From an archaeon (GTDB lineage Archaea; Nanobdellota; Nanobdellia; Pacearchaeales; GW2011-AR1): DNA of 64,000 bases. Below are positions 1 through 64,000 of the stretch, in pieces; within the stretch, counting starts at the first letter, position 1; each line of letters opens with the position of its first letter. The DNA is taken from NCBI GenBank assembly GCA_018653485.1, contig JABHZE010000006.1, positions 1 to 64,000 of the forward strand, in the 5' to 3' direction. The translations under genes were made by a program, and so were the position numbers. The notes below the pieces were generated by a model. That model searched no databases. It was not told the DNA's origin and saw only the letters and a program-made list of their open reading frames with translations.

Positions 1-3000
1 AAATATATAATCGTTCGTTATCAGCCTCGGAGATATCTGAACTTTATACAAAAGGGTTGGCTAGAATTGAAAGACAGAATGTTACTGAATATATTCAGAA
101 CTGGACAGGTGAAGAGAATAAGACTTATGTTAGTCCTCTTAGTGTGACGGCTTCAAAGAGTGGTTATGTTACTTATTTGAATACTTCTGTGAACCAGAGT
201 GTGAATTTAGATATGGCTATTTCTATGAGTGGGCTTTCGAGTGTTAGTGGTTGTGGTAATTTAGATGAGGCTGGGGTTTATACTCTTTCAGGGAATGTTA
301 GTTCGACTGGGACGTGTTTTAATGTAACTGCAGAGAATGTGACTATTGATTGTGGTGGTTATGAGATAAATTATAGTTATGGTGGGGTTTTGGGGTATGG
401 GGTTTATAGTGAGATGTTTAATACGACGGTTAGGAATTGTGTGATTAAGACGGGAAGTGCGACGACTAGTAATAAACATGCTGTTTTGTTTGAGGGCAAT
501 AATGCAAATAATGGGACTGTTTATAATAATACAATTATTACAATTGGGCGCGCTGTAGGTATAAGGTTGCTGGAAGGAGCATCGTCTTCTCCATCTTATA
601 ATGTAATTGATAGTAATGTTATTATGACTTCTGGAAGTTTTGGACAAGGAATTGAGTTGTATTCAAGTTATGGACCTGTGTTTTATGGTAACAGAATGAT
701 TAATAATAATATTACAACTTCTGCGACTTATGCTTATGGTGCTTTTTTTAGAAATACTGCGGATACATTGTTTGATAATAATACTGTTTTGACTTCTGGA
801 GGGGGACATTCGTATGCTCTTTTATTTCAAGCAGATGGGGCGTATGGTAATTTAGTAACTGTTAAGAATTCAAATATTAAAACTACTGCTAGTGGTGGTA
901 CATCAGTAAATGTGCCATTGGGTATCTTGATCGCTTATGGAGATCAAAACATAACGATTATTGATAGTGTGATTAATGCAACTAACCAGAAAGATATTTA
1001 TGTTATGGATAATCTTGATTCTGGTTCTTTGAGGTTGTTGAATGTGAGTTTTAATAAAAGTGATGTTTTGATTGAGGATAGTGATTTTGAGTTGCAGGTT
1101 GAGTATTATCTTGATGTTCATGTAAATTCTAGTTCTGGGTTGGATATTGAAGGGGCTAATGTGACTATTAAGAATAATACTGCTGATGTTATTTGGAGTG
1201 AATTAAGTAATGCTAGTGGTTGGTTGCCTACTAGATTGAACTTAACTGAATATACTCAGAACTGGACTGGAGAGAGTAATAAAACATATCATACAAATTA
1301 TACATTTACTACTTTTGCAACAGATTATTATGTTGGAAGTGATAGTTTGAATTTGACTAGTTCGACTATTTATGATATTGAATTAATTGGAGCGATATAT
1401 GAACGGAGTGCTCTTGGTTTGACTACTAATAAAAATACTGTTAATTATAATGAGAATGTTAATTTGAGTATAACTATTCCTTCTGAGAATTTGGGGAGTA
1501 ATACTTTGAGTAGTGTTTGGGCTGTGATTAGTAAGCCAGGTGCAGGTGTTGAGAATGTTAGTTTGGAGGGGAATGTTGCTGGAGGATATTGGAATGGAAC
1601 ATATACAAATACCTCTGGTGTTTTGGGTGATTATGTTGTTGGATATTATGCTAATATTACTACAGGTGTTATGTTGTTTGAAGATGTGAGTGCGAACTTT
1701 AGTGTTCAGAATACTTCGATATCTGTTGTTCCTGAAAATCTTGTTGTGAATACAACAGATGTGATTAATGTTATGGGGCAGATTAATAGGACAAATTCTA
1801 CAGGTAGTTGGAGTATTAATGATAATTTATTTTTAATGAAAATAAATAATGTAAGTGTTTCAAGTGATGTTTATAATGATAGTAGTTTTGTGGGGGGGAC
1901 AGGGAGTGAGGTGAATGTTAGTAATGTTGTGCAATTGAATTTAAGTTCTGAGGGTAATGTGCTTAATTATAATGACACATATGCAACTAATGGATTTTTA
2001 TCTGATAATTATTCTAGTTATATGCCTGGTTATAGTGGTGCAGGAGGTATTTTATTTGATGATAATATTGGTGGAGGATTTGTAGGTAATGTAACTTATA
2101 AATTTACAAGTGTGACTAAATTTTATAATGCAAGTGTTTATGTTGGAACTCAAACTGCTGCAGATGGAAGTGATGGTAGTGGAAATACAAGTGTGTGGTA
2201 TAGCTCTGATTATAGTAGTTGGAATTTTGTTGATTCTTCAACAACTCAGGGAGTTTTGGTTGGAGGGGTTTTAGATATTGATGGTTATAGTGATGTTTAT
2301 ATTAAAATACAATCAGATATGACTGGTGGTGAAAATCCTGTAACTAATTTAACAATTAATAAAACTAGTTATAATTATGATTCTCTTGGTAATTATGTTT
2401 CTGGAAGTATTAATTTAGCTAATGTAACTTATACTACTTTGAAATGGACAGAGAGTTTGAATGGTGGAGATATTAATGTGCAGTTAAGAGAGAGTGATGA
2501 TGGTAGTGCTTGGGATAGTTGGAGTAGTAATTATACAAATAGTTTGACAAATGATATATCTAGTTTTACAAAAGATTATGTTCAGTATAGGGCTTGGTTT
2601 GAGACTTCTAACTTAAGTAGAACTCCTGTTTTATCTGGAATTAATATTAGTTATTTTAATGCTTCAACTAATTCAACTGGTGGTTATGATTATAATATTA
2701 CTATTCCTACAGATACTTTAGGTCCTCAAGATTTAGAAGTTTCTGTTGTTAATAATCCTACAACAGGAATTGTGGGTGCAAACACTACAAGTGTAACTGT
2801 TTGGGCAAGGACAAATGTTACATATGCTGTTGAGAAGAATTATTCACAAAGTATATCTAATTATAGTGTGTATGTTAATTTTACTAGAACAGATACTGGT
2901 GCTTTAGTTCCTGGAGATGTGAATATTAGTATTAGTAATAGTAGTAGTTTATGGAGTTATGTATGTTCAGGAGTTACTCAATGTGTTGCATCATGGCTGA

Positions 3001-6000
3001 TTCCAACAAATGTTAAATATGGAAATTATACTATTAATATAACTGGAAGTAATGAAACTGGTTATTATATTAATTCATCAAATGGATTTGAAGATTGGTT
3101 AGAGCAAAGGAATACTACTGGAGTTAGTAATTTAGAAAATAGAAATATTAGTGATTTATCATTTGGAACTCCATATAGTTTCTTGCATAATTTTACTATT
3201 AATAATACTGGAAATGCAAGTATGTATGATGTTTATGTTTGGGATGCAAATCCTAATGCAGATGTTTCATTTGCTGATTATACTCCGTGTACTAGAATTT
3301 ATCCTAATCAATCTTGTGATTATGTTTTAAATATAACTCTTGCAGATAGTACTTCTGCTGGAACTTATGAGCAAACTTTAAGGGCTAATTGGAGTGATAA
3401 TGATGGTAGTATTAGTGGTGGAAGAAGTCCGGCTTATTTCCAAGAGTTTATGGATATTGTTGTAGAATCTAATGCAGTTATGTCATTGAATATCTCTGAT
3501 TATAATTTAAGTATGCAACATGAATCTAATTCTAATTTTAGTTTCTTGGTTCAATCTACTGGAACATCTCCTGTTGTCTCTACAACAATATCTTTTGTTG
3601 AAGGAAATATTAGTGCTGGAAATAATTTATCAGGTTCTTGGATTAATTTTATTCCATCTAGTATTGCTTCTATAAATCCTGCCTCAGATAGTTCTGTTAT
3701 TGCAAATATAACTGTTCCTGCACAAACTGCTCCTGGAAATTATTCTGGACAAATAAAAGTTTTAGCTTTAGCTGGAGGAACTAAATATCTTAATTTAACT
3801 CTTGAAGTATTAACAAATAAATCTTGGAGTATTAATCCTTCAAGTGATTTATCTAATAATAATACTTTTTCATTAAATACTGCAGGAGCAATAGGGAATT
3901 ATACTGTTACTAATTTAGGAAATGTGAATCTTAGTTTTAGTGTAGGTTATTTGCCTTCAAGAACAACAGATTATACTGCTATTCAAGGATTATTTTCTCA
4001 AGATAATACAACTTATATTCCTGGAAGTGTTTTAAATCCAACTAAGATAAATGTTAGTAAGGGTGGAAATACTACTATTCCTGTTTATCAATTAGGGGAT
4101 GATGATTCTTGGAATGATATTGGAATTAATATAACTGTTTCAAATGCTAGTGCTTCACCTACAAGTTATACTGTTCAAGATAGTTGGTATATTATCCAAG
4201 CACCTCCTGAGGTTTCTAATATTTATTTTACATGGGAAAATATTTATGGAAATAAAGCTGAAGTGAATAAGCCCGTGGTTATTAAAATGAGAACTACAGA
4301 TGATATTAGTGTTAATACTACTACAAATGTAACTAAGATTAATGTTACTTATGGTGGAACAACCGTGGTATTAAATGCAACTGATTTGTTTGGTGTGTTT
4401 GGGGAATATACTGGAGGGGCTGGTTCAACTACTGTTCTTAATTTTACTGCAAACTTTACTCCTACAATTGCTGGAATACATTATGTTGTTGCAACTATTT
4501 ATGATAATGGTGGGAATTCTAATTTTTCATCAACTTATAATTTTACATCTTATGCTACATCAAATGTTCAATTAAGTCAGAATATTTCAAATCATAGTAT
4601 TGTAGATATTAATCAAGATAACTTTCATTTGTTTTATGTTAATTATACTTTGAATAATACTGGTGAAGTTTATGCTTATCTCCCTAATATTACTTTTAGT
4701 AAAAATGATAGTGTAATTGATATTATTCCTAGTAATTATTTGTTTAGTAATATGAGTAATGGAAGTAAGAGTAGTTATGGATTTGGAGTTAATGTTAGTG
4801 AAGGTACTCCTTCTGGTACTTATGATATTACCTCTACTGCAAGATGGAAAAATCCAGATAATAGTATTGGAAGTGATTCTGAAGTTTTGAGTGTTATTGT
4901 TGCTTCAAATAAATCATTTAATTATTCTCCTAGTAGTTTGAATTTAACTGTTTCTACTAATGAGCAGAATTCAACAGTTTTGACAATTAATAATACTGGA
5001 AATGATGCTTTAACTAGTGTGAGTTTAGATTGTTATACTGTTAGTTTATGTGATGACTTTACTTTTTCTGCTAATGCTTCTGGGTTTAGTATTCCTGTTG
5101 GAGGTTCTAGAAAAGTAAATGTTAGTTTAAGTGCTCCACAAGGTTTAACAGGAGGAGTTTATGTTGGAACTATAAATATTAGTGGTAGTGGTGTTTCAGA
5201 TACAGTTAGTATTCAAGCAGAAGTTCCTTCAAGTTATACTTGGAATGCTACACCATTATCTGTGAATGCTACTAAAGGAACTTCACAAACAGGAAATTTA
5301 GGTGCAATAAGTATTTCAAATACAGGTAATATGCCTTTGACTTTTAATTTGTCAAGTACAAATGCTTCTACTATACAACCAAATATGAGTACAATTACAG
5401 TGCCTGTTTTATCTAGTGGAAGTTTTAATATAAATTATTCTGCTCCAGATAGTGAGGGTAGTTATTTTGAAAAGATTTTAATTACAAATACTTCATATAC
5501 TCCAAGTCAATTAAATGTTAGTGTTAATTTAACTGTTACAAGAATTAATACAACTATTTTATCTCCTACTAGTGCAAATAATCTTAGTAATGTTAGTGTA
5601 GGTGATTTAATTGAGATACATGTTAATGCAACTTATGGTGATGAATTAATAACTAATAGTTCAAATTGGAGTGCAAGTATTGGAGGCAGTTCTTGTTCTA
5701 ATTTGAGTTATGAATATCTTAACTCTTCTGTTTATTGGAATTTAACTTGTAATGCACCTTCTATAACAGATGGTTTAACTTATAATTTATCTGTTACTTT
5801 AACTCATGAGAGTTATGGTGAAATAAGTCAAACCTCTACTAACTCCATAATTTATAGGGATATTACTCCTCCTTATTTTAATGTTACTAGAAATAATGTT
5901 AATCTTGGAAGTAATATTAGTCTTCAAGTTAATGTAACTGATAATGCTGAAGTAGGTAATGTTTGGTTTGATTTAACTTATCCAAATGCTAGTATTTATA

Positions 6001-9000
6001 ATTGGACAAATGTTACAAATACTTTAATGTCATTATCTGGTGGAAATTATATCTTTACTGGTTTATTATTAAATTTAGCAGGAGAGTATTTAGTTAATTA
6101 TTCTGCTAATGATAGTACTGGAAATTTAAATTCTACTCTTGATTGGTTTGAAGTTAATGATAAATATAATTGGTTATTTAATTTAGTTAATTATGATAGT
6201 GATGGGGTGAATAATGTTAATATTAGTTTGCGTCGTCCTAATACTACTACTCTTTTGGTTAATAATGTTAGTAATTCAAGTGGAAGTGTTGTCTTAAATG
6301 TAAATAAAAGAGATTATGATTTGCATGCCAAAATTTCTACAGATACTCTTATTACAAGAAATATTAATTTTACAAATGTAACTACAAATAATATTACATT
6401 TAATTTGCATAGGCTAGGTGTTGATGAATTATCTGAAACAGTTGCATTACATAAAGTGTTCCAAGGAATTGCATCTAATTCAAGTGGTTTGAGTTTGAAT
6501 GATGTTTCTGCTGTGTTTAATTATTCTGGATTGTCTTATGATAATTCAAATGAATTAAGGGTTGTAAAGTGTGCTAGTTGGAATTATACTGATAGATCTT
6601 GTTTGGGAACTTGGAGTAATTTAAGTTCTTCAATTGATAAGGATTTATTAGAAGTAACTGGAAATTCTACTGGATTTAGTTCTTACTTTTTAGCTGAAAA
6701 TAAATGTAGTAATGGATTATGTGAAGGAACTTATGGAGAAACTACTACTACTTGTCCTGCAGATTGTATAACTACTTCTAGTGGAACTAGTAGTAGTTCT
6801 GGTGGGGGTGGTGGAGGTAGTAGTGGTTTAAGAAGTGCTGATTTAGATAAGATTGAAGAAATAATAAAAAGTTTCTTAAATATTGGTGGAATTAAATTAG
6901 AAACTGTTTCAATCTATAAAGAATTATTTGTAGGAGAAACAACTACTTTTAGAATTCATTTGAGAAATACTTTAGATAGTGAGAAAACTATTGAGATGAG
7001 TACTGATGGAGATATTGCAGGATTGATATTTTTTGAATCTAGTAGTATAACTCTTGAATCTAAGGAAGAAAGAGATGTTTTGATAAAGATTGTTGCACCT
7101 AGAACTGCTGAACCTGGAAACTATGATGGTGATTTGATTTTGAAATCTGGTGAAGAAGATGGTTCTATTCCTGTTACAATTAGAATTTTATCTCCTGAAG
7201 GTAAATTATTAGATGTTAAAATTCAACCATTAACTGCGTCTGTTCGTCCTGGTGATGTTTTGAGATTACAAACTGATTTATTGAATTTAGGAAAAACAAA
7301 AAGAGTGGATGTTCAATTTGATTTACAATTATTAGATGTAGAAACAGGTGAAATTATTACTCGAAGTGAAGAGGCTTTTGCAGTTGAAACTACTATAAGT
7401 GCTATAAAGAATTTAACTATTCCTGAAGAGACTGCTCCAAATAGATATATGATTAAGGCTACTGCTTATTATTCTAATGTTGAACAAAGTATGCAGGCAA
7501 GTTCTATTGCTTATATCATGGTTCAAGAACCTTTCTTTTTGAGAAGTTTAGTTGGGATTCCAGTATGGGTTTATTTCCTTGTGTTTTTAGTTGGAGTTTT
7601 AGCTATAGGTGGAATTTCTTATCTAAGATATCTTGACTTTAAGAAGAAAAGGTTTAAGGTTAAAGTAGATTCTACTAAACTTCCTCATCCTAGTCCTCAT
7701 TCTGGATTTGTTGGAAAGATTGCAGAAAGTGATATGAGAACATTTGTTGATATGAATAAATTACAAACTCATACTTTAATTGCAGGTTCAACAGGTAGTG
7801 GAAAGACTGTTGCTGCTCAAGATGTGGTTGAAGAAGCTTTGATAAAGAAAAAAGGAGTAATAATCTTTGATCCAACTGCTCAGTGGACTGGATTTTTGAG
7901 AAAAAATACTGATAAAGGAATGTTTAAGAGATATGGTTATTTTGGAATGAAACCAAAAGACGCAAAAGGATTTAATGGAAGTATTAAAACAATTAGTGAT
8001 CCTTATGAGTTAATTAATATGAAGAAATATTTGAATAGACCTGGTGAGATTACTATATTTAATGTGAGTCATTTGACTCCTAAGCAAATAGATGTAGTTG
8101 TAGCAAGTACTATTGAACAAGTGTTTAAATCAGAACCAACAGAAGCTAGTGAATTAAAGACTCTGATTGTATATGATGAGGTTCATAGATTATTACCTAA
8201 GTTTGGTGGAAGTGGACAAGGATTTATCCAATTAGAAAGAGGAGCAAGAGAGTTTAGGAAATGGGGTATTGGATTAATGTTGATTTCGCAGGTTTTGAGT
8301 GACTTTGTAGGAGAGGTTAAAGCAAATATTGGAACTGAAATACAAATGGGGACAAGGTATGAAGGTGATTTAGAAAGAGTTAGTATGAAATATGGTGAAG
8401 ATGTTTTGAAGTCTGTTGTTAAAGAACCTGTTGGAACTGGAATGGTTACTAATGCAGAGTATAATGCTGGAAGACCTTATTTTGTAGCGTTTAGACCTTT
8501 AATGCATAGTACAAAGAGATTAACAAAAGCAGAGTTGAAGAATTATGAAAAGTATTTCCAAGAAACAGAAGATTTGGATTATCAATCTGCAATGTTAGAG
8601 AAACTTGGAGTTGATACTCTTGATTTGAAATTAGAATTAAAACTTGCAAAACAAAAAGTTAAATCTGGACAGTTTAGAATGGCTGAAATGTATTTAGAAT
8701 CTTTAAGGCCTAGGTTTGAAGAAAACTGGAAAACATTAGGTAAGAAGCCAATGCATGTTGTGAAAAAGAAGATTGATAGGGCTACTGTCTCTGAAGGAAT
8801 CTTAAAGGCAAAAGCTGAGAGAAAGAAATATGTTTCAAAGAATCCTGAAAAGGTTCAGTCTTTTGATCAAGAGGTTCTTGATTTAAAGAAATTAATTGAA
8901 GAAAAAAAGAGGGCTGGAAAGCAAACCTCTTCGGTTGAATTAAAACTAACTGATTTAAAGAAAAGATTAAAACCATTTAAAGGAAAAATTTCTGCAAGTG

Positions 9001-9062
9001 ATGCAAAAGGAATGAGTGCAGAAGTTGAAGGTTTGAAGAAAGAGATTAAAGGTGTGAAGTGA
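1..9062 (+). CDS. Giant surface protein fused to a cytoplasmic HerA/FtsK-type ATPase (5' end outside window)
   Basis: The frame is open to base 3, so the gene begins upstream. The TTG at 57 is not a credible start, because the residues before it continue a domain that recurs at about 1170-1300 (both copies contain TEY.QNWTGE.NKTY). Numbering from 57 there are about 3000 residues. These are a beta-helix-like region (about 75-330), many sequon-rich Ig/NEW3-like repeats, a Cys motif ending CPADC (about 2225-2245), a Gly/Ser linker (2247-2257), a stalk module (about 2257-2495) and a transmembrane segment (about 2503-2524). The cytoplasmic part has Walker A GSTGSGKT (2577-2584, nt 7785-7808), Walker B TLIVYDEVHR (D2707, E2708), a downstream LMLISQ sensor-like strand and a charged helical tail. 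HerA-family ATPases form hexameric translocases. Joining one to an extracellular fibre suggests a motor-coupled adhesin or translocation device (inference). ATPase assignment is firm; substrate unknown. Confidence 0.9.
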   Translation, partial: IYNRSLSASEISELYTKGLARIERQNVTEYIQNWTGEENKTYVSPLSVTASKSGYVTYLNTSVNQSVNLDMAISMSGLSSVSGCGNLDEAGVYTLSGNVSSTGTCFNVTAENVTIDCGGYEINYSYGGVLGYGVYSEMFNTTVRNCVIKTGSATTSNKHAVLFEGNNANNGTVYNNTIITIGRAVGIRLLEGASSSPSYNVIDSNVIMTSGSFGQGIELYSSYGPVFYGNRMINNNITTSATYAYGAFFRNTADTLFDNNTVLTSGGGHSYALLFQADGAYGNLVTVKNSNIKTTASGGTSVNVPLGILIAYGDQNITIIDSVINATNQKDIYVMDNLDSGSLRLLNVSFNKSDVLIEDSDFELQVEYYLDVHVNSSSGLDIEGANVTIKNNTADVIWSELSNASGWLPTRLNLTEYTQNWTGESNKTYHTNYTFTTFATDYYVGSDSLNLTSSTIYDIELIGAIYERSALGLTTNKNTVNYNENVNLSITIPSENLGSNTLSSVWAVISKPGAGVENVSLEGNVAGGYWNGTYTNTSGVLGDYVVGYYANITTGVMLFEDVSANFSVQNTSISVVPENLVVNTTDVINVMGQINRTNSTGSWSINDNLFLMKINNVSVSSDVYNDSSFVGGTGSEVNVSNVVQLNLSSEGNVLNYNDTYATNGFLSDNYSSYMPGYSGAGGILFDDNIGGGFVGNVTYKFTSVTKFYNASVYVGTQTAADGSDGSGNTSVWYSSDYSSWNFVDSSTTQGVLVGGVLDIDGYSDVYIKIQSDMTGGENPVTNLTINKTSYNYDSLGNYVSGSINLANVTYTTLKWTESLNGGDINVQLRESDDGSAWDSWSSNYTNSLTNDISSFTKDYVQYRAWFETSNLSRTPVLSGINISYFNASTNSTGGYDYNITIPTDTLGPQDLEVSVVNNPTTGIVGANTTSVTVWARTNVTYAVEKNYSQSISNYSVYVNFTRTDTGALVPGDVNISISNSSSLWSYVCSGVTQCVASWLIPTNVKYGNYTINITGSNETGYYINSSNGFEDWLEQRNTTGVSNLENRNISDLSFGTPYSFLHNFTINNTGNASMYDVYVWDANPNADVSFADYTPCTRIYPNQSCDYVLNITLADSTSAGTYEQTLRANWSDNDGSISGGRSPAYFQEFMDIVVESNAVMSLNISDYNLSMQHESNSNFSFLVQSTGTSPVVSTTISFVEGNISAGNNLSGSWINFIPSSIASINPASDSSVIANITVPAQTAPGNYSGQIKVLALAGGTKYLNLTLEVLTNKSWSINPSSDLSNNNTFSLNTAGAIGNYTVTNLGNVNLSFSVGYLPSRTTDYTAIQGLFSQDNTTYIPGSVLNPTKINVSKGGNTTIPVYQLGDDDSWNDIGINITVSNASASPTSYTVQDSWYIIQAPPEVSNIYFTWENIYGNKAEVNKPVVIKMRTTDDISVNTTTNVTKINVTYGGTTVVLNATDLFGVFGEYTGGAGSTTVLNFTANFTPTIAGIHYVVATIYDNGGNSNFSSTYNFTSYATSNVQLSQNISNHSIVDINQDNFHLFYVNYTLNNTGEVYAYLPNITFSKNDSVIDIIPSNYLFSNMSNGSKSSYGFGVNVSEGTPSGTYDITSTARWKNPDNSIGSDSEVLSVIVASNKSFNYSPSSLNLTVSTNEQNSTVLTINNTGNDALTSVSLDCYTVSLCDDFTFSANASGFSIPVGGSRKVNVSLSAPQGLTGGVYVGTINISGSGVSDTVSIQAEVPSSYTWNATPLSVNATKGTSQTGNLGAISISNTGNMPLTFNLSSTNASTIQPNMSTITVPVLSSGSFNINYSAPDSEGSYFEKILITNTSYTPSQLNVSVNLTVTRINTTILSPTSANNLSNVSVGDLIEIHVNATYGDELITNSSNWSASIGGSSCSNLSYEYLNSSVYWNLTCNAPSITDGLTYNLSVTLTHESYGEISQTSTNSIIYRDITPPYFNVTRNNVNLGSNISLQVNVTDNAEVGNVWFDLTYPNASIYNWTNVTNTLMSLSGGNYIFTGLLLNLAGEYLVNYSANDSTGNLNSTLDWFEVNDKYNWLFNLVNYDSDGVNNVNISLRRPNTTTLLVNNVSNSSGSVVLNVNKRDYDLHAKISTDTLITRNINFTNVTTNNITFNLHRLGVDELSETVALHKVFQGIASNSSGLSLNDVSAVFNYSGLSYDNSNELRVVKCASWNYTDRSCLGTWSNLSSSIDKDLLEVTGNSTGFSSYFLAENKCSNGLCEGTYGETTTTCPADCITTSSGTSSSSGGGGGGSSGLRSADLDKIEEIIKSFLNIGGIKLETVSIYKELFVGETTTFRIHLRNTLDSEKTIEMSTDGDIAGLIFFESSSITLESKEERDVLIKIVAPRTAEPGNYDGDLILKSGEEDGSIPVTIRILSPEGKLLDVKIQPLTASVRPGDVLRLQTDLLNLGKTKRVDVQFDLQLLDVETGEIITRSEEAFAVETTISAIKNLTIPEETAPNRYMIKATAYYSNVEQSMQASSIAYIMVQEPFFLRSLVGIPVWVYFLVFLVGVLAIGGISYLRYLDFKKKRFKVKVDSTKLPHPSPHSGFVGKIAESDMRTFVDMNKLQTHTLIAGSTGSGKTVAAQDVVEEALIKKKGVIIFDPTAQWTGFLRKNTDKGMFKRYGYFGMKPKDAKGFNGSIKTISDPYELINMKKYLNRPGEITIFNVSHLTPKQIDVVVASTIEQVFKSEPTEASELKTLIVYDEVHRLLPKFGGSGQGFIQLERGAREFRKWGIGLMLISQVLSDFVGEVKANIGTEIQMGTRYEGDLERVSMKYGEDVLKSVVKEPVGTGMVTNAEYNAGRPYFVAFRPLMHSTKRLTKAELKNYEKYFQETEDLDYQSAMLEKLGVDTLDLKLELKLAKQKVKSGQFRMAEMYLESLRPRFEENWKTLGKKPMHVVKKKIDRATVSEGILKAKAERKKYVSKNPEKVQSFDQEVLDLKKLIEEKKRAGKQTSSVELKLTDLKKRLKPFKGKISASDAKGMSAEVEGLKKEIKGVK

Positions 9063-9085
9063 TAGAATATTTTCCGAATTTATCT

Positions 9086-9115
9086 TTCTTCTCCCTTATC
9101 CAGGGGGGAGAAGAA
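9086..9115 (+). terminator. Perfect 10-bp hairpin after the giant ATPase gene
   Basis: TTCTTCTCCC (9086-9095) and GGGAGAAGAA (9106-9115) pair perfectly around a 10-nt loop, 24 bases after the stop codon. It is the most GC-rich spot in this intergenic gap. A role in 3'-end formation or mRNA protection is inferred, since archaeal terminators often rely on U-runs rather than hairpins. Confidence 0.5.
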
Positions 9116-9219
9116 TTAAATTCTTGTGAAAATTATAAAAATATAAAAAATTTATAGGGCTTTGAAAAATGCGAGGTTTTAAATAAATTTAAAAAGAAAA
9201 GATGGCTTGAGGTATTAAG

Positions 9220-10944
9220 ATGTTTGATTTTTTAAAAAAAGGTGAGAGTGGTGCAATCCCTGATGTGGGACAGGAAGATAAATTTGAAGAAAAGAAAGTA
9301 AAGAAAGCTTCTATTTTGAAAAAGGTTTTAAAGAAAAAAGCAAAGGCGACCAAAGCTCCTGTAAAGAAGAAAGTTGAGGGTGTTTCTAAGTCTGGAGATT
9401 CTGAGGGTGCTGGAGAGGTTTCTGATGCTGAAGCAAAAGTGGCTCCTGTTGTTAAACCAGGGGTTAAAGCTAAGGTAGGAGTTGGTGCAACTCCAGGAGT
9501 TAGTAAATTAGAGTTAGATAGGGTTAATGCGAGAGTTGAAGCATTACAATCTTTATTAAAAGGTTATAATGAAAGATTTTCTATGATTGGACAGCAAATT
9601 GGAGAAGTAAGGGCAATGAATCTTGCTACTGAAAAAACTATTTCTAGGTCTAAAATAGAATCTGCTAAGGCAGCAGATATTGTTAAGGAAGTAAAACCAG
9701 ACAAATTAAGATTAGATTACCAAAAAATGGATATGAAAGTTACAACTCTTTCTGAGAAGATAGAAGCAAATAATCAATATGCAAAAACAATTATGAATGA
9801 AGTAAAAGATTTAAGACAAAAGGCACAAGTCTTTCTTGGAACTGATGCAATATTGCAATTAAATGATGATGTTAAAAAAGATTTAATTGAATTGCAAAAA
9901 TTAAGTGCAAGAGTTAGGATAAATGCAGATAAATCAGAACAATTATTTATTGAGTTAAGGGAAGGATTTGCAGATAGTCAAAAATTAGCAGGAATGGTTA
10001 CTAATTTAGATAGTTTTACTGCAACTATTAAAGAAGAAGTAGATAAATTAAAGTTAGACCATAGCCAGATTATAAATCAAAAAGAATATGGTGCTTTTCA
10101 AAAAACAGTTAACAATAAATTTTTAGGTATTGATGCAACTATTGAAGAAGTTGAAAAAATTAAAAGTGAAAATGAAAGATTAAGTAAGGTTATTGAGAGT
10201 ATTTTTTCAGTTGTTAAGAAAAATCAAGATGAAGTTGGTGAGTTGGGATTAAATATTGGGAAGAGTGGTATTAAAAAAGTAGATGATTATGATGGTAAAC
10301 TTCTGGAACTTTTAAGGGTTATGGAGAAAATTGCAGGAGAAGTTAAGGAATTGAAAGGTGAGAGGGTTAAGAGTGTGGGAGTTAAGAAAGTTGTTAAACC
10401 TAGTATTGTTAAAAAAGAGAGTGTTTCAGAAGTTGCTAAACCAATTAAGAAAACAAGAGGGGTTCGTGATGTTGCAACTATAAATGAATCTGCTAAAAAA
10501 TCTGTAGAAAAACCTAAACCTTTGAAACCTCTTGTTCCAGTTAAAAAAGTTGCTGAACCTAAAATAGTGAAGAAAGAAGTTAAGGGGGAAAAATTAGAAA
10601 TAGATAGTATTGAGAATGAGTTAAGGGATATTAGAAAAAATTTAGGATTTTCAGATGTTAAAAAGAAAAAGACTAAAATAGTGAAGAAAGAAGTTAAAAG
10701 TGAGAGTAAACCTGCGAAGAAAAAAATTGATGTTAAAGGTTCTAAAAAACGTAATAATTCTTGGATAAAAAAGGCTATGAAGACTAGAAAAGAAAATGCA
10801 AGAAAGAAAGAAGAATTAAAAATTTCTAGACTTAAAAATCTTAAAAAAGCAAGAGCTGCTAAAAAACGATTAAAGGCAACTAGACTTAAAAATCTTAAAA
10901 AAGCAAGAGCTGCTAGAAAAAAGTCTTTAAAGAAAAAAAAGTGA
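9220..10944 (+). CDS. Lysine-rich coiled-coil protein with a repetitive basic tail
   Basis: 574 residues with no signal peptide or membrane segment, so probably cytoplasmic. The ATG follows GAGGT (9209-9213) at normal spacing. A Lys/Ala/Val-rich head (1-90) is followed by predicted coiled coil (about 95-390), a Lys/Pro/Val linker, and a strongly basic C-terminus with two copies of RLKNLKKARAA (about residues 537 and 555). The coiled-coil section is faintly reminiscent of archaellum accessory FlaC/D/E-type proteins, which I cannot confirm. It is the first gene after the adhesin-ATPase giant, as the coiled-coil gene at 57297 follows another giant. A cytoplasmic scaffold for the membrane complex, or a nucleic-acid contact through the basic tail, is possible. 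Function unknown. Confidence 0.85.
   Translation: MFDFLKKGESGAIPDVGQEDKFEEKKVKKASILKKVLKKKAKATKAPVKKKVEGVSKSGDSEGAGEVSDAEAKVAPVVKPGVKAKVGVGATPGVSKLELDRVNARVEALQSLLKGYNERFSMIGQQIGEVRAMNLATEKTISRSKIESAKAADIVKEVKPDKLRLDYQKMDMKVTTLSEKIEANNQYAKTIMNEVKDLRQKAQVFLGTDAILQLNDDVKKDLIELQKLSARVRINADKSEQLFIELREGFADSQKLAGMVTNLDSFTATIKEEVDKLKLDHSQIINQKEYGAFQKTVNNKFLGIDATIEEVEKIKSENERLSKVIESIFSVVKKNQDEVGELGLNIGKSGIKKVDDYDGKLLELLRVMEKIAGEVKELKGERVKSVGVKKVVKPSIVKKESVSEVAKPIKKTRGVRDVATINESAKKSVEKPKPLKPLVPVKKVAEPKIVKKEVKGEKLEIDSIENELRDIRKNLGFSDVKKKKTKIVKKEVKSESKPAKKKIDVKGSKKRNNSWIKKAMKTRKENARKKEELKISRLKNLKKARAAKKRLKATRLKNLKKARAARKKSLKKKK
10826..10915 (+). repeat. 36-nt perfect direct repeat coding an 18-residue basic repeat
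   Basis: The 36 bases at 10826-10861 recur exactly at 10880-10915, an offset of 54 bases (18 codons). They encode the duplicated RLKNLKKARAA element in the basic tail of the coiled-coil protein. Perfect identity points to a recent duplication or homogenisation. Confidence 0.9.
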
Positions 10945-11001
10945 TTTAATTTTGAATTAAAGTTAATTTGTAAGATTTTGTTTAGTGAATGTTTTGAGTA
11001 A

Positions 11002-14000
11002 TTATTCTAACCCTTCTTCTATTTTCTTTAATCGGGTATCAAATAATCCTTTTTTAGTTTCTACTATTTCTTTTTTTGAAGATTTGGTTTTTGAGGTAGA
11101 CATTTGTTTTGAATTCATGAAATTAATTATATTTAGTTTTTTGTAAAACATATATGCTACTCCAACTATAACTAAGATTAAAATTATAAGTAATATTATT
11201 ACTATTATTAATACTTTATTTTCTGAAATCATTGAAGGTAGTTCTGTTTCTTTAATAGGTTTAATTTTATCAAGACACTCATCTGCTTTTTTAATATTAT
11301 CTTCAGCGTTAATAAATTCTTCTTTTTCTATGTTTGATTCAATTTCATTTGCTATTTTTTCACAAACATTTAATTCTTCTAATTGTTTTTCTTCTTGTAT
11401 TTCTTCTTTTAATTCTTTTATTTTATTTTTAATTCTCTCTAATTCTGATATAAAGTAATCTTTCATTGTTAAAACTACTAGTCTTCCAGATTCTCTTTTT
11501 TCAGTTTGATCTGTTTTAATCACATAATCAAAATCATATTCTCCTAAAAAGTTTTTAACTAACCATGTTATTTGAAATTCTTTTGTTTCTTTAGGTTTTA
11601 ATGAGTTTATTGTTAGAGGATTTATAGTATATATTTCTTGATTTAGTCCTTCTAAATTTAATGTTATTCCTGTTAGCTCTTTATCCCCTGTATTTTCAAT
11701 TGTTAATGTGGTTGTTTTTTCTATATTTTTTGTTAAAGATATTGGTTTTTCTACATAGATTCTTAAATCTGTTTTTTCAGTTGGAATTGTTATTGCTCCT
11801 CCTCCACCGCCTCCTCCACCTGTTGAAGGTGCAGTAGGACAAGCTCCACAATCTGCAGGACATGTTGAACATGTTTCAGTGCCATTACAAACAGCATCCC
11901 CACAATTAGAACTATCTGTTGTTGTAAATGTAGAATAAGCTCCTGCTTTTTCTGAGAATGAAGGGCCATAATATCCTAGGAAAGTTATTTTTACTAATCC
12001 TGTATAAGTTGTTGTAGGATTTACATACCAAGTTAAAGTTGAAGTTGCAGGAACCATTCTTGTTTCAGAACCTGTATCTAGAACAGCGTTATTATCTATC
12101 CTTGTTAAGTTCCAAGTTAAGGTCATATCTTTATTTGCTCCACCTGTATTTTCACTTATCACTGAAATGTTTAGATTTGAAACATCTGAATTTAAAATAG
12201 TAATAGTTCTTACATCAAAAGGGCCTCCTGTTACTTTCCAAAATTCGTGAGCATAATAAGGGGTAGAGGATTTTGTTGCATTGATTATTGTTTCCCAGAT
12301 TCCTTCTGTTGCTGAAGCTCCTACTGCATAAGTATAATTATAAATTCCTGCTGTTGTTTCTGCAGTCATTGAAGCTGGACCTACTATTGTGCTTCCACCT
12401 GCATCAATTATTGTTATTTGCATTGAATCTGCAGAAGTATAAGTTCCTGAAGATGTAAAGTAGGATTCAACATAATAGTTTGTTTGAGTTACAACTTCTG
12501 GTGAACCTGCAACTGTAACAAAATTTCCCCCTCCAACTGCAGAGGTTACTTGAATATTAAAATTTGAAGATTGCCATGAGTTAGAGTAATCATCTGTATA
12601 AGTTATGTTTAAAGTATAGGTTGCTTCTGTTATTGGAACTGAAATAAACCAAGTTGCATTTTTAATTTGATTTGCATTGAAATTTCCTAGAGAATTTGTT
12701 TGAGGATAATCTGATAAAAAAGTAAATCCTGTTGGAGTATTTAATACTGCATCTACTCCTGTTAAAGCATCTGTTGCATTTAATTCTCCTGTTATTTTTA
12801 TTGTATGGTAGGGTAATGCAGTTGAGGGGTTTTGCTCATTTTGAGTTGTTGCATTTGGTGCTCTGATTGTAAATTGTTGCCAAGAAATTGAATCATTTAT
12901 ATTTCCTACACTATCATTTGCATAAACTTTGAATTGATAAGTTCCCTCTGTTGTTGCTGTCCAGGTTTTGTTATAAGTTATTGCAGAGGTATTTGTCATT
13001 GTTAAATTTGTTTGAGGGGTAGTGTTTATTGAAACCCAAACAGTATCCATATTAGAATCTGTAACATTTGCATAAAATTGAATAGTTTCTCCTTCAGATA
13101 TATCTGAATCAATCCATTGAGAAGTGATTAAGGGATTATCAGTATCTATTATACTTCTTACATTAAAACTTGCATCAGAAGAATCATTAGATGTTGAATA
13201 AGAATCATTTAAAATTAATGTTAGGAAATAAGTTCCATAAACTCCTAATGAATTCCAGGAATAAGTACAAGGATTTGCTGTTGCTGTATCTGAATCAGCA
13301 TCGGTACAATTAGCAGTTAGATTAATATTTGAAACTATTAAATTAGTTGTAGAATTTTGAGTTTCTCCATAATAAAGATTTCCAGTCAAGGTATCTGAAT
13401 CAGAATCTGTAACATTGAAGGTTACTAAATAGTTTCCTTGGGATTGATTTACTGTTTCTCCTCCATTAGGTTGTTTGACTAATGCTGTTGGTCTGTGATT
13501 CATATAAAAATAACTACTGCTTATTGTTGAACAATTACTTGCATCACAGACAGAGGCATAAAATGTTGTAGTTCTATTCTCTGTCGATTGAATTGTATAA
13601 GAACATGATGAAGGGCTTGAAGATTCAAATGAAGTATTACAAAAAGTTGTTGCATTACAACCTGATTGATTTATTGCAGATGAATTACAAATAAATAATT
13701 GTCCTGAATTTGATTCTAAGTCTGTCCAGTTTACAGTTATATTTACTTGTTCTCCTACTTGCTTTGGATTTGCTAATGAAGAATCTGTTGAAATATTATT
13801 TATTGAAGGAGGGGCATTATCAAAATGTTCAATTATTATCTTAGGTCTTTGAGCAGATGTTGCTGATTCTGATGATGAAATGTAGGTGTAGTTTCCTACT
13901 TCTGCATCTGTTGATATTAAAATTATTCCATAGTTATTATAAGAACCATTAATCCATCCCCTAGTTGCAGTAGTTATTGAAAAATTATAATATTTTGTTG

Positions 14001-14490
14001 TTTGATTTTCAAATATTACTGAGTCTAATTCTTCTGCATAATCTCCTCCTGCAGAAGTCCAAAGGTTTGAAGAAGTAAAATTATTCCATGTTGCTTGTGA
14101 TTCTATCCAATTGTTTGTTACTCTATATGCCTTGATAGTTAGATTATCAGTATTATATGCATTTTCTACATATACTTGTAATTTTGCACTTGAGATTGTA
14201 TCATCTGAATCTATTGAAGAGATATTAAATTTTATTAAACTAGTATAATTTGTACCTAATCCTGCAGAAATTCTTCCCACTCTTAAATTTATTCCAGTTC
14301 CATAATTATTGTTTGCAAGAGATTCTCTTAAATAAGTATCATTTATTGTTGAACCATCAACTGGAGATTGATAAATAACATAACCTGTTAATGAAGGGTT
14401 TTGAAGATATAATATAGGGAAGATAAATATTGATGCTATAAATATTAAACTGATTAAAGTTATCACATGAGGGATTCTCTTTTTTTTCAT
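11002..14490 (-). CDS. Surface protein with N-terminal DNRLRE domain and C-terminal membrane anchor
   Basis: 1162 residues. A basic N-terminus and hydrophobic segment (about 8-30) are followed by SLTGYVIY (33-40) and then a DNRLRE/CBM96-like domain (about 40-215). The latter has the typical DTYLRE....NYG start and a conserved SATWNNFT..LW section. Ig/fibronectin-like repeats rich in Asn sequons follow. A Cys cluster (NCGDAVCNGTETC..CPADCGACP, about 862-885) precedes a Gly8 linker, a NEW3-like membrane-proximal domain, a charged helical segment, a transmembrane helix (about 1090-1113) and a Lys-rich cytoplasmic tail. The layout (Cys motif, Gly linker, stalk, anchor) parallels the first gene of the window. 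The gene is convergent with the coiled-coil gene at 9220. It probably presents a carbohydrate-binding head outside the cell (inference). Confidence 0.85.
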   Translation of the reverse strand: MKKKRIPHVITLISLIFIASIFIFPILYLQNPSLTGYVIYQSPVDGSTINDTYLRESLANNNYGTGINLRVGRISAGLGTNYTSLIKFNISSIDSDDTISSAKLQVYVENAYNTDNLTIKAYRVTNNWIESQATWNNFTSSNLWTSAGGDYAEELDSVIFENQTTKYYNFSITTATRGWINGSYNNYGIILISTDAEVGNYTYISSSESATSAQRPKIIIEHFDNAPPSINNISTDSSLANPKQVGEQVNITVNWTDLESNSGQLFICNSSAINQSGCNATTFCNTSFESSSPSSCSYTIQSTENRTTTFYASVCDASNCSTISSSYFYMNHRPTALVKQPNGGETVNQSQGNYLVTFNVTDSDSDTLTGNLYYGETQNSTTNLIVSNINLTANCTDADSDTATANPCTYSWNSLGVYGTYFLTLILNDSYSTSNDSSDASFNVRSIIDTDNPLITSQWIDSDISEGETIQFYANVTDSNMDTVWVSINTTPQTNLTMTNTSAITYNKTWTATTEGTYQFKVYANDSVGNINDSISWQQFTIRAPNATTQNEQNPSTALPYHTIKITGELNATDALTGVDAVLNTPTGFTFLSDYPQTNSLGNFNANQIKNATWFISVPITEATYTLNITYTDDYSNSWQSSNFNIQVTSAVGGGNFVTVAGSPEVVTQTNYYVESYFTSSGTYTSADSMQITIIDAGGSTIVGPASMTAETTAGIYNYTYAVGASATEGIWETIINATKSSTPYYAHEFWKVTGGPFDVRTITILNSDVSNLNISVISENTGGANKDMTLTWNLTRIDNNAVLDTGSETRMVPATSTLTWYVNPTTTYTGLVKITFLGYYGPSFSEKAGAYSTFTTTDSSNCGDAVCNGTETCSTCPADCGACPTAPSTGGGGGGGGAITIPTEKTDLRIYVEKPISLTKNIEKTTTLTIENTGDKELTGITLNLEGLNQEIYTINPLTINSLKPKETKEFQITWLVKNFLGEYDFDYVIKTDQTEKRESGRLVVLTMKDYFISELERIKNKIKELKEEIQEEKQLEELNVCEKIANEIESNIEKEEFINAEDNIKKADECLDKIKPIKETELPSMISENKVLIIVIILLIILILVIVGVAYMFYKKLNIINFMNSKQMSTSKTKSSKKEIVETKKGLFDTRLKKIEEGLE

Positions 14491-14548
14491 TATTTAGTAA
14501 AGGTTTAATGGCTTTAAAATGTTGCGGGTTTTTGAGAAAAAGAAATTT

Positions 14549-14848
14549 TTATTCGCATAGATTATTTGGGTTGGTTCTTGGGTCTTCCCAATCATCAGAA
14601 TGTTGAATTACTGCACCTGTTAAAGGTTTTGAACCTATTATTTTATTTCCTTTACAGATTATTTCATAATCTTGGCAGAAATTTGATTGGTTACAGATTG
14701 CCTTGGTGTAAGTGTAGATTTGAGGGTTTTCTTTTTGATTAATCACTTCCCCAGTTATGATTGGGTTGAGAAAGAGGAATGTAGATAATAGGATTATTGA
14801 GACTATAGAGATTATTGAAATTGAAATTATTATTTTTTTAGGATACAT
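14549..14848 (-). CDS. Small exported or membrane-anchored protein, function unknown
   Basis: 99 residues: a basic start, a long hydrophobic segment (about 6-28), then ITGEVI (31-36) and a short extracytoplasmic tail with four Cys and a second such motif, LTGAVI (76-81). The start is supported by TTTTATAAATC on the minus strand (14869-14879), about 25 bases upstream, which suits a leaderless mRNA. The TG-x-VI motif after the anchor also occurs in the neighbouring surface protein and in the 5474-residue giant. It may be a small partner of the DNRLRE protein, from which it is separated by 58 bases on the same strand. Confidence 0.7.
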   Translation of the reverse strand: MYPKKIIISISIISIVSIILLSTFLFLNPIITGEVINQKENPQIYTYTKAICNQSNFCQDYEIICKGNKIIGSKPLTGAVIQHSDDWEDPRTNPNNLCE

Positions 14849-14868
14849 GTTTTGATTATGAAAGTAAG

Positions 14869-14879
14869 ATTTATAAAAG
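14869..14879. promoter_or_regulatory. TATA box in the divergent 14848/14920 promoter
   Basis: The 71-base divergent region contains GATTTATAAAA. Read on the minus strand it lies about 25 bases from the leaderless ATG at 14848. Read on the plus strand it would start transcription near 14900, ahead of the GAGGTGATA ribosome-binding site of the gene at 14920. One near-palindromic TATA box may serve both directions. Confidence 0.5.
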
Positions 14880-14919
14880 TAGCTTTCTTTTATTAATTTA
14901 TATTAATAGAGGTGATAAT

Positions 14920-15204
14920 ATGGTGAAGAAAAAAAAGAAGGTTGATAAGAAAGATAAGAATGGAATCTTTGGGAAGAAGAAAAAGAAGGTTGATAATAAA
15001 AGCAAGGATAAGAAAGTTGTTAAGAAAAAAACTAAGGTAATTTCTAAAAAGGTTTGTATGTGTCCTAAATGTAAAAGTAAGGATACTAAAAAGATTTATT
15101 CATTAAGAACTCTTTTTGGATTATATTCTAGATGGAGATGTAAGAAGTGTGGACATGAGGAAATTGTTTTTCCTTGTAAAATTGAGAAGGTTTCTAAGAA
15201 GTAG
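14920..15204 (+). CDS. Lysine-rich zinc-ribbon protein
   Basis: 94 residues. The N-terminal half is a low-complexity Lys tract with a repeated KKKKKVD.K motif (3-30). The C-terminal half carries a zinc ribbon: CMCPKC at 46-51 and CKKCG at 74-78, plus a further Cys at 86. The ATG follows GAGGTGATA (14909-14917). Such ribbons bind nucleic acids or act as structural modules in archaeal information-processing proteins. The polylysine arm also fits nucleic-acid binding. No specific role can be read from the neighbours. Confidence 0.8.
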   Translation: MVKKKKKVDKKDKNGIFGKKKKKVDNKSKDKKVVKKKTKVISKKVCMCPKCKSKDTKKIYSLRTLFGLYSRWRCKKCGHEEIVFPCKIEKVSKK

Positions 15205-15215
15205 TTATTTTTAGT

Positions 15216-15326
15216 TTAAATTGAGGATAATAGAGCTTTTATTATTATGAATCCAACTATGACAATTATCCCTATTTTGATTAACTCTAAAACATCATCA
15301 GAAGTTATTTGTGCCTTATTATTCAT
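15216..15326 (-). CDS. 36-residue single-pass membrane microprotein
   Basis: An ATG at 15326 (minus strand) opens a 36-codon frame beginning MNNKAQITSDDVLELIKIG and ending with TAA at 15216. After a short acidic head, residues about 17-34 form one hydrophobic helix. Its ATG overlaps the TGA of the upstream membrane protein as ATGA, the usual sign of translational coupling. The tight overlap and sensible topology support a real gene. Function unknown; it is probably a partner of the two-helix protein. Confidence 0.65.
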   Translation of the reverse strand: MNNKAQITSDDVLELIKIGIIVIVGFIIIKALLSSI

Positions 15327-15622
15327 TTTTTATTGAGAGTTAATTTAATTGATTTGATATCTGTTCTTATTTTATTTAGGTCTTTTTCTCTTATAAACTT
15401 TTGCTCAATTTTATTAATTAATCTTTCGAATTCAGTTATTTTAATTAGGATTAAATAAGTTAGACCTATAAATAAAATTATTGCAGCCAGAGATAAGATG
15501 ACTTCTAAACCTATTTTTATTTCTTCTTGGAAAATGGCGCTTAAACCTAACAATGCAACAATCCAAAAGATTAAACCCTTTATGTTTTTTGAAAATTTTA
15601 TTGGAACAATCTCTTTTTCCAT
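15323..15622 (-). CDS. Two-helix membrane protein, unknown function
   Basis: 99 residues: a short basic N-terminus, two hydrophobic segments (about 14-30 and 37-60), then a charged, probably coiled-coil cytoplasmic tail. A TATA-like TTATAAAG on the minus strand (15641-15649) lies about 25 bases before the ATG, consistent with a leaderless transcript. The stop overlaps the start of the 36-residue microprotein, so the two form a small operon. I do not recognise the family. Confidence 0.75.
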   Translation of the reverse strand: MEKEIVPIKFSKNIKGLIFWIVALLGLSAIFQEEIKIGLEVILSLAAIILFIGLTYLILIKITEFERLINKIEQKFIREKDLNKIRTDIKSIKLTLNKK

Positions 15623-15674
15623 TTATTGTGTAATTGATTTAACTTTATAATCAAAATTATATTCTAAAATATAT

Positions 15675-15724
15675 TTCATTCTGTGAAGAATTCAGGAGTA
15701 TATTCTTCATTCTGTGAAGAATTC
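15675..15724. repeat. 19-bp direct repeat spanning the stop codon of the TGS GTPase gene
   Basis: TTCATTCTGTGAAGAATTC occurs at 15675-15693 and 15706-15724. On the minus strand this is the last coding stretch of the GTPase (EFFTE plus stop), repeated 31 bases downstream. It looks like a partial tandem duplication of the gene end. It contains GAATTC-centred symmetry, so a role in 3'-end structure cannot be excluded. Confidence 0.8.
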
Positions 15725-16627
15725 TACAATATCCTTATCCTTAACTTTATGTTTTAATCCTACTTTTTGATTTGGGAATTTGCAAGAAGGGCCTGTGACT
15801 TTTGCGTATTTTACTTTTTTGCTGTAACCATGAAGGATTTTTTCTGCAACATCTTTTAGAGTAGATTTTGGCTTAAGGATAATCGGGGTTTTGTCTAATT
15901 TATCTCTTTTTCCAGGATGTTTGGTATAAACTCTTACAAATTTAAATGATTTTAATATTTTTTCTTTTAATTCTTCAATACCTTCATTTGTAATAGTAGA
16001 GATTATTGCAAAATTGTGTCTTTTGGATTTTAATGTTTCTGATATTTTTCTTTTTGTTTCTGGAAGATATAAATCTGCTTTATTGAATATTATTACTTTA
16101 GGTTTACTTGTTGTTTCTTTGTTTTTGATTGCATCTAATGTGGGTTTTATTTCATCTATTTTTTCAACTACAATTAATAATGTGTCTGCATTATTGATAA
16201 TTCCTTTATCAAAATGTTCAGAAGCTATTGGGGGCATATCTATTATTTGAATACTACATCCTTTATGGTTTAAAGTGCCTATTTCTGGTTCTGTTGTTGT
16301 AAATCCATAACTTGCTATTTGAGGTTTGGCATTTGTTAGTGTTTTTAATAATGATGATTTTCCTGAATTTGTTAATCCAATGAGTATTGCTTGCATATCT
16401 TGTTTTTTTATACCTTTTTTAGAACCTGATTTTTTCTTTTTAATTGCAATGTCTTGTTTTAATTTTTTATATCTTCTTCTAATGTTTTTTCTTAGAGTTT
16501 CTGCTCCTTTGTGTTTGGGCATAGTGCTCATCATTTTTTCAAGCGCTTTTAATTTTTCATCATTTGTTGCAGCGCCATGATATTCTTTTTCAGCATCTAT
16601 ATATTCTGGATGTGCATTAATTGGCAT
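15707..16627 (-). CDS. OBG/DRG-like GTPase with C-terminal TGS domain
   Basis: 306 residues. A basic helical N-terminus (1-75) resembles the DRG family's N-terminal helices. The G domain has G1 GLTNSGKS (84-91), a TTTEPE switch (110-115), a G3-like DMPP at 130 and G4 NKAD (182-185). A TGS domain fills about 231-306. DRG/OBG proteins bind GTP and act with ribosomes or translation factors, and the gene is near-universal in archaea. The G3 motif is odd: DMPP replaces the usual DxxG, losing the Gly that contacts the gamma-phosphate, so hydrolysis may be altered. A TATA (TTATAAATT on the minus strand, about 16648-16656) sits about 25 bases before the ATG, suggesting leaderless translation. Confidence 0.9.
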   Translation of the reverse strand: MPINAHPEYIDAEKEYHGAATNDEKLKALEKMMSTMPKHKGAETLRKNIRRRYKKLKQDIAIKKKKSGSKKGIKKQDMQAILIGLTNSGKSSLLKTLTNAKPQIASYGFTTTEPEIGTLNHKGCSIQIIDMPPIASEHFDKGIINNADTLLIVVEKIDEIKPTLDAIKNKETTSKPKVIIFNKADLYLPETKRKISETLKSKRHNFAIISTITNEGIEELKEKILKSFKFVRVYTKHPGKRDKLDKTPIILKPKSTLKDVAEKILHGYSKKVKYAKVTGPSCKFPNQKVGLKHKVKDKDIVEFFTE

Positions 16628-16710
16628 AGTAAATATAATTCATTTGAATTTATAAGGGTTGTGAGTTAATTTTTAATTTAGTGTTTTAGAGGTGACTAGG
16701 GTTTTAGAAG

Positions 16711-16859
16711 TGTGGGTTAATTTTTTTAAAAAAATTAATTCTAGTGTAACTTCGGATTGATATTTTTATTAGGAGATATCTTCTGAAAATATTTAGTTAA
16801 CCCGCAGTTTCGAAGAGTTTAAATATGTATTTTGGTTTTAAAATTAGAGTTAACCCACA
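16711..16859 (+). promoter_or_regulatory. Promoter region of the 2064-residue giant with three TTAACCC-type sites
   Basis: In the 254-base gap before the gene, TGTGGGTTAA (16711-16720) is the exact inverse of TTAACCCACA (16850-16859). A third copy, TTAACCCGCA, lies at 16797-16806. The last site falls between the TATA-like TTTTAAAA (about 16833-16840) and the expected transcription start, ending 22 bases before the ATG. That is a classic repressor position. A related motif has the same spacing before the giant at 39563. Confidence 0.55.
16717..16738. promoter_or_regulatory. 22-bp perfect AT palindrome
   Basis: TTAA, seven T, seven A and TTAA form an uninterrupted 22-bp palindrome between the divergent GTPase gene and the 2064-residue giant. 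It could extrude as a hairpin, bind a regulator, or act as a U-rich terminator. It overlaps the leftmost TGTGGGTTAA site. Confidence 0.6.
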
Positions 16860-16881
16860 AAACTCATAAAAAGAAGTGAAG

Positions 16882-19800
16882 ATGGTGCATAAAAAATATA
16901 TAAAAAAGAATGGTAAGACTTTTGGGCCTTATTTATATGAGAATTATAGGGAAAATGGTAAGACTAAGACTAGATATATGGGGATAGGAAAGGAGGATTC
17001 TGAAGGAATGGGAAAAAAGGGTAAAAGTGGTAAAAAGGGTGGGAATTCTAAAAAAGGATTGGATATTCATCATGTTTTTTGGACTTCTTTGTTGATAATC
17101 TTTTTAGTTTTAGTTTTTAGTGTTGGAGGATTTTTATTAAGTGGAGGTTTAGGAGAAAATGAATTAAAAGGTGAATTGCCTAGCCAATCTGTTGATGTAA
17201 CTCTTAATTTAATGGGAAATGCTCCGCCTGTGATAACAAATTTGGATGAAGAGATTTTTGTTTGTGAGAATACTGCTTTGAATAATTTGTTTGCTGTTGA
17301 AGATTTAAATGCAGATGCACTTTCATTGCAGTTAGATAATAATGTGGAAGGATTATTTTTTGTAAGACCTTCAAGTATTTCTGCTGGAAATGTTTATTCT
17401 GATGTAGAATTAGTTAGTTTAAGAAGGATTATTAAAAGCGATTTTGATAATTTAAATGAGGGTTGGAAAACTCATTCTGTAATTGTTAGTGTAGATGATG
17501 GTGATGAAATGGATTCTGAGGAAGTAGATATAACCTTAATTGAAGTGAATAATCCTCCTGAAATTTTAAATTCAGATTCAATGACTTTTGAGATTTGGAT
17601 TAAAGGGGAGAATAGTACTCTTGATCATAATGTTTTGGTTTTAGATAGAGAAGACGGAAGTGGTAGTTCTGAGGAGATTACTTTTAGTTTGAATTGGTTA
17701 GAAGATGAATTAATTGGCAGGGAAGAATTATTTGGAATTAATGATGAGGGGTTGATGGAATTTGCTCCGAGTTTGGAAGATATTGGGGTTTATCATATTA
17801 CTGTATGTGTGAATGATAGTGGATTAGATAAAACTGCGCATGAAAATATTGAATTATGTTTAGAAGGAAATCCTGCTCAATCAAATGAAAATTCTGGTAG
17901 TTGTGAGGTATTGCAATTAACAATTACTGATAGAAATAGGGCTCCAGAAATTGTTTCTTATTATCCTATTGAAAATAATTTTAATGTAAATGGAAATGAT
18001 GTTTTAGTGTTTAATATTACTAAAAATGATGCAGATGGAGGTATTCCAGATGCATATTGGTATGTTGATGAGGAGTTAAAAGAAATGGATAAAGGAGAGG
18101 ATATTGATGAATTTATTTTTAGTTTTGGTTGTGGGGTTTCTGGAGAGCATAAGGTTAAGGCTGAAATAAGTGATGGTTTATTAAATAATTCTGTTGAATG
18201 GAATATTAGTGTTAATGCTGTTACATGTCCTACTCCAAATCCTGGAGGAGGAAGTAGTACTGGTGGAGGAGTTAGTTTTTGTAATGAAAAATGGGCTTGT
18301 CATCAATGGAAAGAGTGTAGTAATTTTGAAAATAATCAGGGAGGATTGAGTGATGAAGCAAAATTATTAGTTCAAGAAAGATGTGATAGTTTAGATTATA
18401 ATACTGAATTTTGTGGATTTCAAGAAAAAGAATGTTCTGATTTAAATAAATGTGGAAGTTTTAAAGATATTCCTGCTACAATCAGGGAGTGTTATTATAC
18501 TGTGAATCCAAATTGTGAAGATGGAATTAAAAATTGTCATGATGGAAGTTGCGAAGTATTAGTGGATTGTGGTGGAAGTTGTAATGCTTGTCCAACTTGT
18601 TTTGATAATATTAAAAATCAAGATGAAATAGGTGTTGATTGTGGTGGAAGTTGTAATGAATGTCCTGAAACTCCTCTTGCTCCTCTTGTTTTTAAGGGTA
18701 TAATTAGTGTCTCGTTTATTTTATTATTAATTTTAGTTATATTATTAATTATTAATCAAAGTTATAAATATTTTAAGATTAAAAAAGAATCTAGAAAAAC
18801 TCCTGGAAAATATTTTAAGAAATATTCAATGGTTTTTTTAGTATTTTTTATGGGAGTAGTTGTTTTGAGTTTTATAATTGGAGGTTTAGGGATTATTGGT
18901 TCTGATAGGATTGTTTTAGAAGAAAGTGCAGGTTTTGGAACTTATAGTGTTTTGAATCCTGTTATTAGGGGATTGGGTAATTTATTTTCAATTAATGTGA
19001 TTACAACAATTGTTGAATTAGGAGCAGATAGTAAATTAACTGTTTGGGATGATACAGATGATAGTGAGATTGAGAAATATAGTTATTGTGAGATTGGAGT
19101 GGAGTATTGTAGTGAAAAAGGAAAAAGAGATTCTAGTTATTGGGATGTAAAATTTTATGTAAATTATAGTGATATTAATGGAGGGCCTATTGTAGGAAGT
19201 ATTTGTGAAATTGTTTTTGATAATGAAGCGCCAATAGTAATGGAGTATAGTTCTGGAACAACATTATGGGAATATACTAGAAATTTTAATGATAAGGGGG
19301 ATAAGGATTATGAGGTTAGTTGTTATGAAGAAAATCATGACCCTTTAGAGATAGGTACTAATGTTTATATAACTAATACTGAACCTTTTGTTGTTAAAGA
19401 ACCTAATGGGCATTTAAGAGGAAGTTTAAAATGTATTGAGGATATTGTTTGTTATTATGATTTTGATGTGAATGTTAGTGAAGATGATTTGAGTGATAAG
19501 GATAATCTTTTTTATAGTTTTTCTGAGTTAAATACTACTTTGACTAATTTTACTATTGATGAGGATGGTTATTTAACTGTAAATGTTACTCATAGTGATT
19601 ATACTGGAGTAGGTGTTGGTGAAAATGGGGATGGGAAAACAATTCAATTGACTGTTAGTGATGGGGAAGGTTCTATTTCTTCGGCTATATTAGATGTTGA
19701 AATTGAAGAAGTTAATGACGCTCCTGTTTTTACTAATTTAGAGAATAAAGAATTTAATATGACTGAATTATTTGAATATACTATTCTTATTGAGGATGAA

Positions 19801-22800
19801 GAAGAGAATTATCTTTTAGAAGATTTTAAGGTTGATTTTTTAGATTGTACTCCTGCAGATTGGAGTGATAGGGTTGATTGTGATTTATTTGGTGAAACAG
19901 ATTATTTATTTGATGAAATTAGTAATTTGTTGGAAATTAGTTTTACTCCTTCTAGAAATGATGTTGGAAATTACACTATTAATTTTAGTATTTCTGATTC
20001 AAGTATTCCTGGTTCAATGCATTTATTAGGGAATTCAATTAGAAGTCATGTTGTTGTTTTTAATGTTTCAGTTATTAATGAGGCTCCTGTTTTTGAATAT
20101 GTTTGTGATAATGAGAGGGAGGGTGTTGAAGATGTTGCTTTGAATTGTGTTATTAGGGCTAAAGATGAACAAGAACAAAAAGCCTTAATTTTTTATTCTA
20201 ATTTAAGTTGGTTTTTAGATGAGCAAGAGGTTGATTGTGATGTTTCTACAAATTATTTGGCAGAGATTGTTAGTGTTATGACTCCAAGTGATATTCATGT
20301 TGGAAATCATTCTATTAATATTAGTGTAATGGATAGTGGAAATCCTTCTAAGATAAATTCAACTGAAATATGGTTTAATATTGAGAATGAGGATGATGAA
20401 GTTATATTAAATGATATTAATCATGAGAATATTGTTGGAAATGTTTATTCAGATTATGTTGGTAATGAAATTTCAATTAATATTAATGCAAGTGATGAAG
20501 ATTTATTGATTCCTCTGAGTAATAAACCGGAAGTTTATCAGGAAGAGATAAGTTTTAGTGTGGAAGATCTTGAGGGGAATGAGATTGATTGGATAAATAT
20601 TTTGCATTGGGTTGTTGGAGAAGGGGAAAATATTGCAAGGGCTTCTTTAAAAATAGGGGCTGATTTGGCTCCAGGTTATTATGAAATAAATATTATTGCA
20701 AAAGATAAAAATGAGTTTTCTGAATCTGTTAAGCAGTTAGATATTGAAATTCTTGGAAATTCTGCACCTAGTTGGAATGATGTTGAAATTTATGATTATG
20801 AATTAACAGAAGATGATGGATTTTATTTAGATATTAGTAGTTTTGTAAGTGATGCTGATGGGGAAGGTGTAATTTTTGGGATTGGAGAAGATAGGGGAGA
20901 TAGCTTTCCTTCATTTAGTTTAACTGAAAATGGAATTATTAGTTTTACTCCTGGTGATTTAGATGTTGGTTTTTATGCTGTAGAAATAATTGCAGATGAT
21001 GGAAAAAGTCCTGTTGGGAGGATTTTTAATTTGGATATTGAGAATATTAATGATGTTCCAATCATTGTACTTCCATTAAGTTTTGATAATGTTAGTGGAG
21101 TTGGCCCATATTCTGTTGTTGAAGATGATTTTGTTGGAATTTATGTTTTTGTACAAGATGATGATTATATGATTCCACAAAAAGATTATTATGATGAAGA
21201 TGTGAATTTTGAAGTTTCTATTGTTGGAGAAAATAATGAATTATTTAGTTTTGTAGGGGATGTTAATTATCCTGAATCTGGTGGTAATTTGATTAAATAT
21301 GATGCAAATTTTATTCCTGAAAAATCAGATGTTGGAGAGTATAGTATTAATATTAATGTTGAGGATTTAAATGCTGAGAGTGATAGTTATGTTTTTGATT
21401 TATCTGTTTTTGAAGTTCCACATAATCCCACTTTAATGGAGTTTGATAATTATAGTTCTAAGCCTGGAGAAGAATTTTATTTAGATATTAATGCAAGTGA
21501 TAAGGAGGATGGGGAAGATGATTCTGGAAATTTAGTTTATAGTTATGAGTTTTTAGAAGGTGATGATTTTATTAATTATGATGAGAGTGTTTTTAATAGT
21601 GTTAATGGGGAATTGAGTAAGAGTTTTGATGTTAATGATATTGGAAAATATCATTTGAATATTACTGTTACTGATTCTGAAAATTTAGAAGATAGTGGTG
21701 ATTTTTGGATTTTTGTTTATGGAGATGTTGATGGTAATTTGGGATGTGGTTTGGATTTAAAAGAAAATATAATTTCTGAAATTAGGTTTAGTGGAAATCA
21801 TGAAGTTGGAAATAATCTGAGTTATAATTTTTATATTAATCAAAGTTTGAGAGAGAGTATTAGTTCTTTTGGGGATGGTAGGAATATTGTAATGAATTTT
21901 ACACCTAGTTTTGAAGATGAGAGTTATGAGAGTATTTTAAAGAATTTTAGTTTATTAATTTTTAATTCTGTTTATCCTGAGTTAAATAAAAGTGTTTCTT
22001 GTAATGTTGAAATTGAGCATACTAATGCTCCTGTTAATTTTAGTGGATTTATTGGAGATAAGGCAACTACTTATAATAATGAAATTGAAATAGATTTAAA
22101 AGATTATTTTTATGATGCAGATAGGGAAGATAGTTATTATAATCAAGAAATGGAGGTTGTTATTTCTAGTTCTGATATTGCTATGAGGATGGGTGATAAT
22201 TGGACTTTAATTTTGTCCTCTACAGGAGTTATTAAGGAAATAATTAATATTAGTGTTAGTGATGGAGAATATAATGCTATGAGTAATGATTTTGAGATTG
22301 AATTTTTTAAACCTCCAGTTATAGTTGTGAGTAGCCCTAGTAGTGGAGGGAGTACTACTAGTACAAGTGGAAGTGTTATCGCATTAAAATTAATTGCTCC
22401 AAAATCTGTTTCAGCTTTTGAAGGGGATAGGGTGGAGATACCACTGGTATTAGAAAATAGTGGGAAAGGAGATTTTAAAGAAATAAAATTAACTAGTTCG
22501 GCATATAAGGATGGAAGTATTGCAAATCGTGTTGAAACTAGTTTGGGTAAAGATTCTTTTGAAATTTTGAAAAGTGGTGAAAAAGAAGAATTTAATTTAA
22601 GTGTATTTTTTGATACTGATAAAATTGGAGATTATGAAATTTTTGTTAGATTGAATAGTAAAAGTCCAAAATATTCTGATTGGGCAAAGATACATATTAA
22701 TTTACAAAGAATTAATGAATCTGAAGTTAAGGAATTGATTTTATTTACAGAGGAATTTATTGTTAAAAATCCTGAATGTATTGAAATAACTGAGTTGATT

Positions 22801-23076
22801 AATGATGCAAATAGATTTTTTGAAAATGGAGATTATTCTAGTGCAAAATTAAAATCAGAAGAAGCTATTGATTCTTGTGAAAATGCAATTTCTCAAGTTT
22901 CTTATCCTAAACTTAGGGGGAGTGTTCCTATTGTTGTTTGGTATTTTGTTGTAGCAGTTATTTTAAGTATTGTTGCAGGAGTTGTTTATTATATTATTAA
23001 AAGACGTAAGTTTAAGAAAGTAAAAGTTCCTAAAAGCATTAAGGGAGATTTTGAGCAAAGTTATAAAAAGGTTTAA
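16882..23076 (+). CDS. Giant double-ectodomain surface protein (2064 aa)
   Basis: The ATG at 16882 is preferred to the GTG two codons earlier, which lies in the ribosome-binding stretch GAAGTGAAG. The cytoplasmic N-terminus carries a tag (KKYIKKNGKTFGPYLYE.YR....T.YMG) shared with the giant at 39563. Then come TM1 (about 65-87), a first ectodomain of cadherin/Ig-like repeats (about 100-460), and a Cys-rich block (about 466-596) with two DCGGSCN.CP motifs. TM2 (about 606-628), a short basic loop and TM3 (about 648-672) follow. A second, longer run of acidic Ig/cadherin-like repeats and a Ser/Gly/Thr linker lead to a NEW3-like stalk, a helical hairpin, TM4 (about 2018-2040) and a basic tail. 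It looks like two single-anchored surface proteins joined head to tail. The MoxR gene starts 26 bases later. Adhesion is probable (inference). Confidence 0.9.
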   Translation: MVHKKYIKKNGKTFGPYLYENYRENGKTKTRYMGIGKEDSEGMGKKGKSGKKGGNSKKGLDIHHVFWTSLLIIFLVLVFSVGGFLLSGGLGENELKGELPSQSVDVTLNLMGNAPPVITNLDEEIFVCENTALNNLFAVEDLNADALSLQLDNNVEGLFFVRPSSISAGNVYSDVELVSLRRIIKSDFDNLNEGWKTHSVIVSVDDGDEMDSEEVDITLIEVNNPPEILNSDSMTFEIWIKGENSTLDHNVLVLDREDGSGSSEEITFSLNWLEDELIGREELFGINDEGLMEFAPSLEDIGVYHITVCVNDSGLDKTAHENIELCLEGNPAQSNENSGSCEVLQLTITDRNRAPEIVSYYPIENNFNVNGNDVLVFNITKNDADGGIPDAYWYVDEELKEMDKGEDIDEFIFSFGCGVSGEHKVKAEISDGLLNNSVEWNISVNAVTCPTPNPGGGSSTGGGVSFCNEKWACHQWKECSNFENNQGGLSDEAKLLVQERCDSLDYNTEFCGFQEKECSDLNKCGSFKDIPATIRECYYTVNPNCEDGIKNCHDGSCEVLVDCGGSCNACPTCFDNIKNQDEIGVDCGGSCNECPETPLAPLVFKGIISVSFILLLILVILLIINQSYKYFKIKKESRKTPGKYFKKYSMVFLVFFMGVVVLSFIIGGLGIIGSDRIVLEESAGFGTYSVLNPVIRGLGNLFSINVITTIVELGADSKLTVWDDTDDSEIEKYSYCEIGVEYCSEKGKRDSSYWDVKFYVNYSDINGGPIVGSICEIVFDNEAPIVMEYSSGTTLWEYTRNFNDKGDKDYEVSCYEENHDPLEIGTNVYITNTEPFVVKEPNGHLRGSLKCIEDIVCYYDFDVNVSEDDLSDKDNLFYSFSELNTTLTNFTIDEDGYLTVNVTHSDYTGVGVGENGDGKTIQLTVSDGEGSISSAILDVEIEEVNDAPVFTNLENKEFNMTELFEYTILIEDEEENYLLEDFKVDFLDCTPADWSDRVDCDLFGETDYLFDEISNLLEISFTPSRNDVGNYTINFSISDSSIPGSMHLLGNSIRSHVVVFNVSVINEAPVFEYVCDNEREGVEDVALNCVIRAKDEQEQKALIFYSNLSWFLDEQEVDCDVSTNYLAEIVSVMTPSDIHVGNHSINISVMDSGNPSKINSTEIWFNIENEDDEVILNDINHENIVGNVYSDYVGNEISININASDEDLLIPLSNKPEVYQEEISFSVEDLEGNEIDWINILHWVVGEGENIARASLKIGADLAPGYYEINIIAKDKNEFSESVKQLDIEILGNSAPSWNDVEIYDYELTEDDGFYLDISSFVSDADGEGVIFGIGEDRGDSFPSFSLTENGIISFTPGDLDVGFYAVEIIADDGKSPVGRIFNLDIENINDVPIIVLPLSFDNVSGVGPYSVVEDDFVGIYVFVQDDDYMIPQKDYYDEDVNFEVSIVGENNELFSFVGDVNYPESGGNLIKYDANFIPEKSDVGEYSININVEDLNAESDSYVFDLSVFEVPHNPTLMEFDNYSSKPGEEFYLDINASDKEDGEDDSGNLVYSYEFLEGDDFINYDESVFNSVNGELSKSFDVNDIGKYHLNITVTDSENLEDSGDFWIFVYGDVDGNLGCGLDLKENIISEIRFSGNHEVGNNLSYNFYINQSLRESISSFGDGRNIVMNFTPSFEDESYESILKNFSLLIFNSVYPELNKSVSCNVEIEHTNAPVNFSGFIGDKATTYNNEIEIDLKDYFYDADREDSYYNQEMEVVISSSDIAMRMGDNWTLILSSTGVIKEIINISVSDGEYNAMSNDFEIEFFKPPVIVVSSPSSGGSTTSTSGSVIALKLIAPKSVSAFEGDRVEIPLVLENSGKGDFKEIKLTSSAYKDGSIANRVETSLGKDSFEILKSGEKEEFNLSVFFDTDKIGDYEIFVRLNSKSPKYSDWAKIHINLQRINESEVKELILFTEEFIVKNPECIEITELINDANRFFENGDYSSAKLKSEEAIDSCENAISQVSYPKLRGSVPIVVWYFVVAVILSIVAGVVYYIIKRRKFKKVKVPKSIKGDFEQSYKKV

Positions 23077-23102
23077 TGTGTTTATGATAAATAGAGGTGA
23101 AA

Positions 23103-24593
23103 ATGGCAAATAATGAAGAAAAGGCTTTAAAAGATAGGCTTTCAAAACTTGAAAAGAAATATAAGGAAAGTGTTTTTACAAAACCTAAGGTTCCTGAGGT
23201 TGCAAATAATTTTGAGAAAAATTCTTTTCCTGATGTAGGGGGAGAAATGTCTGAGCCTGGTTTAAGGGAAAAAGATCTTTCTTTTAATGATATGAATATG
23301 TCTGATAAGGTTGAGATTAAACCTATAATAGAATCTCCTTCAAGGAGATTATCTTTTGAAGAGGGTGGAAATACTTCTAAAAAATTGAAAAATAGCTCTT
23401 TTGAAGAGGGTGGAAATAGTTTTAGAAAATTAAAGGTTCCTATGGGAAAACCAATGAAAAAACCTGTTAGAAATATAATTCAAAAACCTGCAGGAGGAGA
23501 AGTTTTAGATAATTCTTTACCTAAAAAATTGAAAAATAAACCTATTTTTTCTAAACCTTTGTTTAGGTTAAATGACAAAAATATAAAAAATGATGTTAAA
23601 CAAGTTTTTGAGGAGAAGGTTGCTAGGCCTAGTGAACAAGAAATAGGAAATGCTTTAAATGATATTAATAAAATGAGAAAAGAAGTTAGTAAGACAATAA
23701 TTGGGCAAGAGGAAATTGTGGATGGTTTGATAATGGGATTATTATGTAATGCTCATGTAATTGTAGAGGGTGTTCCTGGAATTGCGAAAACACTTGCAAT
23801 TAAAACTTTAGCAAAAGTTAGTGGATGTGATGTTAAAAGAGTTCAATTTACAGTAGATATGTTGCCCACAGATATTATTGGAATAACTTCTTATACTCCT
23901 CAAAAAGGATTTGAAGTTATTAAAGGACCTATTTTTACTAATTTTTTAATAGCAGATGAAATTAATCGTTCTCCACCTAAAACTCAATCTGCTTTAATTG
24001 AAGGTATGCAAGAAAGACAAGTTACAATTGGAAAAAAAACTTTTATGTTACCAAATCCTTTTTTTGTTATGGCTACTATAAATCCTATTGAAAATGCAGG
24101 AGTTTATCCATTACCTGAAGCACAGATTGATAGGTTTTTATTTAAATTAATTATGGGATATCCAAAAAAAGAAGAAGAAAAAAGAATTATGTCTTCAAAT
24201 ATTACCTTAATGGATTTTGAGGATTTTAATTTAAAACCTGTTGTGACTCCTAAAAAAATATTAAATATGCAAGAGATTGTAAAAAAAGTTTATATGGATG
24301 ACAATGTTAAATCTTATATTTTAGATATTGTTGCTAAGACTAGGGATAAAGATTTTGAAGGTGCAGAATATATTACTTATGGTTCTTCCCCTAGGGCAAG
24401 CATTGGTATTTTTATTGCAAGTAAAGCAAAGGCATTAATGCAAGGCAGAGGTTATGTTTTACCAGAGGATGTTAAGGAAGTTGTGTTTAGTGTTTTAAGG
24501 CATAGGTTAATTTTATCATATAAAACTACTATTCAAAAAATTAGTGCAGATTCTATTATTCAAAAGATTCTTGATTCTGTACGAGTTTCTTAA
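23103..24593 (+). CDS. moxR: MoxR-family AAA+ ATPase with long disordered N-terminus
   Basis: 496 residues. The ATG at 23103 follows GAGGTGAAA; the upstream GTG is part of that ribosome-binding site. Residues 1-185 are low-complexity and charged, much longer than in typical MoxR (about 320 aa total), and contain a duplicated FEEGGN motif. The AAA+ core has Walker A GVPGIAKT (223-230), Walker B FLIADEINR (D285, E286), a sensor region with ATINP, and the C-terminal lid. MoxR ATPases act as chaperones for assembly or activation of protein complexes, with vWA-domain partners. Here the gene sits between a giant surface protein and DUF58/vWA genes, all plus strand and tightly spaced. It may help fold, insert or activate the giant (inference). 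Confidence 0.95.
   Translation: MANNEEKALKDRLSKLEKKYKESVFTKPKVPEVANNFEKNSFPDVGGEMSEPGLREKDLSFNDMNMSDKVEIKPIIESPSRRLSFEEGGNTSKKLKNSSFEEGGNSFRKLKVPMGKPMKKPVRNIIQKPAGGEVLDNSLPKKLKNKPIFSKPLFRLNDKNIKNDVKQVFEEKVARPSEQEIGNALNDINKMRKEVSKTIIGQEEIVDGLIMGLLCNAHVIVEGVPGIAKTLAIKTLAKVSGCDVKRVQFTVDMLPTDIIGITSYTPQKGFEVIKGPIFTNFLIADEINRSPPKTQSALIEGMQERQVTIGKKTFMLPNPFFVMATINPIENAGVYPLPEAQIDRFLFKLIMGYPKKEEEKRIMSSNITLMDFEDFNLKPVVTPKKILNMQEIVKKVYMDDNVKSYILDIVAKTRDKDFEGAEYITYGSSPRASIGIFIASKAKALMQGRGYVLPEDVKEVVFSVLRHRLILSYKTTIQKISADSIIQKILDSVRVS
23352..23418 (+). repeat. 22-nt direct repeat in the MoxR N-terminal extension
   Basis: The 22 bases at 23352-23373 recur exactly at 23397-23418, 45 bases (15 codons) apart. 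They encode two copies of SFEEGGN followed by a KKLK/RKLK motif. A short-linear-motif array for partner binding is possible. Confidence 0.85.
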
Positions 24594-24594
24594 A

Positions 24595-25482
24595 ATGACT
24601 CAAAAATTAAATACTGATATTGCAGAAAGTGTTAGTGAATTGGAAATGCTAATGAGAAGACTTCTTCCAAGAGAATTGGAATATAAATTCATTAGAGGGC
24701 GAGGATTAGAGTTTGATGGTTATAGGGATTTTTCTCCTGAAGATGATGCAGTAAATATTGATTGGAAAGCAAGTGTTCGTGCTCAAAAAACATTGGTAAG
24801 AAAATATATTGAAGAAAAAGATAAAAAATTTATGTTTTTTGTAGATTGTAGTGAAAATATGGTTTTTGGCTCTACTGAAAAATTAAAGTGTGAATATACT
24901 GCAGAAATGAGTGCGGCATTATCTCATTTAATTTTAAATTCAGGGGATAGGGTTGGTTTTGTATTATTTAATGATAATGTGATAAGGTTTCAAAAACCTA
25001 AATTAGGAAATAGGCAATTTGAAATTTTTGTTTATGAATTAACTCATGCAAAAAATTATGGTGGTTTTTCAAATTTAGATAAGGTGATTGATTTAACTAT
25101 TGGAGATATGGATAGGGAAACTTCATTGATATTTTTGGTTTCTGATTTTATTAAATTTGATGAAACTTATAAAAAGAATTTAGAGTTATTGTCTGGATTA
25201 TTTGAAGTTGTTGCTTTGATAATAAGAGATCCATTGGATAAATCTTTTCCAAATGTGGACAGAGAAGTGATTATTGAGAGTCCTGAAACTGGTGAAAAAA
25301 TGTTAATTAATCCTAGTCTTGCTAAAAATGTTTATGAAAAAAGGAGTGTTGAACAATTAAATTTTGTTAAAGAATCTTTTAGAAATTTAAATATAGATTT
25401 CTTAGAACTTGAAACAGATAAACCTTTTTCCGAAGCTGTTGCAGGATTTTTTAAAGAAAGATTAAATTGGGGGGCTAAATAA
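24595..25482 (+). CDS. DUF58 protein, MoxR partner
   Basis: 295 residues from the ATG at 24595, one base after the MoxR stop. A longer in-frame start inside the MoxR gene is unlikely because those codons only shadow it. The DUF58 signature is clear: GRGLEFDGYRDFSP, then DDAVNIDWKASVR, then a degenerate vWA-type fold with FFVDCSENM (DxSxN) and LFLVSDF. No membrane segment is seen. DUF58 proteins occur almost always next to MoxR and BatA-like vWA genes, and are thought to form a chaperone or stress-response complex. Stop and start of the next gene overlap as TAATG, so translation is probably coupled. Confidence 0.93.
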   Translation: MTQKLNTDIAESVSELEMLMRRLLPRELEYKFIRGRGLEFDGYRDFSPEDDAVNIDWKASVRAQKTLVRKYIEEKDKKFMFFVDCSENMVFGSTEKLKCEYTAEMSAALSHLILNSGDRVGFVLFNDNVIRFQKPKLGNRQFEIFVYELTHAKNYGGFSNLDKVIDLTIGDMDRETSLIFLVSDFIKFDETYKKNLELLSGLFEVVALIIRDPLDKSFPNVDREVIIESPETGEKMLINPSLAKNVYEKRSVEQLNFVKESFRNLNIDFLELETDKPFSEAVAGFFKERLNWGAK

Positions 25483-26396
25483 TGGAATTTGGATTTACTC
25501 ATCAGATTTATCTTTTATTTTTATTTTTAATTCCTGCAATTATTTTTTTACATTTTTATGGTTTAAAAAATTTGAGAGGGAGAGGATTAAGGTTTGCTAA
25601 TTTTGAGGCTATTTCAAGAGTTAAGGGAATTGATTTATATTCTAAAAATATTTGGGGTTTGATTTTGAATATAATTATTATTAGTTTTTTGGTTTTTTCA
25701 TTAGCAGGTTTAACTTTGTATCAGGAAATGGATGTTAGTGATTTTTCTTTTGTTGTTGCTATTGATGTTTCTGAAAGTATGACTGCAGATGATGTTGAAC
25801 CTAATCGGTTAGAGGCTGCTAAAGAAACTGCTATTGAATTTATTGAAACATTGCCATTTGAATCTTATACAGGAGTTGTAAGTTTTTCTGGAAATTCTTT
25901 TATTGAACAAGAACTTACAAAAGATAAAACTGCTCTGAAAGATTCTATAAACAGATTAGAGATTGGAGAAGTAAGTGGAACAGATATTTTTGAGGCAGTA
26001 ACTACTTCTAATACTGTTTTAGGTGGTAAAAGAAATAAAGCAATTGTTTTGTTAAGTGATGGGCAAATTAATGTGGGAAATTTTGATCAGGTTCTTGATT
26101 TTGCTATTGAAAGGGAAATTTTAATTCATACTATTGGTGTTGGAAGTTTGGAGGGAGGAGAAACTAGTTTTGGTTTTTCTAAAACAGATGAAGATAGCCT
26201 TAAGTCTTTGTCTTATAATACTCGGGGGGAATTTTTTAGAGCAGAAGATAAGGAAACTTTAAGAGATTCATTTAATGAAATTGTTGAGGTTACTCGAAGA
26301 AGAGGTTCTATTGAATTAAATTCCTATATGATTATAATTGCAATGCTTTTATTTATTTTAGAAATATTTTTAATTAATACTAATAGGATATTTTAG
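25482..26396 (+). CDS. BatA-like vWA membrane protein
   Basis: 304 residues. Two N-terminal hydrophobic segments (about 7-25 and 58-78) precede a von Willebrand A domain with an intact metal-dependent adhesion site: DVSES at 95-99, the SGTDI threonine, and LLSDGQ. A C-terminal hydrophobic helix (about 284-300) anchors the end. This is the Aerotolerance/BatA layout, a standard member of MoxR-DUF58-vWA cassettes. The MIDAS suggests metal-dependent protein binding, here plausibly to the ectodomain or stalk of the 2064-residue protein encoded upstream (inference). It overlaps the DUF58 gene by one base. Confidence 0.93.
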   Translation: MEFGFTHQIYLLFLFLIPAIIFLHFYGLKNLRGRGLRFANFEAISRVKGIDLYSKNIWGLILNIIIISFLVFSLAGLTLYQEMDVSDFSFVVAIDVSESMTADDVEPNRLEAAKETAIEFIETLPFESYTGVVSFSGNSFIEQELTKDKTALKDSINRLEIGEVSGTDIFEAVTTSNTVLGGKRNKAIVLLSDGQINVGNFDQVLDFAIEREILIHTIGVGSLEGGETSFGFSKTDEDSLKSLSYNTRGEFFRAEDKETLRDSFNEIVEVTRRRGSIELNSYMIIIAMLLFILEIFLINTNRIF

Positions 26397-26408
26397 GTTT
26401 TTTTGGAA

Positions 26409-26834
26409 TTAATATTCACTTAATAAATTATCAAAATCATTAATTAATTTTTTTAGAATTGGTTTTGTAGGTATTTTATTTTGATAATTTGCATCAGACA
26501 TTGTTTTACAAAATTTTTCATAATGAGGCTTTTTTTGTTTTTTGAATTCTTTTGAGAGTTCTAGATATGTTAGGCTATAATTTAGGTGGAAATATTCTTT
26601 GAAAAATCCTCTTACATATTTGTTAAGTTTTTCAAAATCTTTTCCAGGATTTTTTAAGTCTGATTGTTTTAATTTTTCAACACCTTTTTTGTATAATAAA
26701 TATCGTTTTTTCTCTGTTGAGAGTTTTGTGTGTAATTTTTTATTTTTTGCATAAATAAACCACATTATTGTTAAGAGAATAATTAAGAGGATTGCTAAGG
26801 GTAAAAGTATTTGAGTAGGTAAAAATAATGCCAT
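26409..26834 (-). CDS. Single-pass membrane protein convergent with the vWA cassette
   Basis: 141 residues: a transmembrane helix near the N-terminus (about 8-28), a Lys-rich segment and a small helical domain with LNKYVRGFFKEYFHLNYSL. That domain recalls the C-terminal part of BatD/DUF4381-like accessories found with MoxR and vWA genes, but the match is by eye only. It lies 12 bases from the BatA-like stop on the opposite strand. TTTTTTAAAA on the minus strand, about 27 bases before the ATG, suits a leaderless transcript. It may complete the MoxR cassette; otherwise unknown. Confidence 0.75.
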   Translation of the reverse strand: MALFLPTQILLPLAILLIILLTIMWFIYAKNKKLHTKLSTEKKRYLLYKKGVEKLKQSDLKNPGKDFEKLNKYVRGFFKEYFHLNYSLTYLELSKEFKKQKKPHYEKFCKTMSDANYQNKIPTKPILKKLINDFDNLLSEY

Positions 26835-26900
26835 GTTAAATAAAAGGGGTTATGTTTTAAAAAAGTATCTGCTGGGTAATATTTTATAGGGACAACGACT

Positions 26901-26931
26901 AAAAATTAGGAGTTTCACTAACCTAATTTTT
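26901..26931. promoter_or_regulatory. Intergenic hairpin element, copy 1
   Basis: AAAAATTAGG (26901-26910) pairs with CCTAATTTTT (26922-26931) around an 11-nt loop, followed by more T. The core TTAGGA...TAACCTAA is shared with the hairpin at 33007. The bases that follow also resemble that copy (TAGGAG, AGAG, TTGAAA in the same order). No coding frame was found in the 224-base gap. Terminator, operator or part of a small RNA are all possible. Confidence 0.5.
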
Positions 26932-27058
26932 TTATAACTTTGAAAATATTAAATTTTTAAAATATGTAGGAGATATTGCTAGAGCTTGAAAGATATTTTA
27001 GTTGTGTGGAGCAGATTGTAAGAGAAGAATTATTAAACTTAGGAGGATTCATAATCTT

Positions 27059-28072
27059 ATGGAGTTTATGAATTTTATTGGATTAAAAAAGGGGCAGGCA
27101 AATGTTATTGTAATTGTATTGTTGATTTTGATTAGTTTGGTTGCTGTAATTATATTTTGGAATTTGTTTAGGGGGATTGATAGGGGTGATGAAATTGATA
27201 CTGCTGTTTTAAATAAGGGTTTTGAAATAGAAGAATTTGTTTTGTCTGCTACAGGTTCTTCAAGAATAAGTATTAGAAATATTGGGGGGAATGTAGACGG
27301 GATTAGATTTGTTTTTAATGATATTGATGGAAAGAGTTTTAGTAAGTTAGTTGAGAAAGATTTGCCTGCTAAATTGGAGAGTGTGAGTTATTATTTTGGT
27401 CCTGCAGTAGGTATTAATAAAATAGAAAGTGTTTCTGTTTTTCCTGTTTTGAATGAAAGAATGGGGATAGAAGTTAATTCTGTTCCAGATAAGGAGTTGC
27501 TGATACCTGAGAATATTATTTCATGGTGGGATTTTAGAAATGAACAGGATTTAGCTGGAAATAATGATTTAAGTTTATTTGGTGGAGTTATTAGCAAGGG
27601 GGTTTTGAAATTAAATATGGGAGATTATGCAAGTGTGGGAAATAATGTTAATTTAAATTTTGAAGATTCTATGGGCTTTAGTTTTTGGATAAAACCAGAA
27701 GAGTTTAGTGGAAGTGTTTTGGAAAAAGGAGAAAATTATAAGATTTTAATTCTTGAAAATGGTTTTGTTAGGTTTTCTTATGTTTCTAATGGAAATGAAA
27801 AATTTATTGAGAGTTATGTTTTTTTAGAAAAAAATAAATGGAATCATGTTGTTTTTAGTATTGATGTTGGAGGGTTGAGTAAAATTTATATTAATGGAGA
27901 TGTTGCAAGTATTTTTAATGAGTTTGAAGATTTTTCTGAAAACAATGAAAGAAATTTGTTAATTGGAAAGGGATTTAAGGGAGAGATTGATGAAATGATT
28001 ATATTTGAAAAACCTTTAAGTCAAGTTCAAGTTGATTCTTTGTATAATGGTTTTAAGGATGAGTTTGAGTGA
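27059..28072 (+). CDS. Pilin-like exported protein with C-terminal LamG domain
   Basis: 337 residues from the ATG at 27059, which follows AGGAGG (27041-27046). Earlier in-frame codons add only a basic leader without similarity. The N-terminus GLKKGQANVIVIVLLILI is the type IV pilin-like signal of archaeal pilins: charged residues and Gly, then a long hydrophobic helix, expected to be cut by a prepilin peptidase. A beta-rich middle precedes a concanavalin A/LamG-like domain (about 155-330) with WWDF, W.HVVFSID, KIYINGD and a final GEIDEMIIFEKPLS strand. LamG domains bind glycans or proteins. A pilus subunit or minor pilin with an adhesive head is likely. No pilus motor genes are in this window. 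Confidence 0.85.
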   Translation: MEFMNFIGLKKGQANVIVIVLLILISLVAVIIFWNLFRGIDRGDEIDTAVLNKGFEIEEFVLSATGSSRISIRNIGGNVDGIRFVFNDIDGKSFSKLVEKDLPAKLESVSYYFGPAVGINKIESVSVFPVLNERMGIEVNSVPDKELLIPENIISWWDFRNEQDLAGNNDLSLFGGVISKGVLKLNMGDYASVGNNVNLNFEDSMGFSFWIKPEEFSGSVLEKGENYKILILENGFVRFSYVSNGNEKFIESYVFLEKNKWNHVVFSIDVGGLSKIYINGDVASIFNEFEDFSENNERNLLIGKGFKGEIDEMIIFEKPLSQVQVDSLYNGFKDEFE

Positions 28073-28115
28073 TTAGAGTTTTGATTATTTTTATTGTTTT
28101 TCTTTGTTATTTATA

Positions 28116-28186
28116 CACACATATTAAGTATTATAATACTTATTTTTAGTAAGGTTTATAAGTAATTTTTCACACATATTAAGTAT
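28116..28186 (+). promoter_or_regulatory. Palindrome and direct repeats upstream of the HTH surface protein gene
   Basis: TAAGTATTATAATACTTA (28125-28142) is a perfect 18-bp palindrome. The 16 bases CACACATATTAAGTAT occur at 28116-28131 and again at 28171-28186. The TATA-like GGTTTATAAG (about 28153-28162) lies between them, so the second copy sits near the transcription start. This is a strong operator candidate. The downstream gene encodes two helix-turn-helix repeats, so autoregulation is a testable idea. Confidence 0.65.
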
Positions 28187-28201
28187 ATTATGAGGTAATT
28201 T

Positions 28202-31200
28202 ATGAGTGAAATAGCTAGCTTGGAAAAGAGGAGAATAGAATTATTGAAATTAATAGATGAGACTAGAATAAAAAAGAAAAAAATTATTTTAATTGTTCAA
28301 AATTTATTGAAAGAATTTAATTCTGGGAGGATTTCTAAACAAGAATATGAAAGATTGCTTATTGAGAAATTAGAGGGGAGAAGTTCTGAAAAATGGTTAA
28401 CATATTATGATGAGTATCTTGAATATTATAACTATCAACTTAAGTTAACTGAGAGATTGATTAGAAAAGAGAGTGGGAGGAAAAAAATTGGGGGGAGAAA
28501 GGTTTGGATAGGAATTATTTTAGTTTCGCTTTTGATTATTTTAATTGTTCTTGGTTTTTTGATAGGGCCAAAAATTATTGAGGTTATTGGAGGGATTGGA
28601 GAGAATATTTTTGGAGAGAGGGCAGGGGTTTATGGTTATGGAATAAGTTCTGAAGGATCAGAATTGGAGGGAAATGTTGATGGCTATGGAGATTTGGGTG
28701 ATGATGACCCTTATGGTGTTGATGATCCTTATGGTGTAGGGGATATAGGAGTTGTTGTTCCTTCTGAGAATGTGGATTTAGTTTCTGATTCTGATATTCA
28801 ATATCAGGCTGTTGTTAATCAGGATGTTAGATGGAAAAAAAGATTTACAATGAGTGGTGATTCTGGTTTTAGATTAAAACTTCCTTCTGAAAGTAAAAAT
28901 ATTATTGTTAGAGCAGGAGCAGAGGGAATTGATATTAGTGAGGAAGTTACTAGTAGGGTGAATAGTTTTCTTTTGTTTTTTGGAGATGATAGTGTGATAT
29001 TGGATTTTGATGGAGGTTATAGTGAGTATGAAATAGAGTATGAAACTCCTGCCCCAATAAAAGCAGAATCTTCATTTGCAGGGAGAAATAAAAAGAGGAT
29101 TGTTGTTGGAGGAAGAGAGGATGTTCATTATGAAAATGTTCTTGCGTCTTCAGATGTTGAAGAGGTTTTAAGAGTAGGAGATGAAAATAAGATTAAGGTT
29201 TTTGAGATAAAGATTGTTAATGGTGTGGAGGTTCGGGAAGAGGTTGTTGCAAGTGTTTATGATAATGACGATGATGGATATATTGATTCTATTGAATGGT
29301 TGGCTCCAAGATTAAGTGAAGCGGTTTTTGAAATTATTATTGAGATAACTGATGCAGAACATTTAGATTCTGATTTGAATTTTATTAATAATATTTATGA
29401 GGAAGTTAATGCGTTGGATGGAGTTTATAGTGAAGTGATAAATAATGGAGAGTATGTTAGAATTAGTTTTGAAAGATTATTAAATAATCAAAATGATATT
29501 AGTGTTTATGCAAGAAAGAATCCTTCTGGAGGGGAAGGGGTGAAATTAGAAGTTTATGTTGAGGGAGAGAAGTTGGGGGAGTTTGATGTTGTTGATGAAG
29601 AGAAGTCAAGGTTTGATTTGAAAGATTTAATTGGTGAAGAAGATGTTTTTGATTTGAAGGTGGTGGGAGGGGATTTGGAAATTGATTATATTGTTGATCC
29701 TGTTATTGGGATTAGTAGTTGTGCAGAATTGCAAGGGATTGGTAGTAGTAGTGGAAATTTAGATGATGATTATATTTTAATGAGTGATATAGATTGTTTA
29801 GGTGAAGGGATTACTAATTTTGATCCTATTGGAAGTGGAGGTAGTGGAAATGGATTTGTAGGGAGTTTGGATGGAAATGGGTTTATTATAGAAACCTTGG
29901 AAATTTTTTCTATTCAAAATTCTATTGGATTGGTAGCTTTTTGTGAAGATTGTTTGATTAAAAATATCCATGTTCAAGGAGGAGATATTTCTGGGAGATA
30001 TTATGTTGGAGGGATTGCAGGAATTAGCACTGGAATAATTCAGGATAGTTCTTATACTGGTGATTTGCAAGGGAGCATGGATAATGTTGGAGGATTAGTA
30101 GGACAAAATTTTGGATTAATTAGTCGTTGTTTTAGTGAGGGAGAAGTTACTGGGAGAGATAAAGTAGGGGGTTTGATTGGACAAGGAGCAGGAGTAGTGA
30201 GTTATCCAAATGAGATGATTATTTTAGATAGTTATTCTAGAACAAATGTTTATGGAGAAGATAATGTTGGAGGATTAATAGGAGAATTATTGGATGCAGA
30301 TATAATAAAGTCTTATTTTTTTGGGAATGTAAATGTTGCAGGAAGTAATGGAGGAGGATTTGCAGGTAGTGCATCTGATTCTTCAATTAGAGATTCTTTT
30401 ACTGTTAATAATATGTTGGGGGTTGGAACTAAGAAAGGGTTTATTGGAAGTTTTGGGTCTTTATCTGGAAATAATTGTTATTTTAATTCTAATGCAATTG
30501 ATTCTGTGGCTTTTGCTACTCAGATTTTTGACCATACCCTTTTTTATGATTATCATACATTTTTTGGTTTTCATGATGTTTATGATAGAGCAGGGTTTGA
30601 ATGGAATTTTGATAATATTTGGAGTGATGAAAATGTTGGAAGTGGTTTTCCTGTTTTAAGGTCATCTACTCAACATTTTATTTATGGATGTGGAATAATT
30701 ATTACTGAACCTGGGGAATATATTTTGGCAAATGATATTGTAGATAATTCATTTACTGGAAGTTGTATTAGGATTGAAGGAAATAATGTTGTTTTGAATT
30801 GTGATGATAATTTTATTGAAAGTAATAATGCTAATTTTAATGGAGTCTCTATTAATTCAAATGCTGAAGTTAAGAATTGTGAATTTAAAATTATTAATAG
30901 TTTGGGAATTGGAGTAGGCTCTCAAGGGGATGGAAAAATTTATAAGAATATTTTCTCTAATTCTAGGACGGCAATTCAGGTTGAGAATGGAGGAGAGATT
31001 TATTTTTCAGATAATGTAATTGAGGAAGGAAATATTGGTATGATAATTACAAATCCTGAGAGTATTGCTGTTTTTAATAGTAGTATTGAAGGGGTAGATA
31101 CTTGGGGGATTAGATTAGAGGGGTTAGGAGGAGGTACAATTTGGGAGTTTGAAAATATGAGTTTGTCTAATGATGGGTTAGATATTTCTCTTGCAGATTC

Positions 31201-32956
31201 ATCTGCTAGTTTTTTGAATTGTGATTATGATCGTTCTAAAGAGAATTTATTTGGAGATTCTGTTTTAATAAGAAAGGAATATTATCAGGCTTATGTTGAA
31301 GATGATGGAGGAGTAGTAAGTGGGGCTAATGTAGATATTTATAATGAAGGAGAAACAATTAATCCTGTTGATAATTTAATTACAAATGGATTGGGTTATA
31401 CTTTGAGTATTATTCTTGATAGTTATATTAATGTTGGGGGAATTGTTAGTGATAAGAATTATGATATTTATGCTAGGGATGGAAATAAAGAGGATGTGCA
31501 TTTAGATTATGATGTTTCTGATTTAGGAAGTATTGATAATAGGATTGGTTCTTTAGGATTTTGGGAAGATAGATTTATGATTGAAAATCCTGGGCCTGAA
31601 ATAAGTAATGTAGATATTATGGGGTATAATCCTATTGCAGGGATAAATCCTATTTCTGGAGGAGACAGACAGATTACTTTAACATTCACTGCAATTGATT
31701 CAAATAATGATTTAGATTTTGGGAGTGCAGATATTAAATTTGTAAAAATTGGCGAAGATGATGTTGAGGGTAGTTGTAATCCTATTTCAGGAGATACTGG
31801 GAATGCGTTTATTTCTTGTATTGTTGATATGGCTTATTATTATGCTCCTGGGGAATGGAGTGTGATAGTAGGGATAAGTGATGATGAGGGAAATAGTGCT
31901 AGTGATAATTCTGAAAGTTTTGATTATAATGAATTGATTGATTTAGGAGTTGGAGCAGAGGTTTTAAGTTGGGGAGAAATAGATCCTTTGGAAACAGAGG
32001 TATCTTCAAATAGCCCTATTACTATGAGGAATTTTGGAAACGGATTTATTAATGAAGTAAAAGTGACTGGAAGACATTTGTATGGGCAAGGTGATAATCC
32101 AGGAGAGGTTTTTCCTGTTGATAATTTTAAAGTTTCTGTTTTTTCATCTAATGGAGGGTGTAATGTTAATGGAGTTGTTTTAGGGGAAGGTGTTGAAAAA
32201 AGTGTTCCTAGTTCTATTGTTAGTGTTGGTGCTCAAGCAAGCAAAGATCTTTATGTTTGTATTGAAGAAGTTCCATTTGTAAGTTCTCAATCTTATTCTA
32301 CTCAAGGATATACTGAATGGGATATTGTTGGATTTTTGGCTTTGGTTGCTTTGAAAAAGAAAACTTTGAAAAAGAAGGAGAAGGTTAAAAAGAAAAGTAA
32401 AGGAGTTAAATCTAAGGGGATTGAGGGCGAGAATAGATTAAGTGTTTTAGAGGACAAGATTGAAAAGAATCAAGATATTTTGTTAAAGGTTTTGGAGAGA
32501 TTGGAAAGTGTTGAAAGAGGAGAGGGTAATATAAGTGTTAGTAAAGATGATTTTGAGGAACAAAGGGAAATTAGAGTTCCGGTTATTATATTTAAGAATA
32601 AAGAAGGTGCTGCAAAGATTTTGTGTAAGTATTTGAAAGAAAATAAGAATTTAAGATTTAGAGATATTGCTAAACTAATTAAGAGGGATGAGAGAACTGT
32701 GGGTTTGAATTATAAGATTGTTAAAGGAGATGAAAGACTTGAAGAGGATGTTGAGAGAGGTAATAGGGAAGAGAGAGTGTTTATTCCAATAGATGTTTTT
32801 AGAAGGGAGTTAAGTATCCTTGAGGCTGTGGTGAGTTATTTGAAAGGAAAAGGATTTAGAAATTCAGAGATTGCTAAATTGATTGGAAAAGATTCTAGGA
32901 ATATTTGGACATTGAATTCTAGGGCTGAAAAAAAGTTGATGAAAATTGAAAATTAG
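28202..32956 (+). CDS. Surface protein with GLUG/beta-helix ectodomain and C-terminal tandem HTH repeats
   Basis: 1584 residues; the ATG follows GAGGT (28192-28196). A charged cytoplasmic coiled-coil head (1-99) precedes TM1 (about 101-121). The ectodomain holds a module shared with the 5474-residue giant (DAEHLDS..., EDVFDLKVVGG..EIDYIVD). GLUG-type repeats (VGGLVGQ, VGGLIGQ, VGGLIGE; about 600-735), a right-handed beta-helix section and a final domain shared with the gene at 33190 follow. Then comes a short hydrophobic stretch IVGFLALVAL, a Lys-rich segment, and two related HTH repeats ending LRFRDIAKLIKRDERTV (about 1484-1500) and FRNSEIAKLIGKDSRNI (1552-1568). Such HTHs belong inside the cell, so the 10-residue stretch would have to be an unusually short second membrane pass. 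A surface sensor that touches DNA is possible; a missorted or processed fusion is the alternative. Confidence 0.88.
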   Translation: MSEIASLEKRRIELLKLIDETRIKKKKIILIVQNLLKEFNSGRISKQEYERLLIEKLEGRSSEKWLTYYDEYLEYYNYQLKLTERLIRKESGRKKIGGRKVWIGIILVSLLIILIVLGFLIGPKIIEVIGGIGENIFGERAGVYGYGISSEGSELEGNVDGYGDLGDDDPYGVDDPYGVGDIGVVVPSENVDLVSDSDIQYQAVVNQDVRWKKRFTMSGDSGFRLKLPSESKNIIVRAGAEGIDISEEVTSRVNSFLLFFGDDSVILDFDGGYSEYEIEYETPAPIKAESSFAGRNKKRIVVGGREDVHYENVLASSDVEEVLRVGDENKIKVFEIKIVNGVEVREEVVASVYDNDDDGYIDSIEWLAPRLSEAVFEIIIEITDAEHLDSDLNFINNIYEEVNALDGVYSEVINNGEYVRISFERLLNNQNDISVYARKNPSGGEGVKLEVYVEGEKLGEFDVVDEEKSRFDLKDLIGEEDVFDLKVVGGDLEIDYIVDPVIGISSCAELQGIGSSSGNLDDDYILMSDIDCLGEGITNFDPIGSGGSGNGFVGSLDGNGFIIETLEIFSIQNSIGLVAFCEDCLIKNIHVQGGDISGRYYVGGIAGISTGIIQDSSYTGDLQGSMDNVGGLVGQNFGLISRCFSEGEVTGRDKVGGLIGQGAGVVSYPNEMIILDSYSRTNVYGEDNVGGLIGELLDADIIKSYFFGNVNVAGSNGGGFAGSASDSSIRDSFTVNNMLGVGTKKGFIGSFGSLSGNNCYFNSNAIDSVAFATQIFDHTLFYDYHTFFGFHDVYDRAGFEWNFDNIWSDENVGSGFPVLRSSTQHFIYGCGIIITEPGEYILANDIVDNSFTGSCIRIEGNNVVLNCDDNFIESNNANFNGVSINSNAEVKNCEFKIINSLGIGVGSQGDGKIYKNIFSNSRTAIQVENGGEIYFSDNVIEEGNIGMIITNPESIAVFNSSIEGVDTWGIRLEGLGGGTIWEFENMSLSNDGLDISLADSSASFLNCDYDRSKENLFGDSVLIRKEYYQAYVEDDGGVVSGANVDIYNEGETINPVDNLITNGLGYTLSIILDSYINVGGIVSDKNYDIYARDGNKEDVHLDYDVSDLGSIDNRIGSLGFWEDRFMIENPGPEISNVDIMGYNPIAGINPISGGDRQITLTFTAIDSNNDLDFGSADIKFVKIGEDDVEGSCNPISGDTGNAFISCIVDMAYYYAPGEWSVIVGISDDEGNSASDNSESFDYNELIDLGVGAEVLSWGEIDPLETEVSSNSPITMRNFGNGFINEVKVTGRHLYGQGDNPGEVFPVDNFKVSVFSSNGGCNVNGVVLGEGVEKSVPSSIVSVGAQASKDLYVCIEEVPFVSSQSYSTQGYTEWDIVGFLALVALKKKTLKKKEKVKKKSKGVKSKGIEGENRLSVLEDKIEKNQDILLKVLERLESVERGEGNISVSKDDFEEQREIRVPVIIFKNKEGAAKILCKYLKENKNLRFRDIAKLIKRDERTVGLNYKIVKGDERLEEDVERGNREERVFIPIDVFRRELSILEAVVSYLKGKGFRNSEIAKLIGKDSRNIWTLNSRAEKKLMKIEN

Positions 32957-33006
32957 GGATTAATTTTTTTAAAATAATAAAATTTTATTTGTTTTACAAT
33001 TTGATG

Positions 33007-33036
33007 GATTTTAGGAAACTTTGTTAACCTAAAATC
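33007..33036 (+). terminator. Intergenic hairpin element, copy 2
   Basis: GATTTTAGG (33007-33015) pairs perfectly with CCTAAAATC (33028-33036), then CTAG and seven T. It lies 50 bases after the stop of the HTH surface protein. It is nearly identical in layout to the hairpin at 35727, with one compensatory pair change (A-T to G-C). Position and U-run suit a terminator, but the conservation beyond the stem hints at more. The rest of the 224-base gap shows no convincing frame. Confidence 0.55.
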
Positions 33037-33189
33037 TAGTTTTTTTGATAATGGATAAATTTTTAGAAGTTAGGAGGTGAATAGCAAGAGTTTGAAATGA
33101 GATTTGTTTGTGATGTTTATAAAATTAGAATTAAATTTTGAATTTGGTTTTGTAGTAATCTTTATAAAGAATTCTTTGTTATGTTTTTT

Positions 33190-34320
33190 ATGAATAGTAA
33201 AAAAAGTTTGGTGTTAGGACTATTAGTTATAGGAATTTTTGGAATAAGTATTAGTTTAGTAAGTGCTGGATTTGTTGATAATGTTAAAGATTTTTTTAAG
33301 TTTGGTGATGATAGTGATTTAGAGGGAGAGTTGGCGGCTAGTAAGGATGTTAGTTTGGAAGTGAGTGGTGCTTTGCCTATTCCTGAAATTGTTTATATTA
33401 GTGATATTGAATTTACTGAGATGGCTGGAGGTGGAATGACTGATGGAGGAGGAAATCCTTCAATTTTACATGGTTTATTGGATAGTACTCCGGGTAATAT
33501 TCAATTTACTACAAAACGTTTTGAAATGTATGTTTATTCTAGTGCAGGAGTAAGTGCTTTTGATAGTTTTGAAGAAGCTTATGTTACTTTAGTATATACT
33601 CCTGGAAATAATCTTCTGGGAACAACTAGCGAAGATATTAGAAAAGGTGCTAATTGTGTTTTTAATAGAGATATTGGAAGTTATAATACTAACACAGATG
33701 ATATTGGTGAAGTGAATATTGGTTCGGTTCCTGTGAGAGTTTTTAGGTGTGATGTGGAGGCTAAGTTTTTTGATGATTATGGGGCTAATAAATGGAGAGT
33801 AGAGGGATATATCAGGGATAGAAGTTCTAATGAGGAGGGTTATAAGGGATTAGGAGATGTTTATCCAAATGCCCAATCTCAACCAGTTAGAAATACTTAT
33901 TATGAACTTTTACATAACAGAGTTTTGTCTCCAAGTGATGCATTAGAATTTGGAATTATTGGTTTTGGAGAGATTAATGAAAGACCTACTAATGGGCCTT
34001 TGATGGTTCAAAATACAGGTAATGTTGCAATTGCGAATACTGAAATTACTGCAAGAGATATTCCTGGAGCAGATACTATTAATGATTTTCCAGCGAATTT
34101 ATTTTATACTGATCCTACAAATCCCTGTATTGTTCCTGGAGCTATTCAATTAGAACATGATATTGCAAAAAATGCAAATTTAGGAATTATTCAAAGAGGA
34201 ACAAGCTCATCTAATGCATTAAATTTATGTATTGATACTGTTCCGGGAGATGTAGTTTCTCAGGTTTATTCAACAGAAAGTACTGCAAATTCTTGGGAGG
34301 TAGATACATTTACAAGTTAA
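33190..34320 (+). CDS. Secreted beta-rich protein
   Basis: 376 residues. The ATG at 33190 is preferred over 33181 because TTTATAAAG (33161-33169) lies about 25 bases upstream, as in leaderless archaeal genes. A signal peptide (KKSLVLGLLVIGIFGISISLVSA) ends near residue 26, and no later membrane helix is seen. The C-terminal third repeats a module of the preceding HTH protein, with NTGN or NFGN, then LCIDTVP..VVSQVYST versus VCIEEVP..SSQSYST. The protein is probably released or held by partners. The next gene starts two bases after its TAA, so the two are co-translated. Likely a surface-layer or adhesin component; unknown. Confidence 0.82.
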   Translation: MNSKKSLVLGLLVIGIFGISISLVSAGFVDNVKDFFKFGDDSDLEGELAASKDVSLEVSGALPIPEIVYISDIEFTEMAGGGMTDGGGNPSILHGLLDSTPGNIQFTTKRFEMYVYSSAGVSAFDSFEEAYVTLVYTPGNNLLGTTSEDIRKGANCVFNRDIGSYNTNTDDIGEVNIGSVPVRVFRCDVEAKFFDDYGANKWRVEGYIRDRSSNEEGYKGLGDVYPNAQSQPVRNTYYELLHNRVLSPSDALEFGIIGFGEINERPTNGPLMVQNTGNVAIANTEITARDIPGADTINDFPANLFYTDPTNPCIVPGAIQLEHDIAKNANLGIIQRGTSSSNALNLCIDTVPGDVVSQVYSTESTANSWEVDTFTS

Positions 34321-34321
34321 A

Positions 34322-34969
34322 ATGAAAAAACAAAAATATCTTATGAGTGTAATGATTTTATTAGTTTTGAGTTTAATTGGAATTGTTAATGCAGTAGGTA
34401 TTTCTCAAGCATATCATAATGAAAATCCAGTTATTATTTCTCCTGGAGAAACAAAGAGTGTTGATTTTGGGAGATTCGTAGCATCTCAAGAAACAATTGA
34501 TAGAGTTATGGAAGTTGAGATAATTGAGGGAAGTGAAATTGTTAGTATTGTGGATAATACTATTGAAGTTCCTGCAGGAAGTATAGATACTGCAATTGTT
34601 TTTAGCATCTCTGTTCCTGAAGATGTTGAAATTGGAAGAGAATATAATATAAAAATAAAGATAAAAGATGTAACTCCTCTTGAGGCCGATGGTATGATTG
34701 GGTTTAGTGATTCAATGACTGGAAATTTCCCAGTTTCTGTTCAAGAACCTGTAGACGATGATGATGAAGATACTGGATTTGGAATGATGTGGTGGTTATT
34801 AGGTGGTTTGTTAGTTGTGATTATTGTTGTAATTGTTATTTACTTTGTTGTTTCTAGGAAGAAGAATGGTGAAGAAGTTGTTAAACCTGTTAAGAGTGGT
34901 GTTAAGAATGTTAAGCCTGTGAAGGGTGTTAATCCTGGAAAGGGTGTTGTTCCTGGAAAGAGTGTTTAG
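34322..34969 (+). CDS. Small single-domain surface protein with C-terminal anchor
   Basis: 215 residues: signal peptide (about 1-24), an Ig/NEW3-like beta domain (about 25-140), an Asp/Glu-rich linker (DDDDED), a transmembrane helix (about 156-178), and a basic cytoplasmic tail with repeated KPVK.GV and PGKGVVPGK motifs. It follows the secreted protein with one base between stop and start. The next gene (35028) has the same design, so they are probably diverged paralogs. Role could be to anchor the secreted partner on the membrane (inference). Confidence 0.82.
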   Translation: MKKQKYLMSVMILLVLSLIGIVNAVGISQAYHNENPVIISPGETKSVDFGRFVASQETIDRVMEVEIIEGSEIVSIVDNTIEVPAGSIDTAIVFSISVPEDVEIGREYNIKIKIKDVTPLEADGMIGFSDSMTGNFPVSVQEPVDDDDEDTGFGMMWWLLGGLLVVIIVVIVIYFVVSRKKNGEEVVKPVKSGVKNVKPVKGVNPGKGVVPGKSV

Positions 34970-35027
34970 GTTTTTGTGATTAAGTTTTTATAATTAGGTT
35001 TTTATATTGAGGAGTTTATTGATATCT

Positions 35028-35711
35028 ATGGTGATTGGAAATGATTTTAGATTGAGAGTATTTGTTTGTTTGGTGATGGGGATTATGTTTTTTGGGTTAA
35101 TTGGATTTGTTGAAATGGTGGAGGGGTTGGGTGCTTCTAGTTATCATTGGAGTGGGAATCCTGTGAATATTAGTCAGGGAGAGGAGAAGATTATTTCTAT
35201 TAATTTGCAGACTCGGTTGGAGGAAGGAGATATGAATATTAAGGGAGAGGTTGTAAGTGGTGGAGAGATTGTGAGTTTAGTTGAAGATAAATATTTTTTA
35301 GAGGCTGGTGTTCAGGGGGTTCAGGTTAATTTGAGTATTGATGTTCCTAGTGATTTTGAGAGTGGAAAGTATGAAATGATTGTGAAGTTTGTTCCTGTTG
35401 ATGTTGCAGGGGAAGGAATGGTTTCATTAAGTGTTGGAACAAGTAAAAGAATTCCAATTATTATTGGGGGAAGTTTGGTTGAAAAGAGTTTTGTTGATGA
35501 TACCCTCCCACCCGCCCAAGAGGAGGGAGAGATTGTTGATGGGGGTGATAATGATGAGGGTGCTGATGAAGGGAGTGATGAAGGAGGAAGTTTGGTGGGA
35601 ATAGTTATCTTTTTTGTTATTATTTTGGTTTTGATTGTTGGGATAATTATTATTGTGTTTTATTTGTTGAATCGGAAAAAAGAATCTGAGAGTGTTATGG
35701 GATATTATTAA
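35028..35711 (+). CDS. Paralogous single-domain surface protein with C-terminal anchor
   Basis: 227 residues from the ATG at 35028. TTTTTATATTG (about 35000-35010) about 25 bases upstream favours this over the TTG codons at 35007 and 35019. A hydrophobic leader (about 9-35) precedes a beta domain starting SSYHWSGNPVNISQGEEK, similar in place and pattern to the YHNENPVIISPGETK of the previous gene. An acidic Gly/Asp/Glu linker and a transmembrane helix (about 192-215) with a short basic tail complete it. It forms a set of three exported proteins with the two genes before it. Function unknown. Confidence 0.8.
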   Translation: MVIGNDFRLRVFVCLVMGIMFFGLIGFVEMVEGLGASSYHWSGNPVNISQGEEKIISINLQTRLEEGDMNIKGEVVSGGEIVSLVEDKYFLEAGVQGVQVNLSIDVPSDFESGKYEMIVKFVPVDVAGEGMVSLSVGTSKRIPIIIGGSLVEKSFVDDTLPPAQEEGEIVDGGDNDEGADEGSDEGGSLVGIVIFFVIILVLIVGIIIIVFYLLNRKKESESVMGYY

Positions 35712-35726
35712 TTTGTTTATTTTATG

Positions 35727-35757
35727 GATTTTGGGAAGATAAATCTAACCCCAAATC
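35727..35757 (+). terminator. Intergenic hairpin element, copy 3
   Basis: GATTTTGGG (35727-35735) and CCCCAAATC (35749-35757) pair with one mismatch, then CTAGTTTTATTT. It starts 16 bases after a stop codon. Seventeen-base flanks on each arm (ATGGATTTT.GGAA and TAACC..AAATCTAG) match the element at 33007. This conservation between two unrelated gene ends is more than chance. Confidence 0.55.
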
Positions 35758-35908
35758 TAGTTTTATTTGAAATTATATAAATTTTGATATTAAAAAGTTT
35801 ATGAGTTGATTAAGTTAGGATAAGTTTATTGATATTTTTGGGCATTAGAAAGTTTTAAAAGAGTTTTTGAGTAGAATATTTTATAAGATTGGGAAGAGTA
35901 ATTATAAA

Positions 35909-36259
35909 ATGGATAATAATGACAATAAAAATATTTTATCAATAAGTGTTAAGGATGCTGAGGCATTGATTAAAGATAATGAGAATTCTAAAGATTTTAT
36001 TATTTTAGATGTTAGAACTTCTGAAGAATATGAGGAAGGGCATCTTAAAGGTGCTATTAAGTTGGATATGGGTTCTTCTGATTTTGATGAGGTATTGGGG
36101 AAGCTAGATAAGAATTTTAAATATTTGATTTATTGTAGGACTGATGCTAGGAGTAGTGAGGTTTTGGAGTTGATGAATAAGCAGGGGTTTGTTAATGTTT
36201 ATAATATGAATGGTGGGATTTTGGAATGGATTGAAAAGGGGTTGGAGATAGAAAAATGA
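35909..36259 (+). CDS. Rhodanese-domain sulfurtransferase
   Basis: 116 residues from the ATG at 35909; TTTTATAAG (35879-35887) about 27 bases upstream supports a leaderless start there rather than at the TTG 14 codons earlier. The single rhodanese domain shows FIILDVRTSEEYEEGHLKGA and the active-site loop CRTDARS, whose Cys would carry the persulfide. Single-domain rhodaneses donate sulfur in cofactor or tRNA thiolation or detoxify cyanide and sulfide. The stop overlaps the start of the diphthine-ammonia ligase gene as ATGA, so the two are coupled. The functional link between them is unclear. Confidence 0.93.
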   Translation: MDNNDNKNILSISVKDAEALIKDNENSKDFIILDVRTSEEYEEGHLKGAIKLDMGSSDFDEVLGKLDKNFKYLIYCRTDARSSEVLELMNKQGFVNVYNMNGGILEWIEKGLEIEK

Positions 36260-36924
36260 AAGTTGGTTTGTTGCTTAGTGGTGGAAAGGATAGTATGTAT
36301 GCTGGTTTTCTTGCTAAAAAAGAAGGACATGAAATTAGTTGCTTAATTAGTATTGTTAGTGAGAATAAGGAAAGTTATATGTTTCATACACCGTCTATTG
36401 ATAAGGTTGAAAAGCAGGCTGAGGTTATGGGGATTCCATTGATAATTGTTAAGACAAAAGGTGAGAAAGAGAAAGAGCTTGTTGATTTAGAGAAAGGAAT
36501 TGTTGAGGGAATTGATAAATATGGGATTGAAGGGGTTGTTACAGGGGCTGTGGGGAGTGTTTATCAGGCTTCTAGGATTCAGAAGATTTGTGATAAGTTG
36601 AAGATTGAGTGTATTAATCTATTGTGGGGGAAGGAGCAGATTGAGTTGTTGCAGGATTTGGTAAGGGATGAATTTGAAGTGATTATTGTAGGTGTTTTTG
36701 CATATCCTTTAGATGAAAAATGGTTGGGTAGGGTGATTGATGATAAATATATTGAAGAGGTTTCTGAATTGTGGGAGAAGTATGAGGTTAATCCTGCTGG
36801 AGAGGGAGGAGAGTTTGAAAGTTTTGTTTTGAATTGTCCTTTGTTTAAGAAGGGGTTGAAGGTTAAGGGATTTAAAGATTATGGTGAAAAAAATAGTTGG
36901 CGAAGAGAAATTGAAGTTGAGTGA
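36256..36924 (+). CDS. dph6: Diphthine--ammonia ligase (Dph6 family)
   Basis: 222 residues. The N-terminal PP-loop SGGKDS (8-13) binds ATP, and the C-terminal signature NPAGEGGEFESFVLNCPLF is diagnostic of the ATP_bind_4 family. The enzyme performs the last step of diphthamide synthesis on elongation factor 2, amidating diphthine with ammonia and ATP. The length matches archaeal homologs. The gene overlaps the rhodanese gene by four bases and is likely in the same transcript. The earlier diphthamide genes (dph2, dphB) are not in this window. Confidence 0.93.
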   Translation: MKVGLLLSGGKDSMYAGFLAKKEGHEISCLISIVSENKESYMFHTPSIDKVEKQAEVMGIPLIIVKTKGEKEKELVDLEKGIVEGIDKYGIEGVVTGAVGSVYQASRIQKICDKLKIECINLLWGKEQIELLQDLVRDEFEVIIVGVFAYPLDEKWLGRVIDDKYIEEVSELWEKYEVNPAGEGGEFESFVLNCPLFKKGLKVKGFKDYGEKNSWRREIEVE

Positions 36925-37011
36925 TTGGGGAGTTTGTTTTAAACTTATTTAAATGATTTAAACATTTTATCCCCAAATGTTTAAATAGTTTTAATGATTT
37001 TTGATGATAAT

Positions 37012-38208
37012 ATGAAAGAACCTGAGTTTCATAGAAAAAAGTTGGATAATGGGTTGACTGTTATTTTTGAAAAAAGAGATACTCCTGTTGTAGCTGTTGC
37101 AAGTTCTGTTAAATTTGGTGCTCAACATGAAAGTGAAAACAATAAAGGGATTTCTCATTTTATTGAACATTTAGTTTTTAAGGGAACTAAGAATCGGAGT
37201 GTTACAGAGATTCCTGAGGATATTGAGGGGAAGGGAGGAGTATTAAATGCATTTACTGCTGAAGAAGTCACTTGTTTTTGGAATAAAATGCCTGCAAAAC
37301 ATTTTAGTTTGGGTGCAGATGTTTCAAGGGATTTGGTTTTGAATCCGTTGTTTGAAGCTGAGGCCTTGGAAAGGGAGAGGAAAGTTATTTTAGAAGAAAT
37401 TAAAATGTATCATGATAACCCTAGTAGCTTTGTTCTTGAAAAAATTAAAGAGTTAATGTATAAAAAGCCATTTAATATGTCTATTGCAGGAACTCATGAA
37501 AGTGTGAAGGGATTAAGTAGGGAAAGGGTTATGGAATTGTTTGATTCTATTTATTCTACAAATAATATGATTTTTAGTGTTGTTGGGGATGTAGAGTTTG
37601 ATGAAGTATTAGTTGAGGCTAAAAAGTTTCCTAAGATTGAGAAAACTATTAGGAAGATGCCTATTGTGAAAAAGAAAGGAGAGTCAATTGAGAAAAGAAA
37701 AGGTATTGATCAAGCGCATTCTGTTTTGGGTTTCCATATGCCTAAATTAAATGATAAAAATAGATATGCTGCAGAAGTTTTCGATTCTATTTTAGGTGGA
37801 GGGATGAGTAGTAGGTTGTTTCAGGAAATTAGAGAGAAGAGAGGATTATGTTATGCAATTAAAAGTCATTTAGAACAATCAAAAGATTATTCTTATTTAT
37901 TAATTTATTCTGGAACAGTAAAAGAAAAAGTTGAGGAAATTAAAAAGCTTGCATTAAAAGAAGTTAAGAAGTTAGGGGAATTAAAAAAGTCTGATTTTGA
38001 AGAAGCTAAAGAGAGATTAATTGGATTAAGAAAAATAAGTAAGGAGAAATCAGATTCAACAATGATTGAATTGTTGCAAGAAGAATTGGGTGGAGATGCT
38101 AAAAGATATTATGAGTATGAGAATGAAGTTGGGAAGGTGAAGTTGGAAGATGTTCGAGCTTTGAGTAAGTTTAAAGAATATAGTTTTGTTGCTTTAGTTC
38201 CGGAATAG
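37012..38208 (+). CDS. M16-family zinc metallopeptidase
   Basis: 398 residues from the ATG at 37012. GTTTAAATAG (36979-36988) lies about 28 bases upstream, favouring this start over the ATG six codons earlier. The inverted zinc motif HFIEH is at 49-53 and the distal ligand Glu at about 129 (ILEEIKMYHDNP). The C-terminal M16 half has GGGMSSRLFQEIREKRGLCY. M16 (pitrilysin/processing peptidase-like) enzymes degrade or process peptides. There is no signal peptide, so it is probably cytoplasmic. It is near full length for bacterial-type M16B proteins. A DNA inverted repeat (TTGGGGA / TCCCCAA) brackets its promoter at about 36924-36976. Confidence 0.93.
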   Translation: MKEPEFHRKKLDNGLTVIFEKRDTPVVAVASSVKFGAQHESENNKGISHFIEHLVFKGTKNRSVTEIPEDIEGKGGVLNAFTAEEVTCFWNKMPAKHFSLGADVSRDLVLNPLFEAEALERERKVILEEIKMYHDNPSSFVLEKIKELMYKKPFNMSIAGTHESVKGLSRERVMELFDSIYSTNNMIFSVVGDVEFDEVLVEAKKFPKIEKTIRKMPIVKKKGESIEKRKGIDQAHSVLGFHMPKLNDKNRYAAEVFDSILGGGMSSRLFQEIREKRGLCYAIKSHLEQSKDYSYLLIYSGTVKEKVEEIKKLALKEVKKLGELKKSDFEEAKERLIGLRKISKEKSDSTMIELLQEELGGDAKRYYEYENEVGKVKLEDVRALSKFKEYSFVALVPE

Positions 38209-38283
38209 AGTTTTGGAAAAAATTAGATTGTTTCTTGAATAAATAAGAATTCAAATAAAAAATAAAAAAAATAAAAAAGAAGT

Positions 38284-38466
38284 TTATTTGAATATTTTAA
38301 CTAGTGCCCAGATACCTGATAGTCCTACAAGTGCATAAACCACTTCAGGCAAGTAAGTAACGCCGCCTAGGAGTTTTCCTACTAACTCGTAATCAAATAA
38401 CATTAATCCCAAGTCTATAGCTCCTAATGCCGATAGCACCATTGCAGTTTTTTCTAAACCTTTCAT
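38284..38466 (-). CDS. DUF378 family small membrane protein
   Basis: 60 residues with two hydrophobic helices. The pattern ALGAIDLGLMLFDYELVGKL, then a Gly-rich turn, then VVYALVGLSGIWAL, matches DUF378 (YuzA-like) proteins, common in bacteria and archaea. The start is set by a strong AGGAGGT on the minus strand just before the ATG. It is transcribed divergently from the ureohydrolase gene. The molecular function of the family is unknown. Confidence 0.88.
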   Translation of the reverse strand: MKGLEKTAMVLSALGAIDLGLMLFDYELVGKLLGGVTYLPEVVYALVGLSGIWALVKIFK

Positions 38467-38505
38467 TTTTAACCTCCTTTTCTTAAAATAACTAAGAAAA
38501 AGGTA

Positions 38506-38513
38506 TTTAAATA
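38506..38513 (+). promoter_or_regulatory. TATA box of the ureohydrolase gene
   Basis: TTTAAATA is centred about 24 bases before the ATG at 38533, so the transcript should begin at or just before the start codon (leaderless). This spacing recurs through the window and guided several start choices. Confidence 0.6.
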
Positions 38514-38532
38514 AATTTTTGTTTATGAATTC

Positions 38533-39324
38533 ATGGAAATTGTAAGAGTTAGACTGATAAATTCTATGGGAAAGACAAATGGGTGTGAAAAAGCACCTGT
38601 TGAAATTTTGAAAGAATTGAAAAAAATTGAATTAACCGAGGGTGGAAAGGAAATTAATTTTGATAAATTAAGGTTTGAAGAGATTCATGTGGATTTAAAT
38701 AATCTAGAAGAAGCTAATTATTTGATTTATGAAAATGCAAAAGAGATTTTTGAAAAGAATTTTAAGGCTTTTTTTATTGGAGGAGACCATAGTATAAGTT
38801 ATTCTCTTGTGAGGGCATTTGATAAAGTAGAACAGAATGCTTTTCTAATTGTTTTTGATGCTCATGCAGATTGTATGGATGCAATGAAAGAACCTACTCA
38901 TGAGGAATGGTTAAGAAAATTAGTTGAAGAAGGTTTTAATCCTCAAAATATTATTTTAGTTTCTACTAGGAAATTATGGAAAGAAGAAAAAGAGTTTTTG
39001 AATAAAAATAAAATATTAGTAATTAAGATGGATGTTTTGCAAGAAGATTTGGAAGGGGTTTGTGATTTAATTATGGAAAGAGCAAAAAATTCTAGTGGAT
39101 TTTATATTAGTATTGATATTGATTCTGTAGATCCTGCTCATGCTCCTGGAACAGGGTATTTAGAATCTGGAGGAATGAGTAGTAGGGATTTGATTTATTT
39201 TGTTAAAAGGCTTAGGTTGTTAGATAATTTTCGAGGAGGAGATATTGTTGAAGTTAATCCTAATTTGGATGTTAATGGGATGAGTGTTAAGTTAGGTGCA
39301 AAGTTGTTGAGTGAGATGTTGTGA
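38533..39324 (+). CDS. Arginase/agmatinase-family ureohydrolase
   Basis: 263 residues. Both metal-binding motifs are intact: GGDHSIS (H86), DAHAD (D109, H111, D113) and SIDIDSVDPAHAPGTG (D195, D197), plus ESGG and the C-terminal EVNPNLD. The family hydrolyses arginine, agmatine, guanidinobutyrate or formiminoglutamate through a binuclear manganese centre. The APGTG...ESGG pattern and short length are closest to archaeal agmatinases, which make putrescine, but substrate cannot be settled from motifs. It stands alone between the DUF378 gene and the 5474-residue giant. Confidence 0.9.
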   Translation: MEIVRVRLINSMGKTNGCEKAPVEILKELKKIELTEGGKEINFDKLRFEEIHVDLNNLEEANYLIYENAKEIFEKNFKAFFIGGDHSISYSLVRAFDKVEQNAFLIVFDAHADCMDAMKEPTHEEWLRKLVEEGFNPQNIILVSTRKLWKEEKEFLNKNKILVIKMDVLQEDLEGVCDLIMERAKNSSGFYISIDIDSVDPAHAPGTGYLESGGMSSRDLIYFVKRLRLLDNFRGGDIVEVNPNLDVNGMSVKLGAKLLSEML

Positions 39325-39338
39325 GATTTTTTTGAAGC

Positions 39339-39410
39339 TTTTCTTTTGAACTTTCTTTTAGAAAGAAACTTCTGAAAGAAATCTAAAAATTGAAACTTCG
39401 GAAAAGAAAA
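39339..39410 (+). terminator. Long purine/pyrimidine stem-loop after the ureohydrolase gene
   Basis: TTTTCTTTT (39339-39347) pairs perfectly with AAAAGAAAA (39402-39410), extended by GAA/TTC with two unpaired G. The loop holds two near-copies of GAAACTTC-GGAAA (39365-39381 and 39392-39410) and a small inner hairpin. It starts 15 bases after the stop, so a 3' mRNA structure is likely. The remaining gap to 39562 is promoter. Confidence 0.5.
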
Positions 39411-39442
39411 ATAGTAAATGCTTTCTGGAAGAAACAGGTTTT

Positions 39443-39541
39443 TGTGGGGGTAATAAGGGCTTTTTCTTTTTTATTTAATCCTAATTTATTTTTTATTAGA
39501 AAAAGTTATAGAAAAAGCTTTTTAAAGGAGTTACCCCTACA
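39443..39541 (+). promoter_or_regulatory. Inverted repeat in the promoter of the 5474-residue giant
   Basis: TGTGGGGGTAA (39443-39453) and TTACCCCTACA (39531-39541) match as inverted repeats at 10 of 11 positions. The right copy lies between the TATA-like TTTTTAAAG (about 39519-39527) and the expected start of transcription, ending 21 bases before the ATG. The 2064-residue giant has TTAACCCACA at 22 bases before its ATG and an inverse copy further upstream. A shared regulator is inferred. Confidence 0.55.
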
Positions 39542-39562
39542 TACATTATAAAAAAGGGGATT

Positions 39563-42500
39563 ATGGCTTATAAGAAATTTTTTTATAGGAATGGGAAGAA
39601 ATTCGGCCCATATTATTATGAAAGTTATAGGGATGGCTCTGGAAAAGTAAAGAAAAAATATATGGGGACTACTGATCCTGATAAGGGAAAGAAAGGTTTA
39701 AAGAAAAATTCTTTAAGAGACGGAAAAAATATTTCTAAGAGTTTAAAAAAGAATAATAATGTAGGGGTAACTAAATCTTTGTCTATATTTTTAATTTTGG
39801 GCTTGGTTTTTCTTTTAATTTTGGGTGTTGGTTTTTTGAGTAATGGAAAAAGTAATAATTTCATTAGTGGGTTTGCAATTAATCCTGATATTTCTGATGG
39901 TGAAATGTCTGAGTTTATTTCTGAAGTTTTAGATAAGGAAGAAATTGTTGAAAGTTTTGATGGTGAAGTTGGTTTAGAGATTAAAGAACCTCCTGTTTTA
40001 TCTGGAGAGGTTATCTCTGAAAATAAAAATCAAAGAATGGAGTTTGATATAAGGGGTTCAGAACAAGGTTCTGAAAATGGAGGGATTAGGCTTTATTTTG
40101 ATTTATTAAGTTATAGTGAATTTGTTGAGAGTGTTTCAGAAGAAATTGTTGAAGATGAAACTGGAGTTGTTACTGGGTTGGTTAATGGTTTTTTGAGTTT
40201 GACTGGGCGGGTTGTAGAGGGTATTTCGGATTCTGAGGAATTAGAAGATTCAAATAATGCTGAAGAAACTTCAGTTATTATGGAAGGGTATGGTGTTGAG
40301 GATTTGGAAGATGCTGAAGATTCAAATATTGATTTAGAAGAGATTAAAGAAAAGGTTGAGGAGTTAAGCGAAGCAGAATTAGAGATTATTGAAGAGGGAG
40401 CTGTTGTTGAAGCAGAGGATTTTGAAATTGTTGTTAGTTCTATTCCTGATGAAACAGAAGATTCAGATAATGATGAATATAAATGGGGTTATAATGTAAG
40501 ATTGAATGATTTGAATTTTATGGCTAAGATTGAAGTTACTAGTGATGAAGAATTAGAAATTTATTCTAGTGATTCAATTAAAATAGGTAGACAGATTTTG
40601 AGTTTTAAAGATTTAGTTGATGAAGGTTATAATATAAGGTTTGAAAAACCTGTTTTGGAAGTTGAATTAGATGAAGTAGAAAGTATTTCTGATTCAAATG
40701 AATCAGAAGATTTGGAAAATGTTGATGAAATAAATGTTAGTGATGATGAAATTGAGGAAGTTGAAGAAGTTGTTGATGAAATTAATGTTACAGAAGAAGT
40801 AGTAGGAAATGAAAGTGAGATTGAAGTTATTGAAGAAATTGTAATTGATGTTGAAAATAATGTTACAGAAGAAGTAGTAGGAAATGAAAGTGAGATTGAA
40901 GTTATTGAAGTTATTGAAGAAGAAGAGATTGAAGTTGAAGAGATTGAAGAGATTGAAGATGAAGAAGTAGAAGAAGAAGCAGAAGAAATAATTGAAGCAC
41001 CCAAGGGGGTACCCACATCTGCTGATGAGGGCAACAAGGTCGGCAAAGAAGAAACAATTGTGGAAAGTGTTGTAGAGGTTATTGAAAATGTTGTAGGAGG
41101 TTTATTCTTGGGGATAACAGGTAATGTTATTGAGAATGGAGAGGTTGAAGATATTGAGTATGAAAATACTATTAGTGTTTATATTGAGAAAGCATTCAAT
41201 GAAGATGAGGCGAGTGTAGGAGATATTATTTATTTAGATCCTAGTTTAATTATTATTCCAATTAGTGGTGCAGAGCATTTAGATTCTGAAAAAGAGTTTG
41301 TTAGTGATATTTATGATGAGACTAGGATTTTGGATAATGTTTGGAGTGAGGCTATTGATGATGGTGAATATGTTAGAGTTACATTTAAGGAAGAGTTAGA
41401 TAATAGTAGAGATATTACTTTGAAGCCGAGGATAGTTTCTGGAAGTCCAGTTATTGAAGTTTATGAATATGAGAGCAGTGATTTAATTGTTAGTTTTGAT
41501 AATATTATTTCTAATGAATATAATCAAGTTTTGTTAAAGAATCTTGAAGGAGTACAAGATGTTTTTGATTTGAAAATTGTTGGAGGTAGTGTTGAGTTTG
41601 ACCATATTGTTGATGCTATTATATTAGTTCAAAATAAGAGTGTTGCTGATGCTTATAGTTCTCCTTCAACTTCTATTACTACTACTCTTGATTCTGCTCC
41701 TACTTCTGGAAATTTATTAGTTACTGCTGTTGGAATGGATAAAAGTTCTGGAACAATTACTGTTCCAAGTGGTTTTACTTTGGTGCATGATTATGCTTCT
41801 TCTAGTGTTTCAGGTGCAATGGCTTATAAAATTTCTAATGGAAGTGAGACAAGCACTACTTGGAGTTGGGTTAGTAGTCAAGAAGGAACTGCTTGGGTTG
41901 GAGAATATTCTGGATTAGCTACAAGTGGGGTTTTAGATGTAAAGCAAGAAGATGATTCTAGTACAAGTTCTACTCAATCACAAAGTACTGGAACAACTGC
42001 TGAAACTAGTCAGGCAGATGAATTAGCTGTTGCTTTTGTAACTGTTGATTCTGCTCAAAATATTGAAACTGGAAGGGCTTGGACAAATAGTTTTATTATT
42101 CAAGATCATGCTCCTGGTTTAAGTGGAACTCCTGGATTAAATGTAGCTCATAAAATATTAAGTTCAACTGGAACTGTTGAAACTACTTTTTCAACTAGTG
42201 ATACTGGAGATCAATCATATGCTGTTGTTGCAACTTTTAAGGCTTATGAGGCAACTGCACCTAATATTACATTTGTAGCACCTACTCCTGATGATTCTGA
42301 TACTACTGAAAATACTTCAATTGAGATTAATGCTTCAATTATTAGTGGCGAAGGGTTAGATGAAGTAAAGTATAGTTGGGATGGAATAAATTATACTATG
42401 CATAATGATAGTCTGGTTTTGTTTATGAATTTTGATAATGTTGCAGGATTAGGAGAGAGTGATGGTTCTCTTGTTATTGATTTATCTGCGAATTCAAATA

Positions 42501-45500
42501 ATGGAACTCCTGCTGGAACTGCTGCTGCAACTGCTACTGCAAAATATGGTGGGGCTTATACTTTTGATGGTAATTCTGATTATATTGATTTGCAAGAACC
42601 TGCTAGTTTGAAATTATCTAGATTTACAATAATGACTTGGTTTAGGAGAACTGGAAATGGAGTTACTGCAACAATTGGTACTGGAGGAGTAACAGATTGT
42701 ATTCCTCTTGTGACAAAAGGAAATGGTGAAGCAGATGGGGATAATCGGGATGCTAATTATGCATTTTGTATAACTGATGGTACTGATGTTCTTGCAGGAG
42801 ATTATGAAGATAGTGGTGGTTCTCCAAATAATCATCCAGTATTAGCAACAACAACAATTGTGAATGATGTTTGGTATCATGGAACTTTAACTTATAATGG
42901 GTCTGATTTCAGTATTTATACTAATGGGGTTTTAGAGGGTACTGTTTATCCAGATACTGGTCCAAGATCAGATAGCATTCAAGATAATGCTATTGCGTCT
43001 TCTTTAGATTCTGATGGAACTCCTGCTGAAGGATTTTTTCAAGGGCAAATGGATGAGGTAAGGATTTGGAATATTTCATTAACTGCTGAAGAAATAGCTC
43101 AACAATATATGTCTAACTTAAATAAATATGATACTGATAAATGGGTATTGCATGTTAATCAAAGTAAGAATGCAACTACTGGTTTAGATCTGGGTAGTTA
43201 TGATTATTTTGTAAGTATAAGGAATTCTAGTGGTAGTGAGAATATTAGTGAGACTAGGACTATTACTATTGGTAATGTTGATAATGCTCCGAGTATAACT
43301 CTTGTTTCTCCTAGTGATGCAAGTACTCAAACTAATTTAACTGTTGTATTTAATTGTTCTGCAACTGATGGAGAAGAGTTGGCAAATATAACTCTTTATG
43401 GAAATTGGAGTGGAAGTTGGGCTGAAAATGAAACTTCAGTAATTAAGGGGACTAGTAATTCTTCTTCTTGGATGTTTGATTTGGGGGATAGCACTACTTA
43501 TTTATGGAATTGTTATTCTTGTGATAATTCTAGCCAATGTAGTTGGGGAAGTAGTAATTATACTTTTAGTCTTGATAGTAGTTTAGATCTTGTTGCTCCA
43601 AATGTTACTTTGAATTTACCTTCTAATGGTTCTACTGAAGTTTCAACTAGTGTAACTTTTAATTGTTCAAGTACTGATGCTGTTAATCTAAGTAATTCTA
43701 GTTTGTATTTTAGTTCTGGTTCAAGTGGGGAAGTTGTAACTGTTATTTTTCAGGAAGATGGAAATTTTGCTAATCATACTAATGATACTCATTTGAAGGC
43801 GAGTGCAGCTACTACTAATTATGGAGGGGTTAAATTAGAAATAGATGGGCCTTCAACTATTGAGCATGCTTTGATTAGCTATCCTAATTTAATTGGTAAT
43901 GGGGCGGGACAGGTCCCTTTAGGTTCTACAATTGTTTCTGCTGATTTATCTTTATGGAATGATAATGATGCAGGAGATACTCCTTTAATTTATATTGTTA
44001 TTCAGGATTGGACTGAAGATGGTGCGACATGGAATACTTATGATGGGAGTAGTTCTTGGGCTAGTGCTGGAGGAGATTATGATACTGATATATCTGTTAC
44101 TGCTACTGGGCTTGGAACTATAAATGCTAATGCTGTTATGAATGTGACTGAGTTTGTTCAAAATTGGAGTGATGGTGGACCTAATTATGGATTTTTATTT
44201 TATGAAGGAGGTAGTTCTGGGTTAAGTATTGTTGAAAGTGAGGAAGCGGGAGATGCAACTAAACGTCCTAAATTAACAGTAGCATATATAGCTCCAGGAG
44301 TTGCTTGGCATTTAAATGAAACTGTTAATTTAGGTGGGACTGATAATTCAACTACATTTTCTAAAACTTTAGATGATAATTTAACTTATACTTGGAATTG
44401 TCTTTCTTATGATTTAGCTGGAAATTCAAATTGGTCTATTACTAATTACACTTTTGATTTAAATACTAGTGCGGATGAAAGTGATAATCCTCCAAGTGTT
44501 ACTTTAAATTCTCCTGCAAATGCAAGTATTCATACCAATGCTACTGTGGCATTTAATTGTTCTGCAACTGATGGAACTGAGTTGGCGAATATAACTCTTT
44601 ATGGAAATTGGAGTGGAAGTTGGGCTGAAAATGAAACTTCTGTAATTAAGGGGACTAGTAATTCTTCGGTGTTTAATGTTCCATTAGGAGATGGATCTAA
44701 TTATTTATGGAATTGTTATTCTTGTGATAATGCAACTAATTGTAGTTGGGCTGCAAGTAATTTTAGTTTTTTATTAAATACAAGTTATAGTCCTATTGTT
44801 TTTGTTGTTCCTACTCCTACTAATGCAAGTTCTACTACAAATACTTCAATTGAAATTAATGTTTCAATAACTGAAAGTGATTTAGATGAATTAATTTTTA
44901 ATTGGAATGGAAGTAATTTTACTTTATTTAATGATAGTTTAATTTTAATGTCTAATTTTGATAATGTTTCTGCTTTGGGTGAAAGTAGTGGGATTGTTGA
45001 TTTGGCTGGAGGAGATAAGAATGGAACAATTGTTGGTAATGCTTTGACTACTGGTAAATATGGTAGCGCATTTAATTATGATGGAAATGATTATTTGAGT
45101 TATGGTGTTTTAGGGGCTTTGAGTGATAGAAGTGTTGGAGTGTGGTTAAAGGGAACTTCTTGGGTTTATACTGGAGCTTGGCCTAATACTGTTTTCGCAT
45201 TTAATACTGCTGCTGGAGGAAATACAGATATTGTAAGATTTAATACTACTGGGGGTGTTGGTTATTATAGTGGTGCAACATTGCAATGTACTGGAAGTAA
45301 TGTTTCAATAAGCACGGGAGAATGGCATCATTATTTGTTTGTTACTGATGCAGGTAGTTCAAGTAAAACTTATTTAGATGGAAATTTAGTAGAGAATTGT
45401 GGTAGTTGGAGTCCTTCTGTTAATTCTGATGATGTTTTATTTATTGGGCAAGAAATTGATACTGCTACACCAAGTGATCATTTTGATGGAGTTATTGATG

Positions 45501-48500
45501 AGTTAAGAGTTTGGAATAGAGTTTTAAGTGCTGCTGAAGCAAAGCAATTATATTTTATGAATTTGAATAAATATGATTCTAATAAATGGGTGTTGTATGG
45601 AAATCAAAGTAAGAATTCAACAACTGGTTTAGATGATGCTAGTTATAATTTTCAAACTTTTGTAATTGATGGGGATTCTAATCTTGAAAAAAGTGATAAA
45701 AGATTTGTGACTGTTGATGGTGCTGTTGATAATGCTCCTACAACTACTCTTGTTTCTCCTGCTGATGCAAGTACTCAAACTAATTTAACTATTGCATTTA
45801 ATTGTTCTGCAGTTGATGGAACTAAGTTGGCGAATATAACTCTTTATGGAAATTGGAGTGGGAGTTGGGCTGAAAATGAAACTTCAGTAATTAGTGGGAC
45901 TAGTAATTCCTCTTCTTGGAATTTTAATTTAAGTGATAATTCAAATTATCTTTGGAATTGTTATGCTTGTGATAATGCTAGTCAGTGTAGTTGGGGAAGT
46001 AGTAATTTTAGTTTTAAGACTGATACTAGTTATATTTCTGTAGATCCTTTTTATGATGGAATTTCTGTGGGTGATTTAGATAATAGTAGTAATTGGCAAG
46101 AAGTTAGTGGATTGGCAATAACTCAAAATACAAGTAATACTGGTTTTATTTGGGGGCAGTCAGATGGTTCAATAGATTTACTTTTGGCAATTAATTTAAG
46201 TGATGGTTCAAATGCTGGTGAGTGGACTTTAAGTGGAATTAATGGTGTTGATTATGAGGATTTGTCTAGTGCAACTATTGGAGGAGTTCATTATATTTAT
46301 CTGGCTGATATGGGAGATAATGGTGATTCTAGAGGGACTATTATTATTTATAGAATTAAAGAACCTACGATTAATGGAACTAATGGAGTTGTTGCTTCAG
46401 GAGATATTGAAACAATAACTTGTGAATATCCTGGAGGAGGGGATGCTCCTAGTCATCAGGATGCTGAAACATTATTAGTTGATCCTGAGAGTGGAGATAT
46501 GTATATAATAACTAAAAGAGAAAGTGTTCCTGGAGTTTATAGTTTGGCACAAAATGCTAGTTATGCTGGAACTCAGACTTTAACTTTTGAAGGTGATATG
46601 TGGGATATACCTGATATTGCTTCTACTGCTGCACCTGGTAATGCTGTTGGTGGAGATATTTCTCCAGATGGTTTGAAAATTTTAGTTAAAAGTTGTGGTG
46701 AAACTTTCTTGTTTCAAAGATCTGATAATTCTACTTCTATATTTGATACTTTAAATTCAACTCCTGTGAATTTAAGTTCTTATGTTGGTGGAGGAATTTT
46801 AAATTATGTAAGTTCACATCCTTCACAAGAACCTCAAGGAGAGGCTGTAACTTTTTCAAGAAATAGTCAAGATTATTTTACTGCTTCTGAATTTGTTAGT
46901 GGTGAGGGAAGTGGAAATGGGTATCCTTTGTTTAGATATAATAAAACAAATCAAACTGTAACAACAATTGTGTTTCAAGAAGGAGTTTCTCCTAATTCTA
47001 GTTATGCTGGAACAGAAGATACTTATATTTGGGAGAATGAAAATTCTAGTCATGGGGATGCAGGAACTTTTGTTGTTGATTTAAATGCAGCTGATGAAAG
47101 AAAAGGATTATTAAAATTTAATTTATCTGATATTCCTTCAAATGCTACTATAATTGGTGCAAGATTAGATTTGAATATTGGTGTCGAGGGGCAGGGTTGG
47201 ACTTTTCATAGAATTTTATCTGTTGATTGGAATGAATCAAGTGCATATGATGATCTTCCTGGAAGTGCGGGAATTGATATAGATGATGTTGAAGTTTCAA
47301 GTACTGAAGATAATAGAAATGGAGTTACTCTTGATACTTATCTTGGAGGTATAAGAAATAATATGGCTTTGGATACTGTTCAGAATTGGGTTAATGGTAG
47401 TCAGGAAAATTATGGATGGTTAATAAAAGCATCTCATGCAACAGATGGGCAACAGTTTAATTCAAGTGAGAGTGGTATAAGTGTGAGACCTAGGTTGACA
47501 ATTAGATATATTGAAGGTGTTGCAGCTCCTGTTGATGCAGTTCCTGTTGTGAATTTTGTTAATCCTACTTTGAATAATACTAGTGTAACTTCTAATACTT
47601 TTGTTGAGATTAATGCAAGTATTAATGATGCTAATTTGAGTCAAGTTATTTATAATTGGAATGGGGCAAATTTTACTTTGTTTAATGACTCGTTAGTGTT
47701 GATGATGAATTTTGATAATGTTTCTGCGTTGGGTGAGAATGATACTCATGTGGTGGATGTGAGTGGTGGGGGGAATAATGGGACTCTTGGGGGAACTGCT
47801 CGAGCTAATGTTAGTGGTAAATTTGGTAGTGCATTAGGGTTGGATGGAAATAGTGATTATGCAGAGATAGTAGATAGTTCATCATTAGATATTGGAACCA
47901 ATAGTATGACTATTGAGGCCTGGGTTTATCCAGAAACTTTTGGGAGTATGGATGAAATTGTGAAAAAAGATGGGGCTTATATCTTAAGATTGAGTGGAAC
48001 TTCAGGAGCAATCGAAGGATATTTATGGGCAGATACAAATGGAAATCCTGTTGGACCTAGCACTAATCTTTTAACACAAAATGCATGGAATTATGTTGTT
48101 ATGACCTATAATACTACTCATCAACAATTATTTGTTAATGGTGTTGCAGATGCAACTGACCCTCAAATAGGGAATGTAGATAACAGTGCAATTAATTTAA
48201 TGATTGGTTCACATCAAAATAAAGGGAGTGAATTTTTTGAGGGTAATATAGATGAAGTAAGAATTTGGAATAGAAGTTTGAGTTTTGAAGAAATTCAACA
48301 AAATTATATGAGTAATTTGCAAAAGTTTAATTCCTCTCAGTGGTATTTATATGTTAATCAGTCGTTAAATTCTACAGATGGTTTGGTTAATGGTAACTAT
48401 ACTTACAATGTTTTTGGAATTGATGAGAGTGATGGTTTTGGAACAAGTGGAGAGAGGAGTGTTAGTATTGATAATGTTGTTCCTGTTGTTGGTTTGGTGA

Positions 48501-51500
48501 ATCCTGCGAATAATACTTTAAATGATACTACAAATACTATTAACTTTTTTTATAATGTAAGTGATGTTAGTTCTATTTCTAATTGTAGTTTAATTATTAA
48601 TAAGGTTATAAATTCAACTGTTGAAAGTCCTACTAAGGATCAGACAAATAGTATTTCTGCTATATTGGGAAGTAGTGGGACTTATAATTGGAGTGTGAAT
48701 TGTAGTGATGCTGGAGGAAATGTTGGAGCTAGTGAGGTTAGGAATTTGAGTGTTAATTATACTGCCCCTGTTCCAACTTTTATTACTTTAAATTCTCCTG
48801 CAAATGGAATTAGCGATTTAGTTCTTGGAAATGTTACATTAAATTGGAGTATTTTAGGGGTAAATAAAACAGAGGTTTTTGTGAATAATAACACTAATAA
48901 TTTAGATACTAGTCTAGTTTATGTTCGGAGTGGGCAAGCAAATGGAAGTTATACTCATAATTTTTCTAATTTTGTTTTACAATCTGAAGATAATTTAGTT
49001 GCGTTATATCATTTTGATAATCGAAGTAGTTATGGTGAGAATTCTACTTATTATTATGATTTTAGTGGTAAAGGAAATAATATTAGTTGTACTACTACTT
49101 GCCCGGATTTAAATGAGAGTGGGAAATTAGGAGGGGCTATGCAGTTTGATGGAAGTTCGGATTATCTTTCTTCTGGAACAACTGATTTGCCAAATCAACC
49201 TGTAAATTATAGTATTGAAGCTTGGGTGTTTTTTGATAATGTTGGAGCTGCAACTTATAATATTGTTTGGAGTAGAAATTCTGTTGCAGGAAATACTCTT
49301 ATTATGCTCCTAGGTCCTAGAAATGGAAATAGTTTAAATGTAGCTCATGATATTAGCCTATATGATACTGGTTTTGCATTAAGTAGTCAGAAATGGTATC
49401 ATTTTGTTCAAAGATATAATGGGACTACCTTATCAGTTTTTGCTGATAATGTAGAGATTTATACAAATTCTTCTGTTAATGCAATTTCAACATCAACAAC
49501 TTGTCAAATATTAATTGGGGTAGATTCTGATGATGGATGTGCAGGTAGTTTTGGTGCTGATTATTTTGATGGGATGATTGATGAGTTTGCATTTTATAAT
49601 AAGAGTTTAAGTGACGCAGAGATTTCTAATCATTATGTTGTGGGAAATGGAACTTATTATTGGAATGCAAATGTAACTCTTGAAAATGGAAGTGTTATTA
49701 ATTCTGGTGTTAGAAGTTTTTCAATTGGAAGTTCTGCAGATACTAGTCCTAGCGTTACATTAGTTAGTCCTAGTAATAATGGGGTTAGTGTTAGTACTGA
49801 TGTTAATTTTAATTGTTCTGCTGTTGATGGAATTGAATTGGCAAATATAACTCTTTATGGAAATTGGAGTGGAAGTTTTGTTGCTAATGAAACTTCAGTA
49901 ATTAAGGGGGTTAGTAATTCTTCTGTTTTTAGTGTTACATTAGGTGATGAAGCTAAATATTCATGGAATTGTTATGCTTGTGATAATGCTAGTCAGTGTA
50001 GTTGGGGGAGTAGTAATTTTACTATAAGGGTGGATACTAATTATGCTTTGAATACAAGTATTATTTATCCAACAAATAATGCTAATATAAGTCAAACAGG
50101 TTCTATTGATTTGAATTGGAGTATAGATGATGGAAATGAAACTTGGGTTTATGCAAGTAATGATAGTTCTAATTTAGGAAGTAGTTTAATTTATCATACA
50201 AATGAGAGTGGTAATAATGTATATACTTATGGTCATAATTGGAGTGGATTAGTTGCACAATCTAGTATTTCTGATACTATAGGGTTATGGAATTTTGATT
50301 CTAGTGGGACAATTACAAATGATGAAACTGGAAATCATAATGCTAATTGTAGTAATTGCCCAAGTTTTGTTGAGAAAGGAAAGTTTGCGGGTAGTTTTGA
50401 ATTTGATGGTGTGGATGATTATTTTGAAATGCCTGATAGTAATGATTGGGATATGCCTTCATGGACAATTATGGGTTGGTTTAATATGAGTGGGCCTGGA
50501 GTTAATGTTAATACTGGGAGTGGGGGAATGCTTTATTATCCAATAATTTCAAAAGGAATGGCTGAGACTGAAACAGGTATTGATGATATGGCATTTGCAG
50601 TTGGTGTTTGTAATGAGAGTGATGCTACTTGTCCTAGGACTGGATTGGCTGTTGATTTTGAAATAATTACTAATTCAACAAATGTTCCTTTAGTTGGAGA
50701 TACAAATCTTTCATTTAATGAATGGTATCATTTTGCAGCAGTTTATGATAATTCTACAACTACTTTGAAATTATATTTAAATGGTAAATTAGATGGTTCA
50801 AGAGATACATTTACCCAGGCAACACAGAGTTCTATAATGAGAGTTGGAATTGGAACTTCGTTTAAAACAGATAATACTACTACTGGTGCTTGGAATGGTT
50901 TAATTGATAATTTAGTTGTGATTAATAGGAGTTTGAGTCAGGCAGAAATTATTCCTTATTATAATTTAAGTGCTCAGAAATATTATTGGAATGCAAATGT
51001 TTCAAATGGTTCAACAAATTTAAGTTCAGGTGTTTATCAGTTTAATTTAACTCAGAATTATGCTCCAAGTATGCAGTTAGTTAATCCTGCGATTGGAACA
51101 AATACTGAAAATACTTCTATGAATCTTATTGTAAATGTAAGTGATTCAAATGGGGAGAGTGTGAATGTTAGTTTTTATGGTTCTGAAGGAGTTGTTGCAA
51201 ATAATTTTACTATAATTACCTTACCTGATACACAAAATATGGCTGAAAATTATCCTGAATTATTTGATAAGGAAATGAATTGGATTGTTGGAAATTATAG
51301 CAATCTGAATGGAAAGATTGTTTTGCATTTAGGGGATCTTGTTAATCAACCTGCTAATACTACTCAATGGGATGTTGCAAATAAAAGTATGAGATTGTTA
51401 GATAATAATAGTATTCCTTATTTAGTTACTCAAGGTAATCATGATTTAATTGGAGATACTGATTATACTAATTTTAATTTATACTTTCCTTTATCAAGAT

Positions 51501-54500
51501 TAAATCAAACTAGTGCATATAGTGGAAGTTATATCAATGGAAATAATATGTATTCATTAATGACAATTGAGGGAATGAAATTTGGGTTTTTGTCATTAAA
51601 TTATAATCCTAATAATACTGTTTTGGCTTGGGCAAATCAGACTGTTAGTAATTTTTCTGATTATAGGTGGATAGTATTTAGTCATAGTATGATTCAAAAT
51701 GATGCAGATTGTTTAACTGTTGCAGGATCAAATATTTGGAATAATTTTGCAAATTGGCATTCAAATGTTTTTATGTTGTTAGGAGGTCATGTTCCTGGAA
51801 CTTATAATTGTACTAAGACTGGGAATAGTGGAAATACTGTTTATGGTATTGTGGCAAATTATCAAAGTGAAACTCGTGCAGGAGATGGGAAAGTAAGATA
51901 TTATACTTTTGATCCTAATGCAGATAAGATTTATGCTTACACTTATAATACTAATTTAACTAGTTTTGATACTGATGCCGGAGATCAATTTGTTATTTCT
52001 AATTTTAGTATGAATGCAAGTAGTTATGTTCAGTTATATAATAATGCAAGTGTTCCTAATAATGCTGAAGTTAATTTTACTTGGACTGGGTTAAATAACT
52101 CTGATTATTATTGGTATGTTAATGTTAGTGATGGTATTTCAACTAGTGGAAGTGCTATATGGAATTTTACAAAAGTTGCAGAAGTTGTTCCAACTGTTAC
52201 TTTGAATCTTCCTGCTAATTGGGCAAATATTACTACTACTAATGCAACTTTTAATTGTTCTGTTACAAATGATGGTTTGTTAAATGTTACTCTTTATGGA
52301 AATTGGAGTGGGAGTTTTGCTGAAAATGAAACAAGTTCTATTACTGGAACTAGTAATTCTAGTTCATGGGATTTAAATTTAAGTAATGGGATTTATTCTT
52401 GGAATTGTTATTCTTGTGATTCTGATGGTGCTTGTGGATGGGGGGCTAGTAATTTTACTTTGAATATTAGTGTTCCTTTAACTCCTCCAAATGTAACATT
52501 AGTTTCGCCTAGTGATTCAAGTATTCAAACAAATGCTAGTATTGATTTTAATTGTTCTGTAATAGAAGATATAAATATGAAGAATATTAGCTTATATATT
52601 AATGGGAGTGGTGCAAGTGGTAGTGAGTTAGCGGGAACAGATAATGAATTAATTCTTTATCATCTAAATAATGATTCAAGTATTGGTGAGAGTGATAGTT
52701 TGATTGTAGATAGTGTTGATTATGATAATGCTACTTTTAGTGGTGGCGCTGGTTTTAGTACTACCAAATTTTTAGGAGAAGGTAGTGCTGAATTTGCAGA
52801 TACTGGTAATGATTCTATTGAAATTAATTTTGGAAAAGGAGTTAATCCTTCTACAAATCCATTTAGTATTGTTTTATGGGCTAATAAAACAAATACTTGT
52901 AATACTGGTGATGATGATCATTTGTTTGGAAGTTCGTTAGGAACAAATGTAAGAAGTTATATTAGGTGTAGGGTAGATAATTGGGCTTATAGGGTTCAAG
53001 GTAATGTTGCTGTTGATTCTGGACAGGCTGTTCAATTAAATACTTGGACACATATAGGCTTGGTTATGAATGGAACCCATGCTAATTTTTATATTAATGG
53101 AAGTCTATATAATAGTGATGCTTATACAAGTTATGTTCTTGGTTCTAATTTTATGGTTGGAGGAGTAGCTGATGGTGGTGCAGGAGGAGAACAATGGGGT
53201 GGATTAATTGATGAGTTTGCATTATATAATAGGAGTTTGACTTCTGCAGAAGTTTTGGATATTTATAATGCTCAAAAAGGTGGATTAAACCTTAGTGAAA
53301 GTTTTAATTTAAATCAAACAAATAATCTTACTGGAACTATTAATTCTACTATTTTTAGTCTTACTCTTCCAGATAATGAAAGTTATAAATGGAATTGTTA
53401 TGGTTGTGATAATGATAGTCAGTGTAGGTGGGGAAGTAGTAATTTTAGTTTTGCATTAAATACTAGTTATAGTATTCCTGCCCCTGCATTGTATTATGGA
53501 AGTGGAACTGAAAGTAATGGAAGTAGTTTTGAAAGAACTTGGATTTATATGGATGGAAGAGTTGTAGGTTCTAATTTTTCAAATATAACTTTTAATTTAC
53601 ATAATGCTAGTGGGTTGGTTAGCAATATTACTACTGTAAATAGAACTGGATTTGTTTTAGCAAATTATGATACTACTGTTTTAGATAATTCTAATTTAGC
53701 ATTAGATGATGATAGTTCGGGTTTAGCTTACAATCCTGAAACTGGAACAATTTATGTTGTTCATAATAATCCTCCTACATTGGATGAGATGTATATTAAT
53801 GGAACATTAAATAGAACAATTACTTTGAGTAGCTTTGATGATACAGAGGCTGTTACGTATATTAATACAACTGGAAATTATCATTATTTAGGAATTGCTG
53901 AAGAAGGTCGTGGAAATATGTCTATTATAAGAATTAATTTAACAACAACAAGTGTTAGTTTTTCTGGTAGTGATTCTACTAATTATGATTTAGGTTTGGG
54001 AGATTTAGCTAATTTAGGATTTGAGGGGCTTTGTTATGATAGTGTTAGAAATATTTTTTATGGTGTAAAAGAGAAATCAGATATGGAGGTTTATAGAATT
54101 AATTTAAGTGCTCCTACAAAAGTTACAGAGTTGTTTGATGCTGAAGCACTTTTGACTGTGACTGATTTATCTGGTTGTGATTATGATGAAAATACTGAAA
54201 CTTTATTTTTGTTAAGTCATGAATCTCAAAATATTACTGCAGTGAATTTATCTGGGAGCAAAGTTGGAGGATTTGCTTTGCCAAATGTTGTTCAGGCAGA
54301 GGGATTGATTTTTGATAATTATGGAGAGAATATGTATGTAATGGGAGAAGGTGATTTCTTATCTATATTTAGAACAAATAATTTTAGTGTTAGTTATAAT
54401 TTTACAGGATTGAGTGCTGATGCTTATCATTATAATATTAGTGGTGTGAATACTTTGGGTGGTGTGAATAGTACTGGAATGAGGTATTTGACTTTGACTG

Positions 54501-55987
54501 AACATATTGTTCCAAATATAACTCTTGTTTCTCCATTAAATGATAGTGGAAATAATGGAAGTATTGATTTTGTGTTTAATGTAAATTCAAGTATTAATGT
54601 TACAAATTGTTCATTGTATTTTAATGGGAATTTGAATCAGACAAATAGTAGTATGGTTAAGGAAACTAATACTAGTTTTAGTTTAAGTGGATTAGGTATT
54701 GCAATGTATAATTGGAGTATAAGATGTTATGATAATGTATCTAATTTTAGTAATTCAGATAATTTGGTTTTTGCTGTTGTGGATACAGAAGAGTTTAATG
54801 GAGAGACTACTAATTTTACTCAAGTTAATATGAGTAATATTACTAATCTTGTTTTAGATAATCCTGCTCAAGGAGTGATTAATTTTACAGAAAGTATTGA
54901 TTTAAGTAATGGGGCTAATTTTACTGATCATGTTAATGTTAGTTTTAATCGGATTGAAATAAATTCTACTGCATTACCTAGTTTGAATGCTGGTGCAAGA
55001 TTATCTCTTTATAATTTAACTTTTACAACTCCTAGAATTTTAAAAGATAATGCTATTTGTTCTGATTGTACTGAAGTGAGTTATTCTGGTGGAACCTTGG
55101 TATTTGATGTTACTGGATTTAGTGTTTATAGTGCTGAAGAAACTCCTGTTTCTGATGTTGCTGAAACAACTTCTACTGGGGGTGGAGGTGGCGGAGGATT
55201 ATTACCTACAAAGAGGGTTGTATCTGAAGGGGAATTAGTAATTAAAAATAAATTTATTGATGTATTTACTGGATTAGGATTAATTAAAACTAGGGAAATT
55301 GAAATATATAATGATAGGAGTGAAAGTGTAGGGGTAGACCTAAGGTTAGAAAATTTGGAGGATATTTTGTTTATTGATAAAAATGAATTAAATTTTGAAT
55401 TAGGTGGTTATGAAAAGAAAATAATTATTGCAAGAATTGTTGCTCCAGAATTAGCAGGAATTTACGAAGGGATTATTGAAGTGAATGATGGTGAGAAACA
55501 AGAAATAAAAGTTGCTATAAATGTTAATAAAAAAGAATTGTTATTTGATGCAAAAATTACAATTCCATGGGATTATAGATTAGTTAAACAAGGTTCTAAT
55601 TTAGAAAGTCAGATTGATTTAATTCCAATGGTAGATGATGCAAGATTTGATGTTACTACTAATTATATAATTAAGAATTTTGAAGGAAAGAGTTTTTTGA
55701 AAGAGAGTGAAACTTTCTTGATTGATGGGCAGAAATCTTTTAATAAGGAATTTATGACTAATACATTACCTCTTGGAGAGTATGTTTTAGAATTAGAATT
55801 AATTTATCCAAATGGTGTGGCTGTTTCACATTCTAGTTTTGAAGTTAGAGAGGGTGTTGGAGTTTTAGCATCTATTTCGAATTATAGGCTTGTAGTGTTA
55901 TTATTGGTATTAAGTGTTTTAATTTTGGTTATTGCAATAATTTTAATAGACATAAGATATAAAAAACTTAAACTCCATAAAAAATAA
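39563..55987 (+). CDS. 5474-residue multidomain surface protein with LamG, beta-propeller and phosphoesterase domains
   Basis: The cytoplasmic N-terminal tag (YRNGKKFGPYYYESYR) and TM1 (about 73-95) are followed by a Glu/Asp-rich region (to about 480) and the AEHLDS module (about 567-690). Six LamG domains (about 950-1210, 1746-2026, 2656-2946, 3073-3386, 3493-3833, 4310-4575) alternate with near-identical Ig-like repeats (NITLYGNWSGSWAENETS). Two DNRLRE domains lie at about 1393-1576 and 2467-2650. Two beta-propeller-like parts are at about 2163-2466 and 4643-4943; the second resembles SdiA-regulated YjiK. A calcineurin-like phosphoesterase spans about 3877-4143: DTQ (D3889), GD 3924-3925, GNHD 3958-3961, H4041, GGH 4074-4076. 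A Gly linker, stalk (about 5205-5440) and C-terminal TM (about 5440-5462) end it. Both termini are cytoplasmic, so the ectodomain forms a loop. An adhesive, glycan-binding machine with enzyme activity is likely. Confidence 0.93.
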   Translation: MAYKKFFYRNGKKFGPYYYESYRDGSGKVKKKYMGTTDPDKGKKGLKKNSLRDGKNISKSLKKNNNVGVTKSLSIFLILGLVFLLILGVGFLSNGKSNNFISGFAINPDISDGEMSEFISEVLDKEEIVESFDGEVGLEIKEPPVLSGEVISENKNQRMEFDIRGSEQGSENGGIRLYFDLLSYSEFVESVSEEIVEDETGVVTGLVNGFLSLTGRVVEGISDSEELEDSNNAEETSVIMEGYGVEDLEDAEDSNIDLEEIKEKVEELSEAELEIIEEGAVVEAEDFEIVVSSIPDETEDSDNDEYKWGYNVRLNDLNFMAKIEVTSDEELEIYSSDSIKIGRQILSFKDLVDEGYNIRFEKPVLEVELDEVESISDSNESEDLENVDEINVSDDEIEEVEEVVDEINVTEEVVGNESEIEVIEEIVIDVENNVTEEVVGNESEIEVIEVIEEEEIEVEEIEEIEDEEVEEEAEEIIEAPKGVPTSADEGNKVGKEETIVESVVEVIENVVGGLFLGITGNVIENGEVEDIEYENTISVYIEKAFNEDEASVGDIIYLDPSLIIIPISGAEHLDSEKEFVSDIYDETRILDNVWSEAIDDGEYVRVTFKEELDNSRDITLKPRIVSGSPVIEVYEYESSDLIVSFDNIISNEYNQVLLKNLEGVQDVFDLKIVGGSVEFDHIVDAIILVQNKSVADAYSSPSTSITTTLDSAPTSGNLLVTAVGMDKSSGTITVPSGFTLVHDYASSSVSGAMAYKISNGSETSTTWSWVSSQEGTAWVGEYSGLATSGVLDVKQEDDSSTSSTQSQSTGTTAETSQADELAVAFVTVDSAQNIETGRAWTNSFIIQDHAPGLSGTPGLNVAHKILSSTGTVETTFSTSDTGDQSYAVVATFKAYEATAPNITFVAPTPDDSDTTENTSIEINASIISGEGLDEVKYSWDGINYTMHNDSLVLFMNFDNVAGLGESDGSLVIDLSANSNNGTPAGTAAATATAKYGGAYTFDGNSDYIDLQEPASLKLSRFTIMTWFRRTGNGVTATIGTGGVTDCIPLVTKGNGEADGDNRDANYAFCITDGTDVLAGDYEDSGGSPNNHPVLATTTIVNDVWYHGTLTYNGSDFSIYTNGVLEGTVYPDTGPRSDSIQDNAIASSLDSDGTPAEGFFQGQMDEVRIWNISLTAEEIAQQYMSNLNKYDTDKWVLHVNQSKNATTGLDLGSYDYFVSIRNSSGSENISETRTITIGNVDNAPSITLVSPSDASTQTNLTVVFNCSATDGEELANITLYGNWSGSWAENETSVIKGTSNSSSWMFDLGDSTTYLWNCYSCDNSSQCSWGSSNYTFSLDSSLDLVAPNVTLNLPSNGSTEVSTSVTFNCSSTDAVNLSNSSLYFSSGSSGEVVTVIFQEDGNFANHTNDTHLKASAATTNYGGVKLEIDGPSTIEHALISYPNLIGNGAGQVPLGSTIVSADLSLWNDNDAGDTPLIYIVIQDWTEDGATWNTYDGSSSWASAGGDYDTDISVTATGLGTINANAVMNVTEFVQNWSDGGPNYGFLFYEGGSSGLSIVESEEAGDATKRPKLTVAYIAPGVAWHLNETVNLGGTDNSTTFSKTLDDNLTYTWNCLSYDLAGNSNWSITNYTFDLNTSADESDNPPSVTLNSPANASIHTNATVAFNCSATDGTELANITLYGNWSGSWAENETSVIKGTSNSSVFNVPLGDGSNYLWNCYSCDNATNCSWAASNFSFLLNTSYSPIVFVVPTPTNASSTTNTSIEINVSITESDLDELIFNWNGSNFTLFNDSLILMSNFDNVSALGESSGIVDLAGGDKNGTIVGNALTTGKYGSAFNYDGNDYLSYGVLGALSDRSVGVWLKGTSWVYTGAWPNTVFAFNTAAGGNTDIVRFNTTGGVGYYSGATLQCTGSNVSISTGEWHHYLFVTDAGSSSKTYLDGNLVENCGSWSPSVNSDDVLFIGQEIDTATPSDHFDGVIDELRVWNRVLSAAEAKQLYFMNLNKYDSNKWVLYGNQSKNSTTGLDDASYNFQTFVIDGDSNLEKSDKRFVTVDGAVDNAPTTTLVSPADASTQTNLTIAFNCSAVDGTKLANITLYGNWSGSWAENETSVISGTSNSSSWNFNLSDNSNYLWNCYACDNASQCSWGSSNFSFKTDTSYISVDPFYDGISVGDLDNSSNWQEVSGLAITQNTSNTGFIWGQSDGSIDLLLAINLSDGSNAGEWTLSGINGVDYEDLSSATIGGVHYIYLADMGDNGDSRGTIIIYRIKEPTINGTNGVVASGDIETITCEYPGGGDAPSHQDAETLLVDPESGDMYIITKRESVPGVYSLAQNASYAGTQTLTFEGDMWDIPDIASTAAPGNAVGGDISPDGLKILVKSCGETFLFQRSDNSTSIFDTLNSTPVNLSSYVGGGILNYVSSHPSQEPQGEAVTFSRNSQDYFTASEFVSGEGSGNGYPLFRYNKTNQTVTTIVFQEGVSPNSSYAGTEDTYIWENENSSHGDAGTFVVDLNAADERKGLLKFNLSDIPSNATIIGARLDLNIGVEGQGWTFHRILSVDWNESSAYDDLPGSAGIDIDDVEVSSTEDNRNGVTLDTYLGGIRNNMALDTVQNWVNGSQENYGWLIKASHATDGQQFNSSESGISVRPRLTIRYIEGVAAPVDAVPVVNFVNPTLNNTSVTSNTFVEINASINDANLSQVIYNWNGANFTLFNDSLVLMMNFDNVSALGENDTHVVDVSGGGNNGTLGGTARANVSGKFGSALGLDGNSDYAEIVDSSSLDIGTNSMTIEAWVYPETFGSMDEIVKKDGAYILRLSGTSGAIEGYLWADTNGNPVGPSTNLLTQNAWNYVVMTYNTTHQQLFVNGVADATDPQIGNVDNSAINLMIGSHQNKGSEFFEGNIDEVRIWNRSLSFEEIQQNYMSNLQKFNSSQWYLYVNQSLNSTDGLVNGNYTYNVFGIDESDGFGTSGERSVSIDNVVPVVGLVNPANNTLNDTTNTINFFYNVSDVSSISNCSLIINKVINSTVESPTKDQTNSISAILGSSGTYNWSVNCSDAGGNVGASEVRNLSVNYTAPVPTFITLNSPANGISDLVLGNVTLNWSILGVNKTEVFVNNNTNNLDTSLVYVRSGQANGSYTHNFSNFVLQSEDNLVALYHFDNRSSYGENSTYYYDFSGKGNNISCTTTCPDLNESGKLGGAMQFDGSSDYLSSGTTDLPNQPVNYSIEAWVFFDNVGAATYNIVWSRNSVAGNTLIMLLGPRNGNSLNVAHDISLYDTGFALSSQKWYHFVQRYNGTTLSVFADNVEIYTNSSVNAISTSTTCQILIGVDSDDGCAGSFGADYFDGMIDEFAFYNKSLSDAEISNHYVVGNGTYYWNANVTLENGSVINSGVRSFSIGSSADTSPSVTLVSPSNNGVSVSTDVNFNCSAVDGIELANITLYGNWSGSFVANETSVIKGVSNSSVFSVTLGDEAKYSWNCYACDNASQCSWGSSNFTIRVDTNYALNTSIIYPTNNANISQTGSIDLNWSIDDGNETWVYASNDSSNLGSSLIYHTNESGNNVYTYGHNWSGLVAQSSISDTIGLWNFDSSGTITNDETGNHNANCSNCPSFVEKGKFAGSFEFDGVDDYFEMPDSNDWDMPSWTIMGWFNMSGPGVNVNTGSGGMLYYPIISKGMAETETGIDDMAFAVGVCNESDATCPRTGLAVDFEIITNSTNVPLVGDTNLSFNEWYHFAAVYDNSTTTLKLYLNGKLDGSRDTFTQATQSSIMRVGIGTSFKTDNTTTGAWNGLIDNLVVINRSLSQAEIIPYYNLSAQKYYWNANVSNGSTNLSSGVYQFNLTQNYAPSMQLVNPAIGTNTENTSMNLIVNVSDSNGESVNVSFYGSEGVVANNFTIITLPDTQNMAENYPELFDKEMNWIVGNYSNLNGKIVLHLGDLVNQPANTTQWDVANKSMRLLDNNSIPYLVTQGNHDLIGDTDYTNFNLYFPLSRLNQTSAYSGSYINGNNMYSLMTIEGMKFGFLSLNYNPNNTVLAWANQTVSNFSDYRWIVFSHSMIQNDADCLTVAGSNIWNNFANWHSNVFMLLGGHVPGTYNCTKTGNSGNTVYGIVANYQSETRAGDGKVRYYTFDPNADKIYAYTYNTNLTSFDTDAGDQFVISNFSMNASSYVQLYNNASVPNNAEVNFTWTGLNNSDYYWYVNVSDGISTSGSAIWNFTKVAEVVPTVTLNLPANWANITTTNATFNCSVTNDGLLNVTLYGNWSGSFAENETSSITGTSNSSSWDLNLSNGIYSWNCYSCDSDGACGWGASNFTLNISVPLTPPNVTLVSPSDSSIQTNASIDFNCSVIEDINMKNISLYINGSGASGSELAGTDNELILYHLNNDSSIGESDSLIVDSVDYDNATFSGGAGFSTTKFLGEGSAEFADTGNDSIEINFGKGVNPSTNPFSIVLWANKTNTCNTGDDDHLFGSSLGTNVRSYIRCRVDNWAYRVQGNVAVDSGQAVQLNTWTHIGLVMNGTHANFYINGSLYNSDAYTSYVLGSNFMVGGVADGGAGGEQWGGLIDEFALYNRSLTSAEVLDIYNAQKGGLNLSESFNLNQTNNLTGTINSTIFSLTLPDNESYKWNCYGCDNDSQCRWGSSNFSFALNTSYSIPAPALYYGSGTESNGSSFERTWIYMDGRVVGSNFSNITFNLHNASGLVSNITTVNRTGFVLANYDTTVLDNSNLALDDDSSGLAYNPETGTIYVVHNNPPTLDEMYINGTLNRTITLSSFDDTEAVTYINTTGNYHYLGIAEEGRGNMSIIRINLTTTSVSFSGSDSTNYDLGLGDLANLGFEGLCYDSVRNIFYGVKEKSDMEVYRINLSAPTKVTELFDAEALLTVTDLSGCDYDENTETLFLLSHESQNITAVNLSGSKVGGFALPNVVQAEGLIFDNYGENMYVMGEGDFLSIFRTNNFSVSYNFTGLSADAYHYNISGVNTLGGVNSTGMRYLTLTEHIVPNITLVSPLNDSGNNGSIDFVFNVNSSINVTNCSLYFNGNLNQTNSSMVKETNTSFSLSGLGIAMYNWSIRCYDNVSNFSNSDNLVFAVVDTEEFNGETTNFTQVNMSNITNLVLDNPAQGVINFTESIDLSNGANFTDHVNVSFNRIEINSTALPSLNAGARLSLYNLTFTTPRILKDNAICSDCTEVSYSGGTLVFDVTGFSVYSAEETPVSDVAETTSTGGGGGGGLLPTKRVVSEGELVIKNKFIDVFTGLGLIKTREIEIYNDRSESVGVDLRLENLEDILFIDKNELNFELGGYEKKIIIARIVAPELAGIYEGIIEVNDGEKQEIKVAINVNKKELLFDAKITIPWDYRLVKQGSNLESQIDLIPMVDDARFDVTTNYIIKNFEGKSFLKESETFLIDGQKSFNKEFMTNTLPLGEYVLELELIYPNGVAVSHSSFEVREGVGVLASISNYRLVVLLLVLSVLILVIAIILIDIRYKKLKLHKK
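40784..40910 (+). repeat. 52-nt perfect direct repeat in the acidic region of the giant
   Basis: The 52 bases at 40784-40835 recur exactly at 40859-40910 (offset 75 bases, 25 codons), encoding NVTEEVVGNESEIEVIE twice. The surrounding codons are a Glu-rich run. Slippage or recombination could change the length of this spacer without shifting frame. Confidence 0.92.
43385..52335 (+). repeat. Five dispersed near-identical copies of an Ig-like repeat core
   Basis: A 53-base block encoding NITLYGNWSGSWAENETS occurs at 43385-43437 and 44588-44640, at 45833-45885 with a single visible change, at 49844-49896 with several changes and, more diverged, at about 52280-52335. Flanking codons for the Cys-containing strand (LWNCY.CDN..CSW) are also conserved. 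DNA identity this high across 8 kb suggests recent duplication or gene conversion, and invites deletion or domain shuffling. Confidence 0.88.
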
Positions 55988-56003
55988 GGTTGAAGTATAA
56001 AAA

Positions 56004-57254
56004 ATGAAGGATGTAAAAAAGAGGAAGGGTAAAAATAGAAAAGTAATTGGGATTAGTTTGTTAATTTTAATTTTAATTGTTATAGGATTTTATTTTTTTA
56101 ATGGTTTTCAGGAAAGTATTGAGGCTGAAGGGAGTTTTGATGTTAAGGATTTATTTTTAAAAATTAATTTAAATCCGGGAGTAGATTCTATTTATGAAGT
56201 AGGTATTGAAAATATAAATAAAAGAGACAATGAATTTTTAATTAAAGTAAATGGATTAGAGGATTTTGTTTTTAGTGACGAGAAAATAATAATTAATTAT
56301 GGTGAGGAGGGAAAGGTTAAATTAAATATTCAAATTCCTGAAGATAGTGTTGCAGGAGTTTATGTGGGTAGTTTAGTGATTACATTAGATGGACTTTTAA
56401 AGAGAGTTCCAATTATCTTAGAAGTAGAAAGTGAAGAAATTTTATTTGATGCAAATATTGATTTATATCCTAAGGGAGAATCATTAGTTAAAGGAAGACA
56501 ATTAATTTCTGAAATAAAGTTATTTGATTTAGCAAGCATAGGAGTTAGAGATATTGAATTAGAATATTTTGTTAAGGATTTTGACGGAAGGACTTTAATT
56601 TCTGAAACAGAAAGTAAGGCTATAGATGGTAGATTAGATTATACTAAAAGTTTTCAAGTTCCTGAAAATATGGAATTGAATGAATATGTTTTAGGGGTAG
56701 TTGTTAAATATCAAAATTCTGCAGGGGTTTCAAGTGTTTTTTTTAATGTAGTAGATAAAAATGGAAATATTTTTGATTCTAGTGATCTGTCTTTTATGAT
56801 TATTTTATTTTCATTCTTTTTTGTTGTTTTTATTATAATTTTTGTTTATTATATTTTTTATAGGGATAAATTATTTGGAGAATTACAAAGGCAGTATAAA
56901 AGAGAATTAAAAAAACAAAAAGAAATTCTTTTAGAAAAAGAAAAATGTGTGTATTCTAAACTTAAAACTAGTGAAGAGCGAGAGGTTTATAGAAAGGAAA
57001 TTGGAAAGATTAAGAAAGGCAGATTAAGTGAATTAGGAGAGATGCATAAGGAAAGAGTAAGTGAATTGAAGAAGATGAAAGGGAAAGTTAAAAAGAAGGA
57101 TATTAAGAATAAACTTAATGAATGGAAAAAGAAAGGATATGATACAAGTGTTTTAGATAAGAAATACAAGGTTCCTGAGGTGAAAGATGTTAAGAATAAA
57201 CTTAATGAATGGAAAAAGAAAGGATATGATACAAGTGTTTTAGAGAAAAAGTGA
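56004..57254 (+). CDS. Stand-alone stalk protein with two TMs and a coiled-coil tail
   Basis: 416 residues. A basic start and TM1 (about 15-33) precede a two-domain stalk (about 42-265) homologous to the membrane-proximal part of the 5474-residue giant. Compare ELLFDAKI with EILFDANI, then FEGKSFLKESE with FDGRTLISETE. TM2 (about 268-292) leads to a charged coiled coil ending in two copies of VKNKLNEWKKKGYDTSVL. The gene starts 16 bases after the giant's stop. It looks like a partner that pairs stalk-to-stalk with the giant and offers the cytoplasmic tail the giant lacks (inference). The WKKKGYD element may dock the coiled-coil protein encoded next. Confidence 0.9.
   Translation: MKDVKKRKGKNRKVIGISLLILILIVIGFYFFNGFQESIEAEGSFDVKDLFLKINLNPGVDSIYEVGIENINKRDNEFLIKVNGLEDFVFSDEKIIINYGEEGKVKLNIQIPEDSVAGVYVGSLVITLDGLLKRVPIILEVESEEILFDANIDLYPKGESLVKGRQLISEIKLFDLASIGVRDIELEYFVKDFDGRTLISETESKAIDGRLDYTKSFQVPENMELNEYVLGVVVKYQNSAGVSSVFFNVVDKNGNIFDSSDLSFMIILFSFFFVVFIIIFVYYIFYRDKLFGELQRQYKRELKKQKEILLEKEKCVYSKLKTSEEREVYRKEIGKIKKGRLSELGEMHKERVSELKKMKGKVKKKDIKNKLNEWKKKGYDTSVLDKKYKVPEVKDVKNKLNEWKKKGYDTSVLEKK
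57103..57244 (+). repeat. 55-nt perfect direct repeat at the end of the stalk-protein gene
   Basis: The 55 bases at 57103-57157 recur exactly at 57190-57244, 87 bases (29 codons) apart. They encode KNKLNEWKKKGYDTSVL twice. Exact identity indicates a recent duplication of a C-terminal motif. Confidence 0.92.
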
Positions 57255-57296
57255 TAGTTTTATAAATAATTATCACTTAAGGTAGGTAATAAAAGA

Positions 57297-59393
57297 ATGG
57301 TGAAAAAAATTAATAAAAAAGGTGTAAGGAAAAAGAATGGTGGGAAGAAGAGAACTAATGTTGCTAAAAAACCCTCTCGTAAGGATTTTGAAGTATTTGC
57401 ACAAGGTGTTGAAAGGTTAGAAGAGTTAAGAAAAGAATTGAATAGTTTAGATACTAATAGATTTCCTGTTGAAACAGCTTCTATTAGGGGTAAATTAAAG
57501 AATGTTTCTTATATTCCTCAAATAGAAAAAGAAATAAGGGTTTTGAAAAGTAAAATTAAAGGGACTCATAAGAAAAAAGTTGTTAAAAAAAGAAAGGATA
57601 ATGTTCATAATGAAATTAAGAGATTAGAAAAAGAAATTAAATTAAGACAAAAAATTGCTGGAAAAGGAAAGGTTTCTGGGAAGGATAAAAAATTTATTAA
57701 GGATATTCCACAAATTGAGAATCAAGTTAAATCTTTGAAACAATTTGTAGATACTCAAAGAGATGATGAAAAAAGAAAAAAAGAGTTATTAAGGAGGATT
57801 GATCCTGGAGTAGGATTGGTTGTAGATGATAAGTTTAATTTAACTTTAAATGAAATTAAAGCAGAGTTATCTAAAAGACTTAAGGAAAAAGAATCTAATG
57901 TTCAAAAACAACTACAAGATGATTTAAATGCTAGAAAGAAAAATTTTGAAGTTAGATATGGGCAATTAGAAAATAAATTTTCTGAAAGATATGATAATAG
58001 GGTTAAAAGTTCATTGCAGAGAGAAGTGAAAAATAGATTTAATGATGAATTGAAAAAAAGGATTGAAATTTTAAGAGCGAGGGTTAGAAGAGAATATGTT
58101 AAGAAATTAGAAGATAATATTGAAAAGAAACTTACTAGAGAATATGATAAAAAGAAGGCAGAGATAATTAAGAAAGGAGAATTAGATAAGAAAAATATTG
58201 TAGATAATTATCTTAAAAAGAAGATGGAATTAATTAAGAGGGAGAGTTTAAATGAGGATAAATTAAAAGAAAGAGAGAGAAAATTTGCTTTAGAACTTTC
58301 AAAGGTTATTGGTGAGAAAAAGAAATCTATAAAAGAATATGCTGAGAAAAAAGAGGAATTAATTAAAAGAATTGGATTAACTGAGGAATCCTTTAAGAGA
58401 GCGTATGCTAAAAAGAAAGCTGAATTAATTAGAAAAGGGAATTTGGATGAGGAATCTTTTAAGAGAGCATATGATAAAAAGAAGGCTGAATTAATTAAAG
58501 GGAGAAAATTAGAAGAAAAAAAATTAGAAGAAAGAGAGCAGAAATTTACCTTGGAACTTTCAAAAGTTATTGGTGAGAAAAAGAAGTTTTTTCAAAAAGG
58601 TAAATTAAATATTAAGAGTTCTAAGGAACATATTGAAAAACTTAAGAAAGAACTTAAGGATGAATTTGAATCTAGAAGAAAAGAAGTTGAAAGAAAATTT
58701 AAGAAAGAATATTCTGATAAGGATCGTAAATTAAAAGAAAGAGAAAGAAAGTTTACTATGGAGCTTTCTAAGATTCTTGGGGAAAAGAAAAAGGTTTTGA
58801 AGAATGGTAAGATAAAAATTAAAATTTCTAAAATGCATATAGATAAACTTAAAGAAAATCTTAAAAAAGAGTTTGAATCTAAAAGAAAAGAAATTGAATC
58901 AGATCATTTAAAGAAATTAAATAATGAAAAAACTAAACTTAAACAACATTTTCAGGAAGAAATTTTAGCAAATAGGGTTCGGATGAATAATAAATTGCAT
59001 GAACATATGACTCAGGAAGTTAAGAAATTACATAAGGAACATGATGTTAAGGCTAATGTTGAGGTAGGGAAGATAGAGGATATTAAGAAAAGATTAGCTA
59101 ATGAGAGGGGTGCTTTGAGTAGAATTAGAAATAATTTGAATTCTGAGATTAGAAAAGTTAGGGCTGAAGGAGATGATTATAAAAAGAAAGTTGAAGAAAG
59201 ACTTGTTGATGAGAAGAATAGGGCTGTTAAGAGTGCAGTGGTTAAACAATCTGTTTTGATTAAAAAACAATTACAAAAAGAGTTTGAGAATCGGTTGATT
59301 TTGGAATTGCAGAAAAAGCAGGCTGATTTTGATAAAAAGAAAGCTAATTTGAATTTGATATTGCAGAGTAGGATGAAGCAGATGTTGAGTTAG
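57297..59393 (+). CDS. Long lysine/glutamate-rich coiled-coil protein
   Basis: 698 residues, no membrane segment. The ATG follows AAGGTAGGT. A basic head (1-30) leads to almost continuous heptad-type coiled coil. Internal repeats include IPQIE twice (about 75 and 140) and three copies of ERE.KF..ELSK..GEKKK (about 328, 420 and 482), each starting a roughly 60-100-residue unit with KRAYDKKKAELI-type segments. It resembles no specific SMC or intermediate-filament family by motif. As third gene after the giant and its stalk partner, it may form a cytoplasmic filament or scaffold under the membrane complex. The coiled-coil gene at 9220 holds the equivalent place after the ATPase giant. Confidence 0.87.
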   Translation: MVKKINKKGVRKKNGGKKRTNVAKKPSRKDFEVFAQGVERLEELRKELNSLDTNRFPVETASIRGKLKNVSYIPQIEKEIRVLKSKIKGTHKKKVVKKRKDNVHNEIKRLEKEIKLRQKIAGKGKVSGKDKKFIKDIPQIENQVKSLKQFVDTQRDDEKRKKELLRRIDPGVGLVVDDKFNLTLNEIKAELSKRLKEKESNVQKQLQDDLNARKKNFEVRYGQLENKFSERYDNRVKSSLQREVKNRFNDELKKRIEILRARVRREYVKKLEDNIEKKLTREYDKKKAEIIKKGELDKKNIVDNYLKKKMELIKRESLNEDKLKERERKFALELSKVIGEKKKSIKEYAEKKEELIKRIGLTEESFKRAYAKKKAELIRKGNLDEESFKRAYDKKKAELIKGRKLEEKKLEEREQKFTLELSKVIGEKKKFFQKGKLNIKSSKEHIEKLKKELKDEFESRRKEVERKFKKEYSDKDRKLKERERKFTMELSKILGEKKKVLKNGKIKIKISKMHIDKLKENLKKEFESKRKEIESDHLKKLNNEKTKLKQHFQEEILANRVRMNNKLHEHMTQEVKKLHKEHDVKANVEVGKIEDIKKRLANERGALSRIRNNLNSEIRKVRAEGDDYKKKVEERLVDEKNRAVKSAVVKQSVLIKKQLQKEFENRLILELQKKQADFDKKKANLNLILQSRMKQMLS

Positions 59394-59425
59394 AGATTTT
59401 TGTTGAAGTGAGGGGTTTTTTTAGT

Positions 59426-59734
59426 TTAAGGTATTAGTTCTTCAAGTCCTTTTAAATCTCTAAAAAAAGTATACATTACATTGTTTGCTTCAGTTCTAGT
59501 TTCAAAAACAGTAGCAAGTATTATATTATGGTATGATAGGTGGGTGACTCTGTCATTAGTTATTTGATTATGGTGATAGGCAAGTTCCCCTGATTTAATT
59601 TCAAAATAAATTGGAAGGAGGTTATATCTTTCTTGTGCAAATTCTAGTGTTTCAGCAAAAAAATCATCAATTGTTGGAGTGATTGTGGATTGATCTCCTG
59701 TAATTACGATTCTTGGTTTTGGGATTGGTTTCAT
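59426..59734 (-). CDS. Small soluble protein, unknown function
   Basis: 102 residues without signal or membrane segment. It starts KPIPKPRIVITGDQSTIT and has an alternating alpha/beta pattern with several His residues (YHHNQ, LSYHN). The ATG lacks a Shine-Dalgarno sequence, but a TATA-like ATTTAAAC on the minus strand lies about 25 bases upstream, suiting a leaderless transcript. It is convergent with the coiled-coil gene. I do not recognise the family; the frame length and composition support a real gene. Confidence 0.65.
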   Translation of the reverse strand: MKPIPKPRIVITGDQSTITPTIDDFFAETLEFAQERYNLLPIYFEIKSGELAYHHNQITNDRVTHLSYHNIILATVFETRTEANNVMYTFFRDLKGLEELIP

Positions 59735-59919
59735 GAAATTGAGGAGAAAAATTTGTTTAAATAAATAATTGTGATTGATTGAATAGGGTTGTTTTTTGAT
59801 ATTAATTTTATCGAGGGTAAATGTAATGTTCTCTCTGACAATAGAAAATATAACTTAGAAAGTGAATGAGGGTTTAAGTAACTTTTGTTGTGAATTGGAT
59901 GTTTTTTATTATAATTTAA

Positions 59920-59928
59920 TTTATATAT
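59920..59928 (+). promoter_or_regulatory. TATA box of the 89-residue protein gene
   Basis: TTTATATAT is centred about 28 bases before the ATG at 59952. The rest of the 217-base gap from 59735 shows only AT-rich sequence and no convincing frame. Confidence 0.55.
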
Positions 59929-59951
59929 GGTTGAAATCAAATTATATTTTA

Positions 59952-60221
59952 ATGGTAAATAAAACATTAAAAAAAAGAGTTTTCGGTGGTCAAAGTAGAT
60001 TTGATGATGTTGAGTTTGTTGAAGATGTTGCGAAACAAATTGTTGAAGATGTAGTTCAACACGGATATGAAAGAGTATCTATTGAAAGTGAGGGGTTTTG
60101 TACAGATTCTTGTAGAACCTTAGTTTTAGGCGGACTTAGTAGAAGAGATTATAAAAACTTTGAATTTGGAACTGAAGATGTTGAGAAAGTTTATAGAATT
60201 GAAGATTATGTTAAAGATTAA
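59952..60221 (+). CDS. Small acidic protein, unknown function
   Basis: 89 residues from the ATG at 59952, chosen because of the TATA box 28 bases upstream; the 30 codons before it in frame are hydrophobic and look untranslated. The protein has a basic start, an acidic helix (FVEDVAKQIVEDVVQHGY), a strand and two Cys (CTDSC) before LVLGGLSRRDYKNFEF. The stop overlaps that of the convergent nuclease gene by four bases. No family recognised. Confidence 0.6.
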   Translation: MVNKTLKKRVFGGQSRFDDVEFVEDVAKQIVEDVVQHGYERVSIESEGFCTDSCRTLVLGGLSRRDYKNFEFGTEDVEKVYRIEDYVKD

Positions 60222-60898
60222 ATCTTTGAATCAATAATCTCTTTGAAGTTTTTACTCTGATTTTTGAGAACTTCACTTAATTCTTCTTCACTTGCATTAA
60301 TTATATTATTAATTGTCTTGAATTTTTTTAAAAGGAGTTCTGCTTTTTTAGGGCCTATGTTTGGGAAAGATTCTATTATGTATTGTTTTTGTTCTTTGAT
60401 TGTTTTAGGAATTCTTGAATGAAATGAGATTGGGGTTTTGGGTTTAAGTTGCTGTTTTGCGAGGGTGATGAGATATTGTGCTGTATCTTCATAATCTTGT
60501 GTTTGGATAATTGGTATTTGATGATTGTTTATTATTGAGATTATGAACCCTCTAATTGAATTTGAGTTTAGGTTTGTTTCATTGTTGAGAAGATCTAAAT
60601 CTCCTTCGATGATTAGTAATTTTTCTTTATATTTTTGCATTTGTTTTAATTGTTGGAAAAGTCTTCTGTTAATCATTGATGAGATGAAATCACTTGTTGT
60701 TTTTCTTTCAATTGCTGTGTTTCCTATTAGATAGTCTGCAATTTTTAATGGTTTAATTTGAAGGTTGATTTGTTTTGAGGATTGGAGTTCTGAAAGGACT
60801 AGGGAATTTTTTTCATGGATGTCTGCGACTATTGTTGGGATTTGTTTTGGTTTAGTTTTTGATTTTCTTTTTTTGGAGAAGATGTTGTAGATTGGCAT
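60218..60898 (-). CDS. XPF/ERCC4-type nuclease with HhH domain (nuclease half of Hef)
   Basis: 226 residues. The ERCC4 nuclease core (about 20-150) has DYLIGNTAIERKTTSDFISS and RRLFQQL, with the ERK catalytic motif. A helix-hairpin-helix pair follows (FPNIGPKKAELLLKKFKTI, about 176-195). In euryarchaeal Hef these domains are fused C-terminal to a DEAH helicase; here the helicase is a separate gene at 61520-63085 on the same strand, with a toxin-antitoxin pair between. XPF family enzymes dimerise and cut branched or forked DNA in replication restart and repair. The ATG is leaderless, with TTTTAATAAA on the minus strand about 26 bases upstream. Confidence 0.92.
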   Translation of the reverse strand: MPIYNIFSKKRKSKTKPKQIPTIVADIHEKNSLVLSELQSSKQINLQIKPLKIADYLIGNTAIERKTTSDFISSMINRRLFQQLKQMQKYKEKLLIIEGDLDLLNNETNLNSNSIRGFIISIINNHQIPIIQTQDYEDTAQYLITLAKQQLKPKTPISFHSRIPKTIKEQKQYIIESFPNIGPKKAELLLKKFKTINNIINASEEELSEVLKNQSKNFKEIIDSKI

Positions 60899-60945
60899 TT
60901 TAATGATTAGATAAAGGGTTTATTAAAATTTACCAAAAAGCTTAA

Positions 60946-60970
60946 ATATCTATAGATATCTATAGGTATC
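60946..60970 (+). promoter_or_regulatory. Operator of the toxin-antitoxin pair
   Basis: ATATCTATAGATAT (60946-60959) is a perfect palindrome. It overlaps the near-palindrome GATATCTATAGGTATC (60955-60970), giving TATC-TATAG units every 10 bp, one helical turn. The array lies between the TATA-like CTTAAATAT (60941-60949) and the ATG at 60971. This is the expected site for cooperative binding by a ribbon-helix-helix antitoxin. Confidence 0.72.
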
Positions 60971-61234
60971 ATGGAAGTAAGACAAATTAATCTTAAATTA
61001 CCTGAGAATTTAGTTGAAGCTGCTGAAAGTTATGTTAAGAATTTTGGTTTTAGAAATATTCAAGAATTAGCTGCAGAAAGTATAAGGGAAAAAGTTTTTG
61101 AAAAAAATCAATTTGATGAAAATTTTAGTGATGATGAAATAAGATTAATAGATAATTTAATTGAGAAAACTATGGAAAAAAAGGATTTTGGAACTGAGGA
61201 GGAGCTTAGAAAGATATTAAAAAATGAAGTATAA
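60971..61234 (+). CDS. Ribbon-helix-helix antitoxin
   Basis: 87 residues. The N-terminus MEVRQINLKLPENLVEAAES is the beta strand and first helix of an RHH fold, completed by the second helix ELAAESIREKV. The C-terminal half is acidic, as in antitoxin tails that wrap a RelE-type toxin. The gene overlaps the toxin gene by 11 bases, typical of a coupled pair. Expression is probably autorepressed at the repeats just upstream. The ATG is leaderless. Confidence 0.85.
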   Translation: MEVRQINLKLPENLVEAAESYVKNFGFRNIQELAAESIREKVFEKNQFDENFSDDEIRLIDNLIEKTMEKKDFGTEEELRKILKNEV

Positions 61235-61514
61235 TATAATCCCCTCAAATCAATTTTTAAAACAACTTAAATCTATAAATCCAAGGAATCGAAAAATTAT
61301 TGAAAATAAAATTGATTTAATTAAACAAAATCCTTATAGATATAAAAAAATTCATTCTAAGAAATTTTCTAGAGTTTTTAGAATAAGATTTAATATTTTG
61401 GGTAGTGAGACTCGATTAATTTATGTTCTTATTGAACCGAATATAATTTTAGTTTGTTTATTAGATAGAAAAAAGGATTATAAAGATTTAGAAAAATATC
61501 TTTCTAAAATTTGA
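61224..61514 (+). CDS. RelE/ParE-family toxin
   Basis: 96 residues, basic. The pattern QFLKQLKSINPRNRKIIENKIDLI, then NPYRYKKIH, then SRVFRIRFNILGSETRLIYVLI and CLLDRKKDY fits the RelE/YoeB fold, whose members cleave ribosome-bound mRNA (ParE relatives inhibit gyrase). The Arg/Lys-rich strand RVFRIRF is at the place of catalytic basic residues. It overlaps the antitoxin gene and ends five bases before the convergent stop of the helicase gene. Archaeal TA pairs of this class are common; activity here is inferred. Confidence 0.85.
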   Translation: MKYNIIPSNQFLKQLKSINPRNRKIIENKIDLIKQNPYRYKKIHSKKFSRVFRIRFNILGSETRLIYVLIEPNIILVCLLDRKKDYKDLEKYLSKI

Positions 61515-61519
61515 TTTTT

Positions 61520-63085
61520 TTAAAACAATGTTTTTTGAGGGCTTTTTTTAGGTTTCATTGATTTACCTTCATCTAAATCTTTTTTTATTGATTCTATTGC
61601 TTTATGCATTCGTTTTTCTTTGCTAATTGAAGTGTAATAGAATATTTCATCTAATGTATCTGTTGTTATTAATATTATTAATTTTCCCTTCATTAATCTT
61701 GCGGTTCTTCCTGCTCTTTGTATTCTTCTAATTGCGCTTGGAATAGGTTCATAGAATATTACTGAATTTACTTCTGGAATATCTAATCCTTCTTCTGCAA
61801 TAGAGGTTGCTACAATTATATTTATTTCTCCTTCTCTAAATTCATTCATGATTTGTTGTTGCTCTTTTTGAGATAATCCTGTTCCTTGTTTTTTTGCTTG
61901 TCCAACAAAACTCTTTGCATTTATCCCTTGAATTTTATTTAGCTCTTGAATTATTTTGGTAACAGTATCTCTGTATTGGGTAAAAACAATTGTTTTATTT
62001 TTTGGATTTTCTTTAATTGAATCTTGAATTAATGAAATTAGTTCAAAAATTTTGGGATGTTCAAGATTTTTTGCAATCAGTTCATTTAATTTTATATATG
62101 CTAAATTAAAGTCTGGATCTTTTATAATTCTTTGAACTGCTTTTGATTTATTTTGTTTTGCTTGTTCAAAAATGCTCTTAACATATTGTTGAGAGGAATA
62201 GAGTGTTTGAGTTTCTAATAATTCTATTAAATGAGATATTTTAATTGCTTGGGCACATACACTTACTCCTATTAGAAATTGAAAACTTTTATTTCCAGAA
62301 TTTATTGTGCTCATAAGTCTTCCTTGTAATTTTATGATGTTTGTTTTTGTTGGAGGTTCAAGTAATAATCTTCTATTTTGAAGTTCTTGAATTTTTCTTT
62401 CATAAATTTTTTTAATTAGTGTGGTTATTTCTTTAATTTCTTTTGGAAATTCTAATCTAATTGGTTGGAATTCTAATTCTTGTAAATATTCTTTTACATC
62501 TTCACTTTCCCTTGTTCTTAATTCTATTGTTTCAATCTTAAGTGTTTCTGCTATCTGCCTTATTGTTTCTTTATCTGTTCCTGGTGAGGCTGTTAAACCT
62601 AAAATTTGAGGGATTTTAGATTGTTTGTGGTATTCATTTGCAATATGGGTATAGGCATAATTTTTAAGGCATCTATGACATTCATCTTCTATTAAAAGAG
62701 AAACATCTTCTAAGGAATAAAGATTATTTTTTATATCATTTCCAATGCATTGAGGTGTTGAAAAAACAATATCTGCTTTTTCCCATAATTTTTTTCTTTC
62801 ATTGGCTTGTATTTTTCCTGTAAACAATGTAAGTTCTGCAAATAATTCTGGAAGGTGTTTTTGAAAATAAGCTAAGTGTTGTTCTGCTAAAGGACGGGTG
62901 GGAGCAAGGAAAAGGGTTTTAGTGCCTGGATGTTTTTTTTGTCTATGAATTGTAAGCATTAATGCTATTAGTGTTTTTCCAACTCCTGTTGGGATTATGA
63001 CTAAGCAATTTTTATCTTTACAATTATCATAAATATCTTGTTGATATTTTCTCGGAGTTATTGTTGTAAGGGTTTTTTCTGGCAT
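61520..63085 (-). CDS. Hef-type SF2 DNA helicase (helicase half)
   Basis: 521 residues. Motif I PTGVGKT, Ia APTRPLAEQH, motif II DECH (LIEDECHRCLKNYAYTHIA), motif III TASPG, the Hef/FANCM insertion domain with repeated Lys/Glu helices, motif V ATSIAEEGLDIPEV and motif VI QRAGRTAR are all present. Motif II reads DECH rather than the usual DEAH of Hef. The C-terminus ends PQKTLF, a truncated PCNA-interacting-like motif. Hef and FANCM helicases remodel stalled forks and Holliday junctions. Length equals the helicase part of Hef, and the nuclease half is the next gene on the strand, beyond the toxin-antitoxin pair. Confidence 0.93.
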   Translation of the reverse strand: MPEKTLTTITPRKYQQDIYDNCKDKNCLVIIPTGVGKTLIALMLTIHRQKKHPGTKTLFLAPTRPLAEQHLAYFQKHLPELFAELTLFTGKIQANERKKLWEKADIVFSTPQCIGNDIKNNLYSLEDVSLLIEDECHRCLKNYAYTHIANEYHKQSKIPQILGLTASPGTDKETIRQIAETLKIETIELRTRESEDVKEYLQELEFQPIRLEFPKEIKEITTLIKKIYERKIQELQNRRLLLEPPTKTNIIKLQGRLMSTINSGNKSFQFLIGVSVCAQAIKISHLIELLETQTLYSSQQYVKSIFEQAKQNKSKAVQRIIKDPDFNLAYIKLNELIAKNLEHPKIFELISLIQDSIKENPKNKTIVFTQYRDTVTKIIQELNKIQGINAKSFVGQAKKQGTGLSQKEQQQIMNEFREGEINIIVATSIAEEGLDIPEVNSVIFYEPIPSAIRRIQRAGRTARLMKGKLIILITTDTLDEIFYYTSISKEKRMHKAIESIKKDLDEGKSMKPKKSPQKTLF

Positions 63086-63161
63086 GGTAGGTATTTAATT
63101 TATTTTAAATTAATATGATTTTTGCATTATTAAAAATAATGTTATATTAAAGGGGAATTTG

Positions 63162-63187
63162 CTTTATCTTTTAGATAAAGTTTTTTT
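63162..63187 (+). terminator. Hairpin with T-run between the PRC-barrel and helicase genes
   Basis: CTTTATC (63162-63168) and GATAAAG (63174-63180) form a 7-bp stem with a 5-nt loop, then seven T on the plus strand. Both neighbouring genes run on the minus strand, where the hairpin lies 62 bases after the PRC-barrel stop but without a T-run. It may stop antisense transcription or mark the mRNA 3' end. Confidence 0.4.
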
Positions 63188-63241
63188 GATTTAATTATTC
63201 TTGGAAATAAGATATATTCCCATTATAGGTAAAAACTAGAA

Positions 63242-63553
63242 TTACATTATTGGTTCTACTGGTGCTTCATCTGATAAATCCATTGTTTGTTCAACAATTT
63301 CATCACCTTCTTCTAAAGGTAGACTTGCTCTACTTATGATTAAAACATCACCTACAGCTTTAACAAATTGATGGGGAATTATAACTCCTCTTGCACCACC
63401 TAAGAAACTTCCCATAGAACTTGCAATCTTTATTCTCCAACTATCTACCTTATTTTCAGCTAGATTAGATTCTTCAACTTCTCCAAAGAAATCTCCTGTA
63501 TCAGTATAAACTTTCTTGTTAATTACCTCTGTTATTTTTTTTATCTTTAACAT
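63242..63553 (-). CDS. PRC-barrel domain protein
   Basis: 103 residues. The N-terminal part IKKITEVINKKVYTDTGDFFGEVEE and the later GGARGVIIPHQFVKAVGDVLII match the PRC-barrel fold of archaeal small proteins. The acidic tail ends EAPVEPIM. PRC-barrel proteins occur in RNA-processing factors (RimM) and in archaeal cell-division partners such as CdpB. Stand-alone archaeal members near the cell-division machinery have been proposed as its adaptors, but no division gene is nearby here. No membrane segment. Confidence 0.88.
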   Translation of the reverse strand: MLKIKKITEVINKKVYTDTGDFFGEVEESNLAENKVDSWRIKIASSMGSFLGGARGVIIPHQFVKAVGDVLIISRASLPLEEGDEIVEQTMDLSDEAPVEPIM

Positions 63554-63610
63554 ATGTTAAAAGGTGGAATTTACTTTAAATACTTTTCTGTGATTTAAAG
63601 GGATGCATTA

Positions 63611-63620
63611 AATTTATATA
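63611..63620 (+). promoter_or_regulatory. TATA box of the last gene
   Basis: AATTTATATA is centred about 26 bases before the ATG at 63642, consistent with a leaderless transcript. The divergent PRC-barrel gene begins at 63553. Confidence 0.6.
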
Positions 63621-63641
63621 AATAAGGAACATTATAATCGC

Positions 63642-64000
63642 ATGTTTGATAAAAAAGAGATTGCATGGATAATAATAGCATTGATACTCTTTGAGTTTAT
63701 AATTTTGTTTCCTGATGCAGGATTGCCTTCTATCTTGCTTATTTTGGTTCCTTTGATAATTTTGCCTATAAATCTTATTTCTAAGAAAATAGCTTCTAAA
63801 TATTTTGATATTTCAATTGAGTATAAAATTTGGCATTTTCAGAGATTTTGGTTTACTGAAAAAGCTAAGTTTAAGAAACCTTTTCCAATTGGAGTTTTAT
63901 TACCCTTTTTAGTTGCATTTGTTTCACTAGGTTTTCTTCGCCCATTAACCTTAATTCAATTTGATTATAAGAATAATCCTGTGACCAGGGTTTTGAAGAG
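63642..64000 (+). CDS. Multi-pass membrane protein, 3' end outside window
   Basis: An ATG at 63642 opens a frame that runs off the window (119 codons visible). It starts MFDKKEIAWIIIALILFEF and shows hydrophobic segments at about 7-25, 29-47 and 83-102, with a basic loop between (HFQRFWFTEKAKFKKPFPIG). The pattern suggests a polytopic membrane protein. An archaeal M50-like or related integral membrane protein is possible, but no catalytic motif is in the visible part. Function cannot be assigned. Confidence 0.7.
   Translation, partial: MFDKKEIAWIIIALILFEFIILFPDAGLPSILLILVPLIILPINLISKKIASKYFDISIEYKIWHFQRFWFTEKAKFKKPFPIGVLLPFLVAFVSLGFLRPLTLIQFDYKNNPVTRVLK

Follow-up and report, generated by a model that had tools for sequence, protein, structure and literature searches.

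A giant SPEARE-type surface protein from a Pacearchaeota-type archaeon with a HerA-like ATPase domain and a recurrent coiled-coil neighbour

Genes and features at the locus

We analysed a stretch of 64,000 nucleotides, referred to here as the window, whose base 1 is also base 1 of its contig (G000:C3). It opens inside a giant gene whose 5′ end lies beyond the contig edge. The features discussed below are the following, with their positions and strand.

3–9062, plus strand: SPEARE-type giant (ectodomain, transmembrane helix, HerA-like ATPase, C-terminal helices), 3,019 codons without a stop, 5′ end open at the contig edge
3–56, plus strand: putative final residues of a laminin-G-like domain, truncated at the contig edge, from a motif match
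3–7562, plus strand: sequon-rich ectodomain, residues 1–2520
7116–7523, plus strand: two juxtamembrane all-beta (Ig-like) domains, residues 2372–2507, in the AlphaFold model (block pLDDT mostly 83–96)
7563–7646, plus strand: transmembrane helix, residues 2521–2548 in the model (3,019-residue numbering)
7701–8525, plus strand: HerA-fold ATPase domain, residues 2567–2841, from Pfam, profile, model and Foldseek
7785–7808, plus strand: Walker A motif GSTGSGKT; Lys 2601 aligns with HerA K154 and is Lys in 88 of 88 relatives
8175–8180, plus strand: Walker B Asp-Glu (YDEVHR, around nucleotide 8175); Glu 2726 aligns with HerA E356 and is Glu in 84 of 88 relatives
8247–8267, plus strand: REFRKWG motif; Arg 2752 aligns with the HerA trans arginine finger R381 and is Arg in 88 of 88
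8526–9050, plus strand: C-terminal helical region behind the ATPase, from the model
9220–10944, plus strand: gene for a long-helix, coiled-coil partner protein of 574 aa, with a conserved gapless 186-residue core at 9502–10059
11002–14490, minus strand: surface protein of 1,162 aa with an N-terminal TM/signal, a Disaggr_repeat ectodomain, a C-terminal TM and a short cytosolic tail

An earlier reading had placed the start of the giant at a TTG at position 57, which is not the true start, since the window opens at contig base 1. The first residues of the frame (IYNRSLSASEISELYTKG) resemble the final part of a laminin-G-like domain, because the Laminin_G_3 domains of a relative from genome G092 finish in the same motif. 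This end motif at the contig edge is all that the window protein, as cut, retains of laminin-G; the relative carries Laminin_G_3 in six stretches. The G092 protein is complete, with 6,233 aa, and colinear with window residues 426–3015 at 55% identity, which suggests that the window protein has lost roughly 3,200 residues at the contig edge. At its N-terminus (L176, G092:C79) the relative shows a signal sequence and then an Intein_splicing-like stretch (3.1e-8, just under the cut-off) that ends in HN|T, a possible remnant of self-processing at the tip of the giant.

Regarding the composition of the ectodomain, we counted 158 sequons (N-x-S/T) over 2,480 residues, where shuffled sequences gave 65.3 ± 6.6 (z 14), and two in the cytosolic part against 1.3 in shuffles. 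An NPCBM-associated/Ig-like domain was called at residues 1654–1726, and no protease family was found by domain search of the 5′-cut protein. The sequence-only reading had described a sequon-rich ectodomain of more than 2200 residues and the architecture of a surface adhesin, and our data support both. It had also placed a single TM segment at about 2503–2524 (in a 3,001-residue numbering), in agreement with the one segment given by hydropathy at 2517–2535 and the model helix at 2521–2548, both in the 3,019-residue numbering. The AlphaFold model covers the last 678 residues and was built on an alignment of 88 sequences (A2); with a mean pLDDT of 91, it contains two all-beta domains, a long TM helix, a RecA-like ATPase and C-terminal helices.

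Relationship to the SPEARE proteins

The same initial reading knew of no described system of this shape. The architecture had in fact been published as SPEARE (PMC6642349 in 2019, PMC8470020 in 2021 and PMC10266531 in 2023), and ideas of attachment and transfer had already been put forward. Hamm et al. 2019 coined the name (PMC6642349); they interpreted the cytosolic part as a type III restriction enzyme and also pointed to relatives from Woesearchaeota, Aenigmarchaeota, Micrarchaeota and Altiarchaeales. The cytosolic end was later re-read as a VirB4/TraG-like ATPase, and a secretion straw was proposed (PMC10266531).

PMC8470020 lists SPEAREs of 12,127 aa (MAG KA27) and of 8,146 and 3,105 aa (MAG KA24). 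We found frames of 12,127 aa from an ATG in G114 and of 3,105 aa from an ATG in G110, together with an open frame of 8,146 aa at a contig edge in G110 that matches the third published length. From these exact lengths we infer that they are the published KA27 and KA24 proteins. Our family profile matched them with E-values of 1.8e-155 (12,127 aa), 1.7e-151 (3,105 aa) and 2.5e-171 (8,146 aa).

The window giant shares with the SPEAREs of Nanohaloarchaeota and EX4484-52 a giant adhesin-type ectodomain (Ig-like, with LamG in relatives), a C-terminal TM, a cytosolic ATPase and C-terminal helices. It is a very long, mostly extracytoplasmic protein (at least 3,019 aa despite the 5′ cut, with a relative of 6,233 aa), and its conserved cytosolic domain, which follows the C-terminal TM, is homologous to that of known SPEAREs. 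Hence, it is almost certainly one of the DPANN SPEARE proteins. It differs from them in its origin, as the published members come from Nanohaloarchaeota and EX4484-52 and this one from a Pacearchaeota-type genome, and in the assignment of its ATPase, here to HerA and in the earlier papers to a restriction enzyme or VirB4. SPEAREs are further characterised by adhesion domains and one or more laminin-G domains in the ectodomain, of which the 5′-cut window protein retains the laminin-G end motif described above. A serine protease domain formed part of the original definition, whereas none was found in the 5′-cut window protein; its value as a defining feature has been disputed in PMC10266531.

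Size range and distribution of the family

The ATPase query was matched by 26 of 89 relatives, part of them weakly, and 289 stretches were confirmed in a scan of 84,980 genomes. Of the 80 best among these 289, nearly all were titled DPANN or Altiarchaeota, and the rest generic archaea or Euryarchaeota. Within the phylum of the window, 67 of 371 genomes (at least 80% complete) carry the family, counted at a threshold of at least 130 bits, with the next matches at 66 bits or less. A family member was also seen on a 9.4-kb Guaymas contig labelled Nanohalarchaeota (L079).

Family members range from around 690 to more than 12,000 aa, and the ATPase invariably lies at their cytosolic end. The complete ones include forms of around 690–780 aa (ectodomain of about 240–300), forms of 1,150–1,450 aa, and proteins of up to 12,056 and 12,127 aa. 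Complete giants with ectodomain, TM and ATPase in one frame measure 12,056, 12,127, 6,233, 4,862 and 4,617 aa, and such uninterrupted frames recur across many independent assemblies, in line with the original proposal that ectodomain and ATPase form one chain. In the ATPase tree, the giant state costs 4 changes against 17.9 in shuffles. The window protein groups there, in a supported clade, with Pacearchaeota-type giants and truncated frames.

Genome G075 holds three family members. The 12,056-residue open frame (L042+L053+L054, G075:C23) has the same ATPase and, unless its start is later, a winged-helix-like stretch in frame upstream of the TM.

Assignment of the ATPase to the HerA clade

The sequence-only reading had recognised Walker A GSTGSGKT and Walker B YDEVHR, which lie at nucleotides 7785–7808 and around 8175, and had proposed an ATPase of the HerA type. 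In a Pfam search, the giant matched the DUF87/HerA central domain (4.7e-9). When the family profile was compared with the PDB, HerA chains came first (1.5e-14 and 4.4e-14), FtsK and the VirD4-type DotL reached around 1e-3, and VirB4 gave no match up to an E-value of 0.1, so that of HerA, VirB4 and FtsK the nearest is HerA. In a Foldseek search with the ATPase model, ranks 1 to 15 were all HerA chains, the best being 4d2i (4e-12); we judged this search by ranks and E-values, because whole-chain TM-scores and rmsd are uninformative for a model that also holds Ig domains, a TM and long helices.

Mutation has shown K154, D176, E356 and R381 of HerA to be essential (PMC4351679). Besides the Walker residues and the arginine finger listed above, D2623 of the giant aligns with D176 and is Asp in 88 of 88 sequences. 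Profile, fold and catalytic residues thus all support the proposed HerA type, and with high confidence the sequence and the model point to a catalytic motor of the HerA clade; the domain is not a restriction enzyme and probably not VirB4. The assignment of the SPEARE ATPase to HerA looks new.

Sulfolobus HerA (4d2i), the nearest solved structure, shares with the giant the RecA-like core, Walker A and B, the D176 and R381 positions and the SQ motif. Canonical HerA proteins, however, bear an N-terminal domain of their own (the HAS-barrel), which was not found before the ATPase in the AlphaFold model; Ig-like domains and a TM helix are predicted in its place. NurA is absent from the genome of the window, and it was matched in 3 of 55 searched genomes, two of them above the cut-off. 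On the absence of NurA, we ruled out a HerA-NurA repair role.

A coiled-coil protein accompanies the motor

The 574-aa protein encoded behind the giant has a 186-residue core that is conserved across 53 loci. Among the 371 genomes, motor and partner occurred together in 59, the motor alone in 8, the partner alone in 8 and neither in 296 (an odds ratio of about 270, with phylogeny ignored). The genomes with only the partner include G144 and G229, which have ATPase fragments at contig ends. When both genes lay on the same contig, they were within 5 kb of each other in 53 of 56 pairs; the partner was downstream in 42 of 56 loci with room, and we found none elsewhere among 873 genes. It likewise adjoins each of the three SPEARE genes already published (E 1e-32 to 1e-34). 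It is therefore highly likely that the coiled-coil protein is an obligate partner of the motor. No mention of it was found in the accessible parts of PMC6642349, PMC8470020 and PMC10266531, and this near-obligate partner looks like a new addition.

A Foldseek search gave no structural match to the partner. We rejected a relationship to the archaellum collar, as the Pfam matches listed were to generic coiled coils only and Foldseek found nothing, and also a DNA-binding role by means of a basic tail, which is present in just 6 of 53 sequences.

Other neighbours recur as well. The convergent two-anchor protein at 11002–14490 is common to related giant loci. A different two-anchor surface protein is encoded upstream of the motor in 30 of the 45 loci with enough room, and RHH and DUF5752-like proteins are further recurrent neighbours. 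Neither a nuclease or relaxase nor a conserved channel protein with several membrane passes was found beside the family genes. In Woesearchaeota loci, including L072, L080 and L084, we observed a conserved operon of RHH, two-anchor surface protein, short ectodomain-ATPase, DUF5752-like and coiled-coil genes.

Ring formation and altered paralogues

The four exceptions among the 88 Walker B motifs (L100, L106, L118 and L140) read DG for DE, and all four keep Walker A. In L106, L118 and L140, the three altered paralogues examined for it, REFRKWG is intact, and in each of them an intact, shorter paralogue lies upstream of the DG paralogue. We consider it likely that the ATPase domains form a hexameric ring, because they belong by sequence to the HerA clade, the trans arginine finger is invariant, and tandem paralogues that have lost the Walker B Glu have kept the finger. 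The DG paralogues and their intact neighbours are indirect evidence for a ring, in these short-to-mid members only, and suggest that some rings may be mixed, since a non-hydrolysing subunit could still lend its arginine finger in trans.

Possible functions of the motor

The best explanation that we can offer, and one that we hold to be evenly poised, is that the giant is a contact-dependent ring motor with a dedicated coiled-coil partner, perhaps moving DNA. In the topology shown by sequence and model, Sec export places the arm outside and the second TM keeps the ATPase inside, where six ATPase domains may assemble into a ring in which adjacent subunits share their active sites. The arms, which in relatives contain LamG and Ig-type domains, could bind the surface of another cell. 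At contact, the ring might use ATP to move a polymer across the membrane; the likeliest cargo is DNA, since this is what the characterised HerA-clade members act on. The coiled-coil protein would serve the ring as adaptor or scaffold, with accessory roles for the two-anchor surface proteins encoded nearby.

We favour transport by analogy with TdtA and the Ced ATPases. TdtA of Thermus thermophilus is a HerA-like, membrane-binding hexameric ATPase without which cells in contact do not donate DNA (PMC5365140). CedB and CedD, which take part in archaeal DNA import, are membrane-anchored proteins whose C-terminal ATPases are of the HerA/VirB4 type, and the two paralogues are used together (PMC11868833). 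The likeness is partial: no ectodomain fusion has been described for TdtA, which has a NurA-family nuclease neighbour and works in the transjugation route (PMC5365140), and no giant ectodomain has been described for CedB or CedD (PMC11868833). The window protein scores 30.9 bits with CedD against a family cut-off of 600, it has no VirB4-type N-domain, and no CedA channel was seen at the family loci. That the motor transports any polymer at all is possible but falls a little short of an even call, and that it transports DNA specifically is more tentative.

The strongest doubt on transport comes from the membrane. The giants and the forms of around 780 aa begin with signal-peptide-like sequences, and cleavage of the signal would leave one TM per chain; six single helices make no obvious pore, and no conserved channel is encoded nearby. 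A mechanical or signalling role must therefore be taken seriously as an alternative, although we give it clearly less than an even chance. The ring would cluster, tension, retract or signal through the arms, with the coiled-coil protein as a cytosolic scaffold, so that ATP turnover alters attachment and nothing is pumped. The single TM of the giants without a conserved channel speaks for such a role, as do the arms of about 240 to more than 11,000 residues that one conserved motor carries and the fact that the coiled-coil protein is the only near-obligate partner. Against it stands the conservation of the HerA catalytic residues (K, D and R in 88 of 88, E in 84 of 88), and we know of no precedent in the HerA clade for a purely mechanical role at the membrane.

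A further observation counts against our ring motor reading. In PMC6642349, ectodomain and cytosolic peptides of a SPEARE were recovered by proteomics in separate size fractions, perhaps owing to processing or to the preparation; if the processing is real, arm and motor would be uncoupled.

It has also been proposed that the giant is part of a T4SS, in which a VirB4/TraG-like ATPase injects protein effectors through it (PMC10266531). In nanohaloarchaea, the giant is reported there to be followed by a gene for a second ATPase of the VirB4/TraG family, with a PF03135 N-domain, and in our searches the NCBIfam VirB4, TraC and CedD models did match, weakly and far below their cut-offs. However, what lies downstream of the published EX4484-52 SPEARE genes is the coiled-coil gene, and HerA is closer than VirB4 in both sequence and fold. 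The CagE_TrbE_VirB N-terminal domain was not found in the window protein. PF03135 is absent from the window's genome, and at an E-value of 1e-3 or less it occurred in 2 of 55 searched genomes, one of them above the cut-off and neither with the family. As it is missing here and from nearly all searched relatives, a full T4SS partner is not needed in this system; we rejected VirB4/T4SS membership on its absence from the window's genome and hold the proposal to be improbable.

The original reading as a cytosolic restriction or DNA-degradation domain acting on incoming DNA (PMC6642349) is very improbable. A weak Pfam ResIII match (2.7e-4, below the cut-off) probably explains the old label, but it spans the core of the P-loop ATPase, for which HerA is a far better explanation. 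A search for a nuclease domain found none, NurA is absent from the window's genome and from its near relatives, and the reading is also rejected in PMC10266531. Finally, a chimeric contig or read-through that joined a surface protein to an adjoining ATPase gene has a negligible probability: the gene does sit at a contig edge, but dozens of independent assemblies contain the identical fusion, colinearity with the 6,233-aa relative extends across the junction, and the juxtamembrane Ig-TM-ATPase part can be aligned across 88 sequences.

The widest form of the ring motor reading would make SPEAREs the surface subunits of a DPANN-wide, T4SS-independent contact machine, in which a HerA-type ring, sometimes mixed from catalytic and dead paralogues, and an obligate coiled-coil protein transfer DNA between the small archaeon and the host cell; taken as a whole, we regard this as doubtful. 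For the question of how DPANN archaea keep hold of their hosts and exploit them, what matters is that the giant SPEAREs are now tied to the HerA motor clade and to one near-obligate partner gene. Laboratory expression could start from the motor and partner of small members (about 700–1,400 aa), making the question of attachment and transfer testable.

Other large surface genes in the window

Three more regions of the window, all on the plus strand, encode large surface proteins. A second giant gene at 39563–55987 encodes 5,474 aa with 251 sequons and TM segments at 73–91 and 5444–5462; it is without a long cytosolic tail past the second TM and so has no motor domain, and it is possibly a second surface fibre. 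At 16876–26396, a 2,066-aa protein with TM segments is followed by MoxR-type AAA, DUF58 and VWA/BatA genes, that is, a MoxR/VWA-type operon adjoining a large surface protein. At 28202–32956, a protein of 1,584 aa has GLUG repeats and one TM and, unlike the other large surface proteins of the window, is nearly free of sequons (0.2 per 100 residues).
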